A DNA stretch of 53,653 nucleotides from a virus: the IMG/VR virus record IMGVR_UViG_3300037160_000193, positions 1-53,653 of that record; one strand, 5' to 3'. Shown here one piece after another: positions 1-53,653 of the stretch (the first letter of the stretch is position 1; each line of letters begins with the position of its first letter). The position numbers and the translations under genes are program-made. The notes beneath the pieces were generated by a model. It had not been told where the DNA came from and did no database searches. It saw nothing but the letters and a program-made list of their open reading frames with translations.

Positions 1-564
1 CGCCACGTGGTTGCTGGCGTTCAGGGCCATCCCGAGGTCGCCCGAGTTGTCGGCCTTGCGCCATTTCACCGCACCGACGTTGGGCAGGCGCACCAGGCCC
101 GTGGCGGCTTTGTTTCCCGTCCCGAACTCCGCGCCGTCCTGGAACGTCTTCAGGCCGGTGATGGTGACGGCGCCGTTCTTCAGGACGTAGTTGCGCGCCG
201 CCGCCGTGCCGAGCTCGTTCTCGATGGCCAGCACCGCCGACTGGAGGGCGGTGATGAAGCCGGAAACCATGTTGGCCTTCACCGGGACGCCGGTGAGATG
301 GCTGGCGGCAACCGTCCCGAACGCCCCGCGCTGGCAACCGGTGAACTGCGTGCCGGTCTTGGCCGTGTAAACGATCAACTCGTCGTCGATGGAAAGGATG
401 CCGAACGTGGCGGCAAACCCTCCCATGGTCGAAGGGACGTTGATGGTGGAGTCGCCCGCGCCGATGGCTCCGTTGGCGGTTGTTTCGAGGGGCTTGGTCG
501 AGAACGCGTCGACGGGCGAATACAGCGTGGGTGCCGCGTCAATGGCGGTCGGAAAGTTAGACAT
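1..564 (-). CDS. Phage tail/fibre-type structural protein, 3' end off window
   Basis: This is an open minus-strand frame of 188 codons that starts at 564 (MSNFPTAIDAAPTLYSP) and runs off the left edge without a stop. The start overlaps the stop of the upstream tail gene by 8 bp, which supports translational coupling and this start choice. The visible part has short beta-strand-like segments (for example GDSTINVPSTMGGF and GILSIDDELIVY) followed by a segment rich in Ala and Asn. It has the feel of the repetitive structural proteins found at the distal end of tail operons. I see no enzymatic motif. Structural role is inferred from position and composition; the family is not recognised. Confidence 0.6.
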   Translation of the reverse strand, partial: MSNFPTAIDAAPTLYSPVDAFSTKPLETTANGAIGAGDSTINVPSTMGGFAATFGILSIDDELIVYTAKTGTQFTGCQRGAFGTVAASHLTGVPVKANMVSGFITALQSAVLAIENELGTAAARNYVLKNGAVTITGLKTFQDGAEFGTGNKAATGLVRLPNVGAVKWRKADNSGDLGMALNASNHVA

Positions 565-3500
565 TCAGTTTTCTCCGGTTCGCTTCAAAGCGATTTAGCG
601 CGCCGCCCGCCACGATCCCGACTGGCTCCGCAATCACCGATTCGACAGCGCGCGTGGCGTTGGGCTTGAAGTACTGCGCGCCGATCACCTGCATCTGGCC
701 GGCGATTTCCAGGGGAACCGGGCGGGAGTTCAGGCAAAACTGATCGAAGGCCCAGTAGCAGAAGGAGTAGAGCTTCAGCGGGAGCCACATCCCGTATGCC
801 TGCGCCATGGGCGGGTCCGGTGGGCCGTATAGCCCGGCCAGGAACATGCATTCCGAAGCGGGCCTGCCGAGCGCGGTGCTCGCGAACGTGATGGCCTGCT
901 TCATCAGGCCGGACTTCTTCTGCCAGACGTCGTAGTCGAAGCCCTCGCACCGGAAATACTTGATCCCGTAGGAGGAGTTCTTCCATTGGTTTGGCAGGTT
1001 CACATAGAAGTTGAGCGCGCGGAACTTCGCGCTGGGCTTGGGCGCACCCTGGTTCGCATCGAGGGGCCACAGGCATTCGAACACGGCGGTCGGATGGTAC
1101 CCCCGGACATAGGTGATCACGTCCTGGCAGTAGGCCCAGATGCGGTCGCGCAGAAAGTCGGCGGTTTCGTTCTGGTGAGCCGGGTCGCCAGCCGGATCAT
1201 CGGTGTTCGCCCGGAACGGCCAGATCTGGCGGCCCTTGGCCGCGGCGAAGTCGCTGATGGTGTCCTGGTCGTAGTAGGGCATCCCGCCGTGCGCGTCCTG
1301 CTGCTGATTATCGAAGTACCACCACTGCGTCTCCCCGAACTGGAGCACCACCGGCAGACCCGCCGCTTCGATCTGGTCGGCACACTCCTTGTACATCTGG
1401 CGTAGGTACGTCCGGACCCGGGTGCCGAAGTGCATCTGGTGGGACGGGACGCCGAGGTCCACGTCTGTGCCTGGCGCTACCACGCCACCGGCGTACGACA
1501 GGTACTTGGCGCGCATCGCGGCCGGAGGTAGATAACACTCCATCGAGAACGCGAACGAAGCCTTGATGCCCGCCGCCTGGAACTGGCCGGCGAGGTCGCG
1601 AATCCACTTCCGCGCGCCCTCGGTCATCACTGGCGAAACAGCGTCGATCATTTCCCAATCGCCGTCGGCGCCAACCGTGCCGAGGTGGTCCGTGAGCGTG
1701 AGCGTCACGGAGTTCGGCGCGCTCACCGCGACCCCGGTGTACGTCCATGAAGGCGCTTTCGATTGGATGCGGAGCGTGGTGCTCGATCCGAAGTTATCGT
1801 CGGCCCACACACCGGAGAACAGCCCGTTGATGATTGCGCGCATGTCGGAGACGATCCCCTGCAACGTCTCGCCGTAACCGATGGCGTGGCTCACAGTGTT
1901 GCCGCCAATCGAGAACGAGACCACGTCGCCAGCGGCGGGCGTGCCGGAGAAGACTACCGTGGCGTACGGGTAGGTGGCGTTGATGCGCCGCCGCTTGTTG
2001 TTCCAGAAGACGCCCATGTACACGTCGGCGTGGCCCTTGAAGCCGAGCTTCTGGAGTTGCCAGAGATGCCATGCCGGAGGCTTCTTGTAGCCGTGGTCGG
2101 TGTCGAAGTCCATCGCGAGGGACACGTCAGAATAGACCTTTGGCGCGTCCGGTACGTCCTGGGCTTCGAGAGGCCAGAAGTAATCGAAATAGAAGTAGTA
2201 CCCGCTGCTCGCCGCGTTCCTGGTGAACGTGGCGGTGATTTCCACCGTGTGGGTTCCGGCTCCGACCGCGCCGCGCACCTTCAAATTGGCCGTCGTCCCT
2301 CCGTATTCGCTCAGGTACAGATCATGCGTGGTTGCCACGCCATCGACGGAGACTGTGACCTTGCCGCAATCGGTGTTGAGGAAGGTCCCAAGGTAAAGAT
2401 CGTGCTGGCGCGGGTAGGAGTACCGGAGCGTGACCTTCCGAACGTCCTGCGCGTTCGACGGCGCGGTGCGCTTGGCGTGCCCTTTGCTCCACCACTGCGA
2501 CGGAAAGGCACCGCCATAGGAGTAGTTCTCCCAAAAACCCGTGTAGTTGCATCGCGCGTCCGCTTCCTCAATCCGATCCGACCCGCCACCCACCTTCAGG
2601 CTTCCATTGCCGGTGATCGCGATGTTGGAGATCGTGCATCCCCACTCGACGTTGCCGGGGAAGCCGGAGACGGGCGATAGCTTCTGGAGGCGCGCGCCCG
2701 CCGGCCACGCGCCGGGAGTCGATGCTTCGAAACCGCGCGCCACCGTGATCTGCGTTGCCGAAACCACTGACAGCAGTTGGATGCGCTCCTCCAGATTTGG
2801 AGTGCCGATGAAGTACCGGCCACCGGTGAGCTTCGAGGTGTCGTCCACCGTCCAGGTGGCATCGGAGGCCCCCACACCGGCAGCGAGGAAACACCCGTCC
2901 TGGAGGTCCTGCTCGACGTTCTCGAAACGTGGTGCGAAGACCATGTACATCTTCCGGCAGTCGCTCATCGGAACCACCGCGCCGTTCTTGTCCAGCAAGG
3001 TCTGCGTAAAGTCGAGCGTGATGTGGTATTTCGTGGTGTTGTCGCCGTTGGCGAACAGGATCGTGGCCCCGCTGCCCGCCGTCCACTGGAGTCCCTGCCC
3101 GCTGCTAACCGGCACGCCGGCCAGCGTGCGGCCGTGAGCGACAAAGACACGGTTCAGATTCCCGAGTTTCCCGTACCGCGGCGTCGCCCCGGTGCCCAGC
3201 ACAAAGGTCATAGTGATGCCGCCGGTGCTGGGGCCGCTGGCCCACGCCTGCGCGTGAATCACGCCGCTCTGGTCCGGACCAAATCGGCCAGCAACGGAGG
3301 CGCCAGCAGTGTTGATGATGTCCGACAGCTTCTGCGCCACGTGCCAGGCCTTCGTCTTGCGGGTCACGTAGGAGCCGCTTGGGTGGTCCATCGATGCACG
3401 CGCGTGGAGCGCTCCCGTGCCGACTCCGATTATGGTGGTCTGCTCCTCGTTTGTGCCGGATCGTTCGATCCAGATGCAGTCCGCGGTGGCGAAGCCCGCC

Positions 3501-4108
3501 GTGCTGCCGACCGGTAGGCTCACATCGCCCGCCTTCACCGTTGCGGTCAATTGAGTTTCAACCCGGCAGTCCGTGCTGGTCACCGTGTACCGCGTATCGC
3601 GAAAGTAGAGGTGGAGCCAGTCGATTCCGCCGTCCATGTTCTCGTCGCCGCCGATATCGATGAGGACCGTGGCGGCGGTCTCGCTGCCGGATGCCACGGT
3701 CGCGTGATCGAGCAGGCGCACGTCGTGGCTGTCGCCTGCGCCGGTGACGAACGTCATGGCGTCCCAGGAGACGGATGGGTACTTGGCCGCGTCGAGGCGG
3801 ATCGCGCCGTCGAGGGTCTGGTCATACTCGATGTCGAACTCCAGCTTCAGGCCAGAGAGATCGGTCTTCGGCAAGTGTTTCAGGCGAAGGTGGTTGAAGT
3901 AGTCGTAAGCGTTCCACCAACCAAGGACTGCGAAGTCCTCTGCGGCCTGAAAGATGCCGGAGATGGAGACACCCGTCTCGGTGGCGTCGTGGATCGTGGT
4001 GGTCGCGGCGCGTCCGGCGAAGCCCTGCAACTGGAAGTTGCGCCGTGGGTCGAAGATGTGTAGCGGTTCCGAAGACAAGATATTGCCGCCTTGGGTGGAA
4101 GACACCAC
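557..4108 (-). CDS. Large tail protein with C-terminal glycosidase-like region
   Basis: This 1183-residue protein is encoded downstream of the tail-tip gene, with only the antisense HNH gene between them. The N-terminal two thirds are beta-rich with many Gly/Thr/Asp strands, as in receptor-binding or baseplate proteins. From about residue 690 the composition changes to alternating helices and strands rich in Trp and Tyr, for example WHLWQLQKLGFKGHADVYMG. It includes QFGETQWWYF, a strand-end Glu next to aromatics as seen in clan-A glycoside hydrolase barrels. I infer a TIM-barrel-like polysaccharide-binding or degrading domain that could act on host capsule or exopolysaccharide. The start is a tandem GTG pair with AAGGG upstream and is uncertain. 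The enzymatic call is inference; no catalytic pair is proven. Confidence 0.55.
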   Translation of the reverse strand: MVSSTQGGNILSSEPLHIFDPRRNFQLQGFAGRAATTTIHDATETGVSISGIFQAAEDFAVLGWWNAYDYFNHLRLKHLPKTDLSGLKLEFDIEYDQTLDGAIRLDAAKYPSVSWDAMTFVTGAGDSHDVRLLDHATVASGSETAATVLIDIGGDENMDGGIDWLHLYFRDTRYTVTSTDCRVETQLTATVKAGDVSLPVGSTAGFATADCIWIERSGTNEEQTTIIGVGTGALHARASMDHPSGSYVTRKTKAWHVAQKLSDIINTAGASVAGRFGPDQSGVIHAQAWASGPSTGGITMTFVLGTGATPRYGKLGNLNRVFVAHGRTLAGVPVSSGQGLQWTAGSGATILFANGDNTTKYHITLDFTQTLLDKNGAVVPMSDCRKMYMVFAPRFENVEQDLQDGCFLAAGVGASDATWTVDDTSKLTGGRYFIGTPNLEERIQLLSVVSATQITVARGFEASTPGAWPAGARLQKLSPVSGFPGNVEWGCTISNIAITGNGSLKVGGGSDRIEEADARCNYTGFWENYSYGGAFPSQWWSKGHAKRTAPSNAQDVRKVTLRYSYPRQHDLYLGTFLNTDCGKVTVSVDGVATTHDLYLSEYGGTTANLKVRGAVGAGTHTVEITATFTRNAASSGYYFYFDYFWPLEAQDVPDAPKVYSDVSLAMDFDTDHGYKKPPAWHLWQLQKLGFKGHADVYMGVFWNNKRRRINATYPYATVVFSGTPAAGDVVSFSIGGNTVSHAIGYGETLQGIVSDMRAIINGLFSGVWADDNFGSSTTLRIQSKAPSWTYTGVAVSAPNSVTLTLTDHLGTVGADGDWEMIDAVSPVMTEGARKWIRDLAGQFQAAGIKASFAFSMECYLPPAAMRAKYLSYAGGVVAPGTDVDLGVPSHQMHFGTRVRTYLRQMYKECADQIEAAGLPVVLQFGETQWWYFDNQQQDAHGGMPYYDQDTISDFAAAKGRQIWPFRANTDDPAGDPAHQNETADFLRDRIWAYCQDVITYVRGYHPTAVFECLWPLDANQGAPKPSAKFRALNFYVNLPNQWKNSSYGIKYFRCEGFDYDVWQKKSGLMKQAITFASTALGRPASECMFLAGLYGPPDPPMAQAYGMWLPLKLYSFCYWAFDQFCLNSRPVPLEIAGQMQVIGAQYFKPNATRAVESVIAEPVGIVAGGALNRFEANRRKLNV

Positions 4109-4252
4109 CCTTGACTGGGATGTTGGAACTGAGTTGTAATCGAGTTCGCCGTTGACGGGTATGAGAGCTTAAGATCCCTTCGCGGTCGCTTGAACGCGCG
4201 CCTTCGGCGAGCCGGAAGGGGTCAAGCGGTTCTTTGGTCCGGAGAGTGATGA

Positions 4253-5743
4253 ATGGCTTCCCTTAAAAGGCAGATTACAGATCCCGAGAAGCAGCAGGTC
4301 CTGGCACAACAGCGCCGAAATGGAGTGCTTTATTGCTTTGTCGATGACCACCCAATTGAGAACGAAGGAGACGTCGAGTTTCATCACATCAAGCCATTTT
4401 CCGACGACGGTCCGAGTGAGCCCGGTAACATTGGGGCTGTCTGCAAGGAACACCATCGCCGCATCCGAACCCTGTCGCTATCAGAGTTTCGTGATCAGCT
4501 TGCAATGGCTCGGTTTTTTGAGCACGCCGACCCGCGCCGGCTCGATGACCTGCTCGAATTTAAGCTGTCGTCCAGTGGCTTTGGTCGGAAGGTAACGTGT
4601 GACGGTGACCTCCACTCCCAGCTCACTCTGCACTTCACAGATCCTGAACAATCCCCTCAGATCTGCTCAGTGTTTTCCTGCCCCGCAACGGGTATGCGTT
4701 ACTTCTATTCTGTACTTCCGATCGCATACATCTGCAACGACACCGACCTTCAGCCTCGGCCGCTGGAACAGAAACGCGTCTGGGAACTGTACCGACACCT
4801 GACGGCGCATACTCAGCTTGCCCCGGCGGTTTGCCGACTCGTCGCAGGAAAAATCATGCTGTTCGACGGCCAGCACAAGTCTGCTGCGCAGATATGGGCG
4901 GGCCGAAGATCGCTCGATTGCAAGGTGTACATCGATCCCGATGTCCGACTGCTGAAGGACACCAACCTTATCGCCCACGACAAGCTGCGGCAGATGCCCT
5001 TTTTTACCAGTACGCTAATTGCCAAGTACAGCGACATCTTCAAGCAGGAGTGGGAAGAGTACTTAGAACGGCCTGGCCCCAAGAACGAAGGCGACTTCGC
5101 TGCGTTCTTGCGGGTGCGCGGCAAGACAACAGTCGAGGCCAAAAAAATGCTCCAAATGGCCATCGAGCAGGACGTAATCGAGGCCCCCGAGAATCACCTT
5201 TCAGAGTTCATCGCCGAGCGGAACCGCACCCGCAAGAACCCTCTCTCGATTAGCATTCTGGAAAAGACCTTCTTCCGGGAGTTCATCTTCTCGCCACCAA
5301 CGACGGTCGAATTTGAAGGGCCTGACGATTTCCGGGGTGAGGAGCAGAAAAACTTAGTCCGGTTGATGTCAGTGATAGCCGAGAAGCAGCTCGTGGGGCG
5401 CTGGAATCCCGAGGCTAACAATGCTGCCCACCAGAGGGCGGAACGAATCTTCGGTGCGGGGGCCATGAGGGCTTGGGTCCCCATGCTCCGCGACGTGATT
5501 GCTCAGGTGCTACAACTCTACGACGCCTCCGATCGAGAAAAGGTGCTCTTCCGTGCTATCAATGACACGCAGTGGACCCTGATCGAGGGCCGGGCCGAGA
5601 GGCTGTTCGCCCACAAGATCTGGGATGACCCCAACCCGGATGTCGTTTCTCAACTAAAGATCAACGCGGTCGAGCAGGTCCGTAATTATCTCTCAAGCCG
5701 AGGCCTGACAGTCAACTGGGTCCTGGGCGGAATTGGGGCCTGA
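4253..5743 (+). CDS. HNH nuclease-DGQHR (DndB/ParB-like) fusion protein
   Basis: This 496-residue protein is encoded against the strand of the surrounding tail operon. Residues 43-70 form an HNH-type motif: FHHIKPF, then N59 and the KEHH pair at 65-68. Around residues 202-212 lies IMLFDGQHKSAAQIW, the signature of DGQHR-domain proteins. That family includes DndB of phosphorothioate modification and proteins of 7-deazaguanine DNA-modification islands. The C-terminal half is helical with no motif I recognise. GGAGAG sits about 8 bases before the ATG. The gene has its own 145-bp upstream gap and ends 74 bp before the convergent tail-tip gene, so it is a self-contained cargo cassette. A defence or superinfection-exclusion role is inferred from the domain pairing and position. 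Confidence 0.7.
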   Translation: MASLKRQITDPEKQQVLAQQRRNGVLYCFVDDHPIENEGDVEFHHIKPFSDDGPSEPGNIGAVCKEHHRRIRTLSLSEFRDQLAMARFFEHADPRRLDDLLEFKLSSSGFGRKVTCDGDLHSQLTLHFTDPEQSPQICSVFSCPATGMRYFYSVLPIAYICNDTDLQPRPLEQKRVWELYRHLTAHTQLAPAVCRLVAGKIMLFDGQHKSAAQIWAGRRSLDCKVYIDPDVRLLKDTNLIAHDKLRQMPFFTSTLIAKYSDIFKQEWEEYLERPGPKNEGDFAAFLRVRGKTTVEAKKMLQMAIEQDVIEAPENHLSEFIAERNRTRKNPLSISILEKTFFREFIFSPPTTVEFEGPDDFRGEEQKNLVRLMSVIAEKQLVGRWNPEANNAAHQRAERIFGAGAMRAWVPMLRDVIAQVLQLYDASDREKVLFRAINDTQWTLIEGRAERLFAHKIWDDPNPDVVSQLKINAVEQVRNYLSSRGLTVNWVLGGIGA

Positions 5744-5817
5744 CACACGGCGGGAGTGGGGTTTTTGCTCCTCGGTTGCGTCCGTCCACATATCGGTGAA
5801 CCGACACTTGCAGCTTT

Positions 5818-8800
5818 TCACGTCTGGACCACCACCGTCAGATCGGAACCAGCGTTGGGCGACGCCACCGCCTTGATATCGAACGCGAGGTCGTTCCCTT
5901 CGAGGAGGACGGCGGTCGGCCAGATCGAGGGCCGTATGCTCGATCCGGCCGGATGACTCATGGTCACGATGGCGGTGAAGGTCTGGTTTACCGTCTCCAC
6001 CGAAATCACGTTTACGTGCTCCTCGTTGGCTAGACCGAACTCCAGGAAGACGAAGTCGCCTGGCACCAGGCCGCTTGTGGATGCGTCATAGGAAGTCGTG
6101 GCTACCGGGTGCGCGGTGCCGCTGCCGGTGATGTCCGCCGTGGTCACTAGCCCGTAGTCGTCGTATGGCAGTCGGCGGGTCTCCGGCTTACCGTAGCCCT
6201 GGGAGACAAGGAAGTCCCAGGTGTTCTTGAACGGCGTCCCGATGTTCTGCGCGATTCCCATCTTCTCCAGGACGTTCCACGTCGCGCCGCCATCGGTGGA
6301 GTACTTCACGACGTAGGCCGACTGGCCATCGCTGGTCCCCTGCTGGAGGTACGCATAGACGCACCGGATTGAAGCGGCGTTCTGCACCTTCAAGGGGATC
6401 GCGACGTTGTCCTGCGCCGCGAGCGAGCCGGGGATTTGGAACGTGTAGGCGCCGCCGGAGCAGGTGCGGTCGCCGGGCATGAACGGCTCGTTGTGGTGGC
6501 TCTGCGGAAAGACCGTGAAGGGCCCATACCCAAAGTGGTTCGCCACGCCGACTAGTGCCGCCACGACGCACACCGAGGGGATCGTTGCATCGACGCGCGG
6601 CGGCAGGCTGGGCGTGCGGAAGAAGCCTTTCTTGACCGCGTAGGTGAACGTCTTCATGTCGAGCTTGTAGAACTTAGTCCTGGCGAGGTGGGAGCAGATA
6701 AGCGTTCCGAAAGTCGCAAACCCCGGATCGACGCCCGGGTACGCGCGCTGCAACTGAAACGATCCGGTCGGGACCACATCGCCGGAAATGCCGGGGCCGA
6801 CAATCTGTGCGCACTCATAAGACCGGCGGCCGGCATGGTTGGCGTCCGTCGCCTCGTCGTTGAACACGATGAAATCGCCCACCTTGAATGTGCGCGAAGT
6901 GTCCGGATTGACGGTGCCGTTTACCGTGGCCGGATCGGTTGCTGCGTCCATCGCCGAGTCGATACTGGCCCACAGGTCGGTCGCCAGTTCATCGACGTAG
7001 TAGAGCCCCAGCGCGATCTCGGTCGCGCCCACCACGTTTGTGTTGCCGGAGTCGTCGGGCAGGATAACGATGTTGTTCACCGCGTACGTGCCGTAATCGG
7101 TGAGCGTGGGGACGCCGGTGACGATGCCAGGAACTCCCGTGTCTTGCAGGTTCTCGTCCGGAACTGGTGTGGCCACCACATCGGCGGGCTTCGGCCCGGC
7201 GACCAGATCGTACATGGAGTCCGTGGTCGTGCGGCCCTGAAGGTCGATGGAGTAGTCCTTGTTGAGCTTCCAGGACGACACGCGGAACTCGCCCGACCCG
7301 CCCGGCATGTCCGGATGCGTCATCGAGCAGACCATTCCCGGTTCCGTATTTAGCGCCAGGACCGTGGTGCGGAAGACCAACTGGCGTGCTGCCTTCCACT
7401 CCGCGATGCTGGTGCCGCCCAGTTCCTCGCGCAGGCGGATGCTGATGATCCGCGCCGCCTGCGACTTGGTGCAGGTGCCGGAGAGGTTGACGTTGGACTT
7501 CAGGAACAGCGGACCGGCCGCGCCGCCCAGCAGCGTGGCGCGGTCCATGTCGTAGACGGTGACCGAGTTGTTGACGAACTTGTAGTCCTGGTCCGCGAAG
7601 TTGGCGGTAAGGTGGTCGAACGAAGGCTTGAGCGGGGCCAACTGGAGCGAATTGAAAACGATGTTCCCGATGGTGAAGGCTTCGACCGTCGAGGAGTTCA
7701 CGCGAACGCCAATCTTGAGCTTGCCGAACGAGAACGTGTAATACCCCAGGCAGTTCATCAACACTTCCTGGATCCAGTCGCGTAGGGGCTTCTCCTCCTG
7801 CAACGTACCTCGGAATTTGAACTGCGTCTCGCTGCCGACGCCGACGAGCGCGGTCACCTGCTGGTCGCAGATCGCCGCCGCGTCGATGGCGGCTTGCACG
7901 TCGAAGAACGTCTCCGCGAGATTCAACTGCGCGGTGGTGGCGTTCGAGCCCAGCCGAAGCCCGCGGGCCCGCAGCAGCATGTTGATGGCGATCCAGACCG
8001 GGTTCACCAGGGGCGGACCGAAGACCGCGCTGCCGCCGGGCGAGGTCCACACCCACCCGCTCATGCCCATCTGGACGTAGGCCACCATGGCGTGATCGCC
8101 GGGCTTGGTGAGTTGCAGACCCTTGGTGTCACTGCGCCGGATAACCAAGAACGCGGTTCCGGCCGCGTAATTATCCTTGTACGTCGAGTTGCCGGAGAAC
8201 ACCTTGCGCCAGTCGCCGCCGATGGTGTTCCCGGATTGGTCCAGCGAGAACCAGTCGCCGTCGGCCGCAGGATCCGCGCCCAGAACCTGGCGGATACCGT
8301 AAGTAGGTTGGTTGGGCCACCCGTGCTGCGCCTGGCCATCGAGCGTGCTGCCGACGAAGACTGCGCCGGTGCTTCCCATAGCGACCGGATTCCCGTTCAG
8401 GTCTTCGTAGTGCGCGGCGGTGTAGGAGATGAGGGGCCCCTCGCCCACGATCCCTAGTGCCTCGTAAAAGTCGCTCTCGTCCCGGCCCGCCGCCACTTTG
8501 CAGTTCACCGGCATTTCGTTGTCGGTGTAAATCTCCGGGATGACCTGGTCGTAAATGGAATCTGAGACCAGCGACACGCTGGTGATGCTCGACCGTCCGA
8601 AGCCGAAGACGCCGGTGGAGTTGTCCTTGATGGTCACTCCCTGCGGCTCAGCGACCACCGCGCCGTAGTATCGCTTCATGCCGTGCGCCAGGCAGCCGTT
8701 GGGCGTGTCGTACCCCTTGTCGCACTTGGTCGAATCGCCGGAGGGGAAGTGCACCAAGTCCATCGCGCCCGCCGTCGAGTAGGGGCACGCGCCGATGTTG

Positions 8801-9696
8801 AACGCCTTCCAGCAGGACCGCGACACCTTCCGCGTCGGGTAGGGCAGGTTGAGCTCGTACAGGCCGTCGGCGGCGGTTACCTTGAACTCCACGCCGGAGT
8901 CGAACTGCCAGTTGACGATGTCGCCCTTCCACAGGTCGAGCTTGATCTGCTGCCCGACGTGGTAGAGCGAGAACTCGATGGTCGCGCGGAACAGGTCCAC
9001 GTCGTTCGCCAAGTCGCGCATTACGCGGTCGGCGTTGCCGAAGGTGAACGTGGCGTCATCGGCCTCGTTCCCCATACCCTGCGAGATGCCATCGAAGTCC
9101 ACCAGTCGCGGCAAGTACAACTGTGGCCCGATGGTGCAGCGCCGGTCGGAGAGATAGATGGCGGGGTAGCCACTTTGGAGAGGCTGGATCTTGATGAGCG
9201 GGATCATCTGCTGCACCTGCGACAGCAGAGCGTCCTGTAGTGCCTGTGGCGGGAAGCGGGTTACGGTCGAGGAGAGCGGGTAAGTGGGGTTCGAAGCCGG
9301 GATCTCGACCAGCGTCACGCCGAGGCTGCAGGCGTGGTCCGCGAGCATCTCCCAGGACAGAGGATCGTTGGCGAACCGGCAGGTGTACGCGGTGGTGCCG
9401 TTGCCGTCGTCATTGGGTGCGTTGTAGGTGAATGCGCCGTAGGGACCGTACTTCGACTCCCAGAAGTCGCGCAGCGCGCGCCGGTCAGCGTCACGGAGGA
9501 AGGCGCGCCGTACGGTGAAGCGTTTCGCGCCCGCGCCGAGGAGGAAGCGTTGCTCGATCTTGGCGTTGCCGCTCCCGAACTGATGGATCGCCACGTCCGG
9601 ATGGCTGGAACGCCCGAACGGGTAGTCTGCAACGATGGGGAACGTGCCGGAGACGGCGACCTCCGGGACCGTAATGTTGCCGAGAGTGTCAGGCAT
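5818..9696 (-). CDS. Giant tail-tip protein combining gpM-, gpL- and gpJ-like regions
   Basis: This 1292-residue protein follows the collagen-like fibre gene. Residues 1-135 resemble the DUF2460/gpM minor tail fold (ADRRALRDFWESKYGPYGAF). Residues about 150-350 resemble the gpL/BR0599-type family, including the four conserved cysteines C295, C304, C325 and C335 (SCWKAFNIGACPYS and CDKGYDTPNGCLAHG). In lambda gpL the matching cysteines hold an iron-sulfur cluster. The remaining 900 residues are long, beta-rich and consistent with a gpJ-like central tip. In lambda these functions are separate genes. Here they appear joined, which would make one protein the link between tail tube and host receptor. 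The gpL-like assignment is the strongest; the gpJ part is inferred from size and place. Confidence 0.65.
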   Translation of the reverse strand: MPDTLGNITVPEVAVSGTFPIVADYPFGRSSHPDVAIHQFGSGNAKIEQRFLLGAGAKRFTVRRAFLRDADRRALRDFWESKYGPYGAFTYNAPNDDGNGTTAYTCRFANDPLSWEMLADHACSLGVTLVEIPASNPTYPLSSTVTRFPPQALQDALLSQVQQMIPLIKIQPLQSGYPAIYLSDRRCTIGPQLYLPRLVDFDGISQGMGNEADDATFTFGNADRVMRDLANDVDLFRATIEFSLYHVGQQIKLDLWKGDIVNWQFDSGVEFKVTAADGLYELNLPYPTRKVSRSCWKAFNIGACPYSTAGAMDLVHFPSGDSTKCDKGYDTPNGCLAHGMKRYYGAVVAEPQGVTIKDNSTGVFGFGRSSITSVSLVSDSIYDQVIPEIYTDNEMPVNCKVAAGRDESDFYEALGIVGEGPLISYTAAHYEDLNGNPVAMGSTGAVFVGSTLDGQAQHGWPNQPTYGIRQVLGADPAADGDWFSLDQSGNTIGGDWRKVFSGNSTYKDNYAAGTAFLVIRRSDTKGLQLTKPGDHAMVAYVQMGMSGWVWTSPGGSAVFGPPLVNPVWIAINMLLRARGLRLGSNATTAQLNLAETFFDVQAAIDAAAICDQQVTALVGVGSETQFKFRGTLQEEKPLRDWIQEVLMNCLGYYTFSFGKLKIGVRVNSSTVEAFTIGNIVFNSLQLAPLKPSFDHLTANFADQDYKFVNNSVTVYDMDRATLLGGAAGPLFLKSNVNLSGTCTKSQAARIISIRLREELGGTSIAEWKAARQLVFRTTVLALNTEPGMVCSMTHPDMPGGSGEFRVSSWKLNKDYSIDLQGRTTTDSMYDLVAGPKPADVVATPVPDENLQDTGVPGIVTGVPTLTDYGTYAVNNIVILPDDSGNTNVVGATEIALGLYYVDELATDLWASIDSAMDAATDPATVNGTVNPDTSRTFKVGDFIVFNDEATDANHAGRRSYECAQIVGPGISGDVVPTGSFQLQRAYPGVDPGFATFGTLICSHLARTKFYKLDMKTFTYAVKKGFFRTPSLPPRVDATIPSVCVVAALVGVANHFGYGPFTVFPQSHHNEPFMPGDRTCSGGAYTFQIPGSLAAQDNVAIPLKVQNAASIRCVYAYLQQGTSDGQSAYVVKYSTDGGATWNVLEKMGIAQNIGTPFKNTWDFLVSQGYGKPETRRLPYDDYGLVTTADITGSGTAHPVATTSYDASTSGLVPGDFVFLEFGLANEEHVNVISVETVNQTFTAIVTMSHPAGSSIRPSIWPTAVLLEGNDLAFDIKAVASPNAGSDLTVVVQT

Positions 9697-9714
9697 TGGG
9701 AAACGTCCTCGCGC

Positions 9715-11844
9715 TTAGAAGTAGTTGTGAAACGCGATCATCGGCAACGCCAGCGTCGCTGTGGGTGCCCAGCCGGCTGCAGATACATCAGCCGTGGGCG
9801 CCAAACTCGCCCCACTCCCAGTGCTGCTTGCCATCCCGCTGATTACAGCCACGGCGTGGACGCCCCCACCAATGCTTCCGTCGATCACCCCTTGCACGTT
9901 GCCGGTGGTGTAAACGTTCGAGATTGCCAGCGTGGTGGAGTCAGAGTCGAAACAAAGCCAGTACGATCCGGCTGGCAGCGTGGCGACCCCACCTGAGACC
10001 GCACTGCCGCTGCTTACCGCGAATCCAATCCCCACGGTGCTCGCATTGATGTTAGGCGTGCCCCCGCTCACCAGCACGGCGGTCTGAACCACGATTGACG
10101 TGAGGTTGTTGCTCCTGATCGTGATGACAGCGCCGCACGTACCACTGCATGTTCCCGACGCGGCAGTGATATACGCGCCGATGGAGCGAAACTCCAGCGT
10201 GGCGAGGACAGTGAGCGGAATCCTAACCCCATGGTTCGCGCCGCCCACACCGAAATAGGCCGACCCGGCAGAACTGTAGCCGATCCCGTACGGGTAATAC
10301 GATCCCTTTTGGCCGGCATTGACCGCTGCTGTGTTGACCGGCCCAATCAGCGAGCTACACGTCCCCGGCCATTCACCCGAAGCCTTCGGCCCCCAGAGGC
10401 AATGGGTATCAGTCCGTAGGAAGAAGTCTCCGTCCACTCCCTGTCCCGAACTAGGCCCAGAGGTCCCGCTCAGCACTGTGTTGCCATTGCCGCCGCTACT
10501 GCCATTCGTCCCGGCAGCCCCCGCCGCACCTGTCGCGCCCGCGGCCCCTGTCGGCCCAATCAGCGAAGTACAGGTTCCGGGCCACGCACCCGAGGCTTTC
10601 GGTCCGTACAGGCAGGTGCTCGTGTTGTTCAAGTAGAAGTCGCCGTCGCCTCCCGTCCCAGACCCCGGAGCACCCGCCCCGTTCAAGATGGTCTTCCCAT
10701 CCGCACCCGACGCGCCCTGTGGCCCCGTGGCTCCGACGCTTCCTTGCGGCCCTTGCGAGCCGGTAGCTCCTGTGGCCCCAGGATTCCCCTGGGCGCCTGT
10801 GGCTCCGACATTTCCCTGCGGCCCGGTTGCACCTTGCGGTCCCTGCGGGCCAGTGGCCCCAACGTTTCCCTGAGGCCCAGTGGCACCGACGATCCCCTGC
10901 GCACCTGTGGCACCCACTGGCCCGACCAGCGAAGTACACGATCCGGGCCAAGCACTTGCAGCCTTCGGACCGTACAGGCAGCTTGTCGCCGTGTTCAGGT
11001 AGAAGTCCCCGTTCGCTCCGGTACCAGCCGATGGTGACACGGCTCCATTGAGAACCGCGCGGCCGTCAGCACCACCCAAGCCTTGAATGCCCTGTGAGCC
11101 TTGAATCCCTGGGATACCCTGCGGACCGGTGCTACCCGCCGGGCCAACGGTCCCGGTATCGCCCTTGATACCCTGCAAGCCGATCAACGAGGCGCAGGAA
11201 CCCCAGGCGCCAGCAGCCTTCGGCCCATACAGGCAACTTGTGTCCGTGCGCAGAAAGAAATCTCCGTCCACTCCCTGCGCCGAATTAGGCCCAGATGTCC
11301 CGCTGAGCACCGTGTTGCCGTTGGTGCCGTTCGCGCCTGCTGGCCCTGTCGCGCCCACCGACCCTACCGCTCCACAGTCCACTGGTTGCCACGAGGTCCC
11401 TGTCCAGCCCAGGCACTTGCCTGGCATCGCACCGCCGCCCAGGATCTGCTGAGGCTGAATCATGATCGTCGGCGCCGGAACGTTCAAGATGTGAATCTGG
11501 TTGAGCTTTAATGGCGACGGGCTCGTCGGTACGACCCAACGCTCCGACCATGCCCCCGATGCGCCGCCGCGCGATGGTGTGAAACGGACCAGATAACTGG
11601 TTCCGGAAGGAACGGCGGTGTCGTTCGGCTCCAGATCGAATGAGATAGAACCGTTGGCGATTGTGAATTCCTGTTGCCACCGGAGAACCGTACGGCCATC
11701 GGCGGTCGTCATGTCCGGCGCGGAAATCACTACCTTGCCGCTGAACTGGATTCCCGAAACCCCGGTATAGGCGGTGTCGCGGATCTGGGTCTGCGAGAAC
11801 AGAGTCGCCGCCCACATGAATACCAATAGGAAAATACGATTCAT
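9715..11844 (-). CDS. Collagen-like tail fibre protein with signal-peptide-like N-terminus
   Basis: This 709-residue protein has a central Gly-X-Y region (runs such as GPQGNVGATGPQGPQGATG) interrupted by four copies of a roughly 50-residue module with the core GDFYLN...CLYGPK. Such modules are common in phage and bacterial collagen-like fibres. The C-terminus is a Ser/Gly/Val-rich beta domain that could be a trimeric tip. The start at 11844 has AAGGTGGA upstream. Residues 1-18 (MNRIFLLVFMWAATLFSQ) look like a Sec signal peptide, which is unexpected for a virion fibre assembled in the cytoplasm. This suggests capture of a host secreted or surface collagen-like gene into the tail operon. The fibre role is inferred from position and repeats. 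Confidence 0.75.
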   Translation of the reverse strand: MNRIFLLVFMWAATLFSQTQIRDTAYTGVSGIQFSGKVVISAPDMTTADGRTVLRWQQEFTIANGSISFDLEPNDTAVPSGTSYLVRFTPSRGGASGAWSERWVVPTSPSPLKLNQIHILNVPAPTIMIQPQQILGGGAMPGKCLGWTGTSWQPVDCGAVGSVGATGPAGANGTNGNTVLSGTSGPNSAQGVDGDFFLRTDTSCLYGPKAAGAWGSCASLIGLQGIKGDTGTVGPAGSTGPQGIPGIQGSQGIQGLGGADGRAVLNGAVSPSAGTGANGDFYLNTATSCLYGPKAASAWPGSCTSLVGPVGATGAQGIVGATGPQGNVGATGPQGPQGATGPQGNVGATGAQGNPGATGATGSQGPQGSVGATGPQGASGADGKTILNGAGAPGSGTGGDGDFYLNNTSTCLYGPKASGAWPGTCTSLIGPTGAAGATGAAGAAGTNGSSGGNGNTVLSGTSGPSSGQGVDGDFFLRTDTHCLWGPKASGEWPGTCSSLIGPVNTAAVNAGQKGSYYPYGIGYSSAGSAYFGVGGANHGVRIPLTVLATLEFRSIGAYITAASGTCSGTCGAVITIRSNNLTSIVVQTAVLVSGGTPNINASTVGIGFAVSSGSAVSGGVATLPAGSYWLCFDSDSTTLAISNVYTTGNVQGVIDGSIGGGVHAVAVISGMASSTGSGASLAPTADVSAAGWAPTATLALPMIAFHNYF
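10325..11345 (-). repeat. Four-copy coding repeat in the collagen-like fibre
   Basis: Four imperfect copies of a module with the pattern GxxGDF(Y/F)L(N/R)T...CL(Y/W)GPK(A)xGxW are separated by Gly-X-Y tracts of different lengths. Each copy has two Cys. The copies nearest the two ends share the variant GVDGDFFLRTDT, while the inner two share GDFYLN, so duplication seems to have happened in at least two steps. Repeats of this kind recombine easily and could change fibre length. Confidence 0.7.
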
Positions 11845-11857
11845 AAGGAATCCACCT

Positions 11858-12259
11858 TCATGCCAGTTCGAGCAGTTCTATCTGAACGTCCGACCTGCCG
11901 GGCCCGGACGACTGCTGCCAATCGCCGTTGAAGCGGACTGTGTAGCGGCCAACAGTTGCGATGCCCGTTGGATCGTATGAGAACTTCGGGCTGGTGTCGT
12001 AGGGGTCGTAAAAGTAGAACGGTTCGGTCGAGCCGTCCCGCGCGTCGAAGAAGTTTCTGAGTGTCTGAAGCACAACTGGTGGCAGCCGCTTCGTCAAGCG
12101 CCACCGCTTCCGGCTGGTCGCTGCCAACACCGAACGTTGCGACTCGCCGTTCTTGTATTCGTTCTCGATCAGCGGGTACGCCCGCTCATGGACGAACGAC
12201 TTGCACAGCGATAACGGGAGCACCGTGGCCGGAGCAGCGTTTAGAACAGAACCGGGCAT
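11858..12259 (-). CDS. Minor tail protein, gpM/DUF2460-like
   Basis: This protein has 133 residues. I place the start at the ATG at 12259, which lies one base after the tape-measure stop (TAAGATG), rather than at an upstream TTG inside that gene. The body (SRKRWRLTKRLPPVVLQTLRNFF, then FYFYDPYDTSPKFSYDPTG and YTVRFNGDW) matches the fold of small tail-tip assembly proteins that contact the end of the tube. The N-terminal segment of the large tail-tip protein looks related, so the phage may carry two versions. Assignment rests on the sequence pattern and on the conserved position just after the tape measure. Confidence 0.6.
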   Translation of the reverse strand: MPGSVLNAAPATVLPLSLCKSFVHERAYPLIENEYKNGESQRSVLAATSRKRWRLTKRLPPVVLQTLRNFFDARDGSTEPFYFYDPYDTSPKFSYDPTGIATVGRYTVRFNGDWQQSSGPGRSDVQIELLELA

Positions 12260-12260
12260 C

Positions 12261-15200
12261 TTAGCTGACAATCGTTCCGGGGCTCAACTGAAGGCTGGTG
12301 AGTTCGCGCCGGTTCGCGTTCGATTTCGTCGCGGCCATCGACGCGTTTTGTACTAGGCGCGGATTGTTGGTGATGGCCTGCACCGCCTGACCCTGGAGTA
12401 GCGCCGTCGTGGCGGGCCCGTCGAGTTGAATCACCAGCCCGCCACCGGACGGAGTGCCGGCGCCGATCTGGTCGAGTCCCGGCAGGCCTCCCAGGGCGGG
12501 AAGCGGGGTGCCGTTGTTGTACTGCGGCGACTGGAATAACGATCCGCCCGTCTCTACCAGTGAGAGGGGCGTCACTGTACCGGGCATGCCGGTCGTCTTC
12601 TGGCCGGTGGTCATGGCGTACAACTGGATCAGGTCGCGGATCTGGGGCGAGCGGATCGCCATGTCGAGGTTGCCGCCGAACCCGGATTTGGCCATGTCTA
12701 CGATCTGTTGCAACACCCCCTTATCGGCGATATCGACCCCGTAGAGTGCCTTGATCTTCTCCTTCGCCTTATCCGCAGCGCCCTTCACGAACAACCGGAC
12801 AATGCCTGCGACCGCTCCGGCGACGCCACCGATGGCCGCGCCAAGAGGACCGCCGAACTTGTACCCGATCAACGCGCCGCCCGCAGTGGTCTCCGCGACG
12901 CCGATTTTGCCGCCACGCCGAAGACCATCCATCGCCAGGAGCGCCCCACCCATGAGGGCGGCGTCCGACTTGCCAAGAGCCTGGAGCTTGTCGCCAAACG
13001 ATCCGTACTGGCTGATCCAGCCGCCCGTGGCCATGCGGCCACCGCCCATATCGACCCACTTGTTGTCGCCAAACCCGAAGAACGACTTGAGGCCGGGCAG
13101 TATGCCAGCCAAGCCCGCTTTCGAGAAGATCCCTCCAGCTGCTGGCGCGGCACCGATGCCGGCACCGCCTCCCGACGAGGACGGCACGAACGGCGGCGTC
13201 CCGCCTACCGCTGAGCCGGGGAAACGGACGATACCGCCCGATCCGAAGATAGGAGGCAGGATGGACCCAAGCCCACCACCACTGCCAGCGCCGGGGCCGG
13301 CACTGCCAGATGGCAGGAACGGGGGCGTTCCGCCAGGCGCGCCACCAGCGAACACCGGGACCGCACCGATCCCGAGGATGCCGCCCAGCCCGCCGAACAG
13401 CCCACCGCCACCCTTGCCGCTGCCGATACCGCCCTGCTGCATCTGCATGTTGGCGCCGGGGACAAACATGTTCATCAGCATCATCGCCACGCGCGAGGTC
13501 ACGACATCTTTGATAGCGGTGAGAAGCGCGGTCTTCAGCGAGTTCCCAATCGCCGACCACACCGACTGCGATTTGGTCGCGAGGGCGTCGAAAACGCCGC
13601 CAGCCTGCTGTTTGAGCGATTGGAAGATGCTCTGGTACTGGTCCGTGACGAGTTTGCGCGTGGACGTCGCGCCCTTGATCTGCGCGACGTCGATCTCAGT
13701 GGTGGTGGCCTTCTGGAGAGCGTCCTTTTCGTGCTGGCCCAGTTCGCGGATCTTGTTGCCGATCTGGTCGAGATAGGGCTCGTAGAAGATGCCCTGCGCC
13801 ATCGCCGCCTTGCGCGCCTCGTCCACCTGGCGTTCCGTCCGAGCGTCGATCTCCTCCAGTTCGATCTTGGTCCGGTCCTTCATGGCCTGGACCTCGATGG
13901 CGGTCTTGGCGTTCTCCAACGCCACTTTGTCCTGAAGCGTGCGCGCATCCACCGACTCCAGTTGGGCCAGTTGCAGATTCTTCCGCTGGTCAACCGCCGA
14001 AATCGCCGCCGAACGGCCCTGGTCGTCGATCTTGTCCTGCCAATGCGATTCCTGCTCCCATACGTAGAGGTTCTGCTTCATCGGTTCGAGATACAGAAGC
14101 TCGAACATCTTCTGGGAGCGCGCGGCCGACGCCTTCCACATCTGCTCCAGGCGGCGCGATTCCTCCTCGTTGAACTTCATGTCGAACGCCGCGAGCCTTT
14201 CCGCGGTCGCCTTGTGGATTGTTTCGAGGGTGGAAGCATTGAGCTTGAAATGTCGAACGGCGCCACTTTTCTCGTCCGTGTACGTGGACCGCTGCTCGAT
14301 CTCGCGCTTCTCCTCCTCCTTGATCTTCTCGACGCCAGCCTGACGCTCCTGCATCGACAGCAGCACGACGTTCAGCGATTCCCTCGCGGCTTGGGTTTCG
14401 GAGTGCGTGGACTCGATGATCTTCATGGAGTCCTCAATGCGGGCGCGCGCCTGGTCGTGCTCCGCGCTCTTGCGCTCCTCGACGGCGCGCATGTAGAGTT
14501 CCTGGGCCGACTTCTCGGCTTCGCCCCGCTTCTTTCGCTCCGTCGCGATCCGGTTCACCTCGTCGTCCGTGAGTTCGCCCTTGCCCAGGATCTTGAGTTT
14601 CGGAAAGCCCACGCCGCTGAAGTCGTCCCAGGAATCGCCAGGCAACATCCGCCGACCACCGATGATCTCTTTGACCTGGTCGTCGGTGTAGCCCATTTTC
14701 TTCACGTCATCGGGCTTGAGTTTCCCGCTAAAGAGATCCGTTTGGAGTCCCTTGCGGCGCATGTCGTCGAAGGTACGATCCATGCCCTCGTGCATCTTGT
14801 TGTATTCGTAGTAGATGATTGCGCCGGCGGCGACAACGCCGGTCAGCAGCAACCCGATGGGATTCGCAGTGAGCGCCAGGGCCAGCCCTTGCACGGCGCT
14901 GGCAATGCCCGCGATCTTCGTGATGATGCCGTACGTGACAATCGCGCCGGCCACGAAGATCGCCGCTTCTCCGAACTTCACCAGCCAGTCGGAGTTGTCC
15001 TTCAGAAAGCCCACAAGATCGCGCAGGTGGCCGACCCACGACCGCAAATACCCCTGGAACTGCTCGCCCACTGCTTCCTTCAGTTCGTTCACTTCGCGAG
15101 CAAGAGCAGCAGACTGCGCCTCCGCGCTTCCGGCCGCAGCGCCAGCCGCGCCCTGGATCTTCGCCGCCTCGCGCATCACCGCGTTGTAGCGGAGTTGCCG

Positions 15201-15830
15201 AACCTCGTTTTCGTCAAGCGTCCTGCCGGTCAGCTTCTCCTGGCGGTCCACCTCTTTGTTGAGATCGACGAAGATCCCCATGGTCCGGAGGCCGCGCGAC
15301 GCGCCCGACTCGATGGCCATGAGCAGCTTCTCCAGCGCCTCGCCGGGCGTGATGTTCTCGATGGCGGCGGCATCCTTGGCAACCTTCGCCAGCCCCTCGG
15401 CTTTAGATAGGTTCATGTCCGCGACCATCAGGCGGTCGACGGCATGGATGGCGTCCTGCGTTCCGAAGCCGACCTTCTTGACCGCTTCGACGGCACGGTT
15501 CGACGCCTCCGCACTCATTCCATGGGCCCTCGCGAGGGCAGCCATCGACATGCTCATCTTGTCGGTGTGGGCGGCGTGCTGCGCCGCACCGAGCGTCCAC
15601 TCCTTGGCCCAGTCCAGCGCCTTCCTGATCGAGTCCGCGAGGAGGTTGCCCGTCGCCGAGCCCTTGACCATGCTGACCGTCAAACCATCGATACCGGCGG
15701 ATGCGCCGCGCGCGGCCTTCCCCGCCGCCTGCTCCATGCTGGACAGACCTGTGTTGATGCTCTTGATCGAGGCGTTCGCCCTGTTGACGTCCACCTCGAC
15801 GACGAGTTCGAGCTTATTGTTGTCGGCCAT
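12261..15830 (-). CDS. Tail tape measure protein
   Basis: At 1189 residues this is one of the largest genes in the module. It sits between the tail chaperones and the tail-tip genes, the standard place for the protein that fixes tail length. The N-terminal 250 residues are helical. Around residues 285-350 lie hydrophobic segments (VAGAIVTYGIITKIAGIAS and ANPIGLLLTGVVAAGAII), as expected for tape measures that enter the host membrane. The middle is coiled-coil rich in Glu/Lys/Arg. The last 350 residues contain Gly/Pro-rich tracts (GGGGLFGGLGGILGIGAVP). At about 0.15 nm per residue the tail would be near 180 nm, an estimate. No clear ribosome site precedes the ATG, perhaps because the upstream DNA was changed by the TIR-gene insertion. 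Confidence 0.88.
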   Translation of the reverse strand: MADNNKLELVVEVDVNRANASIKSINTGLSSMEQAAGKAARGASAGIDGLTVSMVKGSATGNLLADSIRKALDWAKEWTLGAAQHAAHTDKMSMSMAALARAHGMSAEASNRAVEAVKKVGFGTQDAIHAVDRLMVADMNLSKAEGLAKVAKDAAAIENITPGEALEKLLMAIESGASRGLRTMGIFVDLNKEVDRQEKLTGRTLDENEVRQLRYNAVMREAAKIQGAAGAAAGSAEAQSAALAREVNELKEAVGEQFQGYLRSWVGHLRDLVGFLKDNSDWLVKFGEAAIFVAGAIVTYGIITKIAGIASAVQGLALALTANPIGLLLTGVVAAGAIIYYEYNKMHEGMDRTFDDMRRKGLQTDLFSGKLKPDDVKKMGYTDDQVKEIIGGRRMLPGDSWDDFSGVGFPKLKILGKGELTDDEVNRIATERKKRGEAEKSAQELYMRAVEERKSAEHDQARARIEDSMKIIESTHSETQAARESLNVVLLSMQERQAGVEKIKEEEKREIEQRSTYTDEKSGAVRHFKLNASTLETIHKATAERLAAFDMKFNEEESRRLEQMWKASAARSQKMFELLYLEPMKQNLYVWEQESHWQDKIDDQGRSAAISAVDQRKNLQLAQLESVDARTLQDKVALENAKTAIEVQAMKDRTKIELEEIDARTERQVDEARKAAMAQGIFYEPYLDQIGNKIRELGQHEKDALQKATTTEIDVAQIKGATSTRKLVTDQYQSIFQSLKQQAGGVFDALATKSQSVWSAIGNSLKTALLTAIKDVVTSRVAMMLMNMFVPGANMQMQQGGIGSGKGGGGLFGGLGGILGIGAVPVFAGGAPGGTPPFLPSGSAGPGAGSGGGLGSILPPIFGSGGIVRFPGSAVGGTPPFVPSSSGGGAGIGAAPAAGGIFSKAGLAGILPGLKSFFGFGDNKWVDMGGGRMATGGWISQYGSFGDKLQALGKSDAALMGGALLAMDGLRRGGKIGVAETTAGGALIGYKFGGPLGAAIGGVAGAVAGIVRLFVKGAADKAKEKIKALYGVDIADKGVLQQIVDMAKSGFGGNLDMAIRSPQIRDLIQLYAMTTGQKTTGMPGTVTPLSLVETGGSLFQSPQYNNGTPLPALGGLPGLDQIGAGTPSGGGLVIQLDGPATTALLQGQAVQAITNNPRLVQNASMAATKSNANRRELTSLQLSPGTIVS

Positions 15831-15908
15831 GGAACGTGACAGCGGGTCAGTATCTGCGAAGCGGAGAGGTTCAGTCGGAAAGAGCTTGGTCAGTGTCTCG
15901 CGGACTCG

Positions 15909-16064
15909 TCACCGGTGCGTGCCAGATGTCAGCAATGCGCGTGATACGGCCAAGTGCTCGCTGAATTCCCACGCGGCAGCCGCTGATCTTGCCCGGCGAA
16001 ACGACTCGATTTCAGTATCTTCCGTAACGGTCGGGAGCGAGCCGATCCGTCCTGGTGTCTGCAC
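15909..16064 (-). CDS. Possible 51-residue ORF between TIR gene and tape measure
   Basis: A GTG-started frame (begins MQTPGRIGSLPTVTEDTEIE) fills much of the 254-bp gap between the TIR-gene stop and the tape-measure start. It contains a helix-like stretch (SFRRARSAAAAWEFSEHLAV). It is bounded by a TAG just upstream, and no ribosome site is evident. It may be a small gene, or a leftover of the original chaperone-tape measure spacer. Confidence 0.25.
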   Translation of the reverse strand: MQTPGRIGSLPTVTEDTEIESFRRARSAAAAWEFSEHLAVSRALLTSGTHR

Positions 16065-16084
16065 GATTCCGCGAGGCTAAGGGC

Positions 16085-19000
16085 TTAGACGGGCGCCGAA
16101 ACCGAGTCAGGAGGCAATTTCGGCCCGTGACGGAGGCCGATCTTACCGACAAGTATTCGTAGATCGGGATGTAGGTCCTCGGCCTTCGTGGTCATCAGCC
16201 ATTTGAGATTTTCTTCGAAAACCCTGAGGGATACGGGATCGTTCATTCGTTCGAGAAGCTCGAAAGTGTCCCAAGCGGTCAGAGTCGTCAGCAAATGGTG
16301 AGCCTCAAGCTTACGTTTTCGAAGATCGAGTGCCTTGCTAAGCAACCTTAGGGCGTCATCGAACCGCCCCATTGCTGCATAGGTCCTCCCAAGGGCTCGA
16401 TACGTGAAGGCCATTTGCGTATGATCGGGGCCCAAGGCACCGAGACGCAATTCGAGCGTGTTCTCAAGCAGTTCCTGCGCCCCTTCCAGGTCCTTCAACT
16501 GGCACAGTGCGTCTCCAAGCGCGCTCGCTGTTCTCAACGTCTCCTCGTCCTTCTCACCTAGGATCCGGCGGCGCGCAACGAATACATCCTGGAAACGAAA
16601 AGCCGCGGCGTGATAGTCCCTCAGATCGTACAGCGCCCAAGCAAGGCGATGGCTAGCATAAAGCGTACGCGGGTTGTCCTTTCCCTGAAACTCTTCACGG
16701 AGTCGGACCGCCTCTCCCAGCGCTTGCTTCGCGGACTCGTAATCTCCGGCTGCATAGTAGGTCTGACCTAGAAACTCAATAGCATTTAATGTCCTCGGGT
16801 GATCATTCCCATGTATTTGCCGACGAAGAGAGATCTCTTCTTGGAAGAGCTTCGCTGCGACCTCATAACTGCCGACGCCTTTGTACGCGTGCGCGAGCCG
16901 GGCTATCTCGTTTACTGTCATCGGATGTCTGTCTCCGAGCGATCCGGCCTTTCGATATAAGTCAACGGCCTGAGTGTGCAGCTGAATTGAGCGAGGGGCA
17001 TCGGCTTCCATCGAGGCCAACCAACCTAAAGTACGTAGGGTATCTGGATGCAGATCGCCCCTGGCGCTCCTATAAAGATCCAATACCCGACGCATCAGCG
17101 ATGTCCCCGCGTCAACGTCTCCGCATTTCCATTGGACGATGGCGAGATTGTGCATCGCGGTAATGGTCTCCCGATCATCTTCGCCTAAATTCTGCCGATC
17201 AAAAGCCACTACCTTTTCTAGTACACGTCGAGCTTCCTTGAAATCGTTCTGACAAGATAGAGTGACAGAGAGATTGTTCAGAGCATTGATAGTTCCCTGG
17301 TGATGTTCACCCAGACTGGTTAGACAGATCCCAACGGCTTCTTCCTCCAGTCGGCGTGCGGCAGAGTACGCGGTCCCGGTCGGATCATCCCACCATATTC
17401 GTTCTCTCTCCCGGATCACGTCTGCCACCGACAACATCGGCGTCACAAGATCCACACCATTTCGATAGATCCGCCTGGAGAAGTCAAGAAGAGCTTGAGC
17501 ATACCGTTCGGCATCATCGTACAGCGCCTGCTCATAACGAAAATTCCGACCGCAAAATCCGACTCCAATGATCTGTTCCGCGAGGCCCTCACGGCGTAGT
17601 AGTTGGCGAGCAGCTCTCGTAAATAGGGCTGATAGGGAAGCGTTAGCGGAATCGAGCACGCCCTCCTGCCGAATAGCTCGGAAGAAAACCCCCTCAGCGT
17701 GTCCGATGCATGCGTTCATCAAAGGCCAGTGTGTTGGGTCCGCACACCTCTCTTTGGTCATAACCTTGCCTAGGGCTCGGCACACTCGCTGCAGTTCGGC
17801 GCGGGGCGTCTTAATACGGCTCCGGATGTAGTCGGCGGTAACACGATGCATAGTTCCCAGGACGTCCACACCTTGGTCATGGCCTCCCCGAGCGCTCAGA
17901 AACGACCTCGCCGTCAGTGCTGTGCGAATGTTTGAAGTATCCACGTCCGTGCCCAGTGCATGGAACAATTCGACTGGAATCGGCTCAGCAGCGAACCAGG
18001 CGATCATTCGGCTTGCAGATCGTACTTCGGGCGCGAGGGCCTCATAGGAAAGCGCCAAGGCTTCTGTAACGCCGCGTAGTGATCCGGGCGGGACCTGCCC
18101 GCGCAAGGCTTCCATCTGGCGGTCAACCTGCTCGGAGGGGCTCTCAAACTTGCATTTGGCCCAAAGTTCATGCGGTGTAATGGCCTTGAAGTGCAAAGCG
18201 CTGTTGAGCACTTCCAAAGCGAGGGGCAGATCACCAACCCAAGCTGCGATTTCGCTCCATTGCGCGTCGGAGAGGCATCTGCGTAACTCGGGCCCTTCAG
18301 TCAAGAGATCAATTGCCGCAGGGCGATTAAGGACATCGAGATCTAGCGACTTCACATATCCTTCCGCCACACGAACTCTACTCGTCACGAGTACAGTCAC
18401 CATTCCAACCGCTGGACAGTAGTCCGTAATGGGCCTGGGAGGCAGGCTGCTGTCGTGTGGCAGATTGTCTACGATGAAGAGCACTGGCTCTCCCGAGCCG
18501 GCGTCGGCCAGCGCGTTTCCAAGTTCCTTGCGGGCATCCCTGCCGGCTTGTAGGAACAAGTGAAGTTCGGGCGTGGCCGATTTCAGCTCGCGCAGCATGC
18601 CGTGAAACTGTCGTTGCAGTCCAGACTCGGTCTGATCGGCTGTCAGCCAAAAAATCCCACCCGGAAAGAACGTTGGGCCGAACCTCCAGGCGTATTCTAG
18701 AGCCACTCGGGTCTTTCCAAATCCACCACCACCGCCCACAGCCCCAGTGAGGGCCGCGGTCCTCGCGGGCTCACCGCGAAGCGTTGTGAGGGAGAAGTGA
18801 ATTCGAAAAAGGTCGTCTGCCCGACCCACAAAGCGCGAGTTGAGCGACGGGGGCAAAGTTATCGGAAAGTGTGGCCGAGGCATGCGCTGCGGCGGAGGCA
18901 ACGCCGTTTCGACGAGCAAGAGCTCTGCGATGGCCCGGGCGTCAAGCTGATCCAATTGCTGTCCAAGGGTCTTGGACGATTCCTGGAGCCTCTCTCGGGT

Positions 19001-19459
19001 CAACCGAACCAGATCCTCGGTTGCCGTAGCCTTTGGCCAGTTGGTCGCTCGAAGAAACGGCGGTAATCCATTCAGCAGTTCGCCCACCCCTCCCTGCGGA
19101 AGGGCAATGATGATGTGCCGGAGAGATGCTTCGAGGCGGTCAGCCTCTTGCTCTGCCCTCCTTAGCAAGCTATTGAATGGCGCAAGGGCGGTTTGAAGTT
19201 CGCGCAGGCACACCCACCGGCGAAAATAGGCCTCATCAATGAATGCGACGAAAACGCGTGCCCCTAGGATCGCTTTCGCTAGCTTCTTAGGAAAATGCTC
19301 GCCTTCGGCTATGCCTTCGGTATCAAGAAAGCCGGGACCATCGGCTCCCCCGAGCGCACGGTAAAGGGACTCGGCCGCAGAGAAACTGGTACTTCGGGCA
19401 TAGGAGATAAAGACGCTGCTTGGCGCGGACAAAGGTTCGTTTTCGACAATGGCAACCAT
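16085..19459 (-). CDS. TIR-NB-ARC-TPR STAND NTPase, probable defence protein
   Basis: This protein has about 1124 residues from the ATG at 19459; a TTG 24 bases upstream is less likely. The N-terminus is a TIR domain: VFISYAR near residue 20 and FRRWVCLREL near 85, whose Glu is the usual NADase residue. An NTPase follows with a P-loop GGGGGFGKTRVA near 240-253 and a Walker B PVLFIVDN near 325-332. From about residue 700 the protein is tandem tetratricopeptide repeats (for example GEHHQGTINALNNLSVTLS and MAFTYRALGRTYAAMGRFDDA). This is the architecture of NLR-like bacterial immune sensors: repeats sense, the NTPase oligomerises and TIR degrades NAD+. It sits on the same strand between tail chaperone and tape-measure genes, which are normally adjacent, so it is an insertion. 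A defence role is inferred. Confidence 0.85.
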   Translation of the reverse strand: MVAIVENEPLSAPSSVFISYARSTSFSAAESLYRALGGADGPGFLDTEGIAEGEHFPKKLAKAILGARVFVAFIDEAYFRRWVCLRELQTALAPFNSLLRRAEQEADRLEASLRHIIIALPQGGVGELLNGLPPFLRATNWPKATATEDLVRLTRERLQESSKTLGQQLDQLDARAIAELLLVETALPPPQRMPRPHFPITLPPSLNSRFVGRADDLFRIHFSLTTLRGEPARTAALTGAVGGGGGFGKTRVALEYAWRFGPTFFPGGIFWLTADQTESGLQRQFHGMLRELKSATPELHLFLQAGRDARKELGNALADAGSGEPVLFIVDNLPHDSSLPPRPITDYCPAVGMVTVLVTSRVRVAEGYVKSLDLDVLNRPAAIDLLTEGPELRRCLSDAQWSEIAAWVGDLPLALEVLNSALHFKAITPHELWAKCKFESPSEQVDRQMEALRGQVPPGSLRGVTEALALSYEALAPEVRSASRMIAWFAAEPIPVELFHALGTDVDTSNIRTALTARSFLSARGGHDQGVDVLGTMHRVTADYIRSRIKTPRAELQRVCRALGKVMTKERCADPTHWPLMNACIGHAEGVFFRAIRQEGVLDSANASLSALFTRAARQLLRREGLAEQIIGVGFCGRNFRYEQALYDDAERYAQALLDFSRRIYRNGVDLVTPMLSVADVIRERERIWWDDPTGTAYSAARRLEEEAVGICLTSLGEHHQGTINALNNLSVTLSCQNDFKEARRVLEKVVAFDRQNLGEDDRETITAMHNLAIVQWKCGDVDAGTSLMRRVLDLYRSARGDLHPDTLRTLGWLASMEADAPRSIQLHTQAVDLYRKAGSLGDRHPMTVNEIARLAHAYKGVGSYEVAAKLFQEEISLRRQIHGNDHPRTLNAIEFLGQTYYAAGDYESAKQALGEAVRLREEFQGKDNPRTLYASHRLAWALYDLRDYHAAAFRFQDVFVARRRILGEKDEETLRTASALGDALCQLKDLEGAQELLENTLELRLGALGPDHTQMAFTYRALGRTYAAMGRFDDALRLLSKALDLRKRKLEAHHLLTTLTAWDTFELLERMNDPVSLRVFEENLKWLMTTKAEDLHPDLRILVGKIGLRHGPKLPPDSVSAPV

Positions 19460-19590
19460 CGCTGCTACACCTGCAACTGACAATAGTACCCCGTGTTTAG
19501 CCGCGACGCATTGATCTGGACGCGTAGTCGCCGACTCGCGGAAAGTGCGGGTGGCCGGTTAGGACGCAGGTGGGTTCCGCGTTTACCATC

Positions 19591-19935
19591 TCAGGTAGGC
19601 CCGCCTCCCCTCCATGCGGGCGACTTTTCCCTCTCCAGCAGATCCCGCTCCTCCGCGATGATCAGCATGGCGCAGAACTCGTCGGCGCGCATCTCGTCAA
19701 GGCCGATGTGAACCCCCAGTTTCAGCGCCCCCATCAGGTCCAGAGTACGCCGGATGAGCAGGCCCTTCTCCGCACACTGGGCGGTGTCCAGTCGGTCCAG
19801 CGGGCAGTGGTCGCACCGCTGATCATCGTCCTCCGGCGCGTCGGGGCACAGACCGGGATCGCACAGTTCCTCTCGGCGCAGGGCCCAATGCACCAGGAAC
19901 CGAAACGACGGATCATCCGGCCACTCCCCAGCTAA
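19591..19935 (-). CDS. Tail assembly chaperone T-extension, made by -1 frameshift from G
   Basis: This 114-residue frame lies in the -1 register relative to the end of the upstream G-like gene. Its protein-like sequence begins at the G stop itself (LAGEWPDDPSFRFLVHWALR) and before any good start codon; the first in-frame GTG is internal, at 19893. The C-terminus (LKLGVHIGLDEMRADEFCAM, then LIIAEERDLLEREK) resembles the distal half of lambda-type GT chaperones that bind the tape measure. A Cys cluster (CDPGLC, CDHC) lies in the middle. The expected product is a G-T fusion of about 317 residues made in small amounts. No separate ribosome site is seen. Confidence 0.7.
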   Translation of the reverse strand, partial: LAGEWPDDPSFRFLVHWALRREELCDPGLCPDAPEDDDQRCDHCPLDRLDTAQCAEKGLLIRRTLDLMGALKLGVHIGLDEMRADEFCAMLIIAEERDLLEREKSPAWRGGGPT

Positions 19936-19940
19936 AAACT
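19930..19940 (-). promoter_or_regulatory. Probable programmed -1 frameshift site
   Basis: In the G frame the last codons read GCA AGT TTT TAG, giving the run AAGTTTTTAG. Slippage of the TTT-decoding tRNA by one base keeps a perfect TTT match and turns the TAG stop into TTA, joining G to the T frame. It is not the textbook XXXYYYZ heptamer; a stop codon in the A site could promote slippage. The position at the G/T boundary matches the frameshift conserved across long-tailed phages. Confidence 0.6.
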
Positions 19941-20543
19941 TGCTTCCCGGTCCTCTGCGAACGCGGTATCCATGGCATCGATGGCAGCTTTCACCGCGAC
20001 CGCCCGGTGGATGATGGGGACGTCGCCGACATACCCTTCGGTGGTGGTAGCGAGCTTCTTGTAGAGCGCCCCAGCGGAGCCGATGTTGATCGTTACTTCC
20101 TGCCGGCCAAAGGGCAAGTCGAGCAATCGCGCGAAGCCGCGTCGGTATTCGAACACGTCTTTTGCCGAGGGCATCTTCAGCAGGTGGACGGTAGTGGCGC
20201 CCAGGACGCGGAGAGTGACCTTGAAGGAGTCGCCATCCGGAACCACATCATCCACTTCCGCCATGCTCAACTGCTCGACCACTTTCATAGCCTCGAAGGC
20301 ATCGATCTCCGGGTCTTCGCCCTCCCGGAGTTTTGCCACCAGCGCGGCATCCACATCTTCGCCGTTGGCGACGGTGGTCTCTGAGATCCCGCGCCCCAAC
20401 TGCTTCACCAGCACCTTGCGGCGTCGCTGGCGTCCGATCCATTCGTCATCGGAGGGGAATCGCACGCGGACGGTTTTCACACCGCTCGGCGTCCGGAGGT
20501 TGATTGCGATAGGCCTGCTTGCGTCAAAAACTGGAGTTTCCAT
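19932..20543 (-). CDS. Tail assembly chaperone G-like protein
   Basis: This 203-residue protein starts at the ATG at 20543, with AAAGGA about 7 bases upstream. A longer frame without its own ribosome site overlaps the tail-tube gene and is not used. The sequence (METPVFDASRPIAINLRTPS, then VRFPSDDEWIGRQRRRKVLV and FEYRRGFARLLDLPFGRQEV) is acidic-basic and soluble, with no membrane segment. Its place between tail tube and tape measure identifies it as the G chaperone that solubilises the tape measure during tail assembly. The gene ends in the slippery sequence described separately. Confidence 0.7.
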   Translation of the reverse strand: METPVFDASRPIAINLRTPSGVKTVRVRFPSDDEWIGRQRRRKVLVKQLGRGISETTVANGEDVDAALVAKLREGEDPEIDAFEAMKVVEQLSMAEVDDVVPDGDSFKVTLRVLGATTVHLLKMPSAKDVFEYRRGFARLLDLPFGRQEVTINIGSAGALYKKLATTTEGYVGDVPIIHRAVAVKAAIDAMDTAFAEDREASF

Positions 20544-20556
20544 GGTTTGATCCTTT

Positions 20557-21597
20557 CTACTGGCAGATGGCGTCCACATTGCACTTCGCAACCGCCGTGA
20601 TGAGACCGTTAGTCGAGTCGTAGATCGGCGTCGCCTCCACCGCGACCGTAACGATCTGGTCCGTCTCGCCCACTTCCGCCGTGGCGAACGCCACCTTCTG
20701 CCAGGTGATGTCGAGCGAATTGTTGGCGTCGAACTGGAGGTGGATCACCGCCGTGCCGGTGGTTTGCGCCTTGAGCAGTGCCAACTCCGTGGAGTTGTGA
20801 TCGAAGCGGGCCACGAACTTGAGCGCGCCGGCCCGATTGCCGAATTCCAGCCGGCCTCGAATCGCTCCAGTGGTAGCGTCACCCGACGTCTGGAAGCCGG
20901 AGCCCGGAAAGAACCCCGCATCCATGCGGATGTTGTTCTTCCACGACGTTTCGAGCGAGACGATGTTCTTGCTCGTCACGTAGTCTACGCCGTTGATCGT
21001 GAGCGTCAGGGATGCGGACGGCAGGAGTTTCTCCACCGTCGCGGCCGGCATGGTGATAGCGGAAGGCTCCGTGAGCTTCCCGCTGCCGTGGAACTCGACG
21101 GTGATTTTGCTGTTGGCGCGACCAGGGCCTGAGCCAATCGTGATGGTCCATCCCTCTACCGCGCAACCGGAGAGCAGGCGGTCAATGACGGAGCCGGCGC
21201 CCGGACGGATCTGCTCCACGAAGGAGAAGTACGGCAATTCGGTCGCGTCGCCGTTCGCCGGGATCAGGGGCGTGCAGGTGTAGATCCAGTTGCCCGCCGA
21301 GCCGCTCTTCACGACCTTGCCCAGCCCGAAGCACATGGCCCACGCAGCCATCTCCGCGCTCAGGTACTTTTCGAGGGTACCGCCGGTGTCCCAGGACGTC
21401 TTGAACGTGGTAGTCGCGAATTCGTGACCTTTGCCGTACTCCTCGGCGTCGTTCTCCGTGTTCAGTTTCGGGTTTGCGAGTTGGGCGTTGAGCTTCTTCA
21501 GGCGCCACATCGCCGCGACCAGATTGGCGGTCGCGATATCGGTCTGCTTGCCGAAGCCGAAGCAGATTTGTACTTCTTGCAGTCTAGTCGTTGACAT
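20557..21597 (-). CDS. Major tail tube protein
   Basis: This 346-residue protein begins MSTTRLQEVQICFGFGKQ and is preceded by a strong AGGAGGTAA ribosome site, consistent with high expression. The sequence is dominated by beta-strands (WTITIGSGPGRANSKITVEF, SLTLTINGVDYV, AVIHLQFDANNSLDITW), the pattern of phage tail tube proteins that stack as hexamers around the tape measure. It lies between the tail terminator-like gene and the chaperones, the conserved position. The length is larger than lambda gpV but within the range for the family. Confidence 0.75.
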   Translation of the reverse strand: MSTTRLQEVQICFGFGKQTDIATANLVAAMWRLKKLNAQLANPKLNTENDAEEYGKGHEFATTTFKTSWDTGGTLEKYLSAEMAAWAMCFGLGKVVKSGSAGNWIYTCTPLIPANGDATELPYFSFVEQIRPGAGSVIDRLLSGCAVEGWTITIGSGPGRANSKITVEFHGSGKLTEPSAITMPAATVEKLLPSASLTLTINGVDYVTSKNIVSLETSWKNNIRMDAGFFPGSGFQTSGDATTGAIRGRLEFGNRAGALKFVARFDHNSTELALLKAQTTGTAVIHLQFDANNSLDITWQKVAFATAEVGETDQIVTVAVEATPIYDSTNGLITAVAKCNVDAICQ

Positions 21598-21742
21598 GCG
21601 TCGTTACCTCCTGGGTGTTGGCGGGCGGCTCACACTGGCTCCAGCCGGCTACCATGAGCGGCCCGATCAGTTCCGGCTTCGCTTCGACCTTCTGAATTTC
21701 ACCCTCGCCCCATGGCGGGCGCATGTACACAAAGTCAGTCAT
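21584..21742 (-). CDS. Small 52-residue tail-module protein
   Basis: This short gene starts at the ATG at 21742 and overlaps the previous gene by 8 bp (ATGACTGA) and the tail tube gene by 14 bp. The product (MTDFVYMRPPWGEGEIQKVE, then AKPELIGPLMVAGWSQCEPP) has the look of the short Trp/Gly/Pro proteins often found beside tail tube genes. Double overlap within the operon supports it being real. Function is not known. Confidence 0.6.
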   Translation of the reverse strand: MTDFVYMRPPWGEGEIQKVEAKPELIGPLMVAGWSQCEPPANTQEVTTHVND

Positions 21743-22208
21743 CGCCAATCTCCGTAAATGAAAGGGGAACTTCGAAGTAGTCCAGGCCCTCCGCATCGGT
21801 CTGCCGCTGAATCGCAGGCAGGTCCATCGGGTAGCAGGAGGTGTGCACCGTTGCGTTGAGCATCTCGACGCCGGCCGCAGTTGGGATGCCCTTGGTGATC
21901 AATCGGAACAGTCGGTAATACGCCGTGGGCGGATCGCCTCCGACCGTTTCCTTCGCGCGCAGGAACAGCGTGACCTGGTGCTTCCATACGTCCATGCCGC
22001 CGAACGACCCTGGCTGCGTCCCCTGCCAGACCGCCATGATCGAGGGTGCGGGCATCGCGTGGATCGCGTGGACCAGACTTACGTTCTTCGGGTACTGGTC
22101 GTGGTAGGCGTAGATCCGTTCCGCATCGTCGCCCACTTCGGCGACCAGATCGGGCACGTCGCGTAGCATTGCGACAAGGTTCGTGATGATCTCGGAGGGA
22201 TCGATCAT
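21735..22208 (-). CDS. Tail terminator / minor tail protein (gpU-like position)
   Basis: This protein has 157 residues from the ATG at 22208, which overlaps the upstream stop by 4 bp (ATGA). An upstream start inside the neighbour is possible but unlikely. The sequence is mixed alpha/beta (MIDPSEIITNLVAMLRDVPD, VWKHQVTLFLRAKE, YYRLFRLITKGIPTAAG). It fits the size and place of the tail terminator that caps the tube and joins it to the head. Assignment is by gene order more than by motif. Confidence 0.55.
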   Translation of the reverse strand: MIDPSEIITNLVAMLRDVPDLVAEVGDDAERIYAYHDQYPKNVSLVHAIHAMPAPSIMAVWQGTQPGSFGGMDVWKHQVTLFLRAKETVGGDPPTAYYRLFRLITKGIPTAAGVEMLNATVHTSCYPMDLPAIQRQTDAEGLDYFEVPLSFTEIGDD

Positions 22209-22660
22209 TGTTGTCTGCCGCCGAGGGCCTTCTCGACTAAGAGTCGGGATTTGTTCTCGATCAGGATGCGGTTTGTGGCGTCGAGCACGGCGGTCCTGTT
22301 CTTCGGCGAGAACGAAATCCACGGCTCAATCTTGTTGTTGATCCACGCCTTCAGTCGGTCCTTGCGAGTGGAGTTGCTGGCCTTTGCTTTGTTCTCGCTG
22401 ACCGTCCGGACCAGGAAATTCCGGAGCATGTCGCCGGTGAAGCTCAGGTCGCGCCGGTTGCCCTTGCCGAGTTTCGTCTTCTGGATTGCGTAACGTTTGG
22501 TGAGTGGCTTCGCGGAAGAGTCAGTCGGACCCTGCGCTGCTGCTAGGCGGTTCTTCACCGCAGCCACGCCAACGTTCCCGATCTTGAACATCTGCGCCTG
22601 GCGGAAGTTCAGTCGGTCCAACCGGATCTGCTTTTTTTGATAGATGCGTACCGATGCCAT
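22205..22660 (-). CDS. Tail completion / minor tail protein (gpZ-like position)
   Basis: This basic 151-residue protein (MASVRIYQKKQIRLDRLNFR, then DLSFTGDMLRNFLVRT and WISFSPKNRTAVLDA) starts one base inside the previous stop (TGATG). The Arg/Lys-rich N-terminus and the segment resembling SGxMLRSL of HK97 gp10/gpZ-type proteins support a tail-completion role. It lies between the head-tail adaptor and the tail terminator. Confidence 0.55.
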   Translation of the reverse strand: MASVRIYQKKQIRLDRLNFRQAQMFKIGNVGVAAVKNRLAAAQGPTDSSAKPLTKRYAIQKTKLGKGNRRDLSFTGDMLRNFLVRTVSENKAKASNSTRKDRLKAWINNKIEPWISFSPKNRTAVLDATNRILIENKSRLLVEKALGGRQQ

Positions 22661-22965
22661 CAGATCTTCTCTCGAATGGAAAGCCAGCAACCGCCGGCGG
22701 AATCATTCTGTACTTCGAAAACGGTGTAAGGTGAGCCGTCAAGCGTAACCTCATCACCGTGATCGGGCGGCACCGAGAAACCTGACAGGACCACGAATAG
22801 CCGCGCGTACACAGTGTCGGGGTGACGCTGCTCGTCGGTCCTCTTGTCCAGGATGCCGGTGACGGTGAACGGATCACCTGCGCCCTGCTGGTAAGAAACC
22901 GGCTGGCCGAACGCGGCCAGGATAGCCGCGTTCGCCAAACCAGATTGTTGAGTCCACGCCGCCAT
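22660..22965 (-). CDS. Head-tail joining protein (gpFII-like)
   Basis: This 101-residue protein starts MAAWTQQSGLANAAILAAFG. It has a beta-rich body (PFTVTGILDKRTDEQ, YARLFVVLSGFSVPPDHGDE, VTLDGSPYTVFEVQNDSAGG) with the pattern of small adaptor-ring proteins between portal and tail. In particular the G-D-x-V-x-x-x-G-x-x-Y-x-V segment is typical of this class. It sits 4 bp after the DUF2190 gene and overlaps the next gene by one base. Confidence 0.65.
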   Translation of the reverse strand: MAAWTQQSGLANAAILAAFGQPVSYQQGAGDPFTVTGILDKRTDEQRHPDTVYARLFVVLSGFSVPPDHGDEVTLDGSPYTVFEVQNDSAGGCWLSIREKI

Positions 22966-22969
22966 GGGG

Positions 22970-23683
22970 TTACGCCGCGGCGGTGGCGTAGAGCGCCCAG
23001 ACCTCGATGAGACCCGCCGTCAGCGGACCGGTTGCGACCGTGACGTTGATCTTGCCGGCTGCGGTCATCTTGAACGGCGTGGCAACGGCAGTGGGCACCA
23101 CCACCGCATTCGTCCCGAGCGAGGCCTTGCCAGTAGCCGCCAAGATGCTCGCGGCCCCGGAACCGGCAACGGTTCCAATTGAGACAGTGGCCGCGCCGGC
23201 TGCCGCGACAGCGGTAGTCGAGACCACACCGCCGCCGTACACGACAGCGTTGATCGGGATGGTGTCGCTGACTGCCGGCGTACAGGACGCGCCTCCATCC
23301 ACGCTGAAGTCGTATTTGGCATACGCCACCTTGAGGCCGTGCGCCTGCCCGGAAAAGCCGGGCACGCCAAACAGGTTGACCCGCACAACGGCGGCGCCGG
23401 TCGCAGCCGCCACCTCGACCGCTCCGATTAGCAAGTTGCTGCCGACCGTGGACGTCACCTTCTTCGCCGTATCGTCCCAGTAGGCCAAATCGCCCTGTGC
23501 AAAGGTGCTGGCGTCCTTGGCGAGGTCGTAGACACCCTCGACGTCGCACTCGACATCGGCGCCCGAGAGCGTGTCGTTGGCGGCCACACCGAAGACGTTG
23601 CCAACCTTGAAACCGCCCCCGGACAGCACGTCGTAGGGCGCAGTGAGGGTAAGATTGTCACCGCTTTTCACGAAGTTGTTCAT
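22970..23683 (-). CDS. Capsid-associated DUF2190-type protein with extended C-terminus
   Basis: The first 105 residues (NFVKSGDNLTLTAPYDVLSG, GVYDLAKDASTFAQGDLAYW) match the small DUF2190 family. That family sits next to major capsid genes and is thought to decorate or stabilise the capsid. The protein is 237 residues, about twice the usual length. The extra half is Ala/Val/Thr-rich beta sequence that could be an added surface domain. AAAAGGAG precedes the ATG at 23683, a strong ribosome site that fits an abundant virion protein. Confidence 0.7.
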   Translation of the reverse strand: MNNFVKSGDNLTLTAPYDVLSGGGFKVGNVFGVAANDTLSGADVECDVEGVYDLAKDASTFAQGDLAYWDDTAKKVTSTVGSNLLIGAVEVAAATGAAVVRVNLFGVPGFSGQAHGLKVAYAKYDFSVDGGASCTPAVSDTIPINAVVYGGGVVSTTAVAAAGAATVSIGTVAGSGAASILAATGKASLGTNAVVVPTAVATPFKMTAAGKINVTVATGPLTAGLIEVWALYATAAA

Positions 23684-23752
23684 GATTCTCGTTTCTCCTT
23701 TTTTGTGATTTGAAAGGGCCGCGTTGTCGCCGCCCCGCCTGTGATCGCCGCC

Positions 23753-25840
23753 CTACGCGGTGTTCTTGCAAAGGCCGCGGTAGTCAATCGCGCCGGCCGC
23801 GAAGTCCAACCGAGCCTTGATTTCAACGCCGTCCACTTCGAAGCCCTGACGGGTCTCGATGTAAACGCCCTGCTGCCCTTCGAGGTAGCAGTACTCGATG
23901 GTGTCAATCTGCGAGGGATCGACCGCCATGAACCAGTTCGTCACACCAACCGACGCAACCGCATCGAGGCGGCCTTCGACGATCTTCGTGAGGGACTGGA
24001 TCCAGGTCGGCACCACGCCAGTAACTGCGGTGGCGGCAAGGTTGATCGGGTAGATCAACTGATCGGCGGGCTGTTCGAGCGCGGCGGGGACAATCAGGTA
24101 CCGAGGCTGCAGGTTCAGGATGGTGCCCTTCGGCGCCTTCTGGATTCGGAACGCGGCGCGGGCCACTCCCAGTGCCGGACCAGCCAGTGCATTGGTGGCG
24201 TTGAGATTATGATGATTCGCGTGGAAGAGCGCGGTGCCGTCCGCCATGTTCGGATTGCCCGTGACGACCGCCCATACAGTGTCGCTCTCTAGTTGGGCCG
24301 CCGCCTGACCGAGGCCCGCCGGCACGCGGGTCAGCGCCTGCAGGTCGTCGTTGACGATGACCTTGCGGGTGATTGCCACGATTTCGCCGAAGGTAGCAAG
24401 CGAGTAAGTCTCCTTCGAGTCAGAAAGCGCCGTACGATGGAACTCGCCCTTTTCATTCACCTTGGGCAACGTCGGAACGTCGCTCAACTGCACCCGGTTA
24501 ATGGGCTTGAAGTCTGCGGCCGACACCTGGCGGCAGAAAGGTACGAAGGTGCGCGGTGCAGCCTCATACGCCTCGCGCAGGGTCTTATTGGCGACGTTCG
24601 CCAGGATATTGGGGAAGTCGCTGGTGGTCATCATGCCGCCCTCGAAATACTCGGCGGCGCCGAACCGGCCCTGCAAAGCCACGCGGGCGATGTCGTTGCG
24701 GGACATGCCCCGCGTCTTCACGCCGGCAGCATCCAGACACTCGCGGGCGATGTCCACCAGCGTCAGGCCAGCGTACTCCCGCCCGGCCTCGCGCAAGACC
24801 GCGTCGCCGGGATTGCCCCGGAACAGGATGCCGGCCTCCATGCCCTTGCGCCGCTTGTCGGTCGCGTCCGCACCCATCGTAACGTTCGAGTTGGTCGGAT
24901 CGGTCGGATGGTCGGTGAACTGAGCGGCGAGCTTCGCCATGATGCGTTCGCGGGCGATCTCAACGGACAAGCCTTCGTCGAGCATGGCGGTGACGAACGT
25001 CTCTTGCATTTTGAAGGGGGTCGCCATCGTGCGAATCGTGGTCGCACGCAACCGCTCCGCCTTCACGGCCTCGTCGCGCGCCGCGGCGAGTACTGTTTCG
25101 TTCTGACGGGCCTCGTCGCCCGCAGCCTGCGTGATAGGTTCCACAGGTTTCTCCTTTTGGGCAGATGCCCGTTGCGTTTCAGCTTCAGTCGGTGCCGGCG
25201 GCTGTGTTCCTGCCGCCGACATAAAGGTCGTCATCGCGTCGCCGGGCACCGGGACCAGGGAAATCTCAAACGGCTCCCAATCTACGGCCGTGAATTCCTT
25301 CCGCTCCTGATTCTTGGGAGTGGTATCGACCTTTTTGTAAATCCACATCCCTGGGCTGAGGTTCTGAACGATCCCGGTCCGAACGTCGTTCCAGAGGGGG
25401 GTCACCGAATCCCGCTTGCTGAACTGGAGCGTCGCCTTGCCGGTCGTCTTCTCGGCCCATGCGCGCCGGACAACGCCCATCTGGCTCTCGACGCCGTAAG
25501 CCATGTGCGAGTCGAGCAAGGGCCCGCCGTTGTTGAGGCGCTCCAGTCGGCAGCCCTTCATCGACAGGATGAGGTCGTACTCCTCTCCAGTACGCCAATC
25601 GAACCGGGGAACCTTGGCGCCGGTGTACCAGACTGCATCAATCGTCCGGTTGTCGTCGTTAGCCGAGGACGGAGCGAAGGCCACCGCGACCGAAAAGCGT
25701 TCCACTTCCACCCCCGGATCGACGGGGTTGCTGCCCACGACACTCAAGCCCTCCGCGACAGCATCCGGCCCAGAGCTGGCGTTGGCGGCCATCACCTCCG
25801 ACGCAGCAGCCTCCTGCTGTACGGCAATTTCGTCTGGCAT
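23753..25840 (-). CDS. Prohead protease-major capsid protein fusion
   Basis: This 695-residue protein joins two usual genes. Residues about 45-215 match prohead proteases of the HK97/S78 class: SFSV-like strand VERFSVAVAFAP, His in LLDSHMAYG, Ser in NLSPGMWIY and a final EPFEISLVPVPGDA. After a charged linker and a helical scaffold-like region, residues about 400-695 match a Mu gpT-like capsid protein (TTSDFPNILANVANKTLREA, DTVWAVVTGNPNMADG, LFHANHHNLN). The protease probably cuts itself free of the capsid domain during maturation. AAGGAG lies just before the ATG at 25840. Such fusions are known in other phages. Confidence 0.85.
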   Translation of the reverse strand: MPDEIAVQQEAAASEVMAANASSGPDAVAEGLSVVGSNPVDPGVEVERFSVAVAFAPSSANDDNRTIDAVWYTGAKVPRFDWRTGEEYDLILSMKGCRLERLNNGGPLLDSHMAYGVESQMGVVRRAWAEKTTGKATLQFSKRDSVTPLWNDVRTGIVQNLSPGMWIYKKVDTTPKNQERKEFTAVDWEPFEISLVPVPGDAMTTFMSAAGTQPPAPTEAETQRASAQKEKPVEPITQAAGDEARQNETVLAAARDEAVKAERLRATTIRTMATPFKMQETFVTAMLDEGLSVEIARERIMAKLAAQFTDHPTDPTNSNVTMGADATDKRRKGMEAGILFRGNPGDAVLREAGREYAGLTLVDIARECLDAAGVKTRGMSRNDIARVALQGRFGAAEYFEGGMMTTSDFPNILANVANKTLREAYEAAPRTFVPFCRQVSAADFKPINRVQLSDVPTLPKVNEKGEFHRTALSDSKETYSLATFGEIVAITRKVIVNDDLQALTRVPAGLGQAAAQLESDTVWAVVTGNPNMADGTALFHANHHNLNATNALAGPALGVARAAFRIQKAPKGTILNLQPRYLIVPAALEQPADQLIYPINLAATAVTGVVPTWIQSLTKIVEGRLDAVASVGVTNWFMAVDPSQIDTIEYCYLEGQQGVYIETRQGFEVDGVEIKARLDFAAGAIDYRGLCKNTA

Positions 25841-25864
25841 GAAAGACTCCTTGGGTTGTCGCGT

Positions 25865-27424
25865 TTACGACCGGTAGGTTCTCGTGGTCCGCGCCGAGAA
25901 CTCGGCGGACGCCTTCACTGGCGGTTTCGGCTTAGCATCCCCAGGTGTCGCCTCTCCGCTGCTGGTGGGCTGTTCGACGCCCTTGTCGTTGACGTTGCGG
26001 GGGTCGCAGTCGAGAATGATCTCGTACTCATCGAGCAGCGCATTGACCCGCTGGATTTCGAGCAACTGCTTTTCGGGATCGTAACCGTTCTGCGCGATGG
26101 CCTCGGGCAGAGTCAACGTCCCGGTGCGGATTTTCTTCAGTTCCGCCATCGCGTCCTTTAACGGATCGACGGATTCGAATTTCGGTGCTGTCCACTGGAC
26201 GCTGTAGTTCGGCTCTGGCAACTTCCCAATCAGCACCAGGGTGTCGATAAACCTGCGCCAGGTCGGACGGCAATACATCGGGATCAGCGTCAACCACCGG
26301 AACGCTTCGATTGCGTTGCGGAAGCCCAGCATCCCCGCCCGATAGGATGAGTAGTTGACGTTGGAAAGATCCCCGGAGAGCAGTTCGTACGGGACGTCCA
26401 CGCCCGCGCCGATGCCCTGCAGCTCTGTCATCAGGTACTCGCGGTAGCCGCCGGCCGCCGCGGGCGCGTTGAACTTGATATCCTCTCCCGGCTTCAAATA
26501 CTCGATCATGCCGGGGTACATCCGCTCCAACGTATTGCCGGTTTTCGGGTCGGTGGACTTGGCGCCTATGGGAAGGCCGCCCGAACCTTCCGGTCGCGTC
26601 ACGATCCCCGCCAGACACGCCTCCGTCTTCTTCCGCATGCGCTCCGCGTCGCGGTAGTCATCGAGGTCGCGAAGTGCCAGCATCACCGGCGCCAGCCATG
26701 GAACGCCGCGGACCTGGCCCGGTCGCAGGATGCAGTACGTGTGCATGACCTGGTCGGCTGGCACGGGCTGGCTGAGAATCCCGCCACGCGGGTTCAGCAT
26801 GTAGACGCCGCCTGGGTGGTAGTTGTATAACCAGTAAGCCTCGCGTTGGCCGAACAGATTGAACTGAACGCCCTGAACGACACTCCCGGTCGCGATTCCC
26901 ATCGTGCGGGAAATGTCCAGGTAGTCGCCCTCCAGCACCTGCAATTGCAGGGGCACCCGGAAATTGTCCTGAGCCAGCCTTTGACGGAATCGAACGATGC
27001 CGTCTCCGCTCTCCGCCGTCGTCCGAACGATGAGCGCCTGCATGCCGTAGAAATCCAACTGGCCGCCCGGATCGCAGTTCTCCGCGAAGTACGGCCACTC
27101 CCGGTCGATGATGGTGTCGAGCGTCGGGTTCCCGGTCTTGGCCTGTGGCACGATCCCCGTGCCGACCGTGTTACCAACCAGTTCCGCAATCGCCTTACTG
27201 GCATACGGATTGTTGCGCAGCAGGTCCCGTGAGCGGTTGCGAAGTGCCGCGAGGCCAGCGCCGACCTCGGTGTTGGCGTCGCCGCCAGCGGCAATCCAGC
27301 CGTCCGTGCGACGCCCCGACTTCGCGCCGTCATATGCGAAGACTTGCGTCGCAGCGCGATACTGCGCGCGACGATAGCCTCGCTCCGGCGAAAAGTAGCC
27401 GATCATCCTGTCGATGGCGTTCAT
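25865..27424 (-). CDS. Portal protein, lambda gpB family
   Basis: This 519-residue protein begins MNAIDRMIGYFSPERGYRRA and contains typical portal segments: LRNRSRDLLRNNPYASKAIA, TAESGDGIVRF, YCILRPGQVRGVPWLAPVML and AGVDVPYELLSGDLSNVNYS. It would form the dodecameric ring through which DNA is packaged. The gene begins at the base after the gpW stop. The C-terminal tail is Pro/Lys/Ala-rich and low in complexity. Confidence 0.9.
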   Translation of the reverse strand: MNAIDRMIGYFSPERGYRRAQYRAATQVFAYDGAKSGRRTDGWIAAGGDANTEVGAGLAALRNRSRDLLRNNPYASKAIAELVGNTVGTGIVPQAKTGNPTLDTIIDREWPYFAENCDPGGQLDFYGMQALIVRTTAESGDGIVRFRQRLAQDNFRVPLQLQVLEGDYLDISRTMGIATGSVVQGVQFNLFGQREAYWLYNYHPGGVYMLNPRGGILSQPVPADQVMHTYCILRPGQVRGVPWLAPVMLALRDLDDYRDAERMRKKTEACLAGIVTRPEGSGGLPIGAKSTDPKTGNTLERMYPGMIEYLKPGEDIKFNAPAAAGGYREYLMTELQGIGAGVDVPYELLSGDLSNVNYSSYRAGMLGFRNAIEAFRWLTLIPMYCRPTWRRFIDTLVLIGKLPEPNYSVQWTAPKFESVDPLKDAMAELKKIRTGTLTLPEAIAQNGYDPEKQLLEIQRVNALLDEYEIILDCDPRNVNDKGVEQPTSSGEATPGDAKPKPPVKASAEFSARTTRTYRS

Positions 27425-27637
27425 CTATTCTCGGCTGTGCACTGCCAGGCTGAATGAAGACGGCACCGGACCCGAAGCCTTGGTGATCTCGGCGTTGACG
27501 TCGGCGAGCGCCTTCCGCATATCGTCGATGCTGTTGTACTCGACCGCGCGGTCCGTGAACTGCACCCGTCGAGTCCCGCTGAAGATTGCGCGCTGGAGCG
27601 TGTCGCGCATCGATTGCAGTTCTGTCAGTTGGATCAC
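27425..27637 (-). CDS. Head-tail joining protein gpW-like
   Basis: I choose the GTG at 27637, which overlaps the TerL stop by 4 bp (GTGA) with AGGGA upstream, over a TTG 9 bases earlier. The 70-residue product (MIQLTELQSMRDTLQRAIFS, VQFTDRAVEYNSIDDMRKAL) matches gpW, with a helix, a beta hairpin carrying VxFxDRxVEY and a second helix. Position between terminase and portal is that of lambda gene W. Confidence 0.8.
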   Translation of the reverse strand: MIQLTELQSMRDTLQRAIFSGTRRVQFTDRAVEYNSIDDMRKALADVNAEITKASGPVPSSFSLAVHSRE

Positions 27638-29574
27638 TTGAACCAATCCCTACGGTCGCCGCCGCGCGTGCCCCACCGGTCATCACGCTCGCCCCAGTAG
27701 CCATCGGCGCTGGACAGGCGCGGCGCCGCGGCCCGAAGTGTCCCCTCCAGTTCTGCCCAGTCATCATCCGAGAACGAGTCGATACCACAGACTGCCGCAG
27801 CCGCCCGGCAGAGCACCGCGAGGTCGAGCGGTTCGTTCCTGATCGACTTGTCTGGTACCCACTCCACCCTGCCGCTCGACCGGATGATCCGCGACTCGGA
27901 GCAGAGCCCGCGATAGAAGTCCTGATCCTTGTAGGCGTAGTGCTGGTATCCGGGTGGGTAGGTGCCATCGTCTGGCAACACGATCCGCAACCAGTCGTAG
28001 AACTCCTGCTTCGCCCAGTGCGTGCCGATGTGCCAGATCCGCACGTTTTGCCGCTTGCGCGCAGCGTCCGTAGGCGACACCCGCGCGATCAATTTCAGAA
28101 AGTCCGGCGTGCCCTTGGTCGCCACCACGGTGCGCGGCGCCGAGATCCTGTCGCCAGCCGGGCCGTGAGCCGGTTGCGGATGGCGCGCAGCGAAGTCGTA
28201 GACCATCTGCGGCCGGAAGCCCGTGTCAATCGTCATGGCCATGATCGGCATGGTCCCGCCCGACTCACACGACCAGTCCGCCGCGAGCAATGCCTCCAAC
28301 TCCTGCCATACTTCCGGCGAAGACGTTTTGAGCGCGTGCCCGGCCTGATCAGGCACCTGGATCACCCGGTAGTCAACCGACCAGGACTCCTTACCTCGCC
28401 CATATGCTTTGATCTCCACCTCGAGCCGGTCGTCCTGCACATCGACGCCAGCCACAAGAATCAATCCCTTCGCCGGCACGATCCCGAGGTCGTAGTCCTC
28501 GCGCCGCAGGTAAACCTTTTCCCAATCGGGCGCCGACCCACGTTCCGTCCAGAGTTCCGCCAGCACGGTGTTCAGGAACGCCTTGAGCGTCTCTGTCGAG
28601 AGCTTGGCGACCAGGAACTCCGCGGCTATCGTCCCCCAGGACCGCTTCGGAGAGATCATCTGCGAAACGCGGAACCCAGGAATCGGCGACCCAGGATTCT
28701 GCGGACGATACTCCCCGCGTTCCACCATCGACGACTTCTGGTTGTGCGGGATGAGTTCCCGGCACTTCTCGCAGCAGTAGGCTGCCTTCTCCGGCTCGCC
28801 TTCCGGCCACACCAGCCCGCCCTCGGTGCCGTCGCTGAACACCAGGATCTGAAAGTGATTGCATAGCGGGCACGGTACGAAGTACTCGCGCTGGTCGCTC
28901 GCGTTCCACGCAGCTTGGATTCTGCTCTCCCCGTCGACGGTCGGCGTCGAGCACATGATTACTTTCTTGTTGTGCTCGAACTCTCCGGTGCGCTGGACTG
29001 CCAGCGCTACGGGATCGCCCTCCGATCCTGCGCTCAGCGGATACCGGTCCACCTCGTCCAGCAACAGATACCGAATCGGGCGCATAGCCAGCCCGGACGG
29101 CGAGATGGCGCCGGTGAAGGTGATGTGGCCAGAACCGTTGGCGAAGACCTTGTGCATCGCGGTGTTGTTCGAATCGCGCGACTTCACCGCAGCGAGTTTC
29201 CCCCGGAGTGCCGGCGAGTGCCGAAACAACGGCGCGACGCGATCCTTCGAGAGCGCCTTGGCGTCTTCGGATCGCGGTTCCACCGCCAGCGTCGGGCCCG
29301 GATCTACGTCCGCGATGTAGCCCAGGAAATTGACCATCACACTGGTTTTCAACATCTGTGCAGCGGACATCAACACCACCTGCTTGCACAGATGGCTCGG
29401 ACTGAGGACGTCCATCGGTTCCCGCTGGTATGGTCTCGTGTGCCATTGGCCGCGTTCCGCCGATCCGGAACCTGTGAGCACTACGTTCTCGTCGGCCCAC
29501 TGCGAGACGGAAATATCCCGTGGTGGCAGTAACGCCTCCGCACCAACCTGGTACATCGAGAATGGGGTGGTCAT
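27634..29574 (-). CDS. Terminase large subunit, gpA family
   Basis: This 646-residue protein is a close match in pattern to lambda gpA-type terminases. It opens with SQWADENVVLTGSGSAERGQ and WHTRPYQREPMDVL. The ATPase region has the line MSAAQMLKTSVMVNFLGYIA as Walker A and RYLLLDEVDRYPLSAGSEGD as Walker B. A zinc-ribbon-like pair of CxxC motifs follows (CPLCNHF, CCEKC). The C-terminal nuclease part has GVDVQDDRLEVEIKAYGRGK with acidic residues. It cuts and pumps DNA into the capsid. The start overlaps the TerS stop by one base. Confidence 0.93.
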   Translation of the reverse strand: MTTPFSMYQVGAEALLPPRDISVSQWADENVVLTGSGSAERGQWHTRPYQREPMDVLSPSHLCKQVVLMSAAQMLKTSVMVNFLGYIADVDPGPTLAVEPRSEDAKALSKDRVAPLFRHSPALRGKLAAVKSRDSNNTAMHKVFANGSGHITFTGAISPSGLAMRPIRYLLLDEVDRYPLSAGSEGDPVALAVQRTGEFEHNKKVIMCSTPTVDGESRIQAAWNASDQREYFVPCPLCNHFQILVFSDGTEGGLVWPEGEPEKAAYCCEKCRELIPHNQKSSMVERGEYRPQNPGSPIPGFRVSQMISPKRSWGTIAAEFLVAKLSTETLKAFLNTVLAELWTERGSAPDWEKVYLRREDYDLGIVPAKGLILVAGVDVQDDRLEVEIKAYGRGKESWSVDYRVIQVPDQAGHALKTSSPEVWQELEALLAADWSCESGGTMPIMAMTIDTGFRPQMVYDFAARHPQPAHGPAGDRISAPRTVVATKGTPDFLKLIARVSPTDAARKRQNVRIWHIGTHWAKQEFYDWLRIVLPDDGTYPPGYQHYAYKDQDFYRGLCSESRIIRSSGRVEWVPDKSIRNEPLDLAVLCRAAAAVCGIDSFSDDDWAELEGTLRAAAPRLSSADGYWGERDDRWGTRGGDRRDWFK

Positions 29575-30128
29575 CAGTAACCGGCGTCCGAGATGGCCTT
29601 CGCCATCTTGCGGCGCAGTGCGTTCGTTTCGCCCGCGAGTATCCGGTGAATCTCCGCTTCCGTTTTCGCGGCGGCTACCAGCGGTGCCACGCGATCCGGA
29701 TATGCAGACAGCGCGTCACCGACGATGGCCGACCAATGCGCCGCATACTCACCGGCCTTGGTAGCCTGGATCAGTTTGCCGGCGCGCTCCTCGTACTCCA
29801 ACTGCGCCGTCTTCGCCTTGAAAGTCTCGCTCACGGCGCGGGCCCGTAGATATGCCGAAACAGGATCGCTCGATACTTCGGGCTGACTGGGAATGCCAGA
29901 ACCGCCACGCGGAGGTGCGGGAGGCGCACTGAGTGGAACCACGGGCGGTCTAGTCGCCTGGTGCAGGGTCTTGCCCGCGAACGTGTTCCGATCCCACTCC
30001 TGGTTCGCCCGCTCCGGGTCGATGGTCCCGTCCGAGTTGGGAGTGATTCGCTTGGCCGTAATGGCCTTCCGGACAGCACCTTCGGTACACCCTCGCGACC
30101 GTGCGTATGCTCGAATCGAGACTCCCAT
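29574..30128 (-). CDS. Terminase small subunit (Nu1-like)
   Basis: This protein has about 184 residues from the ATG at 30128; a GTG 27 bases upstream is the alternative. The N-terminus MGVSIRAYARSRGCTEGAVR is a helix-turn-helix of the Nu1 type that reads DNA at the cos site. A Pro-rich linker follows, then a helical oligomerisation region (KTAQLEYEERAGKLIQATKA). It acts with TerL to recognise and cut the packaging site. Repeats that may be its binding sites lie just upstream. Confidence 0.8.
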   Translation of the reverse strand: MGVSIRAYARSRGCTEGAVRKAITAKRITPNSDGTIDPERANQEWDRNTFAGKTLHQATRPPVVPLSAPPAPPRGGSGIPSQPEVSSDPVSAYLRARAVSETFKAKTAQLEYEERAGKLIQATKAGEYAAHWSAIVGDALSAYPDRVAPLVAAAKTEAEIHRILAGETNALRRKMAKAISDAGY

Positions 30129-30143
30129 TAGCTTGCCAACGCC

Positions 30144-30339
30144 GGTACGCACCACTTGGTGTTTGGATTCATTCGATTACAGTCCTGCGTACCTGACCTG
30201 CGTACCTAGAAAAGCGGCTGTGACTAGAGAGAATGTGCCACCAATCCACCCGCCGCCGAAAGTGGCCAGGGAGGACCCCAAATTTGCCCAGCGCCCACGT
30301 CTGACGCGACGTTTGGCCAGCGTTCGCGCCGTGGTACGC
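30144..30339. promoter_or_regulatory. Candidate cos / TerS-binding repeats
   Basis: The 7-mer GCGTACC occurs four times in about 200 bp just upstream of terS: direct at 30187-30193 and 30200-30206 (within two CTGCGTACCT copies 13 bp apart) and inverted at 30144-30150 and 30333-30339. Lambda-type phages place cos and its terminase-binding R sites in this position. The surrounding 30129-30515 stretch holds no gene I trust. The cos role is inferred. Confidence 0.45.
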
Positions 30340-30515
30340 CCTGTTGCGTCGCGCGGCGGTGGTCAGTGCGCCAGGGCCACCCACGACGTCGGGCGCGCCC
30401 TGTGGCGAGCATCGAAACTTTCTTCCGAAAAGTTGAACTTCAGCCTTGCCTTCCGGGGCCACCGGAGTGATGAATCGTCATGCGCGGATCAACCGCCGAA
30501 AGGATAACCACCACG

Positions 30516-30944
30516 ATGAAGAACGCAGAAGCTACCAACACCACCGAAACCGCCGCCGTTGCGGAACAGGGCGCGCCCGTCGCGCCGGAGAAGGCCCCTT
30601 CGAAGAAGGCTGCCAGCCAGAAGAAGAGCGCGCCCAAGGCCAAGCAGGGCGCCAAGAAAGCCGGCCCCAAAGCCAAGGCAGCCAAGAAGGAAGCCAAGCC
30701 TGCCGCCAAGAAGGCCGCGAAGACGACGGAAAGCGCCGGGCCGCGCGAGGGCACCAAGACTGCCCAGGTGATCGCCATGCTCCAGCGGAAGGGCGGTGCC
30801 ACGCTTGCGGAGATCATGGAGAAGATGGGCTGGCAAAAACACACCGTTCGCGGCTTCATGGCTGGTGCGATGAAGAAGGCCGGCTACACCGTCGAGTCCT
30901 TCAAAAACGTCACGGACGAGCGCACATATCGGATTGCCAAGTAG
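30516..30944 (+). CDS. DUF3489-type protein with histone-like Lys/Ala-rich N-terminus
   Basis: This 142-residue protein is on the plus strand. The ATG at 30516 has AAAGGA about 12 bases upstream, and earlier in-frame starts lack one. Residues 25-80 are almost only Lys, Ala and Pro (KAKQGAKKAGPKAKAAKKEA), like histone H1 tails. The C-terminal 60 residues (KTAQVIAMLQRKGGATLAEI, MGWQKHTVRGFMAGAMKKAG, YRIAK) are the DUF3489 winged-helix-like domain common in phages and proteobacterial islands. A DNA-binding, possibly nucleoid-like or regulatory role is likely. It is divergent from the packaging genes. Confidence 0.75.
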   Translation: MKNAEATNTTETAAVAEQGAPVAPEKAPSKKAASQKKSAPKAKQGAKKAGPKAKAAKKEAKPAAKKAAKTTESAGPREGTKTAQVIAMLQRKGGATLAEIMEKMGWQKHTVRGFMAGAMKKAGYTVESFKNVTDERTYRIAK

Positions 30945-31030
30945 CATCACCCCCTCCTTCCTGGCCCGCCCGGCTCCGGCCGCGGCGGGCTTCGCTGCTT
31001 CTGGCTTCGATTCCCGCCCGCTGCCCTACG

Positions 31031-31240
31031 TCACGTCAGGGTTGGCCGACACGCCAACCGGTCGCCGCCGGAGCGAACGTGGGCCAACCGTGGCGCTACA
31101 GGGGCCAACCCTTGGCCTGCTCGAAGCAGCCGCAACTCTCCAGACCAGTCGGCCAGTACCAGGCACAAGCCCCTAATGTCCGGGTGCCCAGCCAGAAGCT
31201 GGGCTTCGATGGCCGCGATCTCCCGGCGGCAGCGAGCGAT
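31031..31240 (-). other. Protein-like frame after methylase stop, no start codon
   Basis: Immediately after the methyltransferase stop the same frame stays open for 69 codons and looks protein-like (RREIAAIEAQLLAGHPDIRG, LCLVLADWSGELRLL). It has no ATG, GTG or TTG near its beginning. It could be a decayed small gene, a gene starting at ATC, or a C-terminal extension lost through a new stop. The rest of the 30945-31030 gap shows nothing else. Confidence 0.3.
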
Positions 31241-32227
31241 TCACACCGCCGCCTTCTGGCGTGCCTCGGCGATCTCCTCGAAGGTCCGCCCGTCGCCATC
31301 CAGAGTGGCCTTCCTGCCAGCAAGCGTTTGCCAGCGCTGGATCACTACGTCAACGTATTTGGGATCGAGCTCGATGCCGCAGCAGACCCGTTCGGTGACT
31401 TCGGCGGCGGCCAGAGTCGTACCCGATCCGAGGAAGGGTTCATAAACCAACTCGCCGCGTTTGGTGTGATTCAAGATCGGGCGACGCATCAGATCGACGG
31501 GCTTCTGCGTTGGGTGATCGTACTTCTCCTCATCCGATCCGCCCATGATGAACTTCGGCGACGGCGAGTCCCAGATCGTGGAGTTCTCGCCAGCCTTCCC
31601 GAACCAGGCCGCGTTCTTCTTCCTGACGTACCAGCAGGGCTCGTGCTGATACCAGTAGTGCGTACGTGTGAGGACGGTCCTGCCTTTGTTCCAGATAATC
31701 TGCTGGGGGTATAAGAAACCGATACGGAGCAGGCCGTTCAACACTTCCCGGGTGAAGATAGAGGCGTGCCAGACGTAGGCGATTTGCAGGCTGGGCACCA
31801 GTTCGAAGGCTTCCGACCAGTCGGCCCGCGTGTCCCCTGAGATCGTCGTCTCGGTGTGACCTTCGGTGCGCTTCTTCATGTAGCTGGCCTCGGCAGGCCC
31901 GCATCCATTCAGGCCGGCGCGGTCACGCCACTCGGTGTCGAGCTCGATGCCGTACGGCGGGTCGGTCACCAGGAGCTTTGGTTTGCGTTCTCCCAGCAGC
32001 CGTCCCACGGCTTCCGCGCTGGTGGCATCGGAACACAATACGCGGTGTTGACTCCGAACATCGCCACAGAGCCACAGGTCGTCCGGGCGGCACACCGGGT
32101 TCTCCGGAACCGGCGGCACGGCATTCGCTTGATCGTCGTCGGCGACCAACAAGAGATCGTCGATTTCTTTCGGGTCGAAACCGGTGAGGCTGAGATCAAA
32201 GTCCAACTCGCTGATGCCCAGGGACAT
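31241..32227 (-). CDS. Phage DNA methyltransferase (N4/N6), missing its ParB-like N-terminus
   Basis: This 328-residue protein has motif IV DPPYG at residues 89-93 and, later, motif I-like FLGSGTTLAAAE followed by CCGIELDPKYV. That is the motif order of beta-class adenine/cytosine-N4 methylases. The N-terminus (SELDFDLSLTGFDPKEIDDLL) is the stretch that in related phage proteins follows a ParB-like domain of about 100 residues. Here that domain is absent and the gene starts directly at the linker. The upstream primase is cut at the same point, so a deletion probably created this start. Catalytic motifs remain, so activity is possible. It would protect phage DNA from restriction. Confidence 0.8.
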   Translation of the reverse strand: MSLGISELDFDLSLTGFDPKEIDDLLLVADDDQANAVPPVPENPVCRPDDLWLCGDVRSQHRVLCSDATSAEAVGRLLGERKPKLLVTDPPYGIELDTEWRDRAGLNGCGPAEASYMKKRTEGHTETTISGDTRADWSEAFELVPSLQIAYVWHASIFTREVLNGLLRIGFLYPQQIIWNKGRTVLTRTHYWYQHEPCWYVRKKNAAWFGKAGENSTIWDSPSPKFIMGGSDEEKYDHPTQKPVDLMRRPILNHTKRGELVYEPFLGSGTTLAAAEVTERVCCGIELDPKYVDVVIQRWQTLAGRKATLDGDGRTFEEIAEARQKAAV

Positions 32228-33756
32228 CAGACGGGCTCGTATCGTAGACCGGTGATGGCTTTGAATACCGAGGTGCTGGTGAGGTCGGTGCCGGGAAGAT
32301 CCGGGCAGATGTTCGCCAGCCTGCCGATGAGACGCGAGGCAGAGAACCGATCGTTCTCCAGTTTGTGAAGGCTGACGGCGGCGGTGTTGTGCTTACCGAT
32401 GAATGCCAGCACGGCGCGCAAGTACGTGGATTTCCCGTTGGCGCCGTCTCCCATCAGAAGGATCGCCTTCTGAATCGAGGTGTCTGGGGTCATGAGCCAA
32501 GCCGGGATCTCCCAGGCTATGGTCTCCGAATCGCTGGGGAAAACTTCACCGATGAACTTGTCCCACATTGGACACCGCGCCGCGGCGTCGAATTTCACCG
32601 GAAGTTGAATAGGCGACAGGAAATCGGCTGAGTGCGGCGAAAGCGTCCGCGTGTTGACGGCCAACAAGCCATTCAGAAGGTTCACCTGATCCCCTGGCGG
32701 TCTCTCCCAAAGCATCGGCGCGTCAACGGTGAGGTACTTCACCACCTCCTCTGACTTGTGGCTCGTCCACTTCGATGCCAGCTTCATACGTACCAGTAGC
32801 CTCTTGACCTGCTGAGCGACAAATGATGCTCCGTCGGGATGGTAGCAGCCGTTTCGGTAGGCATACAGCCTTCCGCCGGCATCGCGAGCGAAGCAGTGTC
32901 TGGCCGTGATCGCCTCGGCAATCAGGTGAACGCTGATGCTGTCATCGGCATCTTCCTTTTCGAAGTCGATGCCCTCCAGCAACTCCAAGACTTTCTCCGG
33001 GCCCACGTTGGCCAGCAAATCGTCGATTCCCTTGCCCTGCGCGACGTCCCACGTAACCGACGCAACTTCTGCACCGCGCATTCGCAACTCGCGAGCCAAG
33101 AGGTTTCTGGCTATGCCTACCTGGTCGTTTGTGTCCGCATCAGCGTCAAAGGCGATGATGACGCGGCGGCCTTCGAAAACAACGACGTCGAGGTCCGGGA
33201 TTACGCCCTTGACGTCGCGCCGGCCGCCGTTTGGTCCTGTGGTCTTGCCAACCGTGCCACGCCAGTTCCAAACGCCCGGCAATCCGAGTGGCAAGAACCG
33301 AGGAGATAGCACACCGTGGTTGGCGAGGCGCCAGAGCGCCAGCGTTTTGAACTCGCCCTCAGTTATGATCACCGGTGTGGCCACGTTCTTCAGCAGTTCC
33401 GGTGAAAGGCCCGGAGCGAAATAAATCATGTTGCTTCGGCCAGGCGGCGACAAGTACTTCCCGCGCTCCCTCGGTTTGCCGTCCTTGTACTCTATGTCGG
33501 GGTGATCGCGACGAAGGCGCCATTCGCGAACGCGGGACTCACCGGGCAGGAAGTATGGGATCGCAAGGCCCTCGTAAGGAGCGTGATCGCGGCGGCCCAT
33601 TAAAGACCGTCCGGTGTTGGAATCGACGCGCCGAATTCGGGCGGCTTCGGCGAGTTGCTTGTCAATCCATCGCCGCTCCAGGCTCGCGCAATCCGCATCG
33701 GTGAGCGCGTTGCCGGTTCCCTCATTCACGGGCAGTCCGTTCGCTGTCGCATGCAT
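32227..33756 (-). CDS. Primase/SF3 helicase (DUF3854-D5 type), C-terminally truncated
   Basis: This protein has 509 residues from the ATG at 33756, which has GGGAG upstream. The N-terminal half is TOPRIM-like (VIITEGEFKTLALWRLANHG; RVIIAFDADADTNDQVGIAR), as in DUF3854 primases. A D5_N-like region follows, then an SF3 helicase P-loop GDGANGKSTYLRA. The protein stops soon after ANICPDLPGTDLTSTSVFKA, where relatives continue 100-200 residues with sensor and arginine-finger motifs. The last residues and the stop abut the methyltransferase start. Truncation probably abolishes helicase function, which would leave the prophage replication-defective. Confidence 0.78.
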   Translation of the reverse strand: MHATANGLPVNEGTGNALTDADCASLERRWIDKQLAEAARIRRVDSNTGRSLMGRRDHAPYEGLAIPYFLPGESRVREWRLRRDHPDIEYKDGKPRERGKYLSPPGRSNMIYFAPGLSPELLKNVATPVIITEGEFKTLALWRLANHGVLSPRFLPLGLPGVWNWRGTVGKTTGPNGGRRDVKGVIPDLDVVVFEGRRVIIAFDADADTNDQVGIARNLLARELRMRGAEVASVTWDVAQGKGIDDLLANVGPEKVLELLEGIDFEKEDADDSISVHLIAEAITARHCFARDAGGRLYAYRNGCYHPDGASFVAQQVKRLLVRMKLASKWTSHKSEEVVKYLTVDAPMLWERPPGDQVNLLNGLLAVNTRTLSPHSADFLSPIQLPVKFDAAARCPMWDKFIGEVFPSDSETIAWEIPAWLMTPDTSIQKAILLMGDGANGKSTYLRAVLAFIGKHNTAAVSLHKLENDRFSASRLIGRLANICPDLPGTDLTSTSVFKAITGLRYEPV

Positions 33757-33758
33757 AC

Positions 33759-34259
33759 TCACGCTCCCACCGGCGATAAGCCAGCCTCTGTGAACGCCGT
33801 CCGGAGCCGTCCGATGGCTCGATAAACGGTCGCGCGGGAAACACCGAGGCACTGGGTCGTCTCTATGGCCGAGTGTCCGATCAAGCACAGCGCCACCCTC
33901 CGCTCGAACAGGGATACGTCGGCGAGCACGCTTCTGACGTCCGCGCGAAGCTCCAGCTCAAGAAACCCGCCCTCACCGGCGACGTCCTGGTCTTCCAGGT
34001 GTTCGAACTCCGGACCGCGTGGGTGCGAGCGGAGTAGGGACGTGAGGTGGGTGCGGACAACCAGTTCGATGAAAGTGCGAAGCCCTGCCCTGGCCGAATC
34101 ATATCTGGCGAGAGCCTGCCAGACACCGGCAAGGGCCTCCTGTTCCAGGTCCTCGCGATCAGCCACCATGACCGCACCGCTCGCTACCGCGGCGGCCGAT
34201 CGAACCTGGGCAGCGCGAAGTGCCAGCGGCAAGGCCTGCCGGAACATTGTGTCAGGCAT
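33759..34259 (-). CDS. Small sigma-70-like regulator
   Basis: This 166-residue protein has a region-2-like helix (DREDLEQEALAGVWQALARY, TFIELVVRTHLTSLLR) and a region-4-like helix-turn-helix (LSLFERRVALCLIGHSAIET is close in pattern; then CLGVSRATVYRAIGRLRTAF). Its size and layout match ECF-like sigma factors and phage late-gene activators. It precedes the primase by two bases and overlaps the gene before it by 8 bp. It may switch the phage operon on. Its targets are unknown. Confidence 0.65.
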   Translation of the reverse strand: MPDTMFRQALPLALRAAQVRSAAAVASGAVMVADREDLEQEALAGVWQALARYDSARAGLRTFIELVVRTHLTSLLRSHPRGPEFEHLEDQDVAGEGGFLELELRADVRSVLADVSLFERRVALCLIGHSAIETTQCLGVSRATVYRAIGRLRTAFTEAGLSPVGA

Positions 34260-34605
34260 GACCCTGCGCTCCGGTACTCGTGTCCCTGTGTTCGATTTCC
34301 AGGGAAAAACAAAGGCCGTTTTTGCATTCTATAGCCAGGATCGTGCCCTCGCCCAAATCGGCAATTGCTTGGAGCATTTCGATCGTCTGGTGTTTGAGAA
34401 GGAAATCCTGTAGCGCTGACTCCGGGCGGGGGCCGTTTTCGCCCCCCATCTTCAGCTTCTGGATAATGCGAGGGGCGGGATCAAAGACTGGTTCGCCGTT
34501 TCGGACGTGTAACTCCTCGACGCGGCCATAGTTGAGTCTTTGGAGTATTTCGACGAGCCGGGATTGCGACTTCGACAGAACAGACTTGGGAATTGGATGG
34601 TTCAC
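34252..34605 (-). CDS. Hypothetical early phage protein
   Basis: This 117-residue protein is the first gene of the leftward phage operon. It starts at a GTG with AGGAG about 7 bases before it. The sequence (KSQSRLVEILQRLNYGRVEE, LQDFLLKHQTIEMLQAIADL, ILAIECKNGLCFSLEIEH) predicts helices followed by a beta hairpin. No family is recognised. Overlap with the sigma-like gene suggests joint expression. Confidence 0.65.
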   Translation of the reverse strand: MNHPIPKSVLSKSQSRLVEILQRLNYGRVEELHVRNGEPVFDPAPRIIQKLKMGGENGPRPESALQDFLLKHQTIEMLQAIADLGEGTILAIECKNGLCFSLEIEHRDTSTGAQGHA

Positions 34606-34736
34606 GCAGGCACTCCTCTTCTGAAAATCAAGGAATTGCCCAACGCACTGAAGGGTGGGAACTGCTACGACTTGCCGTTCCCTGCGCTTTCAATCGTGCG
34701 CTGGGGCAACGCCTTCACAAAAGAGGCGTTACTTCT

Positions 34737-34768
34737 GGTGTGACACCTGTCACACGGCGTGTGACACC
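34737..34768. promoter_or_regulatory. Operator-like cluster of GTGTGACA palindromes
   Basis: Three copies of GTGTGACA alternate in orientation. GGTGTGACACC (34737-34747) is a palindrome with a central G, and TGTCACAC-GGC-GTGTGACA (34748-34766) is a perfect inverted repeat with a 3-base spacer. The site lies in the 176-bp gap upstream of the leftward phage operon and after the cargo operon stop. It looks like a repressor operator; the cognate regulator is not visible. Confidence 0.5.
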
Positions 34769-34781
34769 AAGGCTGCTGAAA

Positions 34782-35987
34782 CTAGAACTGCCAGTCCGGA
34801 ACTTCGGCCGGTGCGTAGACCAATGAATTGCCTGTCTGGATCGATTCCTTGAGGTGGTGGCCAAGGGCAGGATGATGTTCGGAGATGTAATCCCTCGCGC
34901 GATTGACTGCAGTGGTTACAGCCGTTCTTGAGCGCTCGGCACTGCCTCCCGCTTCACGCGGCTGGCCAAGGCGGTCTTGGACACCACCGAGGTACTTCTT
35001 GAACTTATCAATCTCCTCCTGCAAAGATCCCCTTCTCGCCCAATCATTCGCGGCGAGGTGCGCCAGTTCGGATTCTCTCTCCTGAAGCATCGCCTTCGCT
35101 TGTCCAATGCTCTCCGGATCAGCCAAGGGGATTCCCCGATCCACCAGTTGCATCTCGACAGCCGGCGCCCCCGTCAATCTCATAGCCTCGATTGGCGTGT
35201 GTGGTCGGCGCAACAGCTCTACTATATAGCTCATCCCACTTCGGTCCGGTAAGTGAACAGTCTGGCCAGCTAACGAAAGTTCCCAGACCAATTCGTTCTC
35301 CTTGCGGAAGATGCTGGCACCCCCGGCGGCCGGAATCGAGGCGGAAGTGGCTGCCCAGTCGACCGCAAGACTACCCGTGCCTGCGGCTTCCCAGAGACTG
35401 AAGGCATGCACGTTGGAGTCGCGAAGAATCCGGCGCGCTTCAGACGAGAATGCAATACCTTGCGGCAATAACAGAGATGTCTCCTGCTGGGCGCCAAGGA
35501 CGTGCAATCGGGCACAACGCGCAAGGACAGCTTGTTCGCTTCCGTTGGGCAGTGAAAGGTACACCCAGCTCGGGTTGTGTGCTTCCACAGTCTTGGTACC
35601 CAATGGGATGAGACCTCTGTTGTTGTCGAACCCCGAACCCTCGATGCCATTGTCGCTTCGAATTCCGTCCACCAAGTGGGGAAGCGAGATCGGATATTCC
35701 CAAGTATCCTCATCCGTCAACGGAATCGGCTCGTAGTGGAAGTCCTCGCTCTCGGTGACGCCCAACGGTCCGGTCGGACCATCGTGGACATCGACGTCAG
35801 GGCCGGGCCCGAACCGCTTGGGCCTGGGCACACGGTCGGCTTTCAACGGCGACAGCAGCACATCTCTAGCGCGGAGAGCCGCCAGCTCACCGGCTGGGTA
35901 TGCCGCGGCTTCCGAGTGTTGGAGCACGGGTGACTCAATCGTGTCCAGCAGCGTCAGCACTCTCTGAAGCAGGTTTCCCTTCAACAA
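34782..35987 (-). CDS. Cargo protein with C-terminal putative regulatory helical domain
   Basis: This protein has up to 401 residues; the start is a TTG (35987 or 35984) preceded by GGAAGG. The N-terminal 260 residues are Pro/Asp/Leu-rich with no known motif. The C-terminal 140 residues (HLPDRSGMSYIVELLRRPHT, SELAHLAANDWARRGSLQEE, RSRTAVTTAVNRARDYISEH, HPALGHHLKESIQTGNSLVY) match a pattern I know from the ends of many actinobacterial and Solibacter regulators and ATPases, probably a winged-helix plus helical bundle. It ends the cargo operon next to the palindromic operator. It may sense or regulate; the actual function is unknown. Confidence 0.55.
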   Translation of the reverse strand: MLKGNLLQRVLTLLDTIESPVLQHSEAAAYPAGELAALRARDVLLSPLKADRVPRPKRFGPGPDVDVHDGPTGPLGVTESEDFHYEPIPLTDEDTWEYPISLPHLVDGIRSDNGIEGSGFDNNRGLIPLGTKTVEAHNPSWVYLSLPNGSEQAVLARCARLHVLGAQQETSLLLPQGIAFSSEARRILRDSNVHAFSLWEAAGTGSLAVDWAATSASIPAAGGASIFRKENELVWELSLAGQTVHLPDRSGMSYIVELLRRPHTPIEAMRLTGAPAVEMQLVDRGIPLADPESIGQAKAMLQERESELAHLAANDWARRGSLQEEIDKFKKYLGGVQDRLGQPREAGGSAERSRTAVTTAVNRARDYISEHHPALGHHLKESIQTGNSLVYAPAEVPDWQF

Positions 35988-36228
35988 GGACCTTCCATGT
36001 CCGCAACGATTCGAACACTTCTTCCGCGTGCGTTGCGCGTTTAAAGGAGATTGTGTTATCGCCCGACAGTGTGACTCGCTTACCCCGCTTGTCGTCGCTG
36101 AACGTAAATTTGAAGACTGCCCTATTAATCTGATCTGCCTGCAGCTTGGCCTTTAGCTCATTATTCCAAGCGTTTCTACGACATTCCGCGATTTCACAAT
36201 GAACGACGGCCCCTGCATCTGGGGCAAC
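35935..36228 (-). other. 97-codon protein-like frame in -1 register after the 312-residue gene
   Basis: Overlapping the last 76 bases of the 312-residue gene and continuing 220 bases beyond it is an open frame in the -1 register. It reads like a real protein (RNAWNNELKAKLQADQINRA, VFKFTFSDDKRGKRVTLSGD, FKRATHAEEVFESLRTWKVL). It has no ATG, GTG or TTG at a sensible place near its start. It therefore looks like either a frameshifted continuation of that gene (natural or sequencing error) or a small coupled gene with an unusual start. It overlaps the start of the 401-residue gene. Confidence 0.5.
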
Positions 36229-37091
36229 TTAAAATCCAGTTCGACTAAGGCCGCGTTACCCAACCCACCGACGCCGAAAGAGGGGCCGGCGATCACCCCC
36301 AAATTGAGGCACTTCGATGCTCCCGGCCATTCGAAGAAACTGGCGTCTCCGAGGCAGCAATCGGCGAATCGCTTTCGGAGAATCTCCTCATCCTTCTCGA
36401 ACTGGGTTTCGATCTCCAGTTGGCCCGTCGTACGGTTGTAACTGATGAAATCCTGCTGCGCTGGCCGCAAGACTGTCGGAGTCACACGCATTTTCTTTCG
36501 AGCGCGTTTGAGCGTTAGCAGGGCCTGCGTCCGCTTCTCGTGGTACACGATGAAGTTCACGTAAACGTCTTCCTCGTACGGAAGAACAAGCACGCTGTCG
36601 CTGTTCTTGCGGCCTTTGAAGTCGGTCGCGAGCCGCTTGAAGAGCCGGTCGGCTGCTGCCTTGATGTCCTCTATCGGCCGTCCCTCTTTGCCCTGGTAGA
36701 TTGAGAACCGTTCTGCCTTCTGAAGGCTGCAATCCGCATAGGCGCGATTGAATGCATCCTCATGTTTCGCAAGGACGCTCAAGCTCAAAAGTTCGACTGC
36801 CAACTTCTCCTTCGGATCTGGAGGCTTTGGCAGCATCGCACAGGCCCGCCGCAGTGCTTCGAGGCCATCGGGTGTGCAGAGGTCGTAAGCGCGGTAGAGC
36901 CCTTCCATAAATGGATCTTTGTCGGGCCACTCCTCGCCAAGAGTCAAGTCCCTGAATCCATCCACATCGAGAGACGAGATGTCTACGGTTAGTCCGTTCT
37001 TCCAGCGCCGGACGTAGCCGCGCAGGATCTCTTCGTGGTCCTCGAATTTGGCCAGGAAGCGGTCGACGTTGAATTTCCGATGCTTAGCCAT
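36153..37091 (-). CDS. Uncharacterised 312-residue cargo protein
   Basis: This protein starts MAKHRKFNVDRFLAKFEDHE. It has a helical N-terminal half (EALRRACAMLPKPPDPKEKL, LSVLAKHEDAFNRAYADCSL) and a C-terminal half with beta-strands (DVYVNFIVYHEKRTQALLTL, GQLEIETQFEKDEEILRKRF, LGNAALVELDFKLPQMQG). No catalytic signature is visible. A possible C-terminal continuation exists in another frame. It lies 466 bp after the methyltransferase gene on the same strand, so it may form its own transcription unit with the 401-residue gene. Function unknown. Confidence 0.6.
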   Translation of the reverse strand: MAKHRKFNVDRFLAKFEDHEEILRGYVRRWKNGLTVDISSLDVDGFRDLTLGEEWPDKDPFMEGLYRAYDLCTPDGLEALRRACAMLPKPPDPKEKLAVELLSLSVLAKHEDAFNRAYADCSLQKAERFSIYQGKEGRPIEDIKAAADRLFKRLATDFKGRKNSDSVLVLPYEEDVYVNFIVYHEKRTQALLTLKRARKKMRVTPTVLRPAQQDFISYNRTTGQLEIETQFEKDEEILRKRFADCCLGDASFFEWPGASKCLNLGVIAGPSFGVGGLGNAALVELDFKLPQMQGPSFIVKSRNVVETLGIMS

Positions 37092-37557
37092 TGCCGCGAG
37101 CCCTCGTTCGTGCTGAAATCAGCGACTGACCTCGCCAGCCACCTTGGCAGGTGGGGCCTTGATAGTCCCGACAGCAAGCAGGACGATGAACTGCGCAATT
37201 TGTGATTCTGGATTCGCTTGAAAGCGCCAAACACCGGCACAACAGTCTGGACGACAGATGCTGCGCCACAAGCGTTGGGCCCTGATGATCCGGCATACGA
37301 AGCCCGCCTCCTCGCAAGAGAAGCTGCCGCGGATTCAGTACGCCCGATCTGGCCCGAGCCTCCCCAATCCACGGGTACCCCGGCCTCTCTTGATTCATGC
37401 TACCAAACTACAGGACCTTGCGGAATTGTTTTGCGCGGGCGGCAATCCGGCTTTGTCGCACCTGAAGAAGCTCTGATTTTGCAGGCCCAACTCCAACGTT
37501 TTATGCGTGGTTCAGCTCGAACAAGAGATGACCGGGCGTAGATAGGCGGAGGAGCCT
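37092..37557. other. 466-bp gap between two cargo gene sets
   Basis: There is no gene here that I trust. Minus-strand frames are short and Arg/Cys-rich. A plus-strand TTG-started frame at 37218-37541 lacks a ribosome site and resembles no protein. The gap probably holds the promoter for the leftward 312/401-residue genes and the end of the methyltransferase transcript. Confidence 0.4.
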
Positions 37558-38835
37558 TTACGAACGACGGCTGGTTTTTAGGATCACGACACTCTCTCGT
37601 AAGTGTAGAGAACGGCTGACTTCATCGCCGAGCTTGTTTAGATGCTGTCCAGAACTGCGTAGATGCCTGATGACGCCAACCTCACTCAAGTACCATCCGG
37701 AGCGTTCTGCAATTTCGGCGATGATGAAATCGACCGGAACTTCAACGCCGGCATAGGCAGAGGTTGCAACTACTATCCAGACGGCCGCTCCAGGGAGCGC
37801 CAGGCGCCTCAATCGAAGAAGTATCCGCTCCATATCCTCGAAGTAGGCCTGAATCATGGCGGGTATCCTGTGGTCCCAAAGAATCTCTGAGCGGGAACGC
37901 ACTTCCGTCATGACATTAGTGAATAGTTGGCCGAAAGACGCCCGCTCCGGCGGCTCCCAGTTTGCCTGCACATGAGACCTTATGGTGGATTTTCGAATCG
38001 TCGCCAGTTCCCTGTTCGAGCCAACGAATCTTCCAAGGAAGAGTTCAGGTCGGTATACGTCTGAATAGTCGAATGAATTCAAATATGGTGGTGAAGTCAC
38101 GCTAAGCTTGAATCTCTGCCCATCCGTCGCCAACACCTTCCGAGCATCACCCAAAATAACTTTATGGTCGCCGCTCGGGGTATCCGACAGCCTCACGTCA
38201 GAGCAGACATCTTCAACTCGATGCTCGAACGAATCAAGAAAACTCGGCCTTCCGAACCCTATGCTCTTCCAATCTTTCCGGTATCGAAGGCACTTGCCGT
38301 CCGCCGTCGCATTGCAGTTGTCCATCGCAGCACCAAGGAGGCAGAGTCTCAGAAGATCGCCCGCCGGGCCCGGACAATCAGTCAATGATGTCCACCCCCC
38401 TTCGAAAGAACGAAGCACGGATCGATTGAATAGCCACTTCACCGAATCCTTATTCTCCGAGAATGTAGAGTACGACTCAAGTGAGGACCTCGCGCCGTGC
38501 CGCACGCCACGCGTAGCGGTGGAGAGGTGCTTCCGGAGTGTTGACGAGCGGCATGTAAGAAGCTTGGTCCGAGAAACGAACGCGAGAAATGGATTGACCT
38601 CAACACCGAATGCTGCGCGGCCCTGCAAGCTAGCGCTCAGAGGCACAGTCCCGCTGCCACAAAACGGATCGAGGACCGCGTCGTCCTTGGCGAATGTGAC
38701 AGTCTCCGCTGCTGATTTGAACAGCGTCGGAGAAAACCCCTCTTTGATGACGTACCAGCGGTGTCTCGGCGAGGTCGAGCAGTCATCCGCCGTCGAGCAT
38801 CCGGTCCCGCGTAATTTGAAGGATTCATTTAACAT
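37558..38835 (-). CDS. DNA methyltransferase of ABC/nuclease cargo operon
   Basis: This 425-residue protein has the AdoMet motif VLDPFCGSGTVPL at residues 54-66 followed by FGVEVNPF. Motif IV TSPPYLNSFDY is at 247-257, continuing SDVYRPELFLG. The N-terminal HRWYVIKEGFSPTLF is also typical of this class, which methylates amino groups in DNA (N6-adenine or N4-cytosine). The gene starts 10 bp after the nuclease gene, so the two are co-transcribed. The pairing suggests restriction-modification: methylation marks self DNA and the nuclease plus ABC ATPase attack unmarked DNA. The AT-richer codons compared with the phage genes suggest a different origin. Confidence 0.8.
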   Translation of the reverse strand: MLNESFKLRGTGCSTADDCSTSPRHRWYVIKEGFSPTLFKSAAETVTFAKDDAVLDPFCGSGTVPLSASLQGRAAFGVEVNPFLAFVSRTKLLTCRSSTLRKHLSTATRGVRHGARSSLESYSTFSENKDSVKWLFNRSVLRSFEGGWTSLTDCPGPAGDLLRLCLLGAAMDNCNATADGKCLRYRKDWKSIGFGRPSFLDSFEHRVEDVCSDVRLSDTPSGDHKVILGDARKVLATDGQRFKLSVTSPPYLNSFDYSDVYRPELFLGRFVGSNRELATIRKSTIRSHVQANWEPPERASFGQLFTNVMTEVRSRSEILWDHRIPAMIQAYFEDMERILLRLRRLALPGAAVWIVVATSAYAGVEVPVDFIIAEIAERSGWYLSEVGVIRHLRSSGQHLNKLGDEVSRSLHLRESVVILKTSRRS

Positions 38836-38845
38836 TCGTTTAGCA

Positions 38846-39892
38846 CTACGGCGTGCAGACCGGCTCGACGAACATGCGGATCGGATGCTCGAAGTCTTTT
38901 CTGACCTGGTGGTACTTCGGTTGATAGGTGATCTCCGCTGCCGAGTACTTCATGCCATCCTCTTTTGAAATCTCGGTGCGCTGAAGAGAGAGCTTCGCTC
39001 TCCGGGCATCCACAACGACAAGGTAAGCGCGAGTCTCATGGACGGGAGCCTGTATCCTGTTGGCGTCCATGTAATCAGCCAACTGCTTCGCGCCTTTGTT
39101 GGCGCGCGAATCCGCATAGGTCGCGGAGACCTTCGTGGTGCTCCGGGACTTTCCCAACCATTTGATTTCAATAAGCGCCAGACGATTTGTCATGAACCAC
39201 GTCACCTTGATGTCCACGGGATGGGATTCATCGACGATTTGCTCAGGACGCACCTCCACGCCTCCTGAAAAGGTGATTTTCAGAAACCGCGTTAGAGAGC
39301 GCCGGATAATCGCCTCGGGTCCCGCTTTGAAATAGAGGCGACTAGGCTCATACCAGGCCGTATTCAGAATTTCGCAGGACGACGTGCGGACCATCGTATC
39401 CCGGTACGCTGCGAGAGCTTCTTTCAGGTTGCTGAACGTCGGCAACGCGAAGTTACTCGACCTTCCTGGTATCACCTTGGGAAGGATTTTGGTTTCTCTA
39501 TTCGCATGGAAGCGCTCAGTGCCCCTGTAAAACGAGTAAACGACGGCGAACTGGGAGAGATGCTCTGGATCGGCAGTGAACTGAGGCCAGATGATAAAAA
39601 CGCCACTCGGAGTAACCTGAATCGCGCATGGTCCCGCCACAGTGTTAACAAGCTCATGCAACGAGGCGCATTCAAGTCCCGCATCGGTTATCGGGCGAGC
39701 AGCATCGTCTAGTGTTTGAAAAATGATGATCGTCTCGTCCTGGGCTTCGGCGGCTACGTGTTCATAAAAGCCCTTTATGAAGGTCAGAATTGATCTGACT
39801 GTCGGGCCTGCCTTGGCGCCATGATGCTCAATCACAAACGGCACGAACGCATCTGCGAATACGCTCGCCATAGCGGTTTCGTCGATGTTCAT
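38846..39892 (-). CDS. PD-(D/E)XK nuclease-like effector
   Basis: This protein has 348 residues from the ATG at 39892, three bases after the upstream stop. The C-terminal half holds a restriction-nuclease-like core: E193 in the helix GPEAIIRRSLTRFL, D227 in SHPVDIKVTWF and E242-x-K244 in LALIEIKWLGKS, followed by a helical segment (ANKGAKQLADYMDA). The N-terminal 130 residues are helical then beta (ETIIIFQTLDDAARPITDAG) and could recognise a partner or DNA. Order within the operon is ABC ATPase, small protein, nuclease, methyltransferase. I infer it is the cutting component. Catalytic activity is not proven, but the D-ExK spacing is normal. Confidence 0.7.
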   Translation of the reverse strand: MNIDETAMASVFADAFVPFVIEHHGAKAGPTVRSILTFIKGFYEHVAAEAQDETIIIFQTLDDAARPITDAGLECASLHELVNTVAGPCAIQVTPSGVFIIWPQFTADPEHLSQFAVVYSFYRGTERFHANRETKILPKVIPGRSSNFALPTFSNLKEALAAYRDTMVRTSSCEILNTAWYEPSRLYFKAGPEAIIRRSLTRFLKITFSGGVEVRPEQIVDESHPVDIKVTWFMTNRLALIEIKWLGKSRSTTKVSATYADSRANKGAKQLADYMDANRIQAPVHETRAYLVVVDARRAKLSLQRTEISKEDGMKYSAAEITYQPKYHQVRKDFEHPIRMFVEPVCTP

Positions 39893-39894
39893 GC

Positions 39895-40518
39895 CTATGT
39901 GGTATCTCCTGAACCCGCGGCAATTAGATCGTCTTGCATTTCCGAAGCGCGCCACAGATAACCAAGCCAGACTGTCGCCGGAATCAGCAGATCCTTGTGT
40001 TCGACGCCGACGGTGTGTCCTAGCGCCGCGAACTGGTCATAGAGCCGCGGCAGATACGGACCGTCGAGGAGGGGGCGCGTTGTCGCCAGACGGCTTGTAG
40101 GCTTTAGCGTGGGTTCCTGAGTGAGCGCGTGCCGGATCACGCCAACTGGCATAGTCAAGCTGCTTGAGCAAGCAGGCTCAAGGTACGTAGCGCGTTCGCG
40201 ATTTTGGAACAGTTCCTGGAATGTCGACAGTTCTGCCCGCCCGCTGTCCGTGATGCCGATGTCTCCTTCCGAAACGTGAAGATACCCGGTCGATGCCATC
40301 GCGCGCACGGCCCCCTCGATTTCCGGGCTGAATGGCGACCCGTCTCGTGTGCCTGCGAAGCCGTATCCCCAATCGGACACCGGCTGGCCGCGATAGAGCG
40401 ACAGGAGACATGCCAGATAGGCGAACGCGTGAATTTCGGCTACGACTGGGCGACGGATGTTCGTGCCCAGCGCGGCAGAAATGTACAAGCTGTCGAACGC
40501 AGCGTAAGGGTTAACCAT
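39895..40518 (-). CDS. Small middle-component-like protein of ABC system
   Basis: This 207-residue protein starts at the ATG at 40518, 8 bp inside the ABC ATPase gene, so translation is coupled. It is a mostly helical protein with a winged-helix-like centre (SPEIEGAVRAMASTGYLHVS, EGDIGITDSGRAELSTFQEL). Size, position and this pattern recall the middle components of ABC three-component (ABC-3C) defence systems, which link an SMC-like ATPase to an effector. I cannot verify family membership from sequence alone. Confidence 0.5.
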   Translation of the reverse strand: MVNPYAAFDSLYISAALGTNIRRPVVAEIHAFAYLACLLSLYRGQPVSDWGYGFAGTRDGSPFSPEIEGAVRAMASTGYLHVSEGDIGITDSGRAELSTFQELFQNRERATYLEPACSSSLTMPVGVIRHALTQEPTLKPTSRLATTRPLLDGPYLPRLYDQFAALGHTVGVEHKDLLIPATVWLGYLWRASEMQDDLIAAGSGDTT

Positions 40519-42532
40519 TCTTCTTGCGGGGTCCTGGCCGCTTTGCCTTCGCCAAGGCTTTCTCTATCTGTTGGAAGGCTTCATCGAAAAGATCCTCTTC
40601 TTCCATCTGCACGTCCGACAAATCGGTCCACGTAGTCATTCTGCAGAGGTTCATCATCTGATTGCCGCACTGCTCGGCGAGAGAGAGGAGGAGACGCGAG
40701 GTATTAATGTTCGCCGTCATGATGATGCCGAATCCATCATGGACAAATCGTGCGAACATGTCGCCGGCCCTGCTCTCGTAGGCGATATCGAGCGAGCCTT
40801 CAGGCGTGTCAACGAAGAAACTCCCTTTGCTTGCCGGGTCAGACATGTACTTAATGAGGGCCATTCTCAGCGCCATGTCGATGAAAAAGCGTTGACTTTC
40901 CGAAAGTTGATGAAACTGGCGTCGGGCCGTGCTCTTCACTTCAAGCAAAATCGTCACTCCGATCGTCTGGCGGCTCTCAAGACGAATATCAAGATCGAGG
41001 CCCAGAAACCGGTGGGCCAAATCGGTGAAGCTGGGAACGAACTCCGCTTCGGCCTGGTCGTATCGATCCACGAGACCTTTCTGGAGGACGGCGAGTTCCT
41101 TCCGGCTCTCGTTACGCTTCTCGTATTGAGCACGCTTTTTATCGAGTAGCTCCTCGATCTGGATTCGGTATCGCTTGATGGCGGAATCGACATTTTCAGT
41201 TTGTTTGGATCGTACGAACGCCTCAAGCGCCTGCGAGTTCTCCGCTTCAAACGCGATAAGCGCGGTCCGAGCCGCACCCAATTTCACCGAGGCGTCAGCG
41301 GCATCCTTTTGAAGGCGATCCCTCTGTTTCACCGCGTCCGACAGGGCAGATCGTATGGTCGAGATCTGCTGGTCGAGGGCTTGGATGGCTTTAACATCCT
41401 TGGTCTGGGCCGGCGCTATGGCCTGCTCGCACATGGGACATTGGTGTTTACTCAGCTTGCGTTGAATGGACGCTCTGACGGCCGCACCTTCCGAGCCACA
41501 AACCTCGCACTTGCTGCCGGCTAGTGACATCGCGACCACGGGACTCTGCTCTACCGCTGATTGTGTTTGGAATCTCCTCGAAAACTCAATTTCGTAATCG
41601 GTTCGCAGTGATGCTTGCCGAGCACTTAGGTCAGAGATCTTTAGGAGCACGTCCTTAACGGCATTCTCTGCCATCTGCGCCTTGAGCTCGAGTCCGTCGG
41701 TGCGTTCTACGAGCTTTACATGCGTTCTGCGAAGGTCTTCTGAATCGGCGCCTGAACTCTTACCACCCAAAGCCTTCTGGAGGTCGTCGAGCTTCTTTCT
41801 CAGCTCCGTTGCTTGCCAGTTGGCGTTGCGGGCAAGCGAATCCGCCTTGTCAGCCTCGCGCCTTACTTCATCGGCACGCTCTGCGTCTTGCTGATCGACA
41901 CCGAACGCGATGTACAGCACTCGTTCCAGAATTTTCTCATCCCAGAAGAGCAGGTGGCGGCGTTCATCGAACGTAAATACGAAATGCTGAAGAAAGACAT
42001 ACTGTTCAAAGGAATGCAGCCCGATATCAGTGGCCAGGTTGGTGGTGTAGATATCGTGCAAATCCCGAGCCTTAATGTTCTTCGTTCTTACGAGCGATGT
42101 TCCGTCTTCGCCGATGATTTCCAGGCCTCTTAATTCTTCCGCTTCGAACATTCCGCGGGTGATGCGGTAGATGTGTTTGCCCACTGTCATTTCTAGGGTG
42201 GCTTCCGCGGAGTCCCGATCATGCTCCTCGATGCGGCCATCGAAGAAATCAGCGGAGAATGGCTCTGTGTGACGGTAGTACTCACCGATCGACAGAAAAG
42301 TGCGATTTGGGTCTGATACGCGGCCTGTAAGAGCAAAATTGAGGGCGGCGAGGAATGTTGACTTTCCGAGACCGTTAGCGCCGGCCAAACAAAACACTCC
42401 ACGGTCGAACGTGACATCGACGAGTGGCTGCGTAGAGTAGAGAGTGAAGTTTCTCAGCTGCAGTGTGCGAACCCGTGGAAGATTTAATCGCGGACGCGCT
42501 GGCGGTCCAACCTTCTTTGCAAGATTAGGCAA
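40511..42532 (-). CDS. Rad50/SMC-like ABC ATPase of a defence operon
   Basis: This 673-residue protein starts at a TTG that overlaps a possible upstream micro-ORF. Walker A is GANGLGKST at residues 51-59. A long coiled coil spans about 215-330 and 375-500, broken by a four-cysteine apex (C342, C345, C365, C368: CEVCG and CPMCEQ) like a zinc hook. The signature motif is LSESQ at 543-547 and Walker B is SFFVDTPEG at 571-579. This is the layout of SMC-like ATPases that sense DNA ends or phage structures in systems such as ABC-3C and Septu-like operons. It heads the operon and probably controls the nuclease. Confidence 0.82.
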   Translation of the reverse strand: MPNLAKKVGPPARPRLNLPRVRTLQLRNFTLYSTQPLVDVTFDRGVFCLAGANGLGKSTFLAALNFALTGRVSDPNRTFLSIGEYYRHTEPFSADFFDGRIEEHDRDSAEATLEMTVGKHIYRITRGMFEAEELRGLEIIGEDGTSLVRTKNIKARDLHDIYTTNLATDIGLHSFEQYVFLQHFVFTFDERRHLLFWDEKILERVLYIAFGVDQQDAERADEVRREADKADSLARNANWQATELRKKLDDLQKALGGKSSGADSEDLRRTHVKLVERTDGLELKAQMAENAVKDVLLKISDLSARQASLRTDYEIEFSRRFQTQSAVEQSPVVAMSLAGSKCEVCGSEGAAVRASIQRKLSKHQCPMCEQAIAPAQTKDVKAIQALDQQISTIRSALSDAVKQRDRLQKDAADASVKLGAARTALIAFEAENSQALEAFVRSKQTENVDSAIKRYRIQIEELLDKKRAQYEKRNESRKELAVLQKGLVDRYDQAEAEFVPSFTDLAHRFLGLDLDIRLESRQTIGVTILLEVKSTARRQFHQLSESQRFFIDMALRMALIKYMSDPASKGSFFVDTPEGSLDIAYESRAGDMFARFVHDGFGIIMTANINTSRLLLSLAEQCGNQMMNLCRMTTWTDLSDVQMEEEDLFDEAFQQIEKALAKAKRPGPRKKNG

Positions 42533-42629
42533 CGATAGCCTCTTCCGGCTGCGCGAGGCCGTTAGCGAGATCGAAAGGCGTGCGCATTTGGCGGCTTCTT
42601 GTGAGTTGTGTCGCCATGTGGTTCGGCAT
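42525..42629 (-). CDS. Possible 34-residue leader ORF before the ABC gene
   Basis: An ATG-started frame (MPNHMATQLTRSRQMRTPFD, then LANGLAQPEEAIVA) ends 5 bases inside the TTG start of the ABC ATPase gene. It could drive the weak TTG start by re-initiation. No good ribosome site precedes it. The rest of the 42630-42733 stretch shows nothing. Confidence 0.3.
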   Translation of the reverse strand: MPNHMATQLTRSRQMRTPFDLANGLAQPEEAIVA

Positions 42630-42733
42630 TAGATTTAATCACTTGGACCGCTCAACCGTTCGTGACACGGCGAAAATCATTGCAGCGCAGATATGTTCCG
42701 GGAAAGACCACAGAGCGCTAACGCTTCATACTA

Positions 42734-42991
42734 TCAGATATCTGCCGGCGGGGCCGGCGATGCAATGCCTACTTTTGAAACGACTTCCATCGCTGAATGC
42801 TCGCTTTCGCATTCGGCGCGCCCGTAAACGTGAGGCGTGTTCGTCGTCCACTCCACACCATCCTGAAAGTGCTGTTTCCTGGACCGGTTGGGGATGCTAA
42901 CGGGCGGCCAGCCAAGCTGGAGTCGGTGTCGGTCCTGGACATCGGGTCGGGCAAACCACAACAGCCCGAACAACCTTGTGTCGGCGCTCAC
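42734..42991 (-). CDS. Possible 85-residue ORF ending the recombinase operon
   Basis: The GTG at 42991 overlaps the stop of the ParB-like gene by 4 bp (GTGA), and GGGGGAGG lies directly upstream, which suggests coupling. The product (TRLFGLLWFARPDVQDRHRL, EWTTNTPHVYGRAECESEH) is not recognised. Another frame (42769-42954) also looks somewhat protein-like, so this call is weak. It may mark the edge of the mobile cassette. Confidence 0.35.
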   Translation of the reverse strand: MSADTRLFGLLWFARPDVQDRHRLQLGWPPVSIPNRSRKQHFQDGVEWTTNTPHVYGRAECESEHSAMEVVSKVGIASPAPPADI

Positions 42992-43437
42992 CTCCCCCGC
43001 CGAGCCGCAATGCCTTCCGAACCCATGGTGGTCGAGGGGTTGCCGAGCAGCTCGGTCCAGAGCCTTCGCTGTTCGCTCCAGCCGACGACCGCTGTTACCT
43101 GGCGGAGGCAGCGCTCGGGTACGTTGGCCTGGGCAACGAGAGCCGACGCGGTCAGAAGCACCTCTTGAAGATCCGGTGCGAGGTTGAGCATGTTCATGAT
43201 TTGGGTGATTCGCGCCCGCGTGACGAAGCCGAGCCGGGCGAGGTCGGCGTAGTCGCGCACCTCGCCACGGTCGACCATGTCTTGAAACTTGACTGCGAGC
43301 GCCATCAGGCGCGCGAATCGCGGAACGCGCGGCGGTTCAGGCAACTTGGGACCGGTGTTCCGACGTTGACCGCCTTTGCGGCTTGTCGCCGGGGCGATGC
43401 TGACTTCGATCTGCAGCGTCCCATTGAGGCCGCTCAT
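42988..43437 (-). CDS. ParB/KorB-like helix-turn-helix protein of recombinase cassette
   Basis: This 149-residue protein starts 4 bp inside the recombinase stop (ATGA). The central region (VPRFARLMALAVKFQDMVDR, DYADLARLGFVTRARITQIM, NMLNLAPDLQEVLL) is a helix-turn-helix like that of ParB proteins. The N-terminus is basic and disordered. Such a gene commonly trails the DUF2924-serine recombinase pair in integrated elements. It may help direct recombination or control the operon. Confidence 0.65.
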   Translation of the reverse strand: MSGLNGTLQIEVSIAPATSRKGGQRRNTGPKLPEPPRVPRFARLMALAVKFQDMVDRGEVRDYADLARLGFVTRARITQIMNMLNLAPDLQEVLLTASALVAQANVPERCLRQVTAVVGWSEQRRLWTELLGNPSTTMGSEGIAARRGR

Positions 43438-44972
43438 CGTACTGCCTCCTTCTGAACCAGTTCCTTCACCTCAGCCGATTTGAAACTGACCGTGACCTTG
43501 CCGGTCCGCCCGTCGTAACCGACCTTCTCAACCAGTTGGCGCAGCAGGGTTCGCTGCTCTTCCAAGCTCATGGTCTTCCATACCTCCTCGAAGGAATCCA
43601 TTGCTCGCCGCAATTCCTTTTCATCGATCCGCTGCTTTTCCCGGCGCAGAATCTCCTTGCGAAGCCCCTCTGCGCGCGCTTCCCCTGCTGCGAGTTGCTC
43701 CCGGATCTCGGCCAACCGAGCAGCCTCCGGGTTTCGGAGCCGGGCGACCTGAGACTTCAGATTCTTAACGCGACCGTTTGTGGTGTTCAATTCCCCGCGC
43801 AGGCCTGTGACGATCTCCGCGAGCCGCTGACGCGCCGCGACCGCTGTCTCGGCGAGCACGTCAGGGTGGACGCCCACGCGCCGGATGCTCTCGACGACCG
43901 CATCCTCGACCAAGGGTGCGGATACCGACCGTGACGTGCAGTAGCCCTCGATCTTTTGCTGCGACCGGTAGCACACGTAGTAGCGGTAGCGGCGCTCCTT
44001 GTTGGCTGAGTACGTGGAGTACATGCCCGAGCCGCAGCATGAGCAGTAGATCATCCCGCGCAGCAGCACGTCCATCTTTATGCGGTGCGGGTTGCCGGAC
44101 TTCCACGTGTTGTCCTTGAGCTTCACCTGGGCGAGTTCGAAGGTCGGCTGGTCGATGATGGCCTCGTGTTCTCCAGGGAAGACTTCGTCGCCGACCTTTA
44201 CCTGGCCGGTATAGAGGACGTTGCCGAGCAGTTCATAGATGTGGCACCGCCGTAGGGGGCTGCCTCCATAGAGCTTGCCGTCCTGCGTGGTCCATTGTTT
44301 GTTTCGCCAGCCCCGTTTGTCGAACCGCTGGACAATCTCTATGACTGGCGTGCCTTCCAAATAGAGGCGGAACATCTCCCGGATTCTCTCGGCCTCCTCG
44401 GCGTTGACGGCCAATTTCCCGGCGCGCGAGTCCAAATCGTAGCCGAGCAGAATGTGCCCACCGGTCCACTTGCCCCTCTTCCGCGCGGCGACCTGCTTGT
44501 CGCGGGTGCGTTCCGAGATGATCTCGCGTTCGAACTGCGCAAAGGACAGCAGGATGTTCAGCGTCAGCCGGCCCAACGACGACTTCGTGTTGAACTGTTG
44601 CGTGACGGAGACGAAGCAGACGCCGCGCTTCTCGAACAGCTCCATCATTCTCGCGAAGTCGATCAACGAACGGCTGAGGCGGTCGACCTTGTAGACAACC
44701 ACGCAGTCGATCTTGCCGGCCTCGATGTCACCGAGCAGTTGCCGCACGCCGGGCCGCTCGATGTTGGCGCCGGTGTACCCGCCGTCGCTGTATTGGGTCG
44801 GCACCAGGGTCCAGCCGTCGTGCTTCTGGCTGACGATGTAAGCCTCGCCTGCCTCTCGCTGGGCGTCTAGCGAGTTGAATTCCTGGTTAAGGCCTTCTTC
44901 CGTCGATTTGCGCGTGTAGATCGCGCACCGGACGGGTTTTGGCGCGGGCGTTCCGTTACTGGTGGCTGCCAT
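43434..44972 (-). CDS. Large serine recombinase
   Basis: This 512-residue protein has the resolvase catalytic domain at residues 13-160 with nucleophile S23 in IYTRKSTEEG, and YKVDRLSRSLIDFARMMELF with the conserved Arg pair. A recombinase domain follows (WRNKQWTTQDGKLYGGSPLR). A zinc ribbon holds CSCCGSGM and a matching Cys pair near VCYRSQQKIEGYC. A coiled coil ends the protein. It can integrate or excise a large element at short att sequences. It overlaps its neighbours on both sides. It may be the integrase of the cargo island or of the prophage. Confidence 0.93.
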   Translation of the reverse strand: MAATSNGTPAPKPVRCAIYTRKSTEEGLNQEFNSLDAQREAGEAYIVSQKHDGWTLVPTQYSDGGYTGANIERPGVRQLLGDIEAGKIDCVVVYKVDRLSRSLIDFARMMELFEKRGVCFVSVTQQFNTKSSLGRLTLNILLSFAQFEREIISERTRDKQVAARKRGKWTGGHILLGYDLDSRAGKLAVNAEEAERIREMFRLYLEGTPVIEIVQRFDKRGWRNKQWTTQDGKLYGGSPLRRCHIYELLGNVLYTGQVKVGDEVFPGEHEAIIDQPTFELAQVKLKDNTWKSGNPHRIKMDVLLRGMIYCSCCGSGMYSTYSANKERRYRYYVCYRSQQKIEGYCTSRSVSAPLVEDAVVESIRRVGVHPDVLAETAVAARQRLAEIVTGLRGELNTTNGRVKNLKSQVARLRNPEAARLAEIREQLAAGEARAEGLRKEILRREKQRIDEKELRRAMDSFEEVWKTMSLEEQRTLLRQLVEKVGYDGRTGKVTVSFKSAEVKELVQKEAVR

Positions 44973-45489
44973 GTTTCCTCCCCGGCTTGCCGCCGAGCCC
45001 GAAGAACGCGAACCCGTTCCAGGGCGTACCCGTCGCCTCGCGCACAGCGGAACTCAAGGAACGGTGGATGTTCCCGCCATACTCGAAGCCGTCTTCCCGG
45101 ACGCGAACGACGATGTCCTTGCCTCGATAGCGGCGCACCAGCATGGTGCCGGGAATCGGCAGCCGCGGGTCCTCGGTTGGCGCGACACGCGTCTCGATTG
45201 TTCGGCTCTCGTCCAGTTCCACTTTCAGGAAATTCCTCGGCGCACGAATCCGGAGGTCTGCGTCATCGGCGATCTCCAGTGCGCGGCGGCGCGCGCGTTC
45301 CGAGAGGCCGCCCCACGCGTTCGCTTGCATCCGCCAGGCGATGCGGCGGAAGAGGAACTGTTTATGGTTCGAGCGGCTCGCTTCACCGAAGACTTCGCCG
45401 TACTTCTGCTTCAGTTGCCCGACCGTCATGTGGCGCAAGGCCTCAATTCCCTCGCGCATGGCGGTCGAGCTAACTATCTCTTTCCTCAT
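44956..45489 (-). CDS. DUF2924 protein, partner of serine recombinase
   Basis: This protein has 177 residues. The start at 45489 is set by a 4-bp overlap (ATGA) with the stop of the small gene upstream. The body (HMTVGQLKQKYGEVFGEASR, HKQFLFRRIAWRMQANAWGG, GTMLVRRYRGKDIVVRVRED, GFEYGGNIHRSLSSAVREAT, GTPWNGFAFFGL) matches the DUF2924 family, which is nearly always encoded next to serine recombinases of this kind. A recombination directionality or accessory role is suspected for the family but unproven. Confidence 0.88.
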   Translation of the reverse strand: MRKEIVSSTAMREGIEALRHMTVGQLKQKYGEVFGEASRSNHKQFLFRRIAWRMQANAWGGLSERARRRALEIADDADLRIRAPRNFLKVELDESRTIETRVAPTEDPRLPIPGTMLVRRYRGKDIVVRVREDGFEYGGNIHRSLSSAVREATGTPWNGFAFFGLGGKPGRKHGSHQ

Positions 45490-45644
45490 ATAGTTAACCC
45501 TCCGTCACATGACTCACTCTTCGTCTCGGAACAGTCAACTACTGGTGGTAGCGGCTCCGGGAACCGAAGCCGCAGGTAGGCGATGGCGAGGACGGCGGCG
45601 ATTTCGCGGATTGGTCCGGTGCGATCAGGGTCGCGGTCGTTCAT
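45486..45644 (-). CDS. 52-residue protein leading the DUF2924-recombinase operon
   Basis: This is a short gene missed by length cut-offs. It has a strong ribosome site AAGGAG 7 bases before the ATG at 45644. The product (MNDRDPDRTGPIREIAAVLA, IAYLRLRFPEPLPPVVDCSE) is helical then Pro-rich. Its TGA overlaps the DUF2924 ATG, so the two are coupled. Function unknown. Confidence 0.7.
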   Translation of the reverse strand: MNDRDPDRTGPIREIAAVLAIAYLRLRFPEPLPPVVDCSETKSESCDGGLTI

Positions 45645-45747
45645 GAGCGGTCTCCTTAGAGGCCACCCACGACGATGTCCGCTGTGCGGTCGAGCGCCGT
45701 CTGGTGGGATAATCGACGCGGGTCGTTTCCGCGTCCGTTAACTATAT
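45488..45747. repeat. ATATAGTTAAC inverted repeat pair
   Basis: ATATAGTTAAC at 45488-45498 and its exact complement GTTAACTATAT at 45737-45747 face each other across 238 bp. The span covers the small 52-residue gene and the gap between the divergent recombinase operon and HNH gene. The AT-rich right copy could be part of a promoter. A role as a recombinase site is only a guess. Confidence 0.4.
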
Positions 45748-45840
45748 ACGCAGTGATTGTGGAAAGTGTCTCACTTGGCGGGCCGATTTCCATGGACTAC
45801 GGTCGATCCGCTACAATCGCTAGCGATTCTTCCGGCGGCG

Positions 45841-46572
45841 ATGGCAAAGGAATCCAAACTCGTTCGAGCAAGCAACACAACGCGAACGTGGCTGCGGAGG
45901 CTCCACGAACGGATTCCAACGCTGGACTACACCGAAGCGAAGTATTGGGCGACGTTCAAGGCAGGCTCAGCCGGGGCCGTTGCTCAACTGAATCCATCGC
46001 ACGTGGGTATTCGAGCCTTCCTGACACTGGATTCCGGCGCCGGACCAGATCTCAAGCCGAGTCCATCAACACGGAGTTGGGCCGCGCGGTTCCCGTCGGT
46101 CTTCCAGATCGCGGGAGAAGAGGACCTGACAAGAGCCGGCCAACTGATCCTCATGTCGGCTGACACTGCGCGTGCACGAGCCAAGAACCCCTACACCCGG
46201 CGCTCCGATCAGCTTTCGGCTGACGAAGTCGAAGGCGGAACTGCATACCAGGAGGGGGCAGTACGCCAGGTTACCGTGAACGCCTATGAGCGCAATCAGG
46301 AAGCTCGCGAGGAGTGTTTACGGCACCACGGGCGGAGTTGCATCATTTGTGGGTTCAACTTCATGGAAGCGTACGGAGCCGAAGCCGCCGATTACATTCA
46401 GGTCCACCATATCAAGCCGATAGCACGCGCGGGTGGCTCCTACGTTTTAGATCCGATCAAGGACTTGCGCCCGGTCTGTCCGAATTGCCATGCCGTGATT
46501 CACCGCAGAGATCCACCCTTTGAAATCGCGGAGGTCAAGAGAATGCTGCGCCGGACCGCGGCCGGACGCTAA
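45841..46572 (+). CDS. HNH endonuclease (McrA-like) with DUF5655-like N-terminus
   Basis: This protein has 243 residues from the ATG at 45841; a TTG at 45757 would add 28 residues without support. The C-terminal HNH motif is complete: C167-x2-C170, H189-H190 in YIQVHHIKPIAR, then C213-x2-C216-H217 (PVCPNCHAVIH). The N-terminal region (HERIPTLDYTEAKYWATFKA, NPSHVGIRAFLTLDSG) resembles the DUF5655 transport-like fold seen in other restriction proteins. It is divergent from the recombinase operon. It may be a modification-dependent restriction enzyme or homing nuclease. Confidence 0.75.
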   Translation: MAKESKLVRASNTTRTWLRRLHERIPTLDYTEAKYWATFKAGSAGAVAQLNPSHVGIRAFLTLDSGAGPDLKPSPSTRSWAARFPSVFQIAGEEDLTRAGQLILMSADTARARAKNPYTRRSDQLSADEVEGGTAYQEGAVRQVTVNAYERNQEAREECLRHHGRSCIICGFNFMEAYGAEAADYIQVHHIKPIARAGGSYVLDPIKDLRPVCPNCHAVIHRRDPPFEIAEVKRMLRRTAAGR

Positions 46573-46865
46573 GGCCGTGGCGGACGTTCGGACCTGCCCA
46601 ACAGGCTACCATCGCCTTCGGCGTGGAAGATGTCTCATTCGGGGTCGGCGACCGCGCGCGTGCGTTAACAAACGCCGGAAGAGGGAACCAGAGACGCAGA
46701 GAACGGGACCCGGGCAGAGTGGAACCAGGAGGGAATTGGGGGGCCAGCCGTGGCGGGCTCAAACGGAGAGACGACCGGAGACGCGAAGTTCTACGAAAGA
46801 CTACGCGGACGCGCAGGACGATGCCGTCAACAAACGGGCACGCAAATCAATGGAGGGAAAGGAAT

Positions 46866-46912
46866 TGGCTCCCCAAACAGAATTCGGACAGGCAACCTTT
46901 CGGTTAACAGGC
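46866..46912 (-). other. tRNA-Asn(GTT)-like 3' fragment, copy 1
   Basis: On the minus strand this reads like the anticodon arm to acceptor end of tRNA-Asn: TGTTAACCGAAAGGTTG, a damaged T-arm (CCTGTCCGAATTCTG) and TGGGGAGCCA. There is no 5' half. It is probably an old attachment-site remnant. It shares the 11-mer TTCGGTTAACA (46899-46909) with copy 2. Confidence 0.45.
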
Positions 46913-46937
46913 TAGTCTATTTCGTCGTCGGATCATT

Positions 46938-46985
46938 TGGTGGCAAACGGGATTCGAATCAACACCCGTTCGGTTAACACCCGAT
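46938..46985 (-). other. tRNA-Asn(GTT)-like fragment, copy 2
   Basis: A second minus-strand piece has TGTTAACCGAACGGG, a T-loop GATTCGAATC and a CCA-like end (TTTGCCACCA). It repeats TTCGGTTAACA at 46969-46979, 70 bp from copy 1. A weak class-II-like tRNA fold can be drawn further 5', but the anticodon stem fails, so I treat it as a remnant. Confidence 0.4.
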
Positions 46986-47361
46986 CTGATGCAGTCCGGA
47001 ACACTTCGCCGCTAAGAAAAACTGCCGGAGAAAGCCTTCGCTGGCGTACTCAAGGGCAAGAAGCCGCCGCAGCCAGAGCCGGGCTTCGAATGGAGAGTGC
47101 CTATCACCAGTCGTTCTCCACCAGAGGCACTATGCGGGCTCACCGACCTCAAGCCGCTGCGGCCTCTGAAAATCTGTTGCATGTGACAAATCGACTGTAC
47201 AAAGAAGCCATTTTTGTCCGAACCCCGTGGGCGCGTTGCAATAAAACCAATAACTTCCAATGCTGTCAATACCGTACTCTGATCCGAGTCATACCTGAGG
47301 AGCCAAATAAATCAATAGCTTACAGAAGCTACCGTCAATTAAAGGCTTTCACTTTAGCGGA

Positions 47362-47608
47362 TTATTTAGCAGCCCCAAATGAGTTTTGACCCGTTTCCGT
47401 TTGCGTCCCCTCTCCAGTCGCTGGCTTCGTCGCTAATGCATTTACAGCACGCCGCTTGGCTTCCATGCGGATGTGGGAGTAGTGCTTGAGCATCTGCTTG
47501 GACACGTGGCCGGCGATGTCCCGGATGGTTTCGTCGCTGGCCTCACCGCTCTCGGCCAGGTCCGTGATAAACGTGTGGCGGTTGTCGTGCCAACGGCCCG
47601 TTCTTCGG
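47362..47608 (-). pseudogene. C-terminal fragment of a tyrosine recombinase
   Basis: This frame translates as the catalytic end of a phage-type integrase: RWHDNRHTFITDLAESGEA (H-x-x-R box), IRDIAGHVSKQMLKHYSHIR (second His and the Tyr nucleophile) and a Thr/Gly-rich tail ending at TAA. The N-terminal 80% is missing. The fragment begins right at the insertion-sequence-like repeats, so an insertion or deletion removed the rest. It differs from the integrase at 50788. Confidence 0.8.
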
Positions 47609-48178
47609 CGCTCTCCAAAACTGACCCAGCCATACTCTCCAAAAATGACCCAGGCATTCTGAGCTGACCCTCCGCAGAGTTTGCGTGTCTGGGCTGCCCG
47701 CCTCGGAAGCTTTGCTCGGGTCGAGCTCCGTCACGAAGCCGTTCTCATTGAAAACGCCCCGATGAGGCGTTCCGCCACCGGCCTGCTCGCCGGGATAGTT
47801 GAAGAATTCCGCTTCCCAGGCGGTAAGGGCATGGCGGGCGCTGACCGCAAGGGAATTGGGCAGCACCCTGACAATCACCTTGGAGTCGATGGTGTCGCCG
47901 TCCCTGGCCACGCAGCGCCCCATGAAGAGCCCGCTATGGACCGCTACCCCCTTGGGATCCAGCCACCGCAGAACGAATGCCTCTTCCTGTGAGGCGTTTC
48001 GGGCGCGCGCATCGATGAACGTACCCGCATCGATCACATGGCCGCAGAGGTTCGCTCCCGGCTTCGCCGATCCTTGGCCCGGTTGCGCGTTTGCATTCGG
48101 CTCAGCCGGTGTCTTAGTCTGTGCCCATATCGCTGAAGGCAGCAAAGCCGCCGACAGTAAAATCATCATCGTTCTCAT
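47543..48178 (-). pseudogene. Secreted protein truncated by insertion-sequence end
   Basis: The start at 48178 has AAAGGAG upstream. Residues 1-19 (MRTMMILLSAALLPSAIWA) form a signal peptide, so the product is exported. The native part runs to about residue 172 (SPDTQTLRRVSS) and has two Cys and beta-strand segments (DSKVIVRVLPNSLAVSARHA). After that the frame enters the repeats (CLGHFWRVWLGQFWRA) and then antisense-like integrase DNA, so the C-terminus is not original. Function unknown. Confidence 0.6.
47611..47653. mobile_element. Insertion-sequence end remnant (IS21-like repeats)
   Basis: CTCTCCAAAACTGACCCAG (47611-47629) and CTCTCCAAAAATGACCCAG (47635-47653) are direct repeats with a 24-bp period and one mismatch. 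Their complement, TGGGTCA-TTTTTGGAG, resembles the multiple terminal repeats of IS21-type elements. No transposase is left. The repeats separate the cut secreted-protein gene from the recombinase stub. Confidence 0.55.
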
Positions 48179-48194
48179 ACTTTCGTCTCCTTTG

Positions 48195-48629
48195 TCATGA
48201 ATTGAAGTACCTACCGAAAATCACGATGGCGCTGGGGAACGGAGCGGAATTCCTCGCTTGGCCGAATTTCAGGCGTCCGCGCAGAAACCACACCTGGCCG
48301 CGCCTTGCATAGTCCTGCCACCAGCGAGTGTCCGTTCGCGCAGGTAAAAGGCAGACTACTCGCGTCCCTTCACGCGATTCCTCGAAGGCTTTACGCACCC
48401 ACGCTCCGATGTTTCGGCCGTAGGGCGGATTGACGAAGACCTTCCCCTCCCAACGCTGGGCAAGTCCGTTTTCGCCCCTCGTGAAAAAGCGCGCGCACTT
48501 AGCGTTCGCCCTTGTTGCACACGGATCGAGAGTGAAGCCGCCAAAAATCCAGGCCAGCTCGTCAAAGAGCGCCTGAGGTGTTTCCCAGTCATCCGTCGCG
48601 CTCGAAAAGTGAACGCTCAGGCCCGCCAT
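48195..48629 (-). CDS. dam: Phage-type DNA N6-adenine methyltransferase (Dam)
   Basis: This protein has 144 residues from the ATG at 48629, which has AAGGA just upstream; a start 39 bases earlier is inferior. The motifs are those of the phage Dam family: DDWETPQALFDELAWIFGGF, TLDPCATRANAKCARFFT, VFVNPPYGRNIGAWVRKAFE and GRLKFG near the end. It methylates adenine, typically to evade restriction. It is followed by the truncated secreted-protein gene on the same strand. Confidence 0.85.
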   Translation of the reverse strand: MAGLSVHFSSATDDWETPQALFDELAWIFGGFTLDPCATRANAKCARFFTRGENGLAQRWEGKVFVNPPYGRNIGAWVRKAFEESREGTRVVCLLPARTDTRWWQDYARRGQVWFLRGRLKFGQARNSAPFPSAIVIFGRYFNS

Positions 48630-48800
48630 ATTTTCCTTTTCTCCTGCGATCTCTGTGCTTGCCGCCATCGCCTTCCTTCGTCTCCGGTGGCTTTAGATTG
48701 CGGCATTCCGAGGCGAGTGAAAATCCCGCAAACGTTTGGTTGAAGAGGGCTTATCAGCTTTGGTAAGCTTGCGTGAGGCTGCGTGGGCTAACGCAAGACT

Positions 48801-49986
48801 ATGGCGCAAGACGCTCAGGAACACATCGCGCTGGTTCAGAGAATCCTTGCCACCCCAGCGTTCACGAAAGCCCCTTTGCGCAAGGCGCTCCTCGCCTATC
48901 TCTTCGAGCATCGGGAGACCTCTGAATCTGGACAGAAAACATTGCGTTTCATCCCCGGCAAGGAGATCGCACACAAGGTTTTTAAAATCTCGGACAAGGA
49001 GTTTCTCTACGATGCGGCACGCGTGCCAAAGTTGCCTCGATTTGCGCGCGGAGCTGGACGACTACAACCGGAATAACGCCGAGCGCTGGCACTGCGGGCT
49101 GCCGGATGCGGTACGCGGGGAAGGCTATCAGCTCCGCTTTGTCAAAGCCCCTCAGCACTCACCGGCGACCAATTTGTTCTGGGAAGCGCATCGGTCCTCC
49201 GGTCGCGAAATAACTGCCGTATGCGATCCGCTGCTGTTCTTTCACGATTTCCCAAATGGCAAACTATTTCGGTTTGTCGATACGAATATCGAAGAACCAA
49301 GCCGGAGCAAAGCATTGGCAGAGCTGAAAAGCCTGCACCATGACGATTTCAGCAATGAACTTCATCCGGGACACTTTTATGTAGAGTTGGGCGCGATCCT
49401 GGCCGCGAAATCCATCCGGGAGTATTTCTGGCGGGAAGGCCGGTTGCGCGTGCCGATGGTGTTGAGCAAGGAAATGACAAGGCGGCAATTGCTTGACTCT
49501 TCGCCAGTGCTTATCGGTACCGTGCGGACCAATAATTTCATGCGGCAGATATTCTCTTCGCCGGCGGACACAGGCATGGTGGCCTATCGGCTGGACCCCG
49601 ACCATTTCGCGTGGGTGACGATTGATACACGAAAGGTGTCCGGGGTCGAATCCCTGGAAAAGCTTGGGATGACGACCGATGCTACCGGCAAGGGCGTTCT
49701 CATAACGCCCTCGGAGGGAATGACGCTTGGAATCGTCACCAGGATCGTCAATCCGGACGGGCATGGCGCCATCACTTTCATTTCCTCGGATGCTAGCTTG
49801 AATCTGAAGCAGATGGCTCAGGCGCTGACCGACGAAAAACAACTCCAGCGGATATTTATGCAAATGGGCCGCTCACTGGATGATCCCCTTCCCGCCTCGT
49901 TCGAGATGCTGTTTCTCGTCCGGCTTGCGCCAGGCAACCTTGATGACGAAGCGGGCCAGGCACAGTTGCTCAGCTGGCGCATGTAA
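48801..49986 (+). pseudogene. Regulator-like protein split by a frameshift
   Basis: The N-terminal frame from the ATG at 48801 (MAQDAQEHIALVQRILATPA, FTKAPLRKALLAYLFEHRET, then KEFLYDAARV) resembles the DNA-binding head of a Solibacter-type protein family. The pattern should continue with LRAELDDYN, but that segment lies in a second frame that runs to 49986. The shift falls near 49035-49050. The downstream part (LFWEAHRSSGREITAVCDPL, LGAILAAKSIREYFWREGRL, VPMVLSKEMTRRQLL) is a sensing or effector region of unknown type. Rejoined, the protein would be about 390 residues. The frameshift may be real decay or a sequence error. Confidence 0.6.
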
Positions 49987-50364
49987 TTACCGATTTCTTG
50001 TTTTAGGCGCGATCAAAGTAACGGGCTTTGTATCCCCGTCTCTGCCGACGCCCATCACGTCGGAGATAAGATCGCCCAGCGCCTGTTCCGCGCGCGTATC
50101 ACCTGTGGCCGCCACATGCTTCATAGTCTCCTTCGCGATGAGTCCCATCTCGGTGAGTGCCGTGTGCACGGGAAAAGCCTTACCCGCGGCGAGATCCTGC
50201 AAATTCTCACGTATCTCTGAACTAAAGTGCGGGCTGTCGTGAACCATCGCCTCCAGCCGCGCGAAGCTTCTGGTCACGACCGGAGAGAATTGGATCGTCG
50301 CGTTGTCCGCGTCGATTTCAGTGCCTTTGCTCAGATGCTTCGACGCGCCGAGTCTTGCCGTCAT
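49987..50364 (-). CDS. Hypothetical 125-residue protein
   Basis: The ATG at 50364 is preceded by GGAAAGGGA; a start 30 bases earlier precedes that site and is less likely. The product (MTARLGASKHLSKGTEIDAD, FARLEAMVHDSPHFSSEIRE, NLQDLAAGKAFPVHTALTEM) is helical and soluble. It ends at the base next to the convergent upstream gene. I do not recognise it. Confidence 0.55.
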   Translation of the reverse strand: MTARLGASKHLSKGTEIDADNATIQFSPVVTRSFARLEAMVHDSPHFSSEIRENLQDLAAGKAFPVHTALTEMGLIAKETMKHVAATGDTRAEQALGDLISDVMGVGRDGDTKPVTLIAPKTRNR

Positions 50365-50522
50365 TGCGAGTCCCTTTCCAAAGTTGAGAAGCAAGCAGTA
50401 TAGGCCCGCAATTTCTTAAGACAAGTTAAGCTTTTGTGACACGTCTGCCTGACGACGTCAGCTAAGGCAGCCTCACGCACGGCCTATCGCGGCGCTCCCG
50501 TTTATCACCGGATACTGCGCTC

Positions 50523-50732
50523 ATGGGAGCCCAACCAAGTCAGGCGGGAATACTGACGGTGCCTGAAGTCGCGCAGGAACTTCGATGCTCCAAGGCGCAT
50601 GTGCACAATCTCATTCACGGCAAGGTGCTCGGTGTCACGCCCCTGCCCTCCCTGTGGCTGGGACGCCGCCGCCTCATTTTGCGCGCGAATTTCGAGGAAT
50701 GGCTCCGCGCATGCGAAAAATACCCCGGATAA
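50523..50732 (+). CDS. Excisionase-like helix-turn-helix protein
   Basis: This 69-residue protein (GILTVPEVAQELRCSKAHVH, NLIHGKVLGVTPLPSLWLGR, RRLILRANFEEWLRACE) matches the MerR-like HTH_17 fold of excisionases. It lies 55 bp before the integrase, the usual xis-int order. It would bend DNA at the attachment site and favour excision. Confidence 0.8.
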   Translation: MGAQPSQAGILTVPEVAQELRCSKAHVHNLIHGKVLGVTPLPSLWLGRRRLILRANFEEWLRACEKYPG

Positions 50733-50787
50733 ATGCTATGATCCGATCGAACCGGATGACCGCCGCAGGCGCACGGAAAGGACAAAC

Positions 50788-51894
50788 GTGCACAGGCAAC
50801 GTCATCAGAAAGGCAGTTTGCAGGTAAGGCAGCACGGGGATCGCAAAATGTGGGTTTTGCTCTATCGCGACGGAGACACCCGGAAATACGCAACGCTGGG
50901 TCAATATTCCAAGATGAGCAAGAGCGAGGCGCAAGCCAAGCGGGACGAGCTGATAGCGGAAGCGAACGCCCGCAATGCTAAGGCTCCAGATCCTCAGATC
51001 ACTTTCGGGGAGTTCCTCAATGGAGTTGCTCTCCCGTTCCTGCGTTCAAAATGGAAGCGGTCTACCGCCGCGACCACGGAGAACCGCATTCAACATCACT
51101 TGGGACGCGAGTTCGGGGAAAGACGGCTAACCGATCTGGGTTTGAAGGAACTGCAGGCGTTCCTGAGAGTCAAGGCGGAGACGCTATCGCGCAGCGTCGT
51201 GGCGCATCTGCGCTGGGATCTGCGAAGTGTCTTCCGGCTGGCGCTTGCGGAAGGCTATACCGACCGCGACCCGACAGCGGCGCTATTCACGCCGAAGGAG
51301 GCAGCCCCCGCCCCCTCCCCCATCGATGAGCAAAGAGGAGGTGGAACATTACATCAATGCATTAGACCTACGCGAGCGCGTTATCGCTCTGCTTGCGATA
51401 TTCGTGGGTATGCGTCCCGGCGAGATTCTGGCTCTCAAGCGCCGCCATGTGAGCGGCGACTGCACGAAGGCCAGGATCGAACAGCGACTCTACCGCGGCG
51501 ATATCGATACACCGAAGACGACCAACTCCACCCGCACCGTCGCCATTCCGCCCAAGACGGCCAGCCGTTTGAAGGAATGGATGGAGCTGGTGCCCGAGAA
51601 CCCAGAGGCCTGGGTATTCGCTTCGGAGAACCCCGCACGCCGATGTGGCGGGACAATGTGTGGTACCGGCACATGAAGCCCTGGCTGGAAGCAGTCGGAC
51701 TTCAATGGGCCACGTTTCAGGTGCTGCGCAGAACCCATGCCAGTCTCGGACACGATGCGGGAATCGATCCCAAAGTCGCGGCCGACCAGCGCGGGCATGG
51801 TATCGGCGTGGCGATTGATGTTTATACCAAGGCGGCTCTGTCCAAGCGCGCCGAAGCGGCAGAACGGCTGGAAAATGCAGTTCTCACCGCTTAA
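50788..51894 (+). pseudogene. int: Tyrosine integrase with two frameshifts
   Basis: The GTG at 50788 follows AAAGGA by 6 bases. The N-terminal arm-binding and core-binding parts (HGDRKMWVLLYRDGDTRKYA, TFGEFLNGVALPFLRSKWKR) read in one frame to about 51310. Within the C-rich run near 51306-51322 the frame changes, and SKEEVEHYINALDLRERVIA plus the Arg box VGMRPGEILALKRRHV are read in another. Near 51635, at another C run, it returns to the first frame for FQVLRRTHASLGHDAGIDPK and the Tyr box AIDVYTKAAL. Both shifts are one base and compensate. The gene is either inactivated or contains homopolymer sequencing errors. It faces the tRNA-Gly fragment. Confidence 0.78.
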
Positions 51895-51950
51895 CTGAGT
51901 GAAATGGAGTGAAGGAAGTTGCTGGTTTCTCGTAAGTTATTGAAAAGAAA

Positions 51951-52003
51951 TGGAGCGGGAGACCGGATTCGAACCGGCGACGTCCAGCTTGGGAAGCTAG
52001 ACT
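51951..52003 (-). other. Attachment site: 3' half of tRNA-Gly(CCC)
   Basis: On the minus strand the sequence reads as an anticodon arm with loop TTCCCAA (anticodon CCC), a perfect T-arm (CCGGTTCGAATCCGG) and the acceptor end CTCCCGCTCCA. The matching 5' GCGGGAG is not present, so only the 3' half remains. This is what integration into a tRNA gene leaves. The integrase stop is 57 bp away. Confidence 0.8.
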
Positions 52004-52156
52004 GCGATTGATAATAGAGAACTTTGGCGTTCAACGCGGTGAATCCTGACCACATAAACCCACCGGAAAAACAGGTTTACTGTTCGCGACCGAGTAAAAG
52101 CAGTAAGCGCAGTAACAACCCGATTAGCGGATTTCGCCCTTTAAGAACCCCCCAGA

Positions 52157-52189
52157 CACGAAAGGCGCCGTCATAAGCGGCGCCTCGTG
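52157..52189. terminator. Strong hairpin, possible terminator
   Basis: AGGCGCCG (52163-52170) pairs perfectly with CGGCGCCT (52178-52185) around a 7-base loop, extended by CACG/CGTG with a two-base bulge. Read leftward, TTTCGTGT follows the stem, which fits a terminator. Read rightward it precedes the micro-ORF series and could act in RNA control. No other gene is seen in 52004-52210. Confidence 0.45.
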
Positions 52190-52210
52190 AACTATCCGAA
52201 AGGGCAACCG

Positions 52211-52306
52211 ATGGCCAAGACGGTATCGGCTAGGGACAGTCTACCCCAACACGAAGACCAAAAACAACCAACTCAGGGCTCAAGAATGGATTCCCGGCAA
52301 CCATGA
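52211..52306 (+). CDS. Micro-ORF 1 upstream of replication gene (31 residues)
   Basis: The ATG follows GAAAGGG by 6 bases. The product (MAKTVSARDSLPQHEDQKQP) is polar with no motif. Its TGA overlaps the next ATG by 4 bp. It is likely a leader or a small structural part of a coupled series. Confidence 0.4.
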   Translation: MAKTVSARDSLPQHEDQKQPTQGSRMDSRQP

Positions 52307-52461
52307 GCCCGACCGTTGAGTGCGGTGTCCGAACAACCCCAGAAACGCCCGGGGGCAGGCTGTGGTGCGATCCAAATGCAGGCAATGGGATTCGGCGTGC
52401 GGCTCTGCTAGAAAGGTGGTTCTCCTTTGTTCCAAAGAAAGGAAGAAGGAGAACATGTTAA
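52303..52461 (+). CDS. Micro-ORF 2 (52 residues)
   Basis: It starts with an ATGA overlap on micro-ORF 1 and ends 7 bases inside micro-ORF 3. The product (MSPTVECGVRTTPETPGGRL, LERWFSFVPKKGRRRTC) is basic at its end. Overlaps on both sides are the main evidence; no family is recognised. Confidence 0.4.
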   Translation: MSPTVECGVRTTPETPGGRLWCDPNAGNGIRRAALLERWFSFVPKKGRRRTC

Positions 52462-52595
52462 GACGGCGACCCCAGGACTACTCCCTGGTCGGAAAAGTTG
52501 TTGAGCAACACTTTTCGGGTTGCAGCGAACTCACCGATAGGTTCGCTCATGGCCTCCCTCATCCGTCTTGTGGCGCTCGGAGTGCGTTGTTATGA
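52455..52595 (+). CDS. Micro-ORF 3 (46 residues), coupled to replication gene
   Basis: This has a strong ribosome site (AAGGAG five bases before the ATG). The product is MLRRRPQDYSLVGKVVEQHF and 26 more residues. Its TGA overlaps the replication-gene ATG by 4 bp, so its translation probably sets the level of that protein. Confidence 0.5.
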   Translation: MLRRRPQDYSLVGKVVEQHFSGCSELTDRFAHGLPHPSCGARSALL

Positions 52596-53653
52596 GTCCG
52601 GGGGCAGCCAGCGCCGGCGCTGCTCCAAAGGTCGGGCAGTCCTTTAATCCATTTCACCTTTTTGTGGGGAGTTTCATCCCGGAGGCCCTGTCCAGATACA
52701 GAGGTCTTTCGCCCGGCGCCAAACTCGTATACGGCCGCCTGGCACGCTTCGCGGGCAGGAACGGCATTGCATATCCAGCGATCCCCACGCTAGCGCGCGA
52801 GGTGGGCCTGGGACCCACCACAACTCGCGAGTACGCAAGAGAGTTGGAGACCAAGGGGTTCATTTCGATCGATCGAAAGGAACTCCACTACCGGAAGGAT
52901 GGCAGCGGCGGATCAAATGGATATCGATTTCTGTGGCATGAGGCATTTGCTGGCGAGGTTGGTAACTGCAGAAAGGTGCCTCCACGAGCGGCCCCCACCC
53001 ACCCCTCCGCAAAACCGGAGGGGTCTCCCCTCCCCAAAACCGGAGGGGTCCACCCTTCCGCAAAACCGGAGGGAAAGAGAGTCAACTCATCCTCAAGAGA
53101 GTCAGGGTTAAGAGAATCAGTGCCTGCGCCGGCGTCTCCGCCCGGTCCGACACCAAAAGTTTCACCCATTCCAAATGCTGATGATGAGCCCCCCCCATTG
53201 AGGCCCCCCCACCCCGACCCGGAAACCGAATTCCGCACCCGCATGCTGGAACGCCATGGATCCGCAGCGGACTTGAGCCTTCGCGTAGACCCGGACCGCC
53301 TTCTCCGCATTGTCCGAAAGGCCCTAAAGAACGAAACACTTGCCCGCTTCCTGGAGGTTGATTTTGTGGCTACGACGCCGTCCGCCATACAGAAGCCCAT
53401 GGCTTACTACACCTGGCTAGCGCGCGAAGTCGGGGGCCAAAAAGACGCTGAGACCATCGCCGGACTCGTAAAGACGACGGAGTCGGGAACCAAATTCATC
53501 GGACCACAAAAAGTCGCGCACATCCCCCAATGCACCATGTGCAAAGACGGTCTCCTGCCAGGGAACACCTACTGCACCTGCAAGACCGGCCAAACCAAAA
53601 AACAGCTCGATAGCTTTCGTGCCGCGAAGGCAACCGGCGGGGCTGGGGCCTGA
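52592..53653 (+). CDS. Replication-initiator-like protein with helix-turn-helix domain
   Basis: This protein has 353 residues from the ATG at 52592, fixed by overlap with micro-ORF 3; its stop is the last triplet of the window. Residues 20-125 form a winged-helix domain (YRGLSPGAKLVYGRLARFAG, YPAIPTLAREVGLGPTTTRE, YARELETKGFISIDRKELHY) like plasmid RepA and phage O-type initiators. A Pro-rich linker holds three PSAKPEG-like repeats encoded by DNA palindromes. The C-terminus has a CxxC...CxC cluster (CTMCKDG, YCTCKTG) that may bind zinc. It probably starts replication of the element to the right of the tRNA-Gly fragment. Confidence 0.7.
   Translation: MSPGAASAGAAPKVGQSFNPFHLFVGSFIPEALSRYRGLSPGAKLVYGRLARFAGRNGIAYPAIPTLAREVGLGPTTTREYARELETKGFISIDRKELHYRKDGSGGSNGYRFLWHEAFAGEVGNCRKVPPRAAPTHPSAKPEGSPLPKTGGVHPSAKPEGKRVNSSSRESGLRESVPAPASPPGPTPKVSPIPNADDEPPPLRPPHPDPETEFRTRMLERHGSAADLSLRVDPDRLLRIVRKALKNETLARFLEVDFVATTPSAIQKPMAYYTWLAREVGGQKDAETIAGLVKTTESGTKFIGPQKVAHIPQCTMCKDGLLPGNTYCTCKTGQTKKQLDSFRAAKATGGAGA
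53002..53074. repeat. Three palindromic iterons, candidate replication origin
   Basis: Three copies of CCCCTCCG-CAAAAC-CGGAGGGG occur at 53002-53023 (perfect 8-bp arms), 53027-53048 (one mismatch) and 53053-53074 (imperfect), spaced 25-26 bp. A purine-rich, less GC-rich stretch with two AGAGAGTCA copies follows. The whole block lies inside the initiator-like gene, as the lambda origin lies inside gene O. Function as an origin is inferred. Confidence 0.6.

Follow-up and report, generated by a model that had tools for sequence, protein, structure and literature searches.

An NLR-like TIR-NTPase-TPR gene, predicted to act against phages, occupies a cargo slot at the chaperone-tape measure junction of an Acidobacteriota phage lineage

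The window, i.e., the whole stretch of 53,653 nucleotides analysed here (IMG/VR virus record IMGVR_UViG_3300037160_000193), carries a gene for a TIR-NTPase-TPR protein between the tail assembly chaperone gene and the gene of the tape measure protein (TMP). We consider it likely that this gene is a single-gene anti-phage system of the TIR-NLR type that acts by abortive infection. A temperate siphophage with a Bryobacterales host would carry it as accessory cargo (a “moron”), in a slot that is found throughout the phage lineage where the gene of the frameshifted chaperone (GT) meets that of TMP. This reading is based on the architecture of the protein, its catalytic-type Glu, the intact frame, the absence of the gene from related phages, its foreign composition, the unrelated cargos at the same junction, and homologs that lie outside tail operons.

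The preliminary description of this DNA had placed such a gene between a tail chaperone and TMP. This proved exact according to the ORF, the Pfam TIR_2 and TPR matches, the NTPase motifs and the G/GT frameshift; the claim that the gene, the chaperone and TMP share one strand (minus) holds as well. The gene and its parts are as follows.

16085..19483, minus strand: TIR-STAND/NB-ARC-like NTPase-TPR gene, 1,132 aa from TTG 19483 (ORF, Pfam TIR_2 and TPR)
18944..19417, minus strand: TIR domain, residues ~23-180 (Pfam and alignment with RUN1)
19199-19201, minus strand: catalytic-type Glu E95 of the TIR domain (alignment with RUN1)
17693..18901, minus strand: STAND/NB-ARC-like NTPase, residues ~195-597 (motifs, FxSxx_TPR match, weak NB-ARC match in a relative)
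18710-18733, minus strand: Walker A GGGGFGKT (motif in the NTPase region)
16289..17326, minus strand: TPR array of the kinesin-light-chain type, residues ~720-1065 (Pfam TPR_12/TPR_10 and kinesin light chain matches)

The frame is intact and open over all 1,132 codons; an in-frame ATG is found at 19459, the end given in the preliminary description, eight codons inside the TTG start. A search for TIR, NB-ARC and TPR domains had been proposed, and its outcome is mixed. Pfam calls TIR_2 (E 4.5e-10, residues 24-101), TPR_12 (E 6e-53) and TPR_10 (E 2e-38), but no NTPase domain, neither NB-ARC nor NACHT, is called in the window protein; NB-ARC is matched in one homolog (L167), and weakly (E 0.02). 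The NTPase region can be recognised by five motifs, all of which are kept across the homologs: Walker A GGGGFGKT, Walker B VLFIVDN, VTVLVTSR (sensor), GDLPLALEVL (GLPL-like) and MHRV (MHD-like). A PDB profile search with this region gave no match, and AlphaFold run on 662 residues of the protein as a single sequence gave a pLDDT of 37.

The catalytic-type Glu of the TIR domain, to which the preliminary description attached importance, is present. In the alignment to plant RUN1 (6o0w/7s2z), which amounts to no more than ~20 bits over the TIR, E95 falls on the position of the catalytic Glu (Ala in 7s2z), and it does not vary among the homologs. RUN1 and other plant TIR-NB-ARC receptors resemble the window protein in this alignment through the catalytic Glu and in the NLR layout, but they have LRRs where the window protein has TPRs. 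In PADLOC-DB 2.0.0, the window protein matches the TIR of ThsB (1.5e-5) and, across the TPRs, PDC-M71B. On the sequence, it is predicted to be an NLR-like anti-phage protein of the TIR-NTPase-TPR type.

The module is transcribed from right to left and consists, in this order, of terminase, portal and capsid, followed by the tail-tube-like protein, chaperone G, orf100, the TIR gene, TMP and a DUF2460 protein. The tail genes beside the TIR gene were named by synteny, weak PHROG matches and the frameshift features given below.

20557..21597, minus strand: tail-tube-like protein, the marker of the lineage (69-97% identical in related loci)
19932-20543, minus strand: tail assembly chaperone G (position, conservation in relatives, frameshift signature, start context)
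19935..19941, minus strand: putative -1 slippery site AAGTTTT, directly before the G stop TAG (19932-19934)
19591..19893 and upstream, minus strand: T extension of the chaperone (orf100), in the -1 frame relative to G
15831..19590, no strand assigned: cargo slot from the stop of the GT extension to the TMP start, 3,760 nt in the window
12261..15830, minus strand: TMP, 1,189 aa (synteny; weak PHROG tape-measure match, E 2e-4)

A frameshifted G/GT chaperone pair is an arrangement known from tailed phages, and the chaperone of the window is predicted to be such a pair, with a -1 frameshift. The start of G is assigned to ATG 20543, downstream of AGAAAGGA; a longer ORF reaches 20591. The T frame, offset by -1, is open across the G stop in 115 of 115 related loci, and we reject orf100 (19591-19893) as a separate gene in favour of a frameshift extension of G. 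A canonical heptamer, CCCAAAC or AAATTTT, is found in 97 of the 115 relatives, in nearly every case at the G stop or immediately ahead of it; AAGTTTT is the variant of the window's own clade.

Related loci were collected in two ways. The tape-measure and tail-tube proteins gave 88 viral loci, with a few contigs counted twice (of 167 viral matches, the best 80 were used); the tail-tube alignment gave 44 loci in bacterial genomes, which makes 132 in total. TMP is 62-92% identical among the related phages. All 44 bacterial-genome loci bear the titles of Acidobacteriota groups, mostly Bryobacterales/Solibacter, and the host of the window phage is presumably, judging by the hosts of its relatives, a member of Bryobacterales (Acidobacteriota). 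Some loci are in long chromosomal contigs, e.g., AP025252.1 (6.2 Mb) and JAHCHE010000001 (562 kb), and we therefore consider the lineage temperate. Among 50,697 phage records, neither the tail-tube nor the tape-measure protein has a match, and no isolate of the lineage is present there. The preliminary description suggested surveying related prophages at this junction; the TIR-NTPase-TPR gene is found in 0 of the 132 related loci (viral ones limited to the top 80 of 167 matches, plus those in bacterial genomes), where the slot is empty or otherwise filled. With none among these loci, we reject a fixation of the gene in the phage lineage.

The slot itself is an accessory-gene hotspot: it is empty in some relatives, holds unrelated genes in others, and is site-specific. 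Relatives without cargo show an overlap of GT with the TMP start of 8-20 nt, usually 11. In filled relatives, 0.27-4.5 kb of differing DNA lies between the two genes. Since GT and TMP overlap where there is no cargo, their separation in the window is real and is not due to chance. For 92 dereplicated tail-tube proteins, the slot is empty in 45 and filled in 47. Its state changed no fewer than 20 times on the tail-tube tree, a quick tree with many open forks, so that this number was counted on an uncertain topology. In the supported clade of nine that includes the window, a single slot is empty, and the other eight are filled, each with a different cargo. Overall, the cargo DNA falls into 28 unrelated clusters, and relatives have at least 27 unrelated genes other than the TIR gene in the slot. 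Of 102 GT/TMP junctions, 53 have a gap of more than 250 nt, versus 0-5% at eight tested junctions further upstream in the head/tail module. The gap between TMP and the DUF2460 gene is also often long (49/77); it was rejected as an equal hotspot, since in the loci examined it mostly consists of one conserved gene of 148-176 aa. The left-junction sequence catggaggggaggcgggcctacctga is nearly the same in the window and in two related loci (L015 and L016), the cargos of which are unrelated; this fits an exchange of cassettes between common flanks.

The recognised cargos are diverse. Pfam matches include DUF6883, DUF4926, an HTH of the antitoxin type, HicA, a zinc-ribbon and REase-ARP; further cargos are an nSTAND1 ATPase, a TrlF ATPase (667 bits), a YhcG nuclease, AIPR, an HSDR_N-like protein, PIN and a poly(A)-polymerase head, as well as toxin-antitoxin genes of HicAB, HigA and VapC types. 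The HicAB genes are the cargo of, e.g., L112, the F-183 prophage. Several cargos match PADLOC families. In L101, the slot is occupied by a TIR protein unlike that of the window, 402 aa long (TIR_2, E 6e-28); the similarity of the two is weak and limited to the TIR region (E 0.017). A protein with the metallo-beta-lactamase fold is also found, and an outer-membrane barrel, an M48 peptidase and a carboxypeptidase-regulatory-like protein have no obvious role in defence. By simple tally, many recognised cargos belong to defence or toxin-antitoxin families and some to other kinds.

The preliminary description regarded the gene as an immune-type protein set at the chaperone-TMP junction. The first part is supported: the protein is NLR-like with an intact Glu, its GC3 is foreign, and the site bears other genes of defence and toxin-antitoxin types. 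A meaning of the position specific to this protein is not, considering the 28 unrelated clusters. We lean, without great confidence, towards a more general statement: that the GT/TMP junction may be a general, previously unrecognised hotspot of defence and toxin-antitoxin genes in temperate Acidobacteriota phages, where two tail genes with coupled translation would be separated time and again by immunity cassettes that are swapped via conserved flanks, with TIR proteins, NLR-like or not, among their products.

The GC3 of the TIR-NTPase-TPR gene is 0.587, lower than that of the tail genes on either side (0.72-0.84). Of 257 Bryobacterales genomes, 4 contain a close homolog (41-54%, E<=1e-30); 399 genomes of the class yielded no further homolog. 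Two homologs lie amid ordinary chromosomal genes and one by a transporter-like gene, while the contig of the fourth is too short to tell; none whose surroundings can be seen is in a phage tail module. The tail-tube gene is missing from three of the four genomes. One homolog (G160) is frameshifted. Protein and profile searches of IMG/VR with the window protein found no relative. Elsewhere, it matches just the TPR parts of Wolbachia WO proteins and distant plasmid STAND-TPR proteins. Since four Bryobacterales genomes hold homologs, the simplest reading is that the gene probably came from the gene pool of the host.

If the gene acts as we presume from the TIR-NLR of P4 satellites (see below), its TPRs would, in the lysogen, detect something that an invading phage produces, the NTPase would then oligomerise, and the TIR domains would assemble and hydrolyse NAD+; the cell would stop or die before the competitor matures, and sister lysogens would be protected. 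One might propose instead that the gene is transcribed together with the virion genes in lytic growth only, as a late weapon or trap against co-infecting phages or satellites, and has no role in the lysogen. Indeed, the gene is on the strand of the tail operon and starts ~107 nt past the GT stop. No sigma-70-type promoter was recognised just upstream of it, i.e., in that interval; however, scans for a promoter consensus are of little value in Acidobacteriota. The window gene is also in the minority by orientation, as judged from the Pfam-recognised genes: most such cargos of the slot are antisense to the tail genes and should therefore have their own promoters, which speaks for independent expression. 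Furthermore, an effector of cell death in the late phase of the phage itself would need strong restraint. We regard late-only action as unlikely.

Another possibility is that this TIR-STAND-TPR protein is signalling or regulatory and is unrelated to phage defence, e.g., a counterpart of what the FxSxx-COOH system has as its NTPase-TPR part. NCBIfam FxSxx_TPR (NF040586) aligns over residues 212-597 with E 4e-83, and the TIR-like N-terminus of FxsC is matched as well (E 1e-6). However, the score of 280 bits is under the model cut-off of 300, the TIR is fused in the window protein, no partner gene of that system (FxsA/B/C) is recognised beside it, and many recognised cargos of the slot are defence or toxin-antitoxin genes. 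A regulatory role therefore appears improbable to us.

The preferred reading, a defence gene carried as cargo, does not assign any function to the position. One could suppose that it does have a function, so that the protein is a sensor matched to the adjoining TMP or chaperone and guards or exploits tail assembly in the way Tab does. The adjacency of the genes suggests this, and a prophage protein that recognises TMP is known (Tab, PMC10884400). On the other hand, the same junction accepts 28 unrelated clusters of cargo, HicAB, VapC-type and outer-membrane proteins included, and homologs elsewhere do not adjoin tail genes, as far as their contigs show; the slot takes any cargo, and therefore nothing points to a sensor matched to TMP. 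We find this very improbable. An assembly chimera or a decayed passenger, which the single record and the foreign composition might suggest, is hardly credible given an open frame of 1,132 codons, intact flanking genes and a left junction closely common to the independently assembled L015 and L016 with other cargo.

The closest known counterpart of the cargo reading is the single-gene TIR-NLR in the hotspot of P4 satellites, which was validated against several coliphages (Rousset et al. 2022, PMC9122126). It shares with the window gene the N-terminal TIR, the C-terminal TPRs, the single-gene composition and the status of hotspot cargo in a phage-type element; its central STAND NTPase has a putative counterpart in the window protein, recognised by motifs. 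The likeness is in layout; the window gene belongs to a tailed phage of Acidobacteriota and is inside the tail operon, whereas the P4 gene belongs to a satellite and is beside cos. The architecture is thus known, and the window protein is a new example of it.

Similarly, the slot is a hotspot of a known kind, and the host phylum is new for such a hotspot. P2-like phages and P4 satellites carry defence hotspots (PMC9122126), and the Tai moron loci are upstream of the packaging module (PMC11364771); these share with the slot a fixed position in a temperate element, at which unrelated defence cargo turns over. The slot differs in being at the GT/TMP junction, between genes that overlap when it is empty. 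Tab, a moron of Pseudomonas phage JBD26, is an assembly blocker of 83 residues encoded between terminase genes (PMC10884400); it is a defence gene within a late prophage operon, as the window gene would be on the preferred reading, but it is not an NLR and has no TIR. The group (i) proviruses of Bryobacterales are described in part of PMC11924767 as temperate Caudoviricetes, with the host order that is presumed for the window phage; that part mentions no hotspot for them. The literature searched reports no hotspot at the GT/TMP junction, although absence there is no proof.

Knowledge of single-gene TIR-NLRs and of prophage defence hotspots comes mainly from enterobacteria; here, predicted examples of both appear in Acidobacteriota phages, whose host phylum is dominant in soil. 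The junction concerned is one that phage biologists treat as nearly inseparable. The observation raises the question of how these phages cope with GT and TMP no longer overlapping, and how they escape the action of their own cargo. Among the 28 cargo clusters, many are without known function, and uncharacterised cargos are found in, e.g., L012, L018, L019, L027 and L117; the slot, fixed and easily recognised from the GT stop to the TMP start, is a simple handle for new anti-phage genes.

The tail chaperone gene ends in a conserved -1 programmed frameshift signal, both in the window (19932-19941, minus strand) and in 115 related loci. The signal heptamers found among these loci are CCCAAAC and AAATTTT; in the clade of the window it is AAGTTTT, a non-canonical variant.

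Between the tape measure and DUF2460 genes, many relatives carry a conserved gene of 148-176 aa with the motif NANPGN-R-WRD (also in loci L043, L029 and L014):
L063:15183-15629, plus strand, conserved junction gene
It is absent from this junction in the window (12261-12271), and in locus L045 the position is occupied by an HTH antitoxin-like ORF.

Other genes of the window are as follows.
557-4108, minus strand, large tail protein (Pfam non-contractile tail sheath TIM-barrel match, E 9e-8)
31241-32227, 37558-38835 and 40511-42532, all minus strand, early region, two DNA methylase-like genes and one AAA_23/SMC-like ATPase
43434-44972, minus strand, large serine recombinase (Resolvase, Recombinase, Zn ribbon)
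50599-51894, plus strand, tyrosine-integrase-like gene (Phage_int_M, Arm-DNA-bind_3)
The last two of the three early genes have GC3 of about 0.6, similar to that of the TIR-NTPase-TPR gene. The window carries both the serine recombinase and the tyrosine-integrase-like gene.

Recognised cargo in the slot between the tail chaperone and tape measure genes includes, in two relatives:
L101:12026-13234, minus strand, second TIR protein, 402 aa (TIR_2, E 6e-28)
L128:10813-13911, minus strand, TrlF-family ATPase (NCBIfam, 667 bits), in a Bryobacteraceae prophage
The former lies in the same slot as the TIR-NTPase-TPR gene of the window and is unrelated to its product; the tail-tube protein of phage L101 shows 97% identity across the best segment. 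The slot ORFs of loci L012, L018, L019, L027 and L117 (231-541 aa) had no convincing match in Pfam, NCBIfam or PADLOC, and we consider these long ORFs candidates for new defence or toxin genes.
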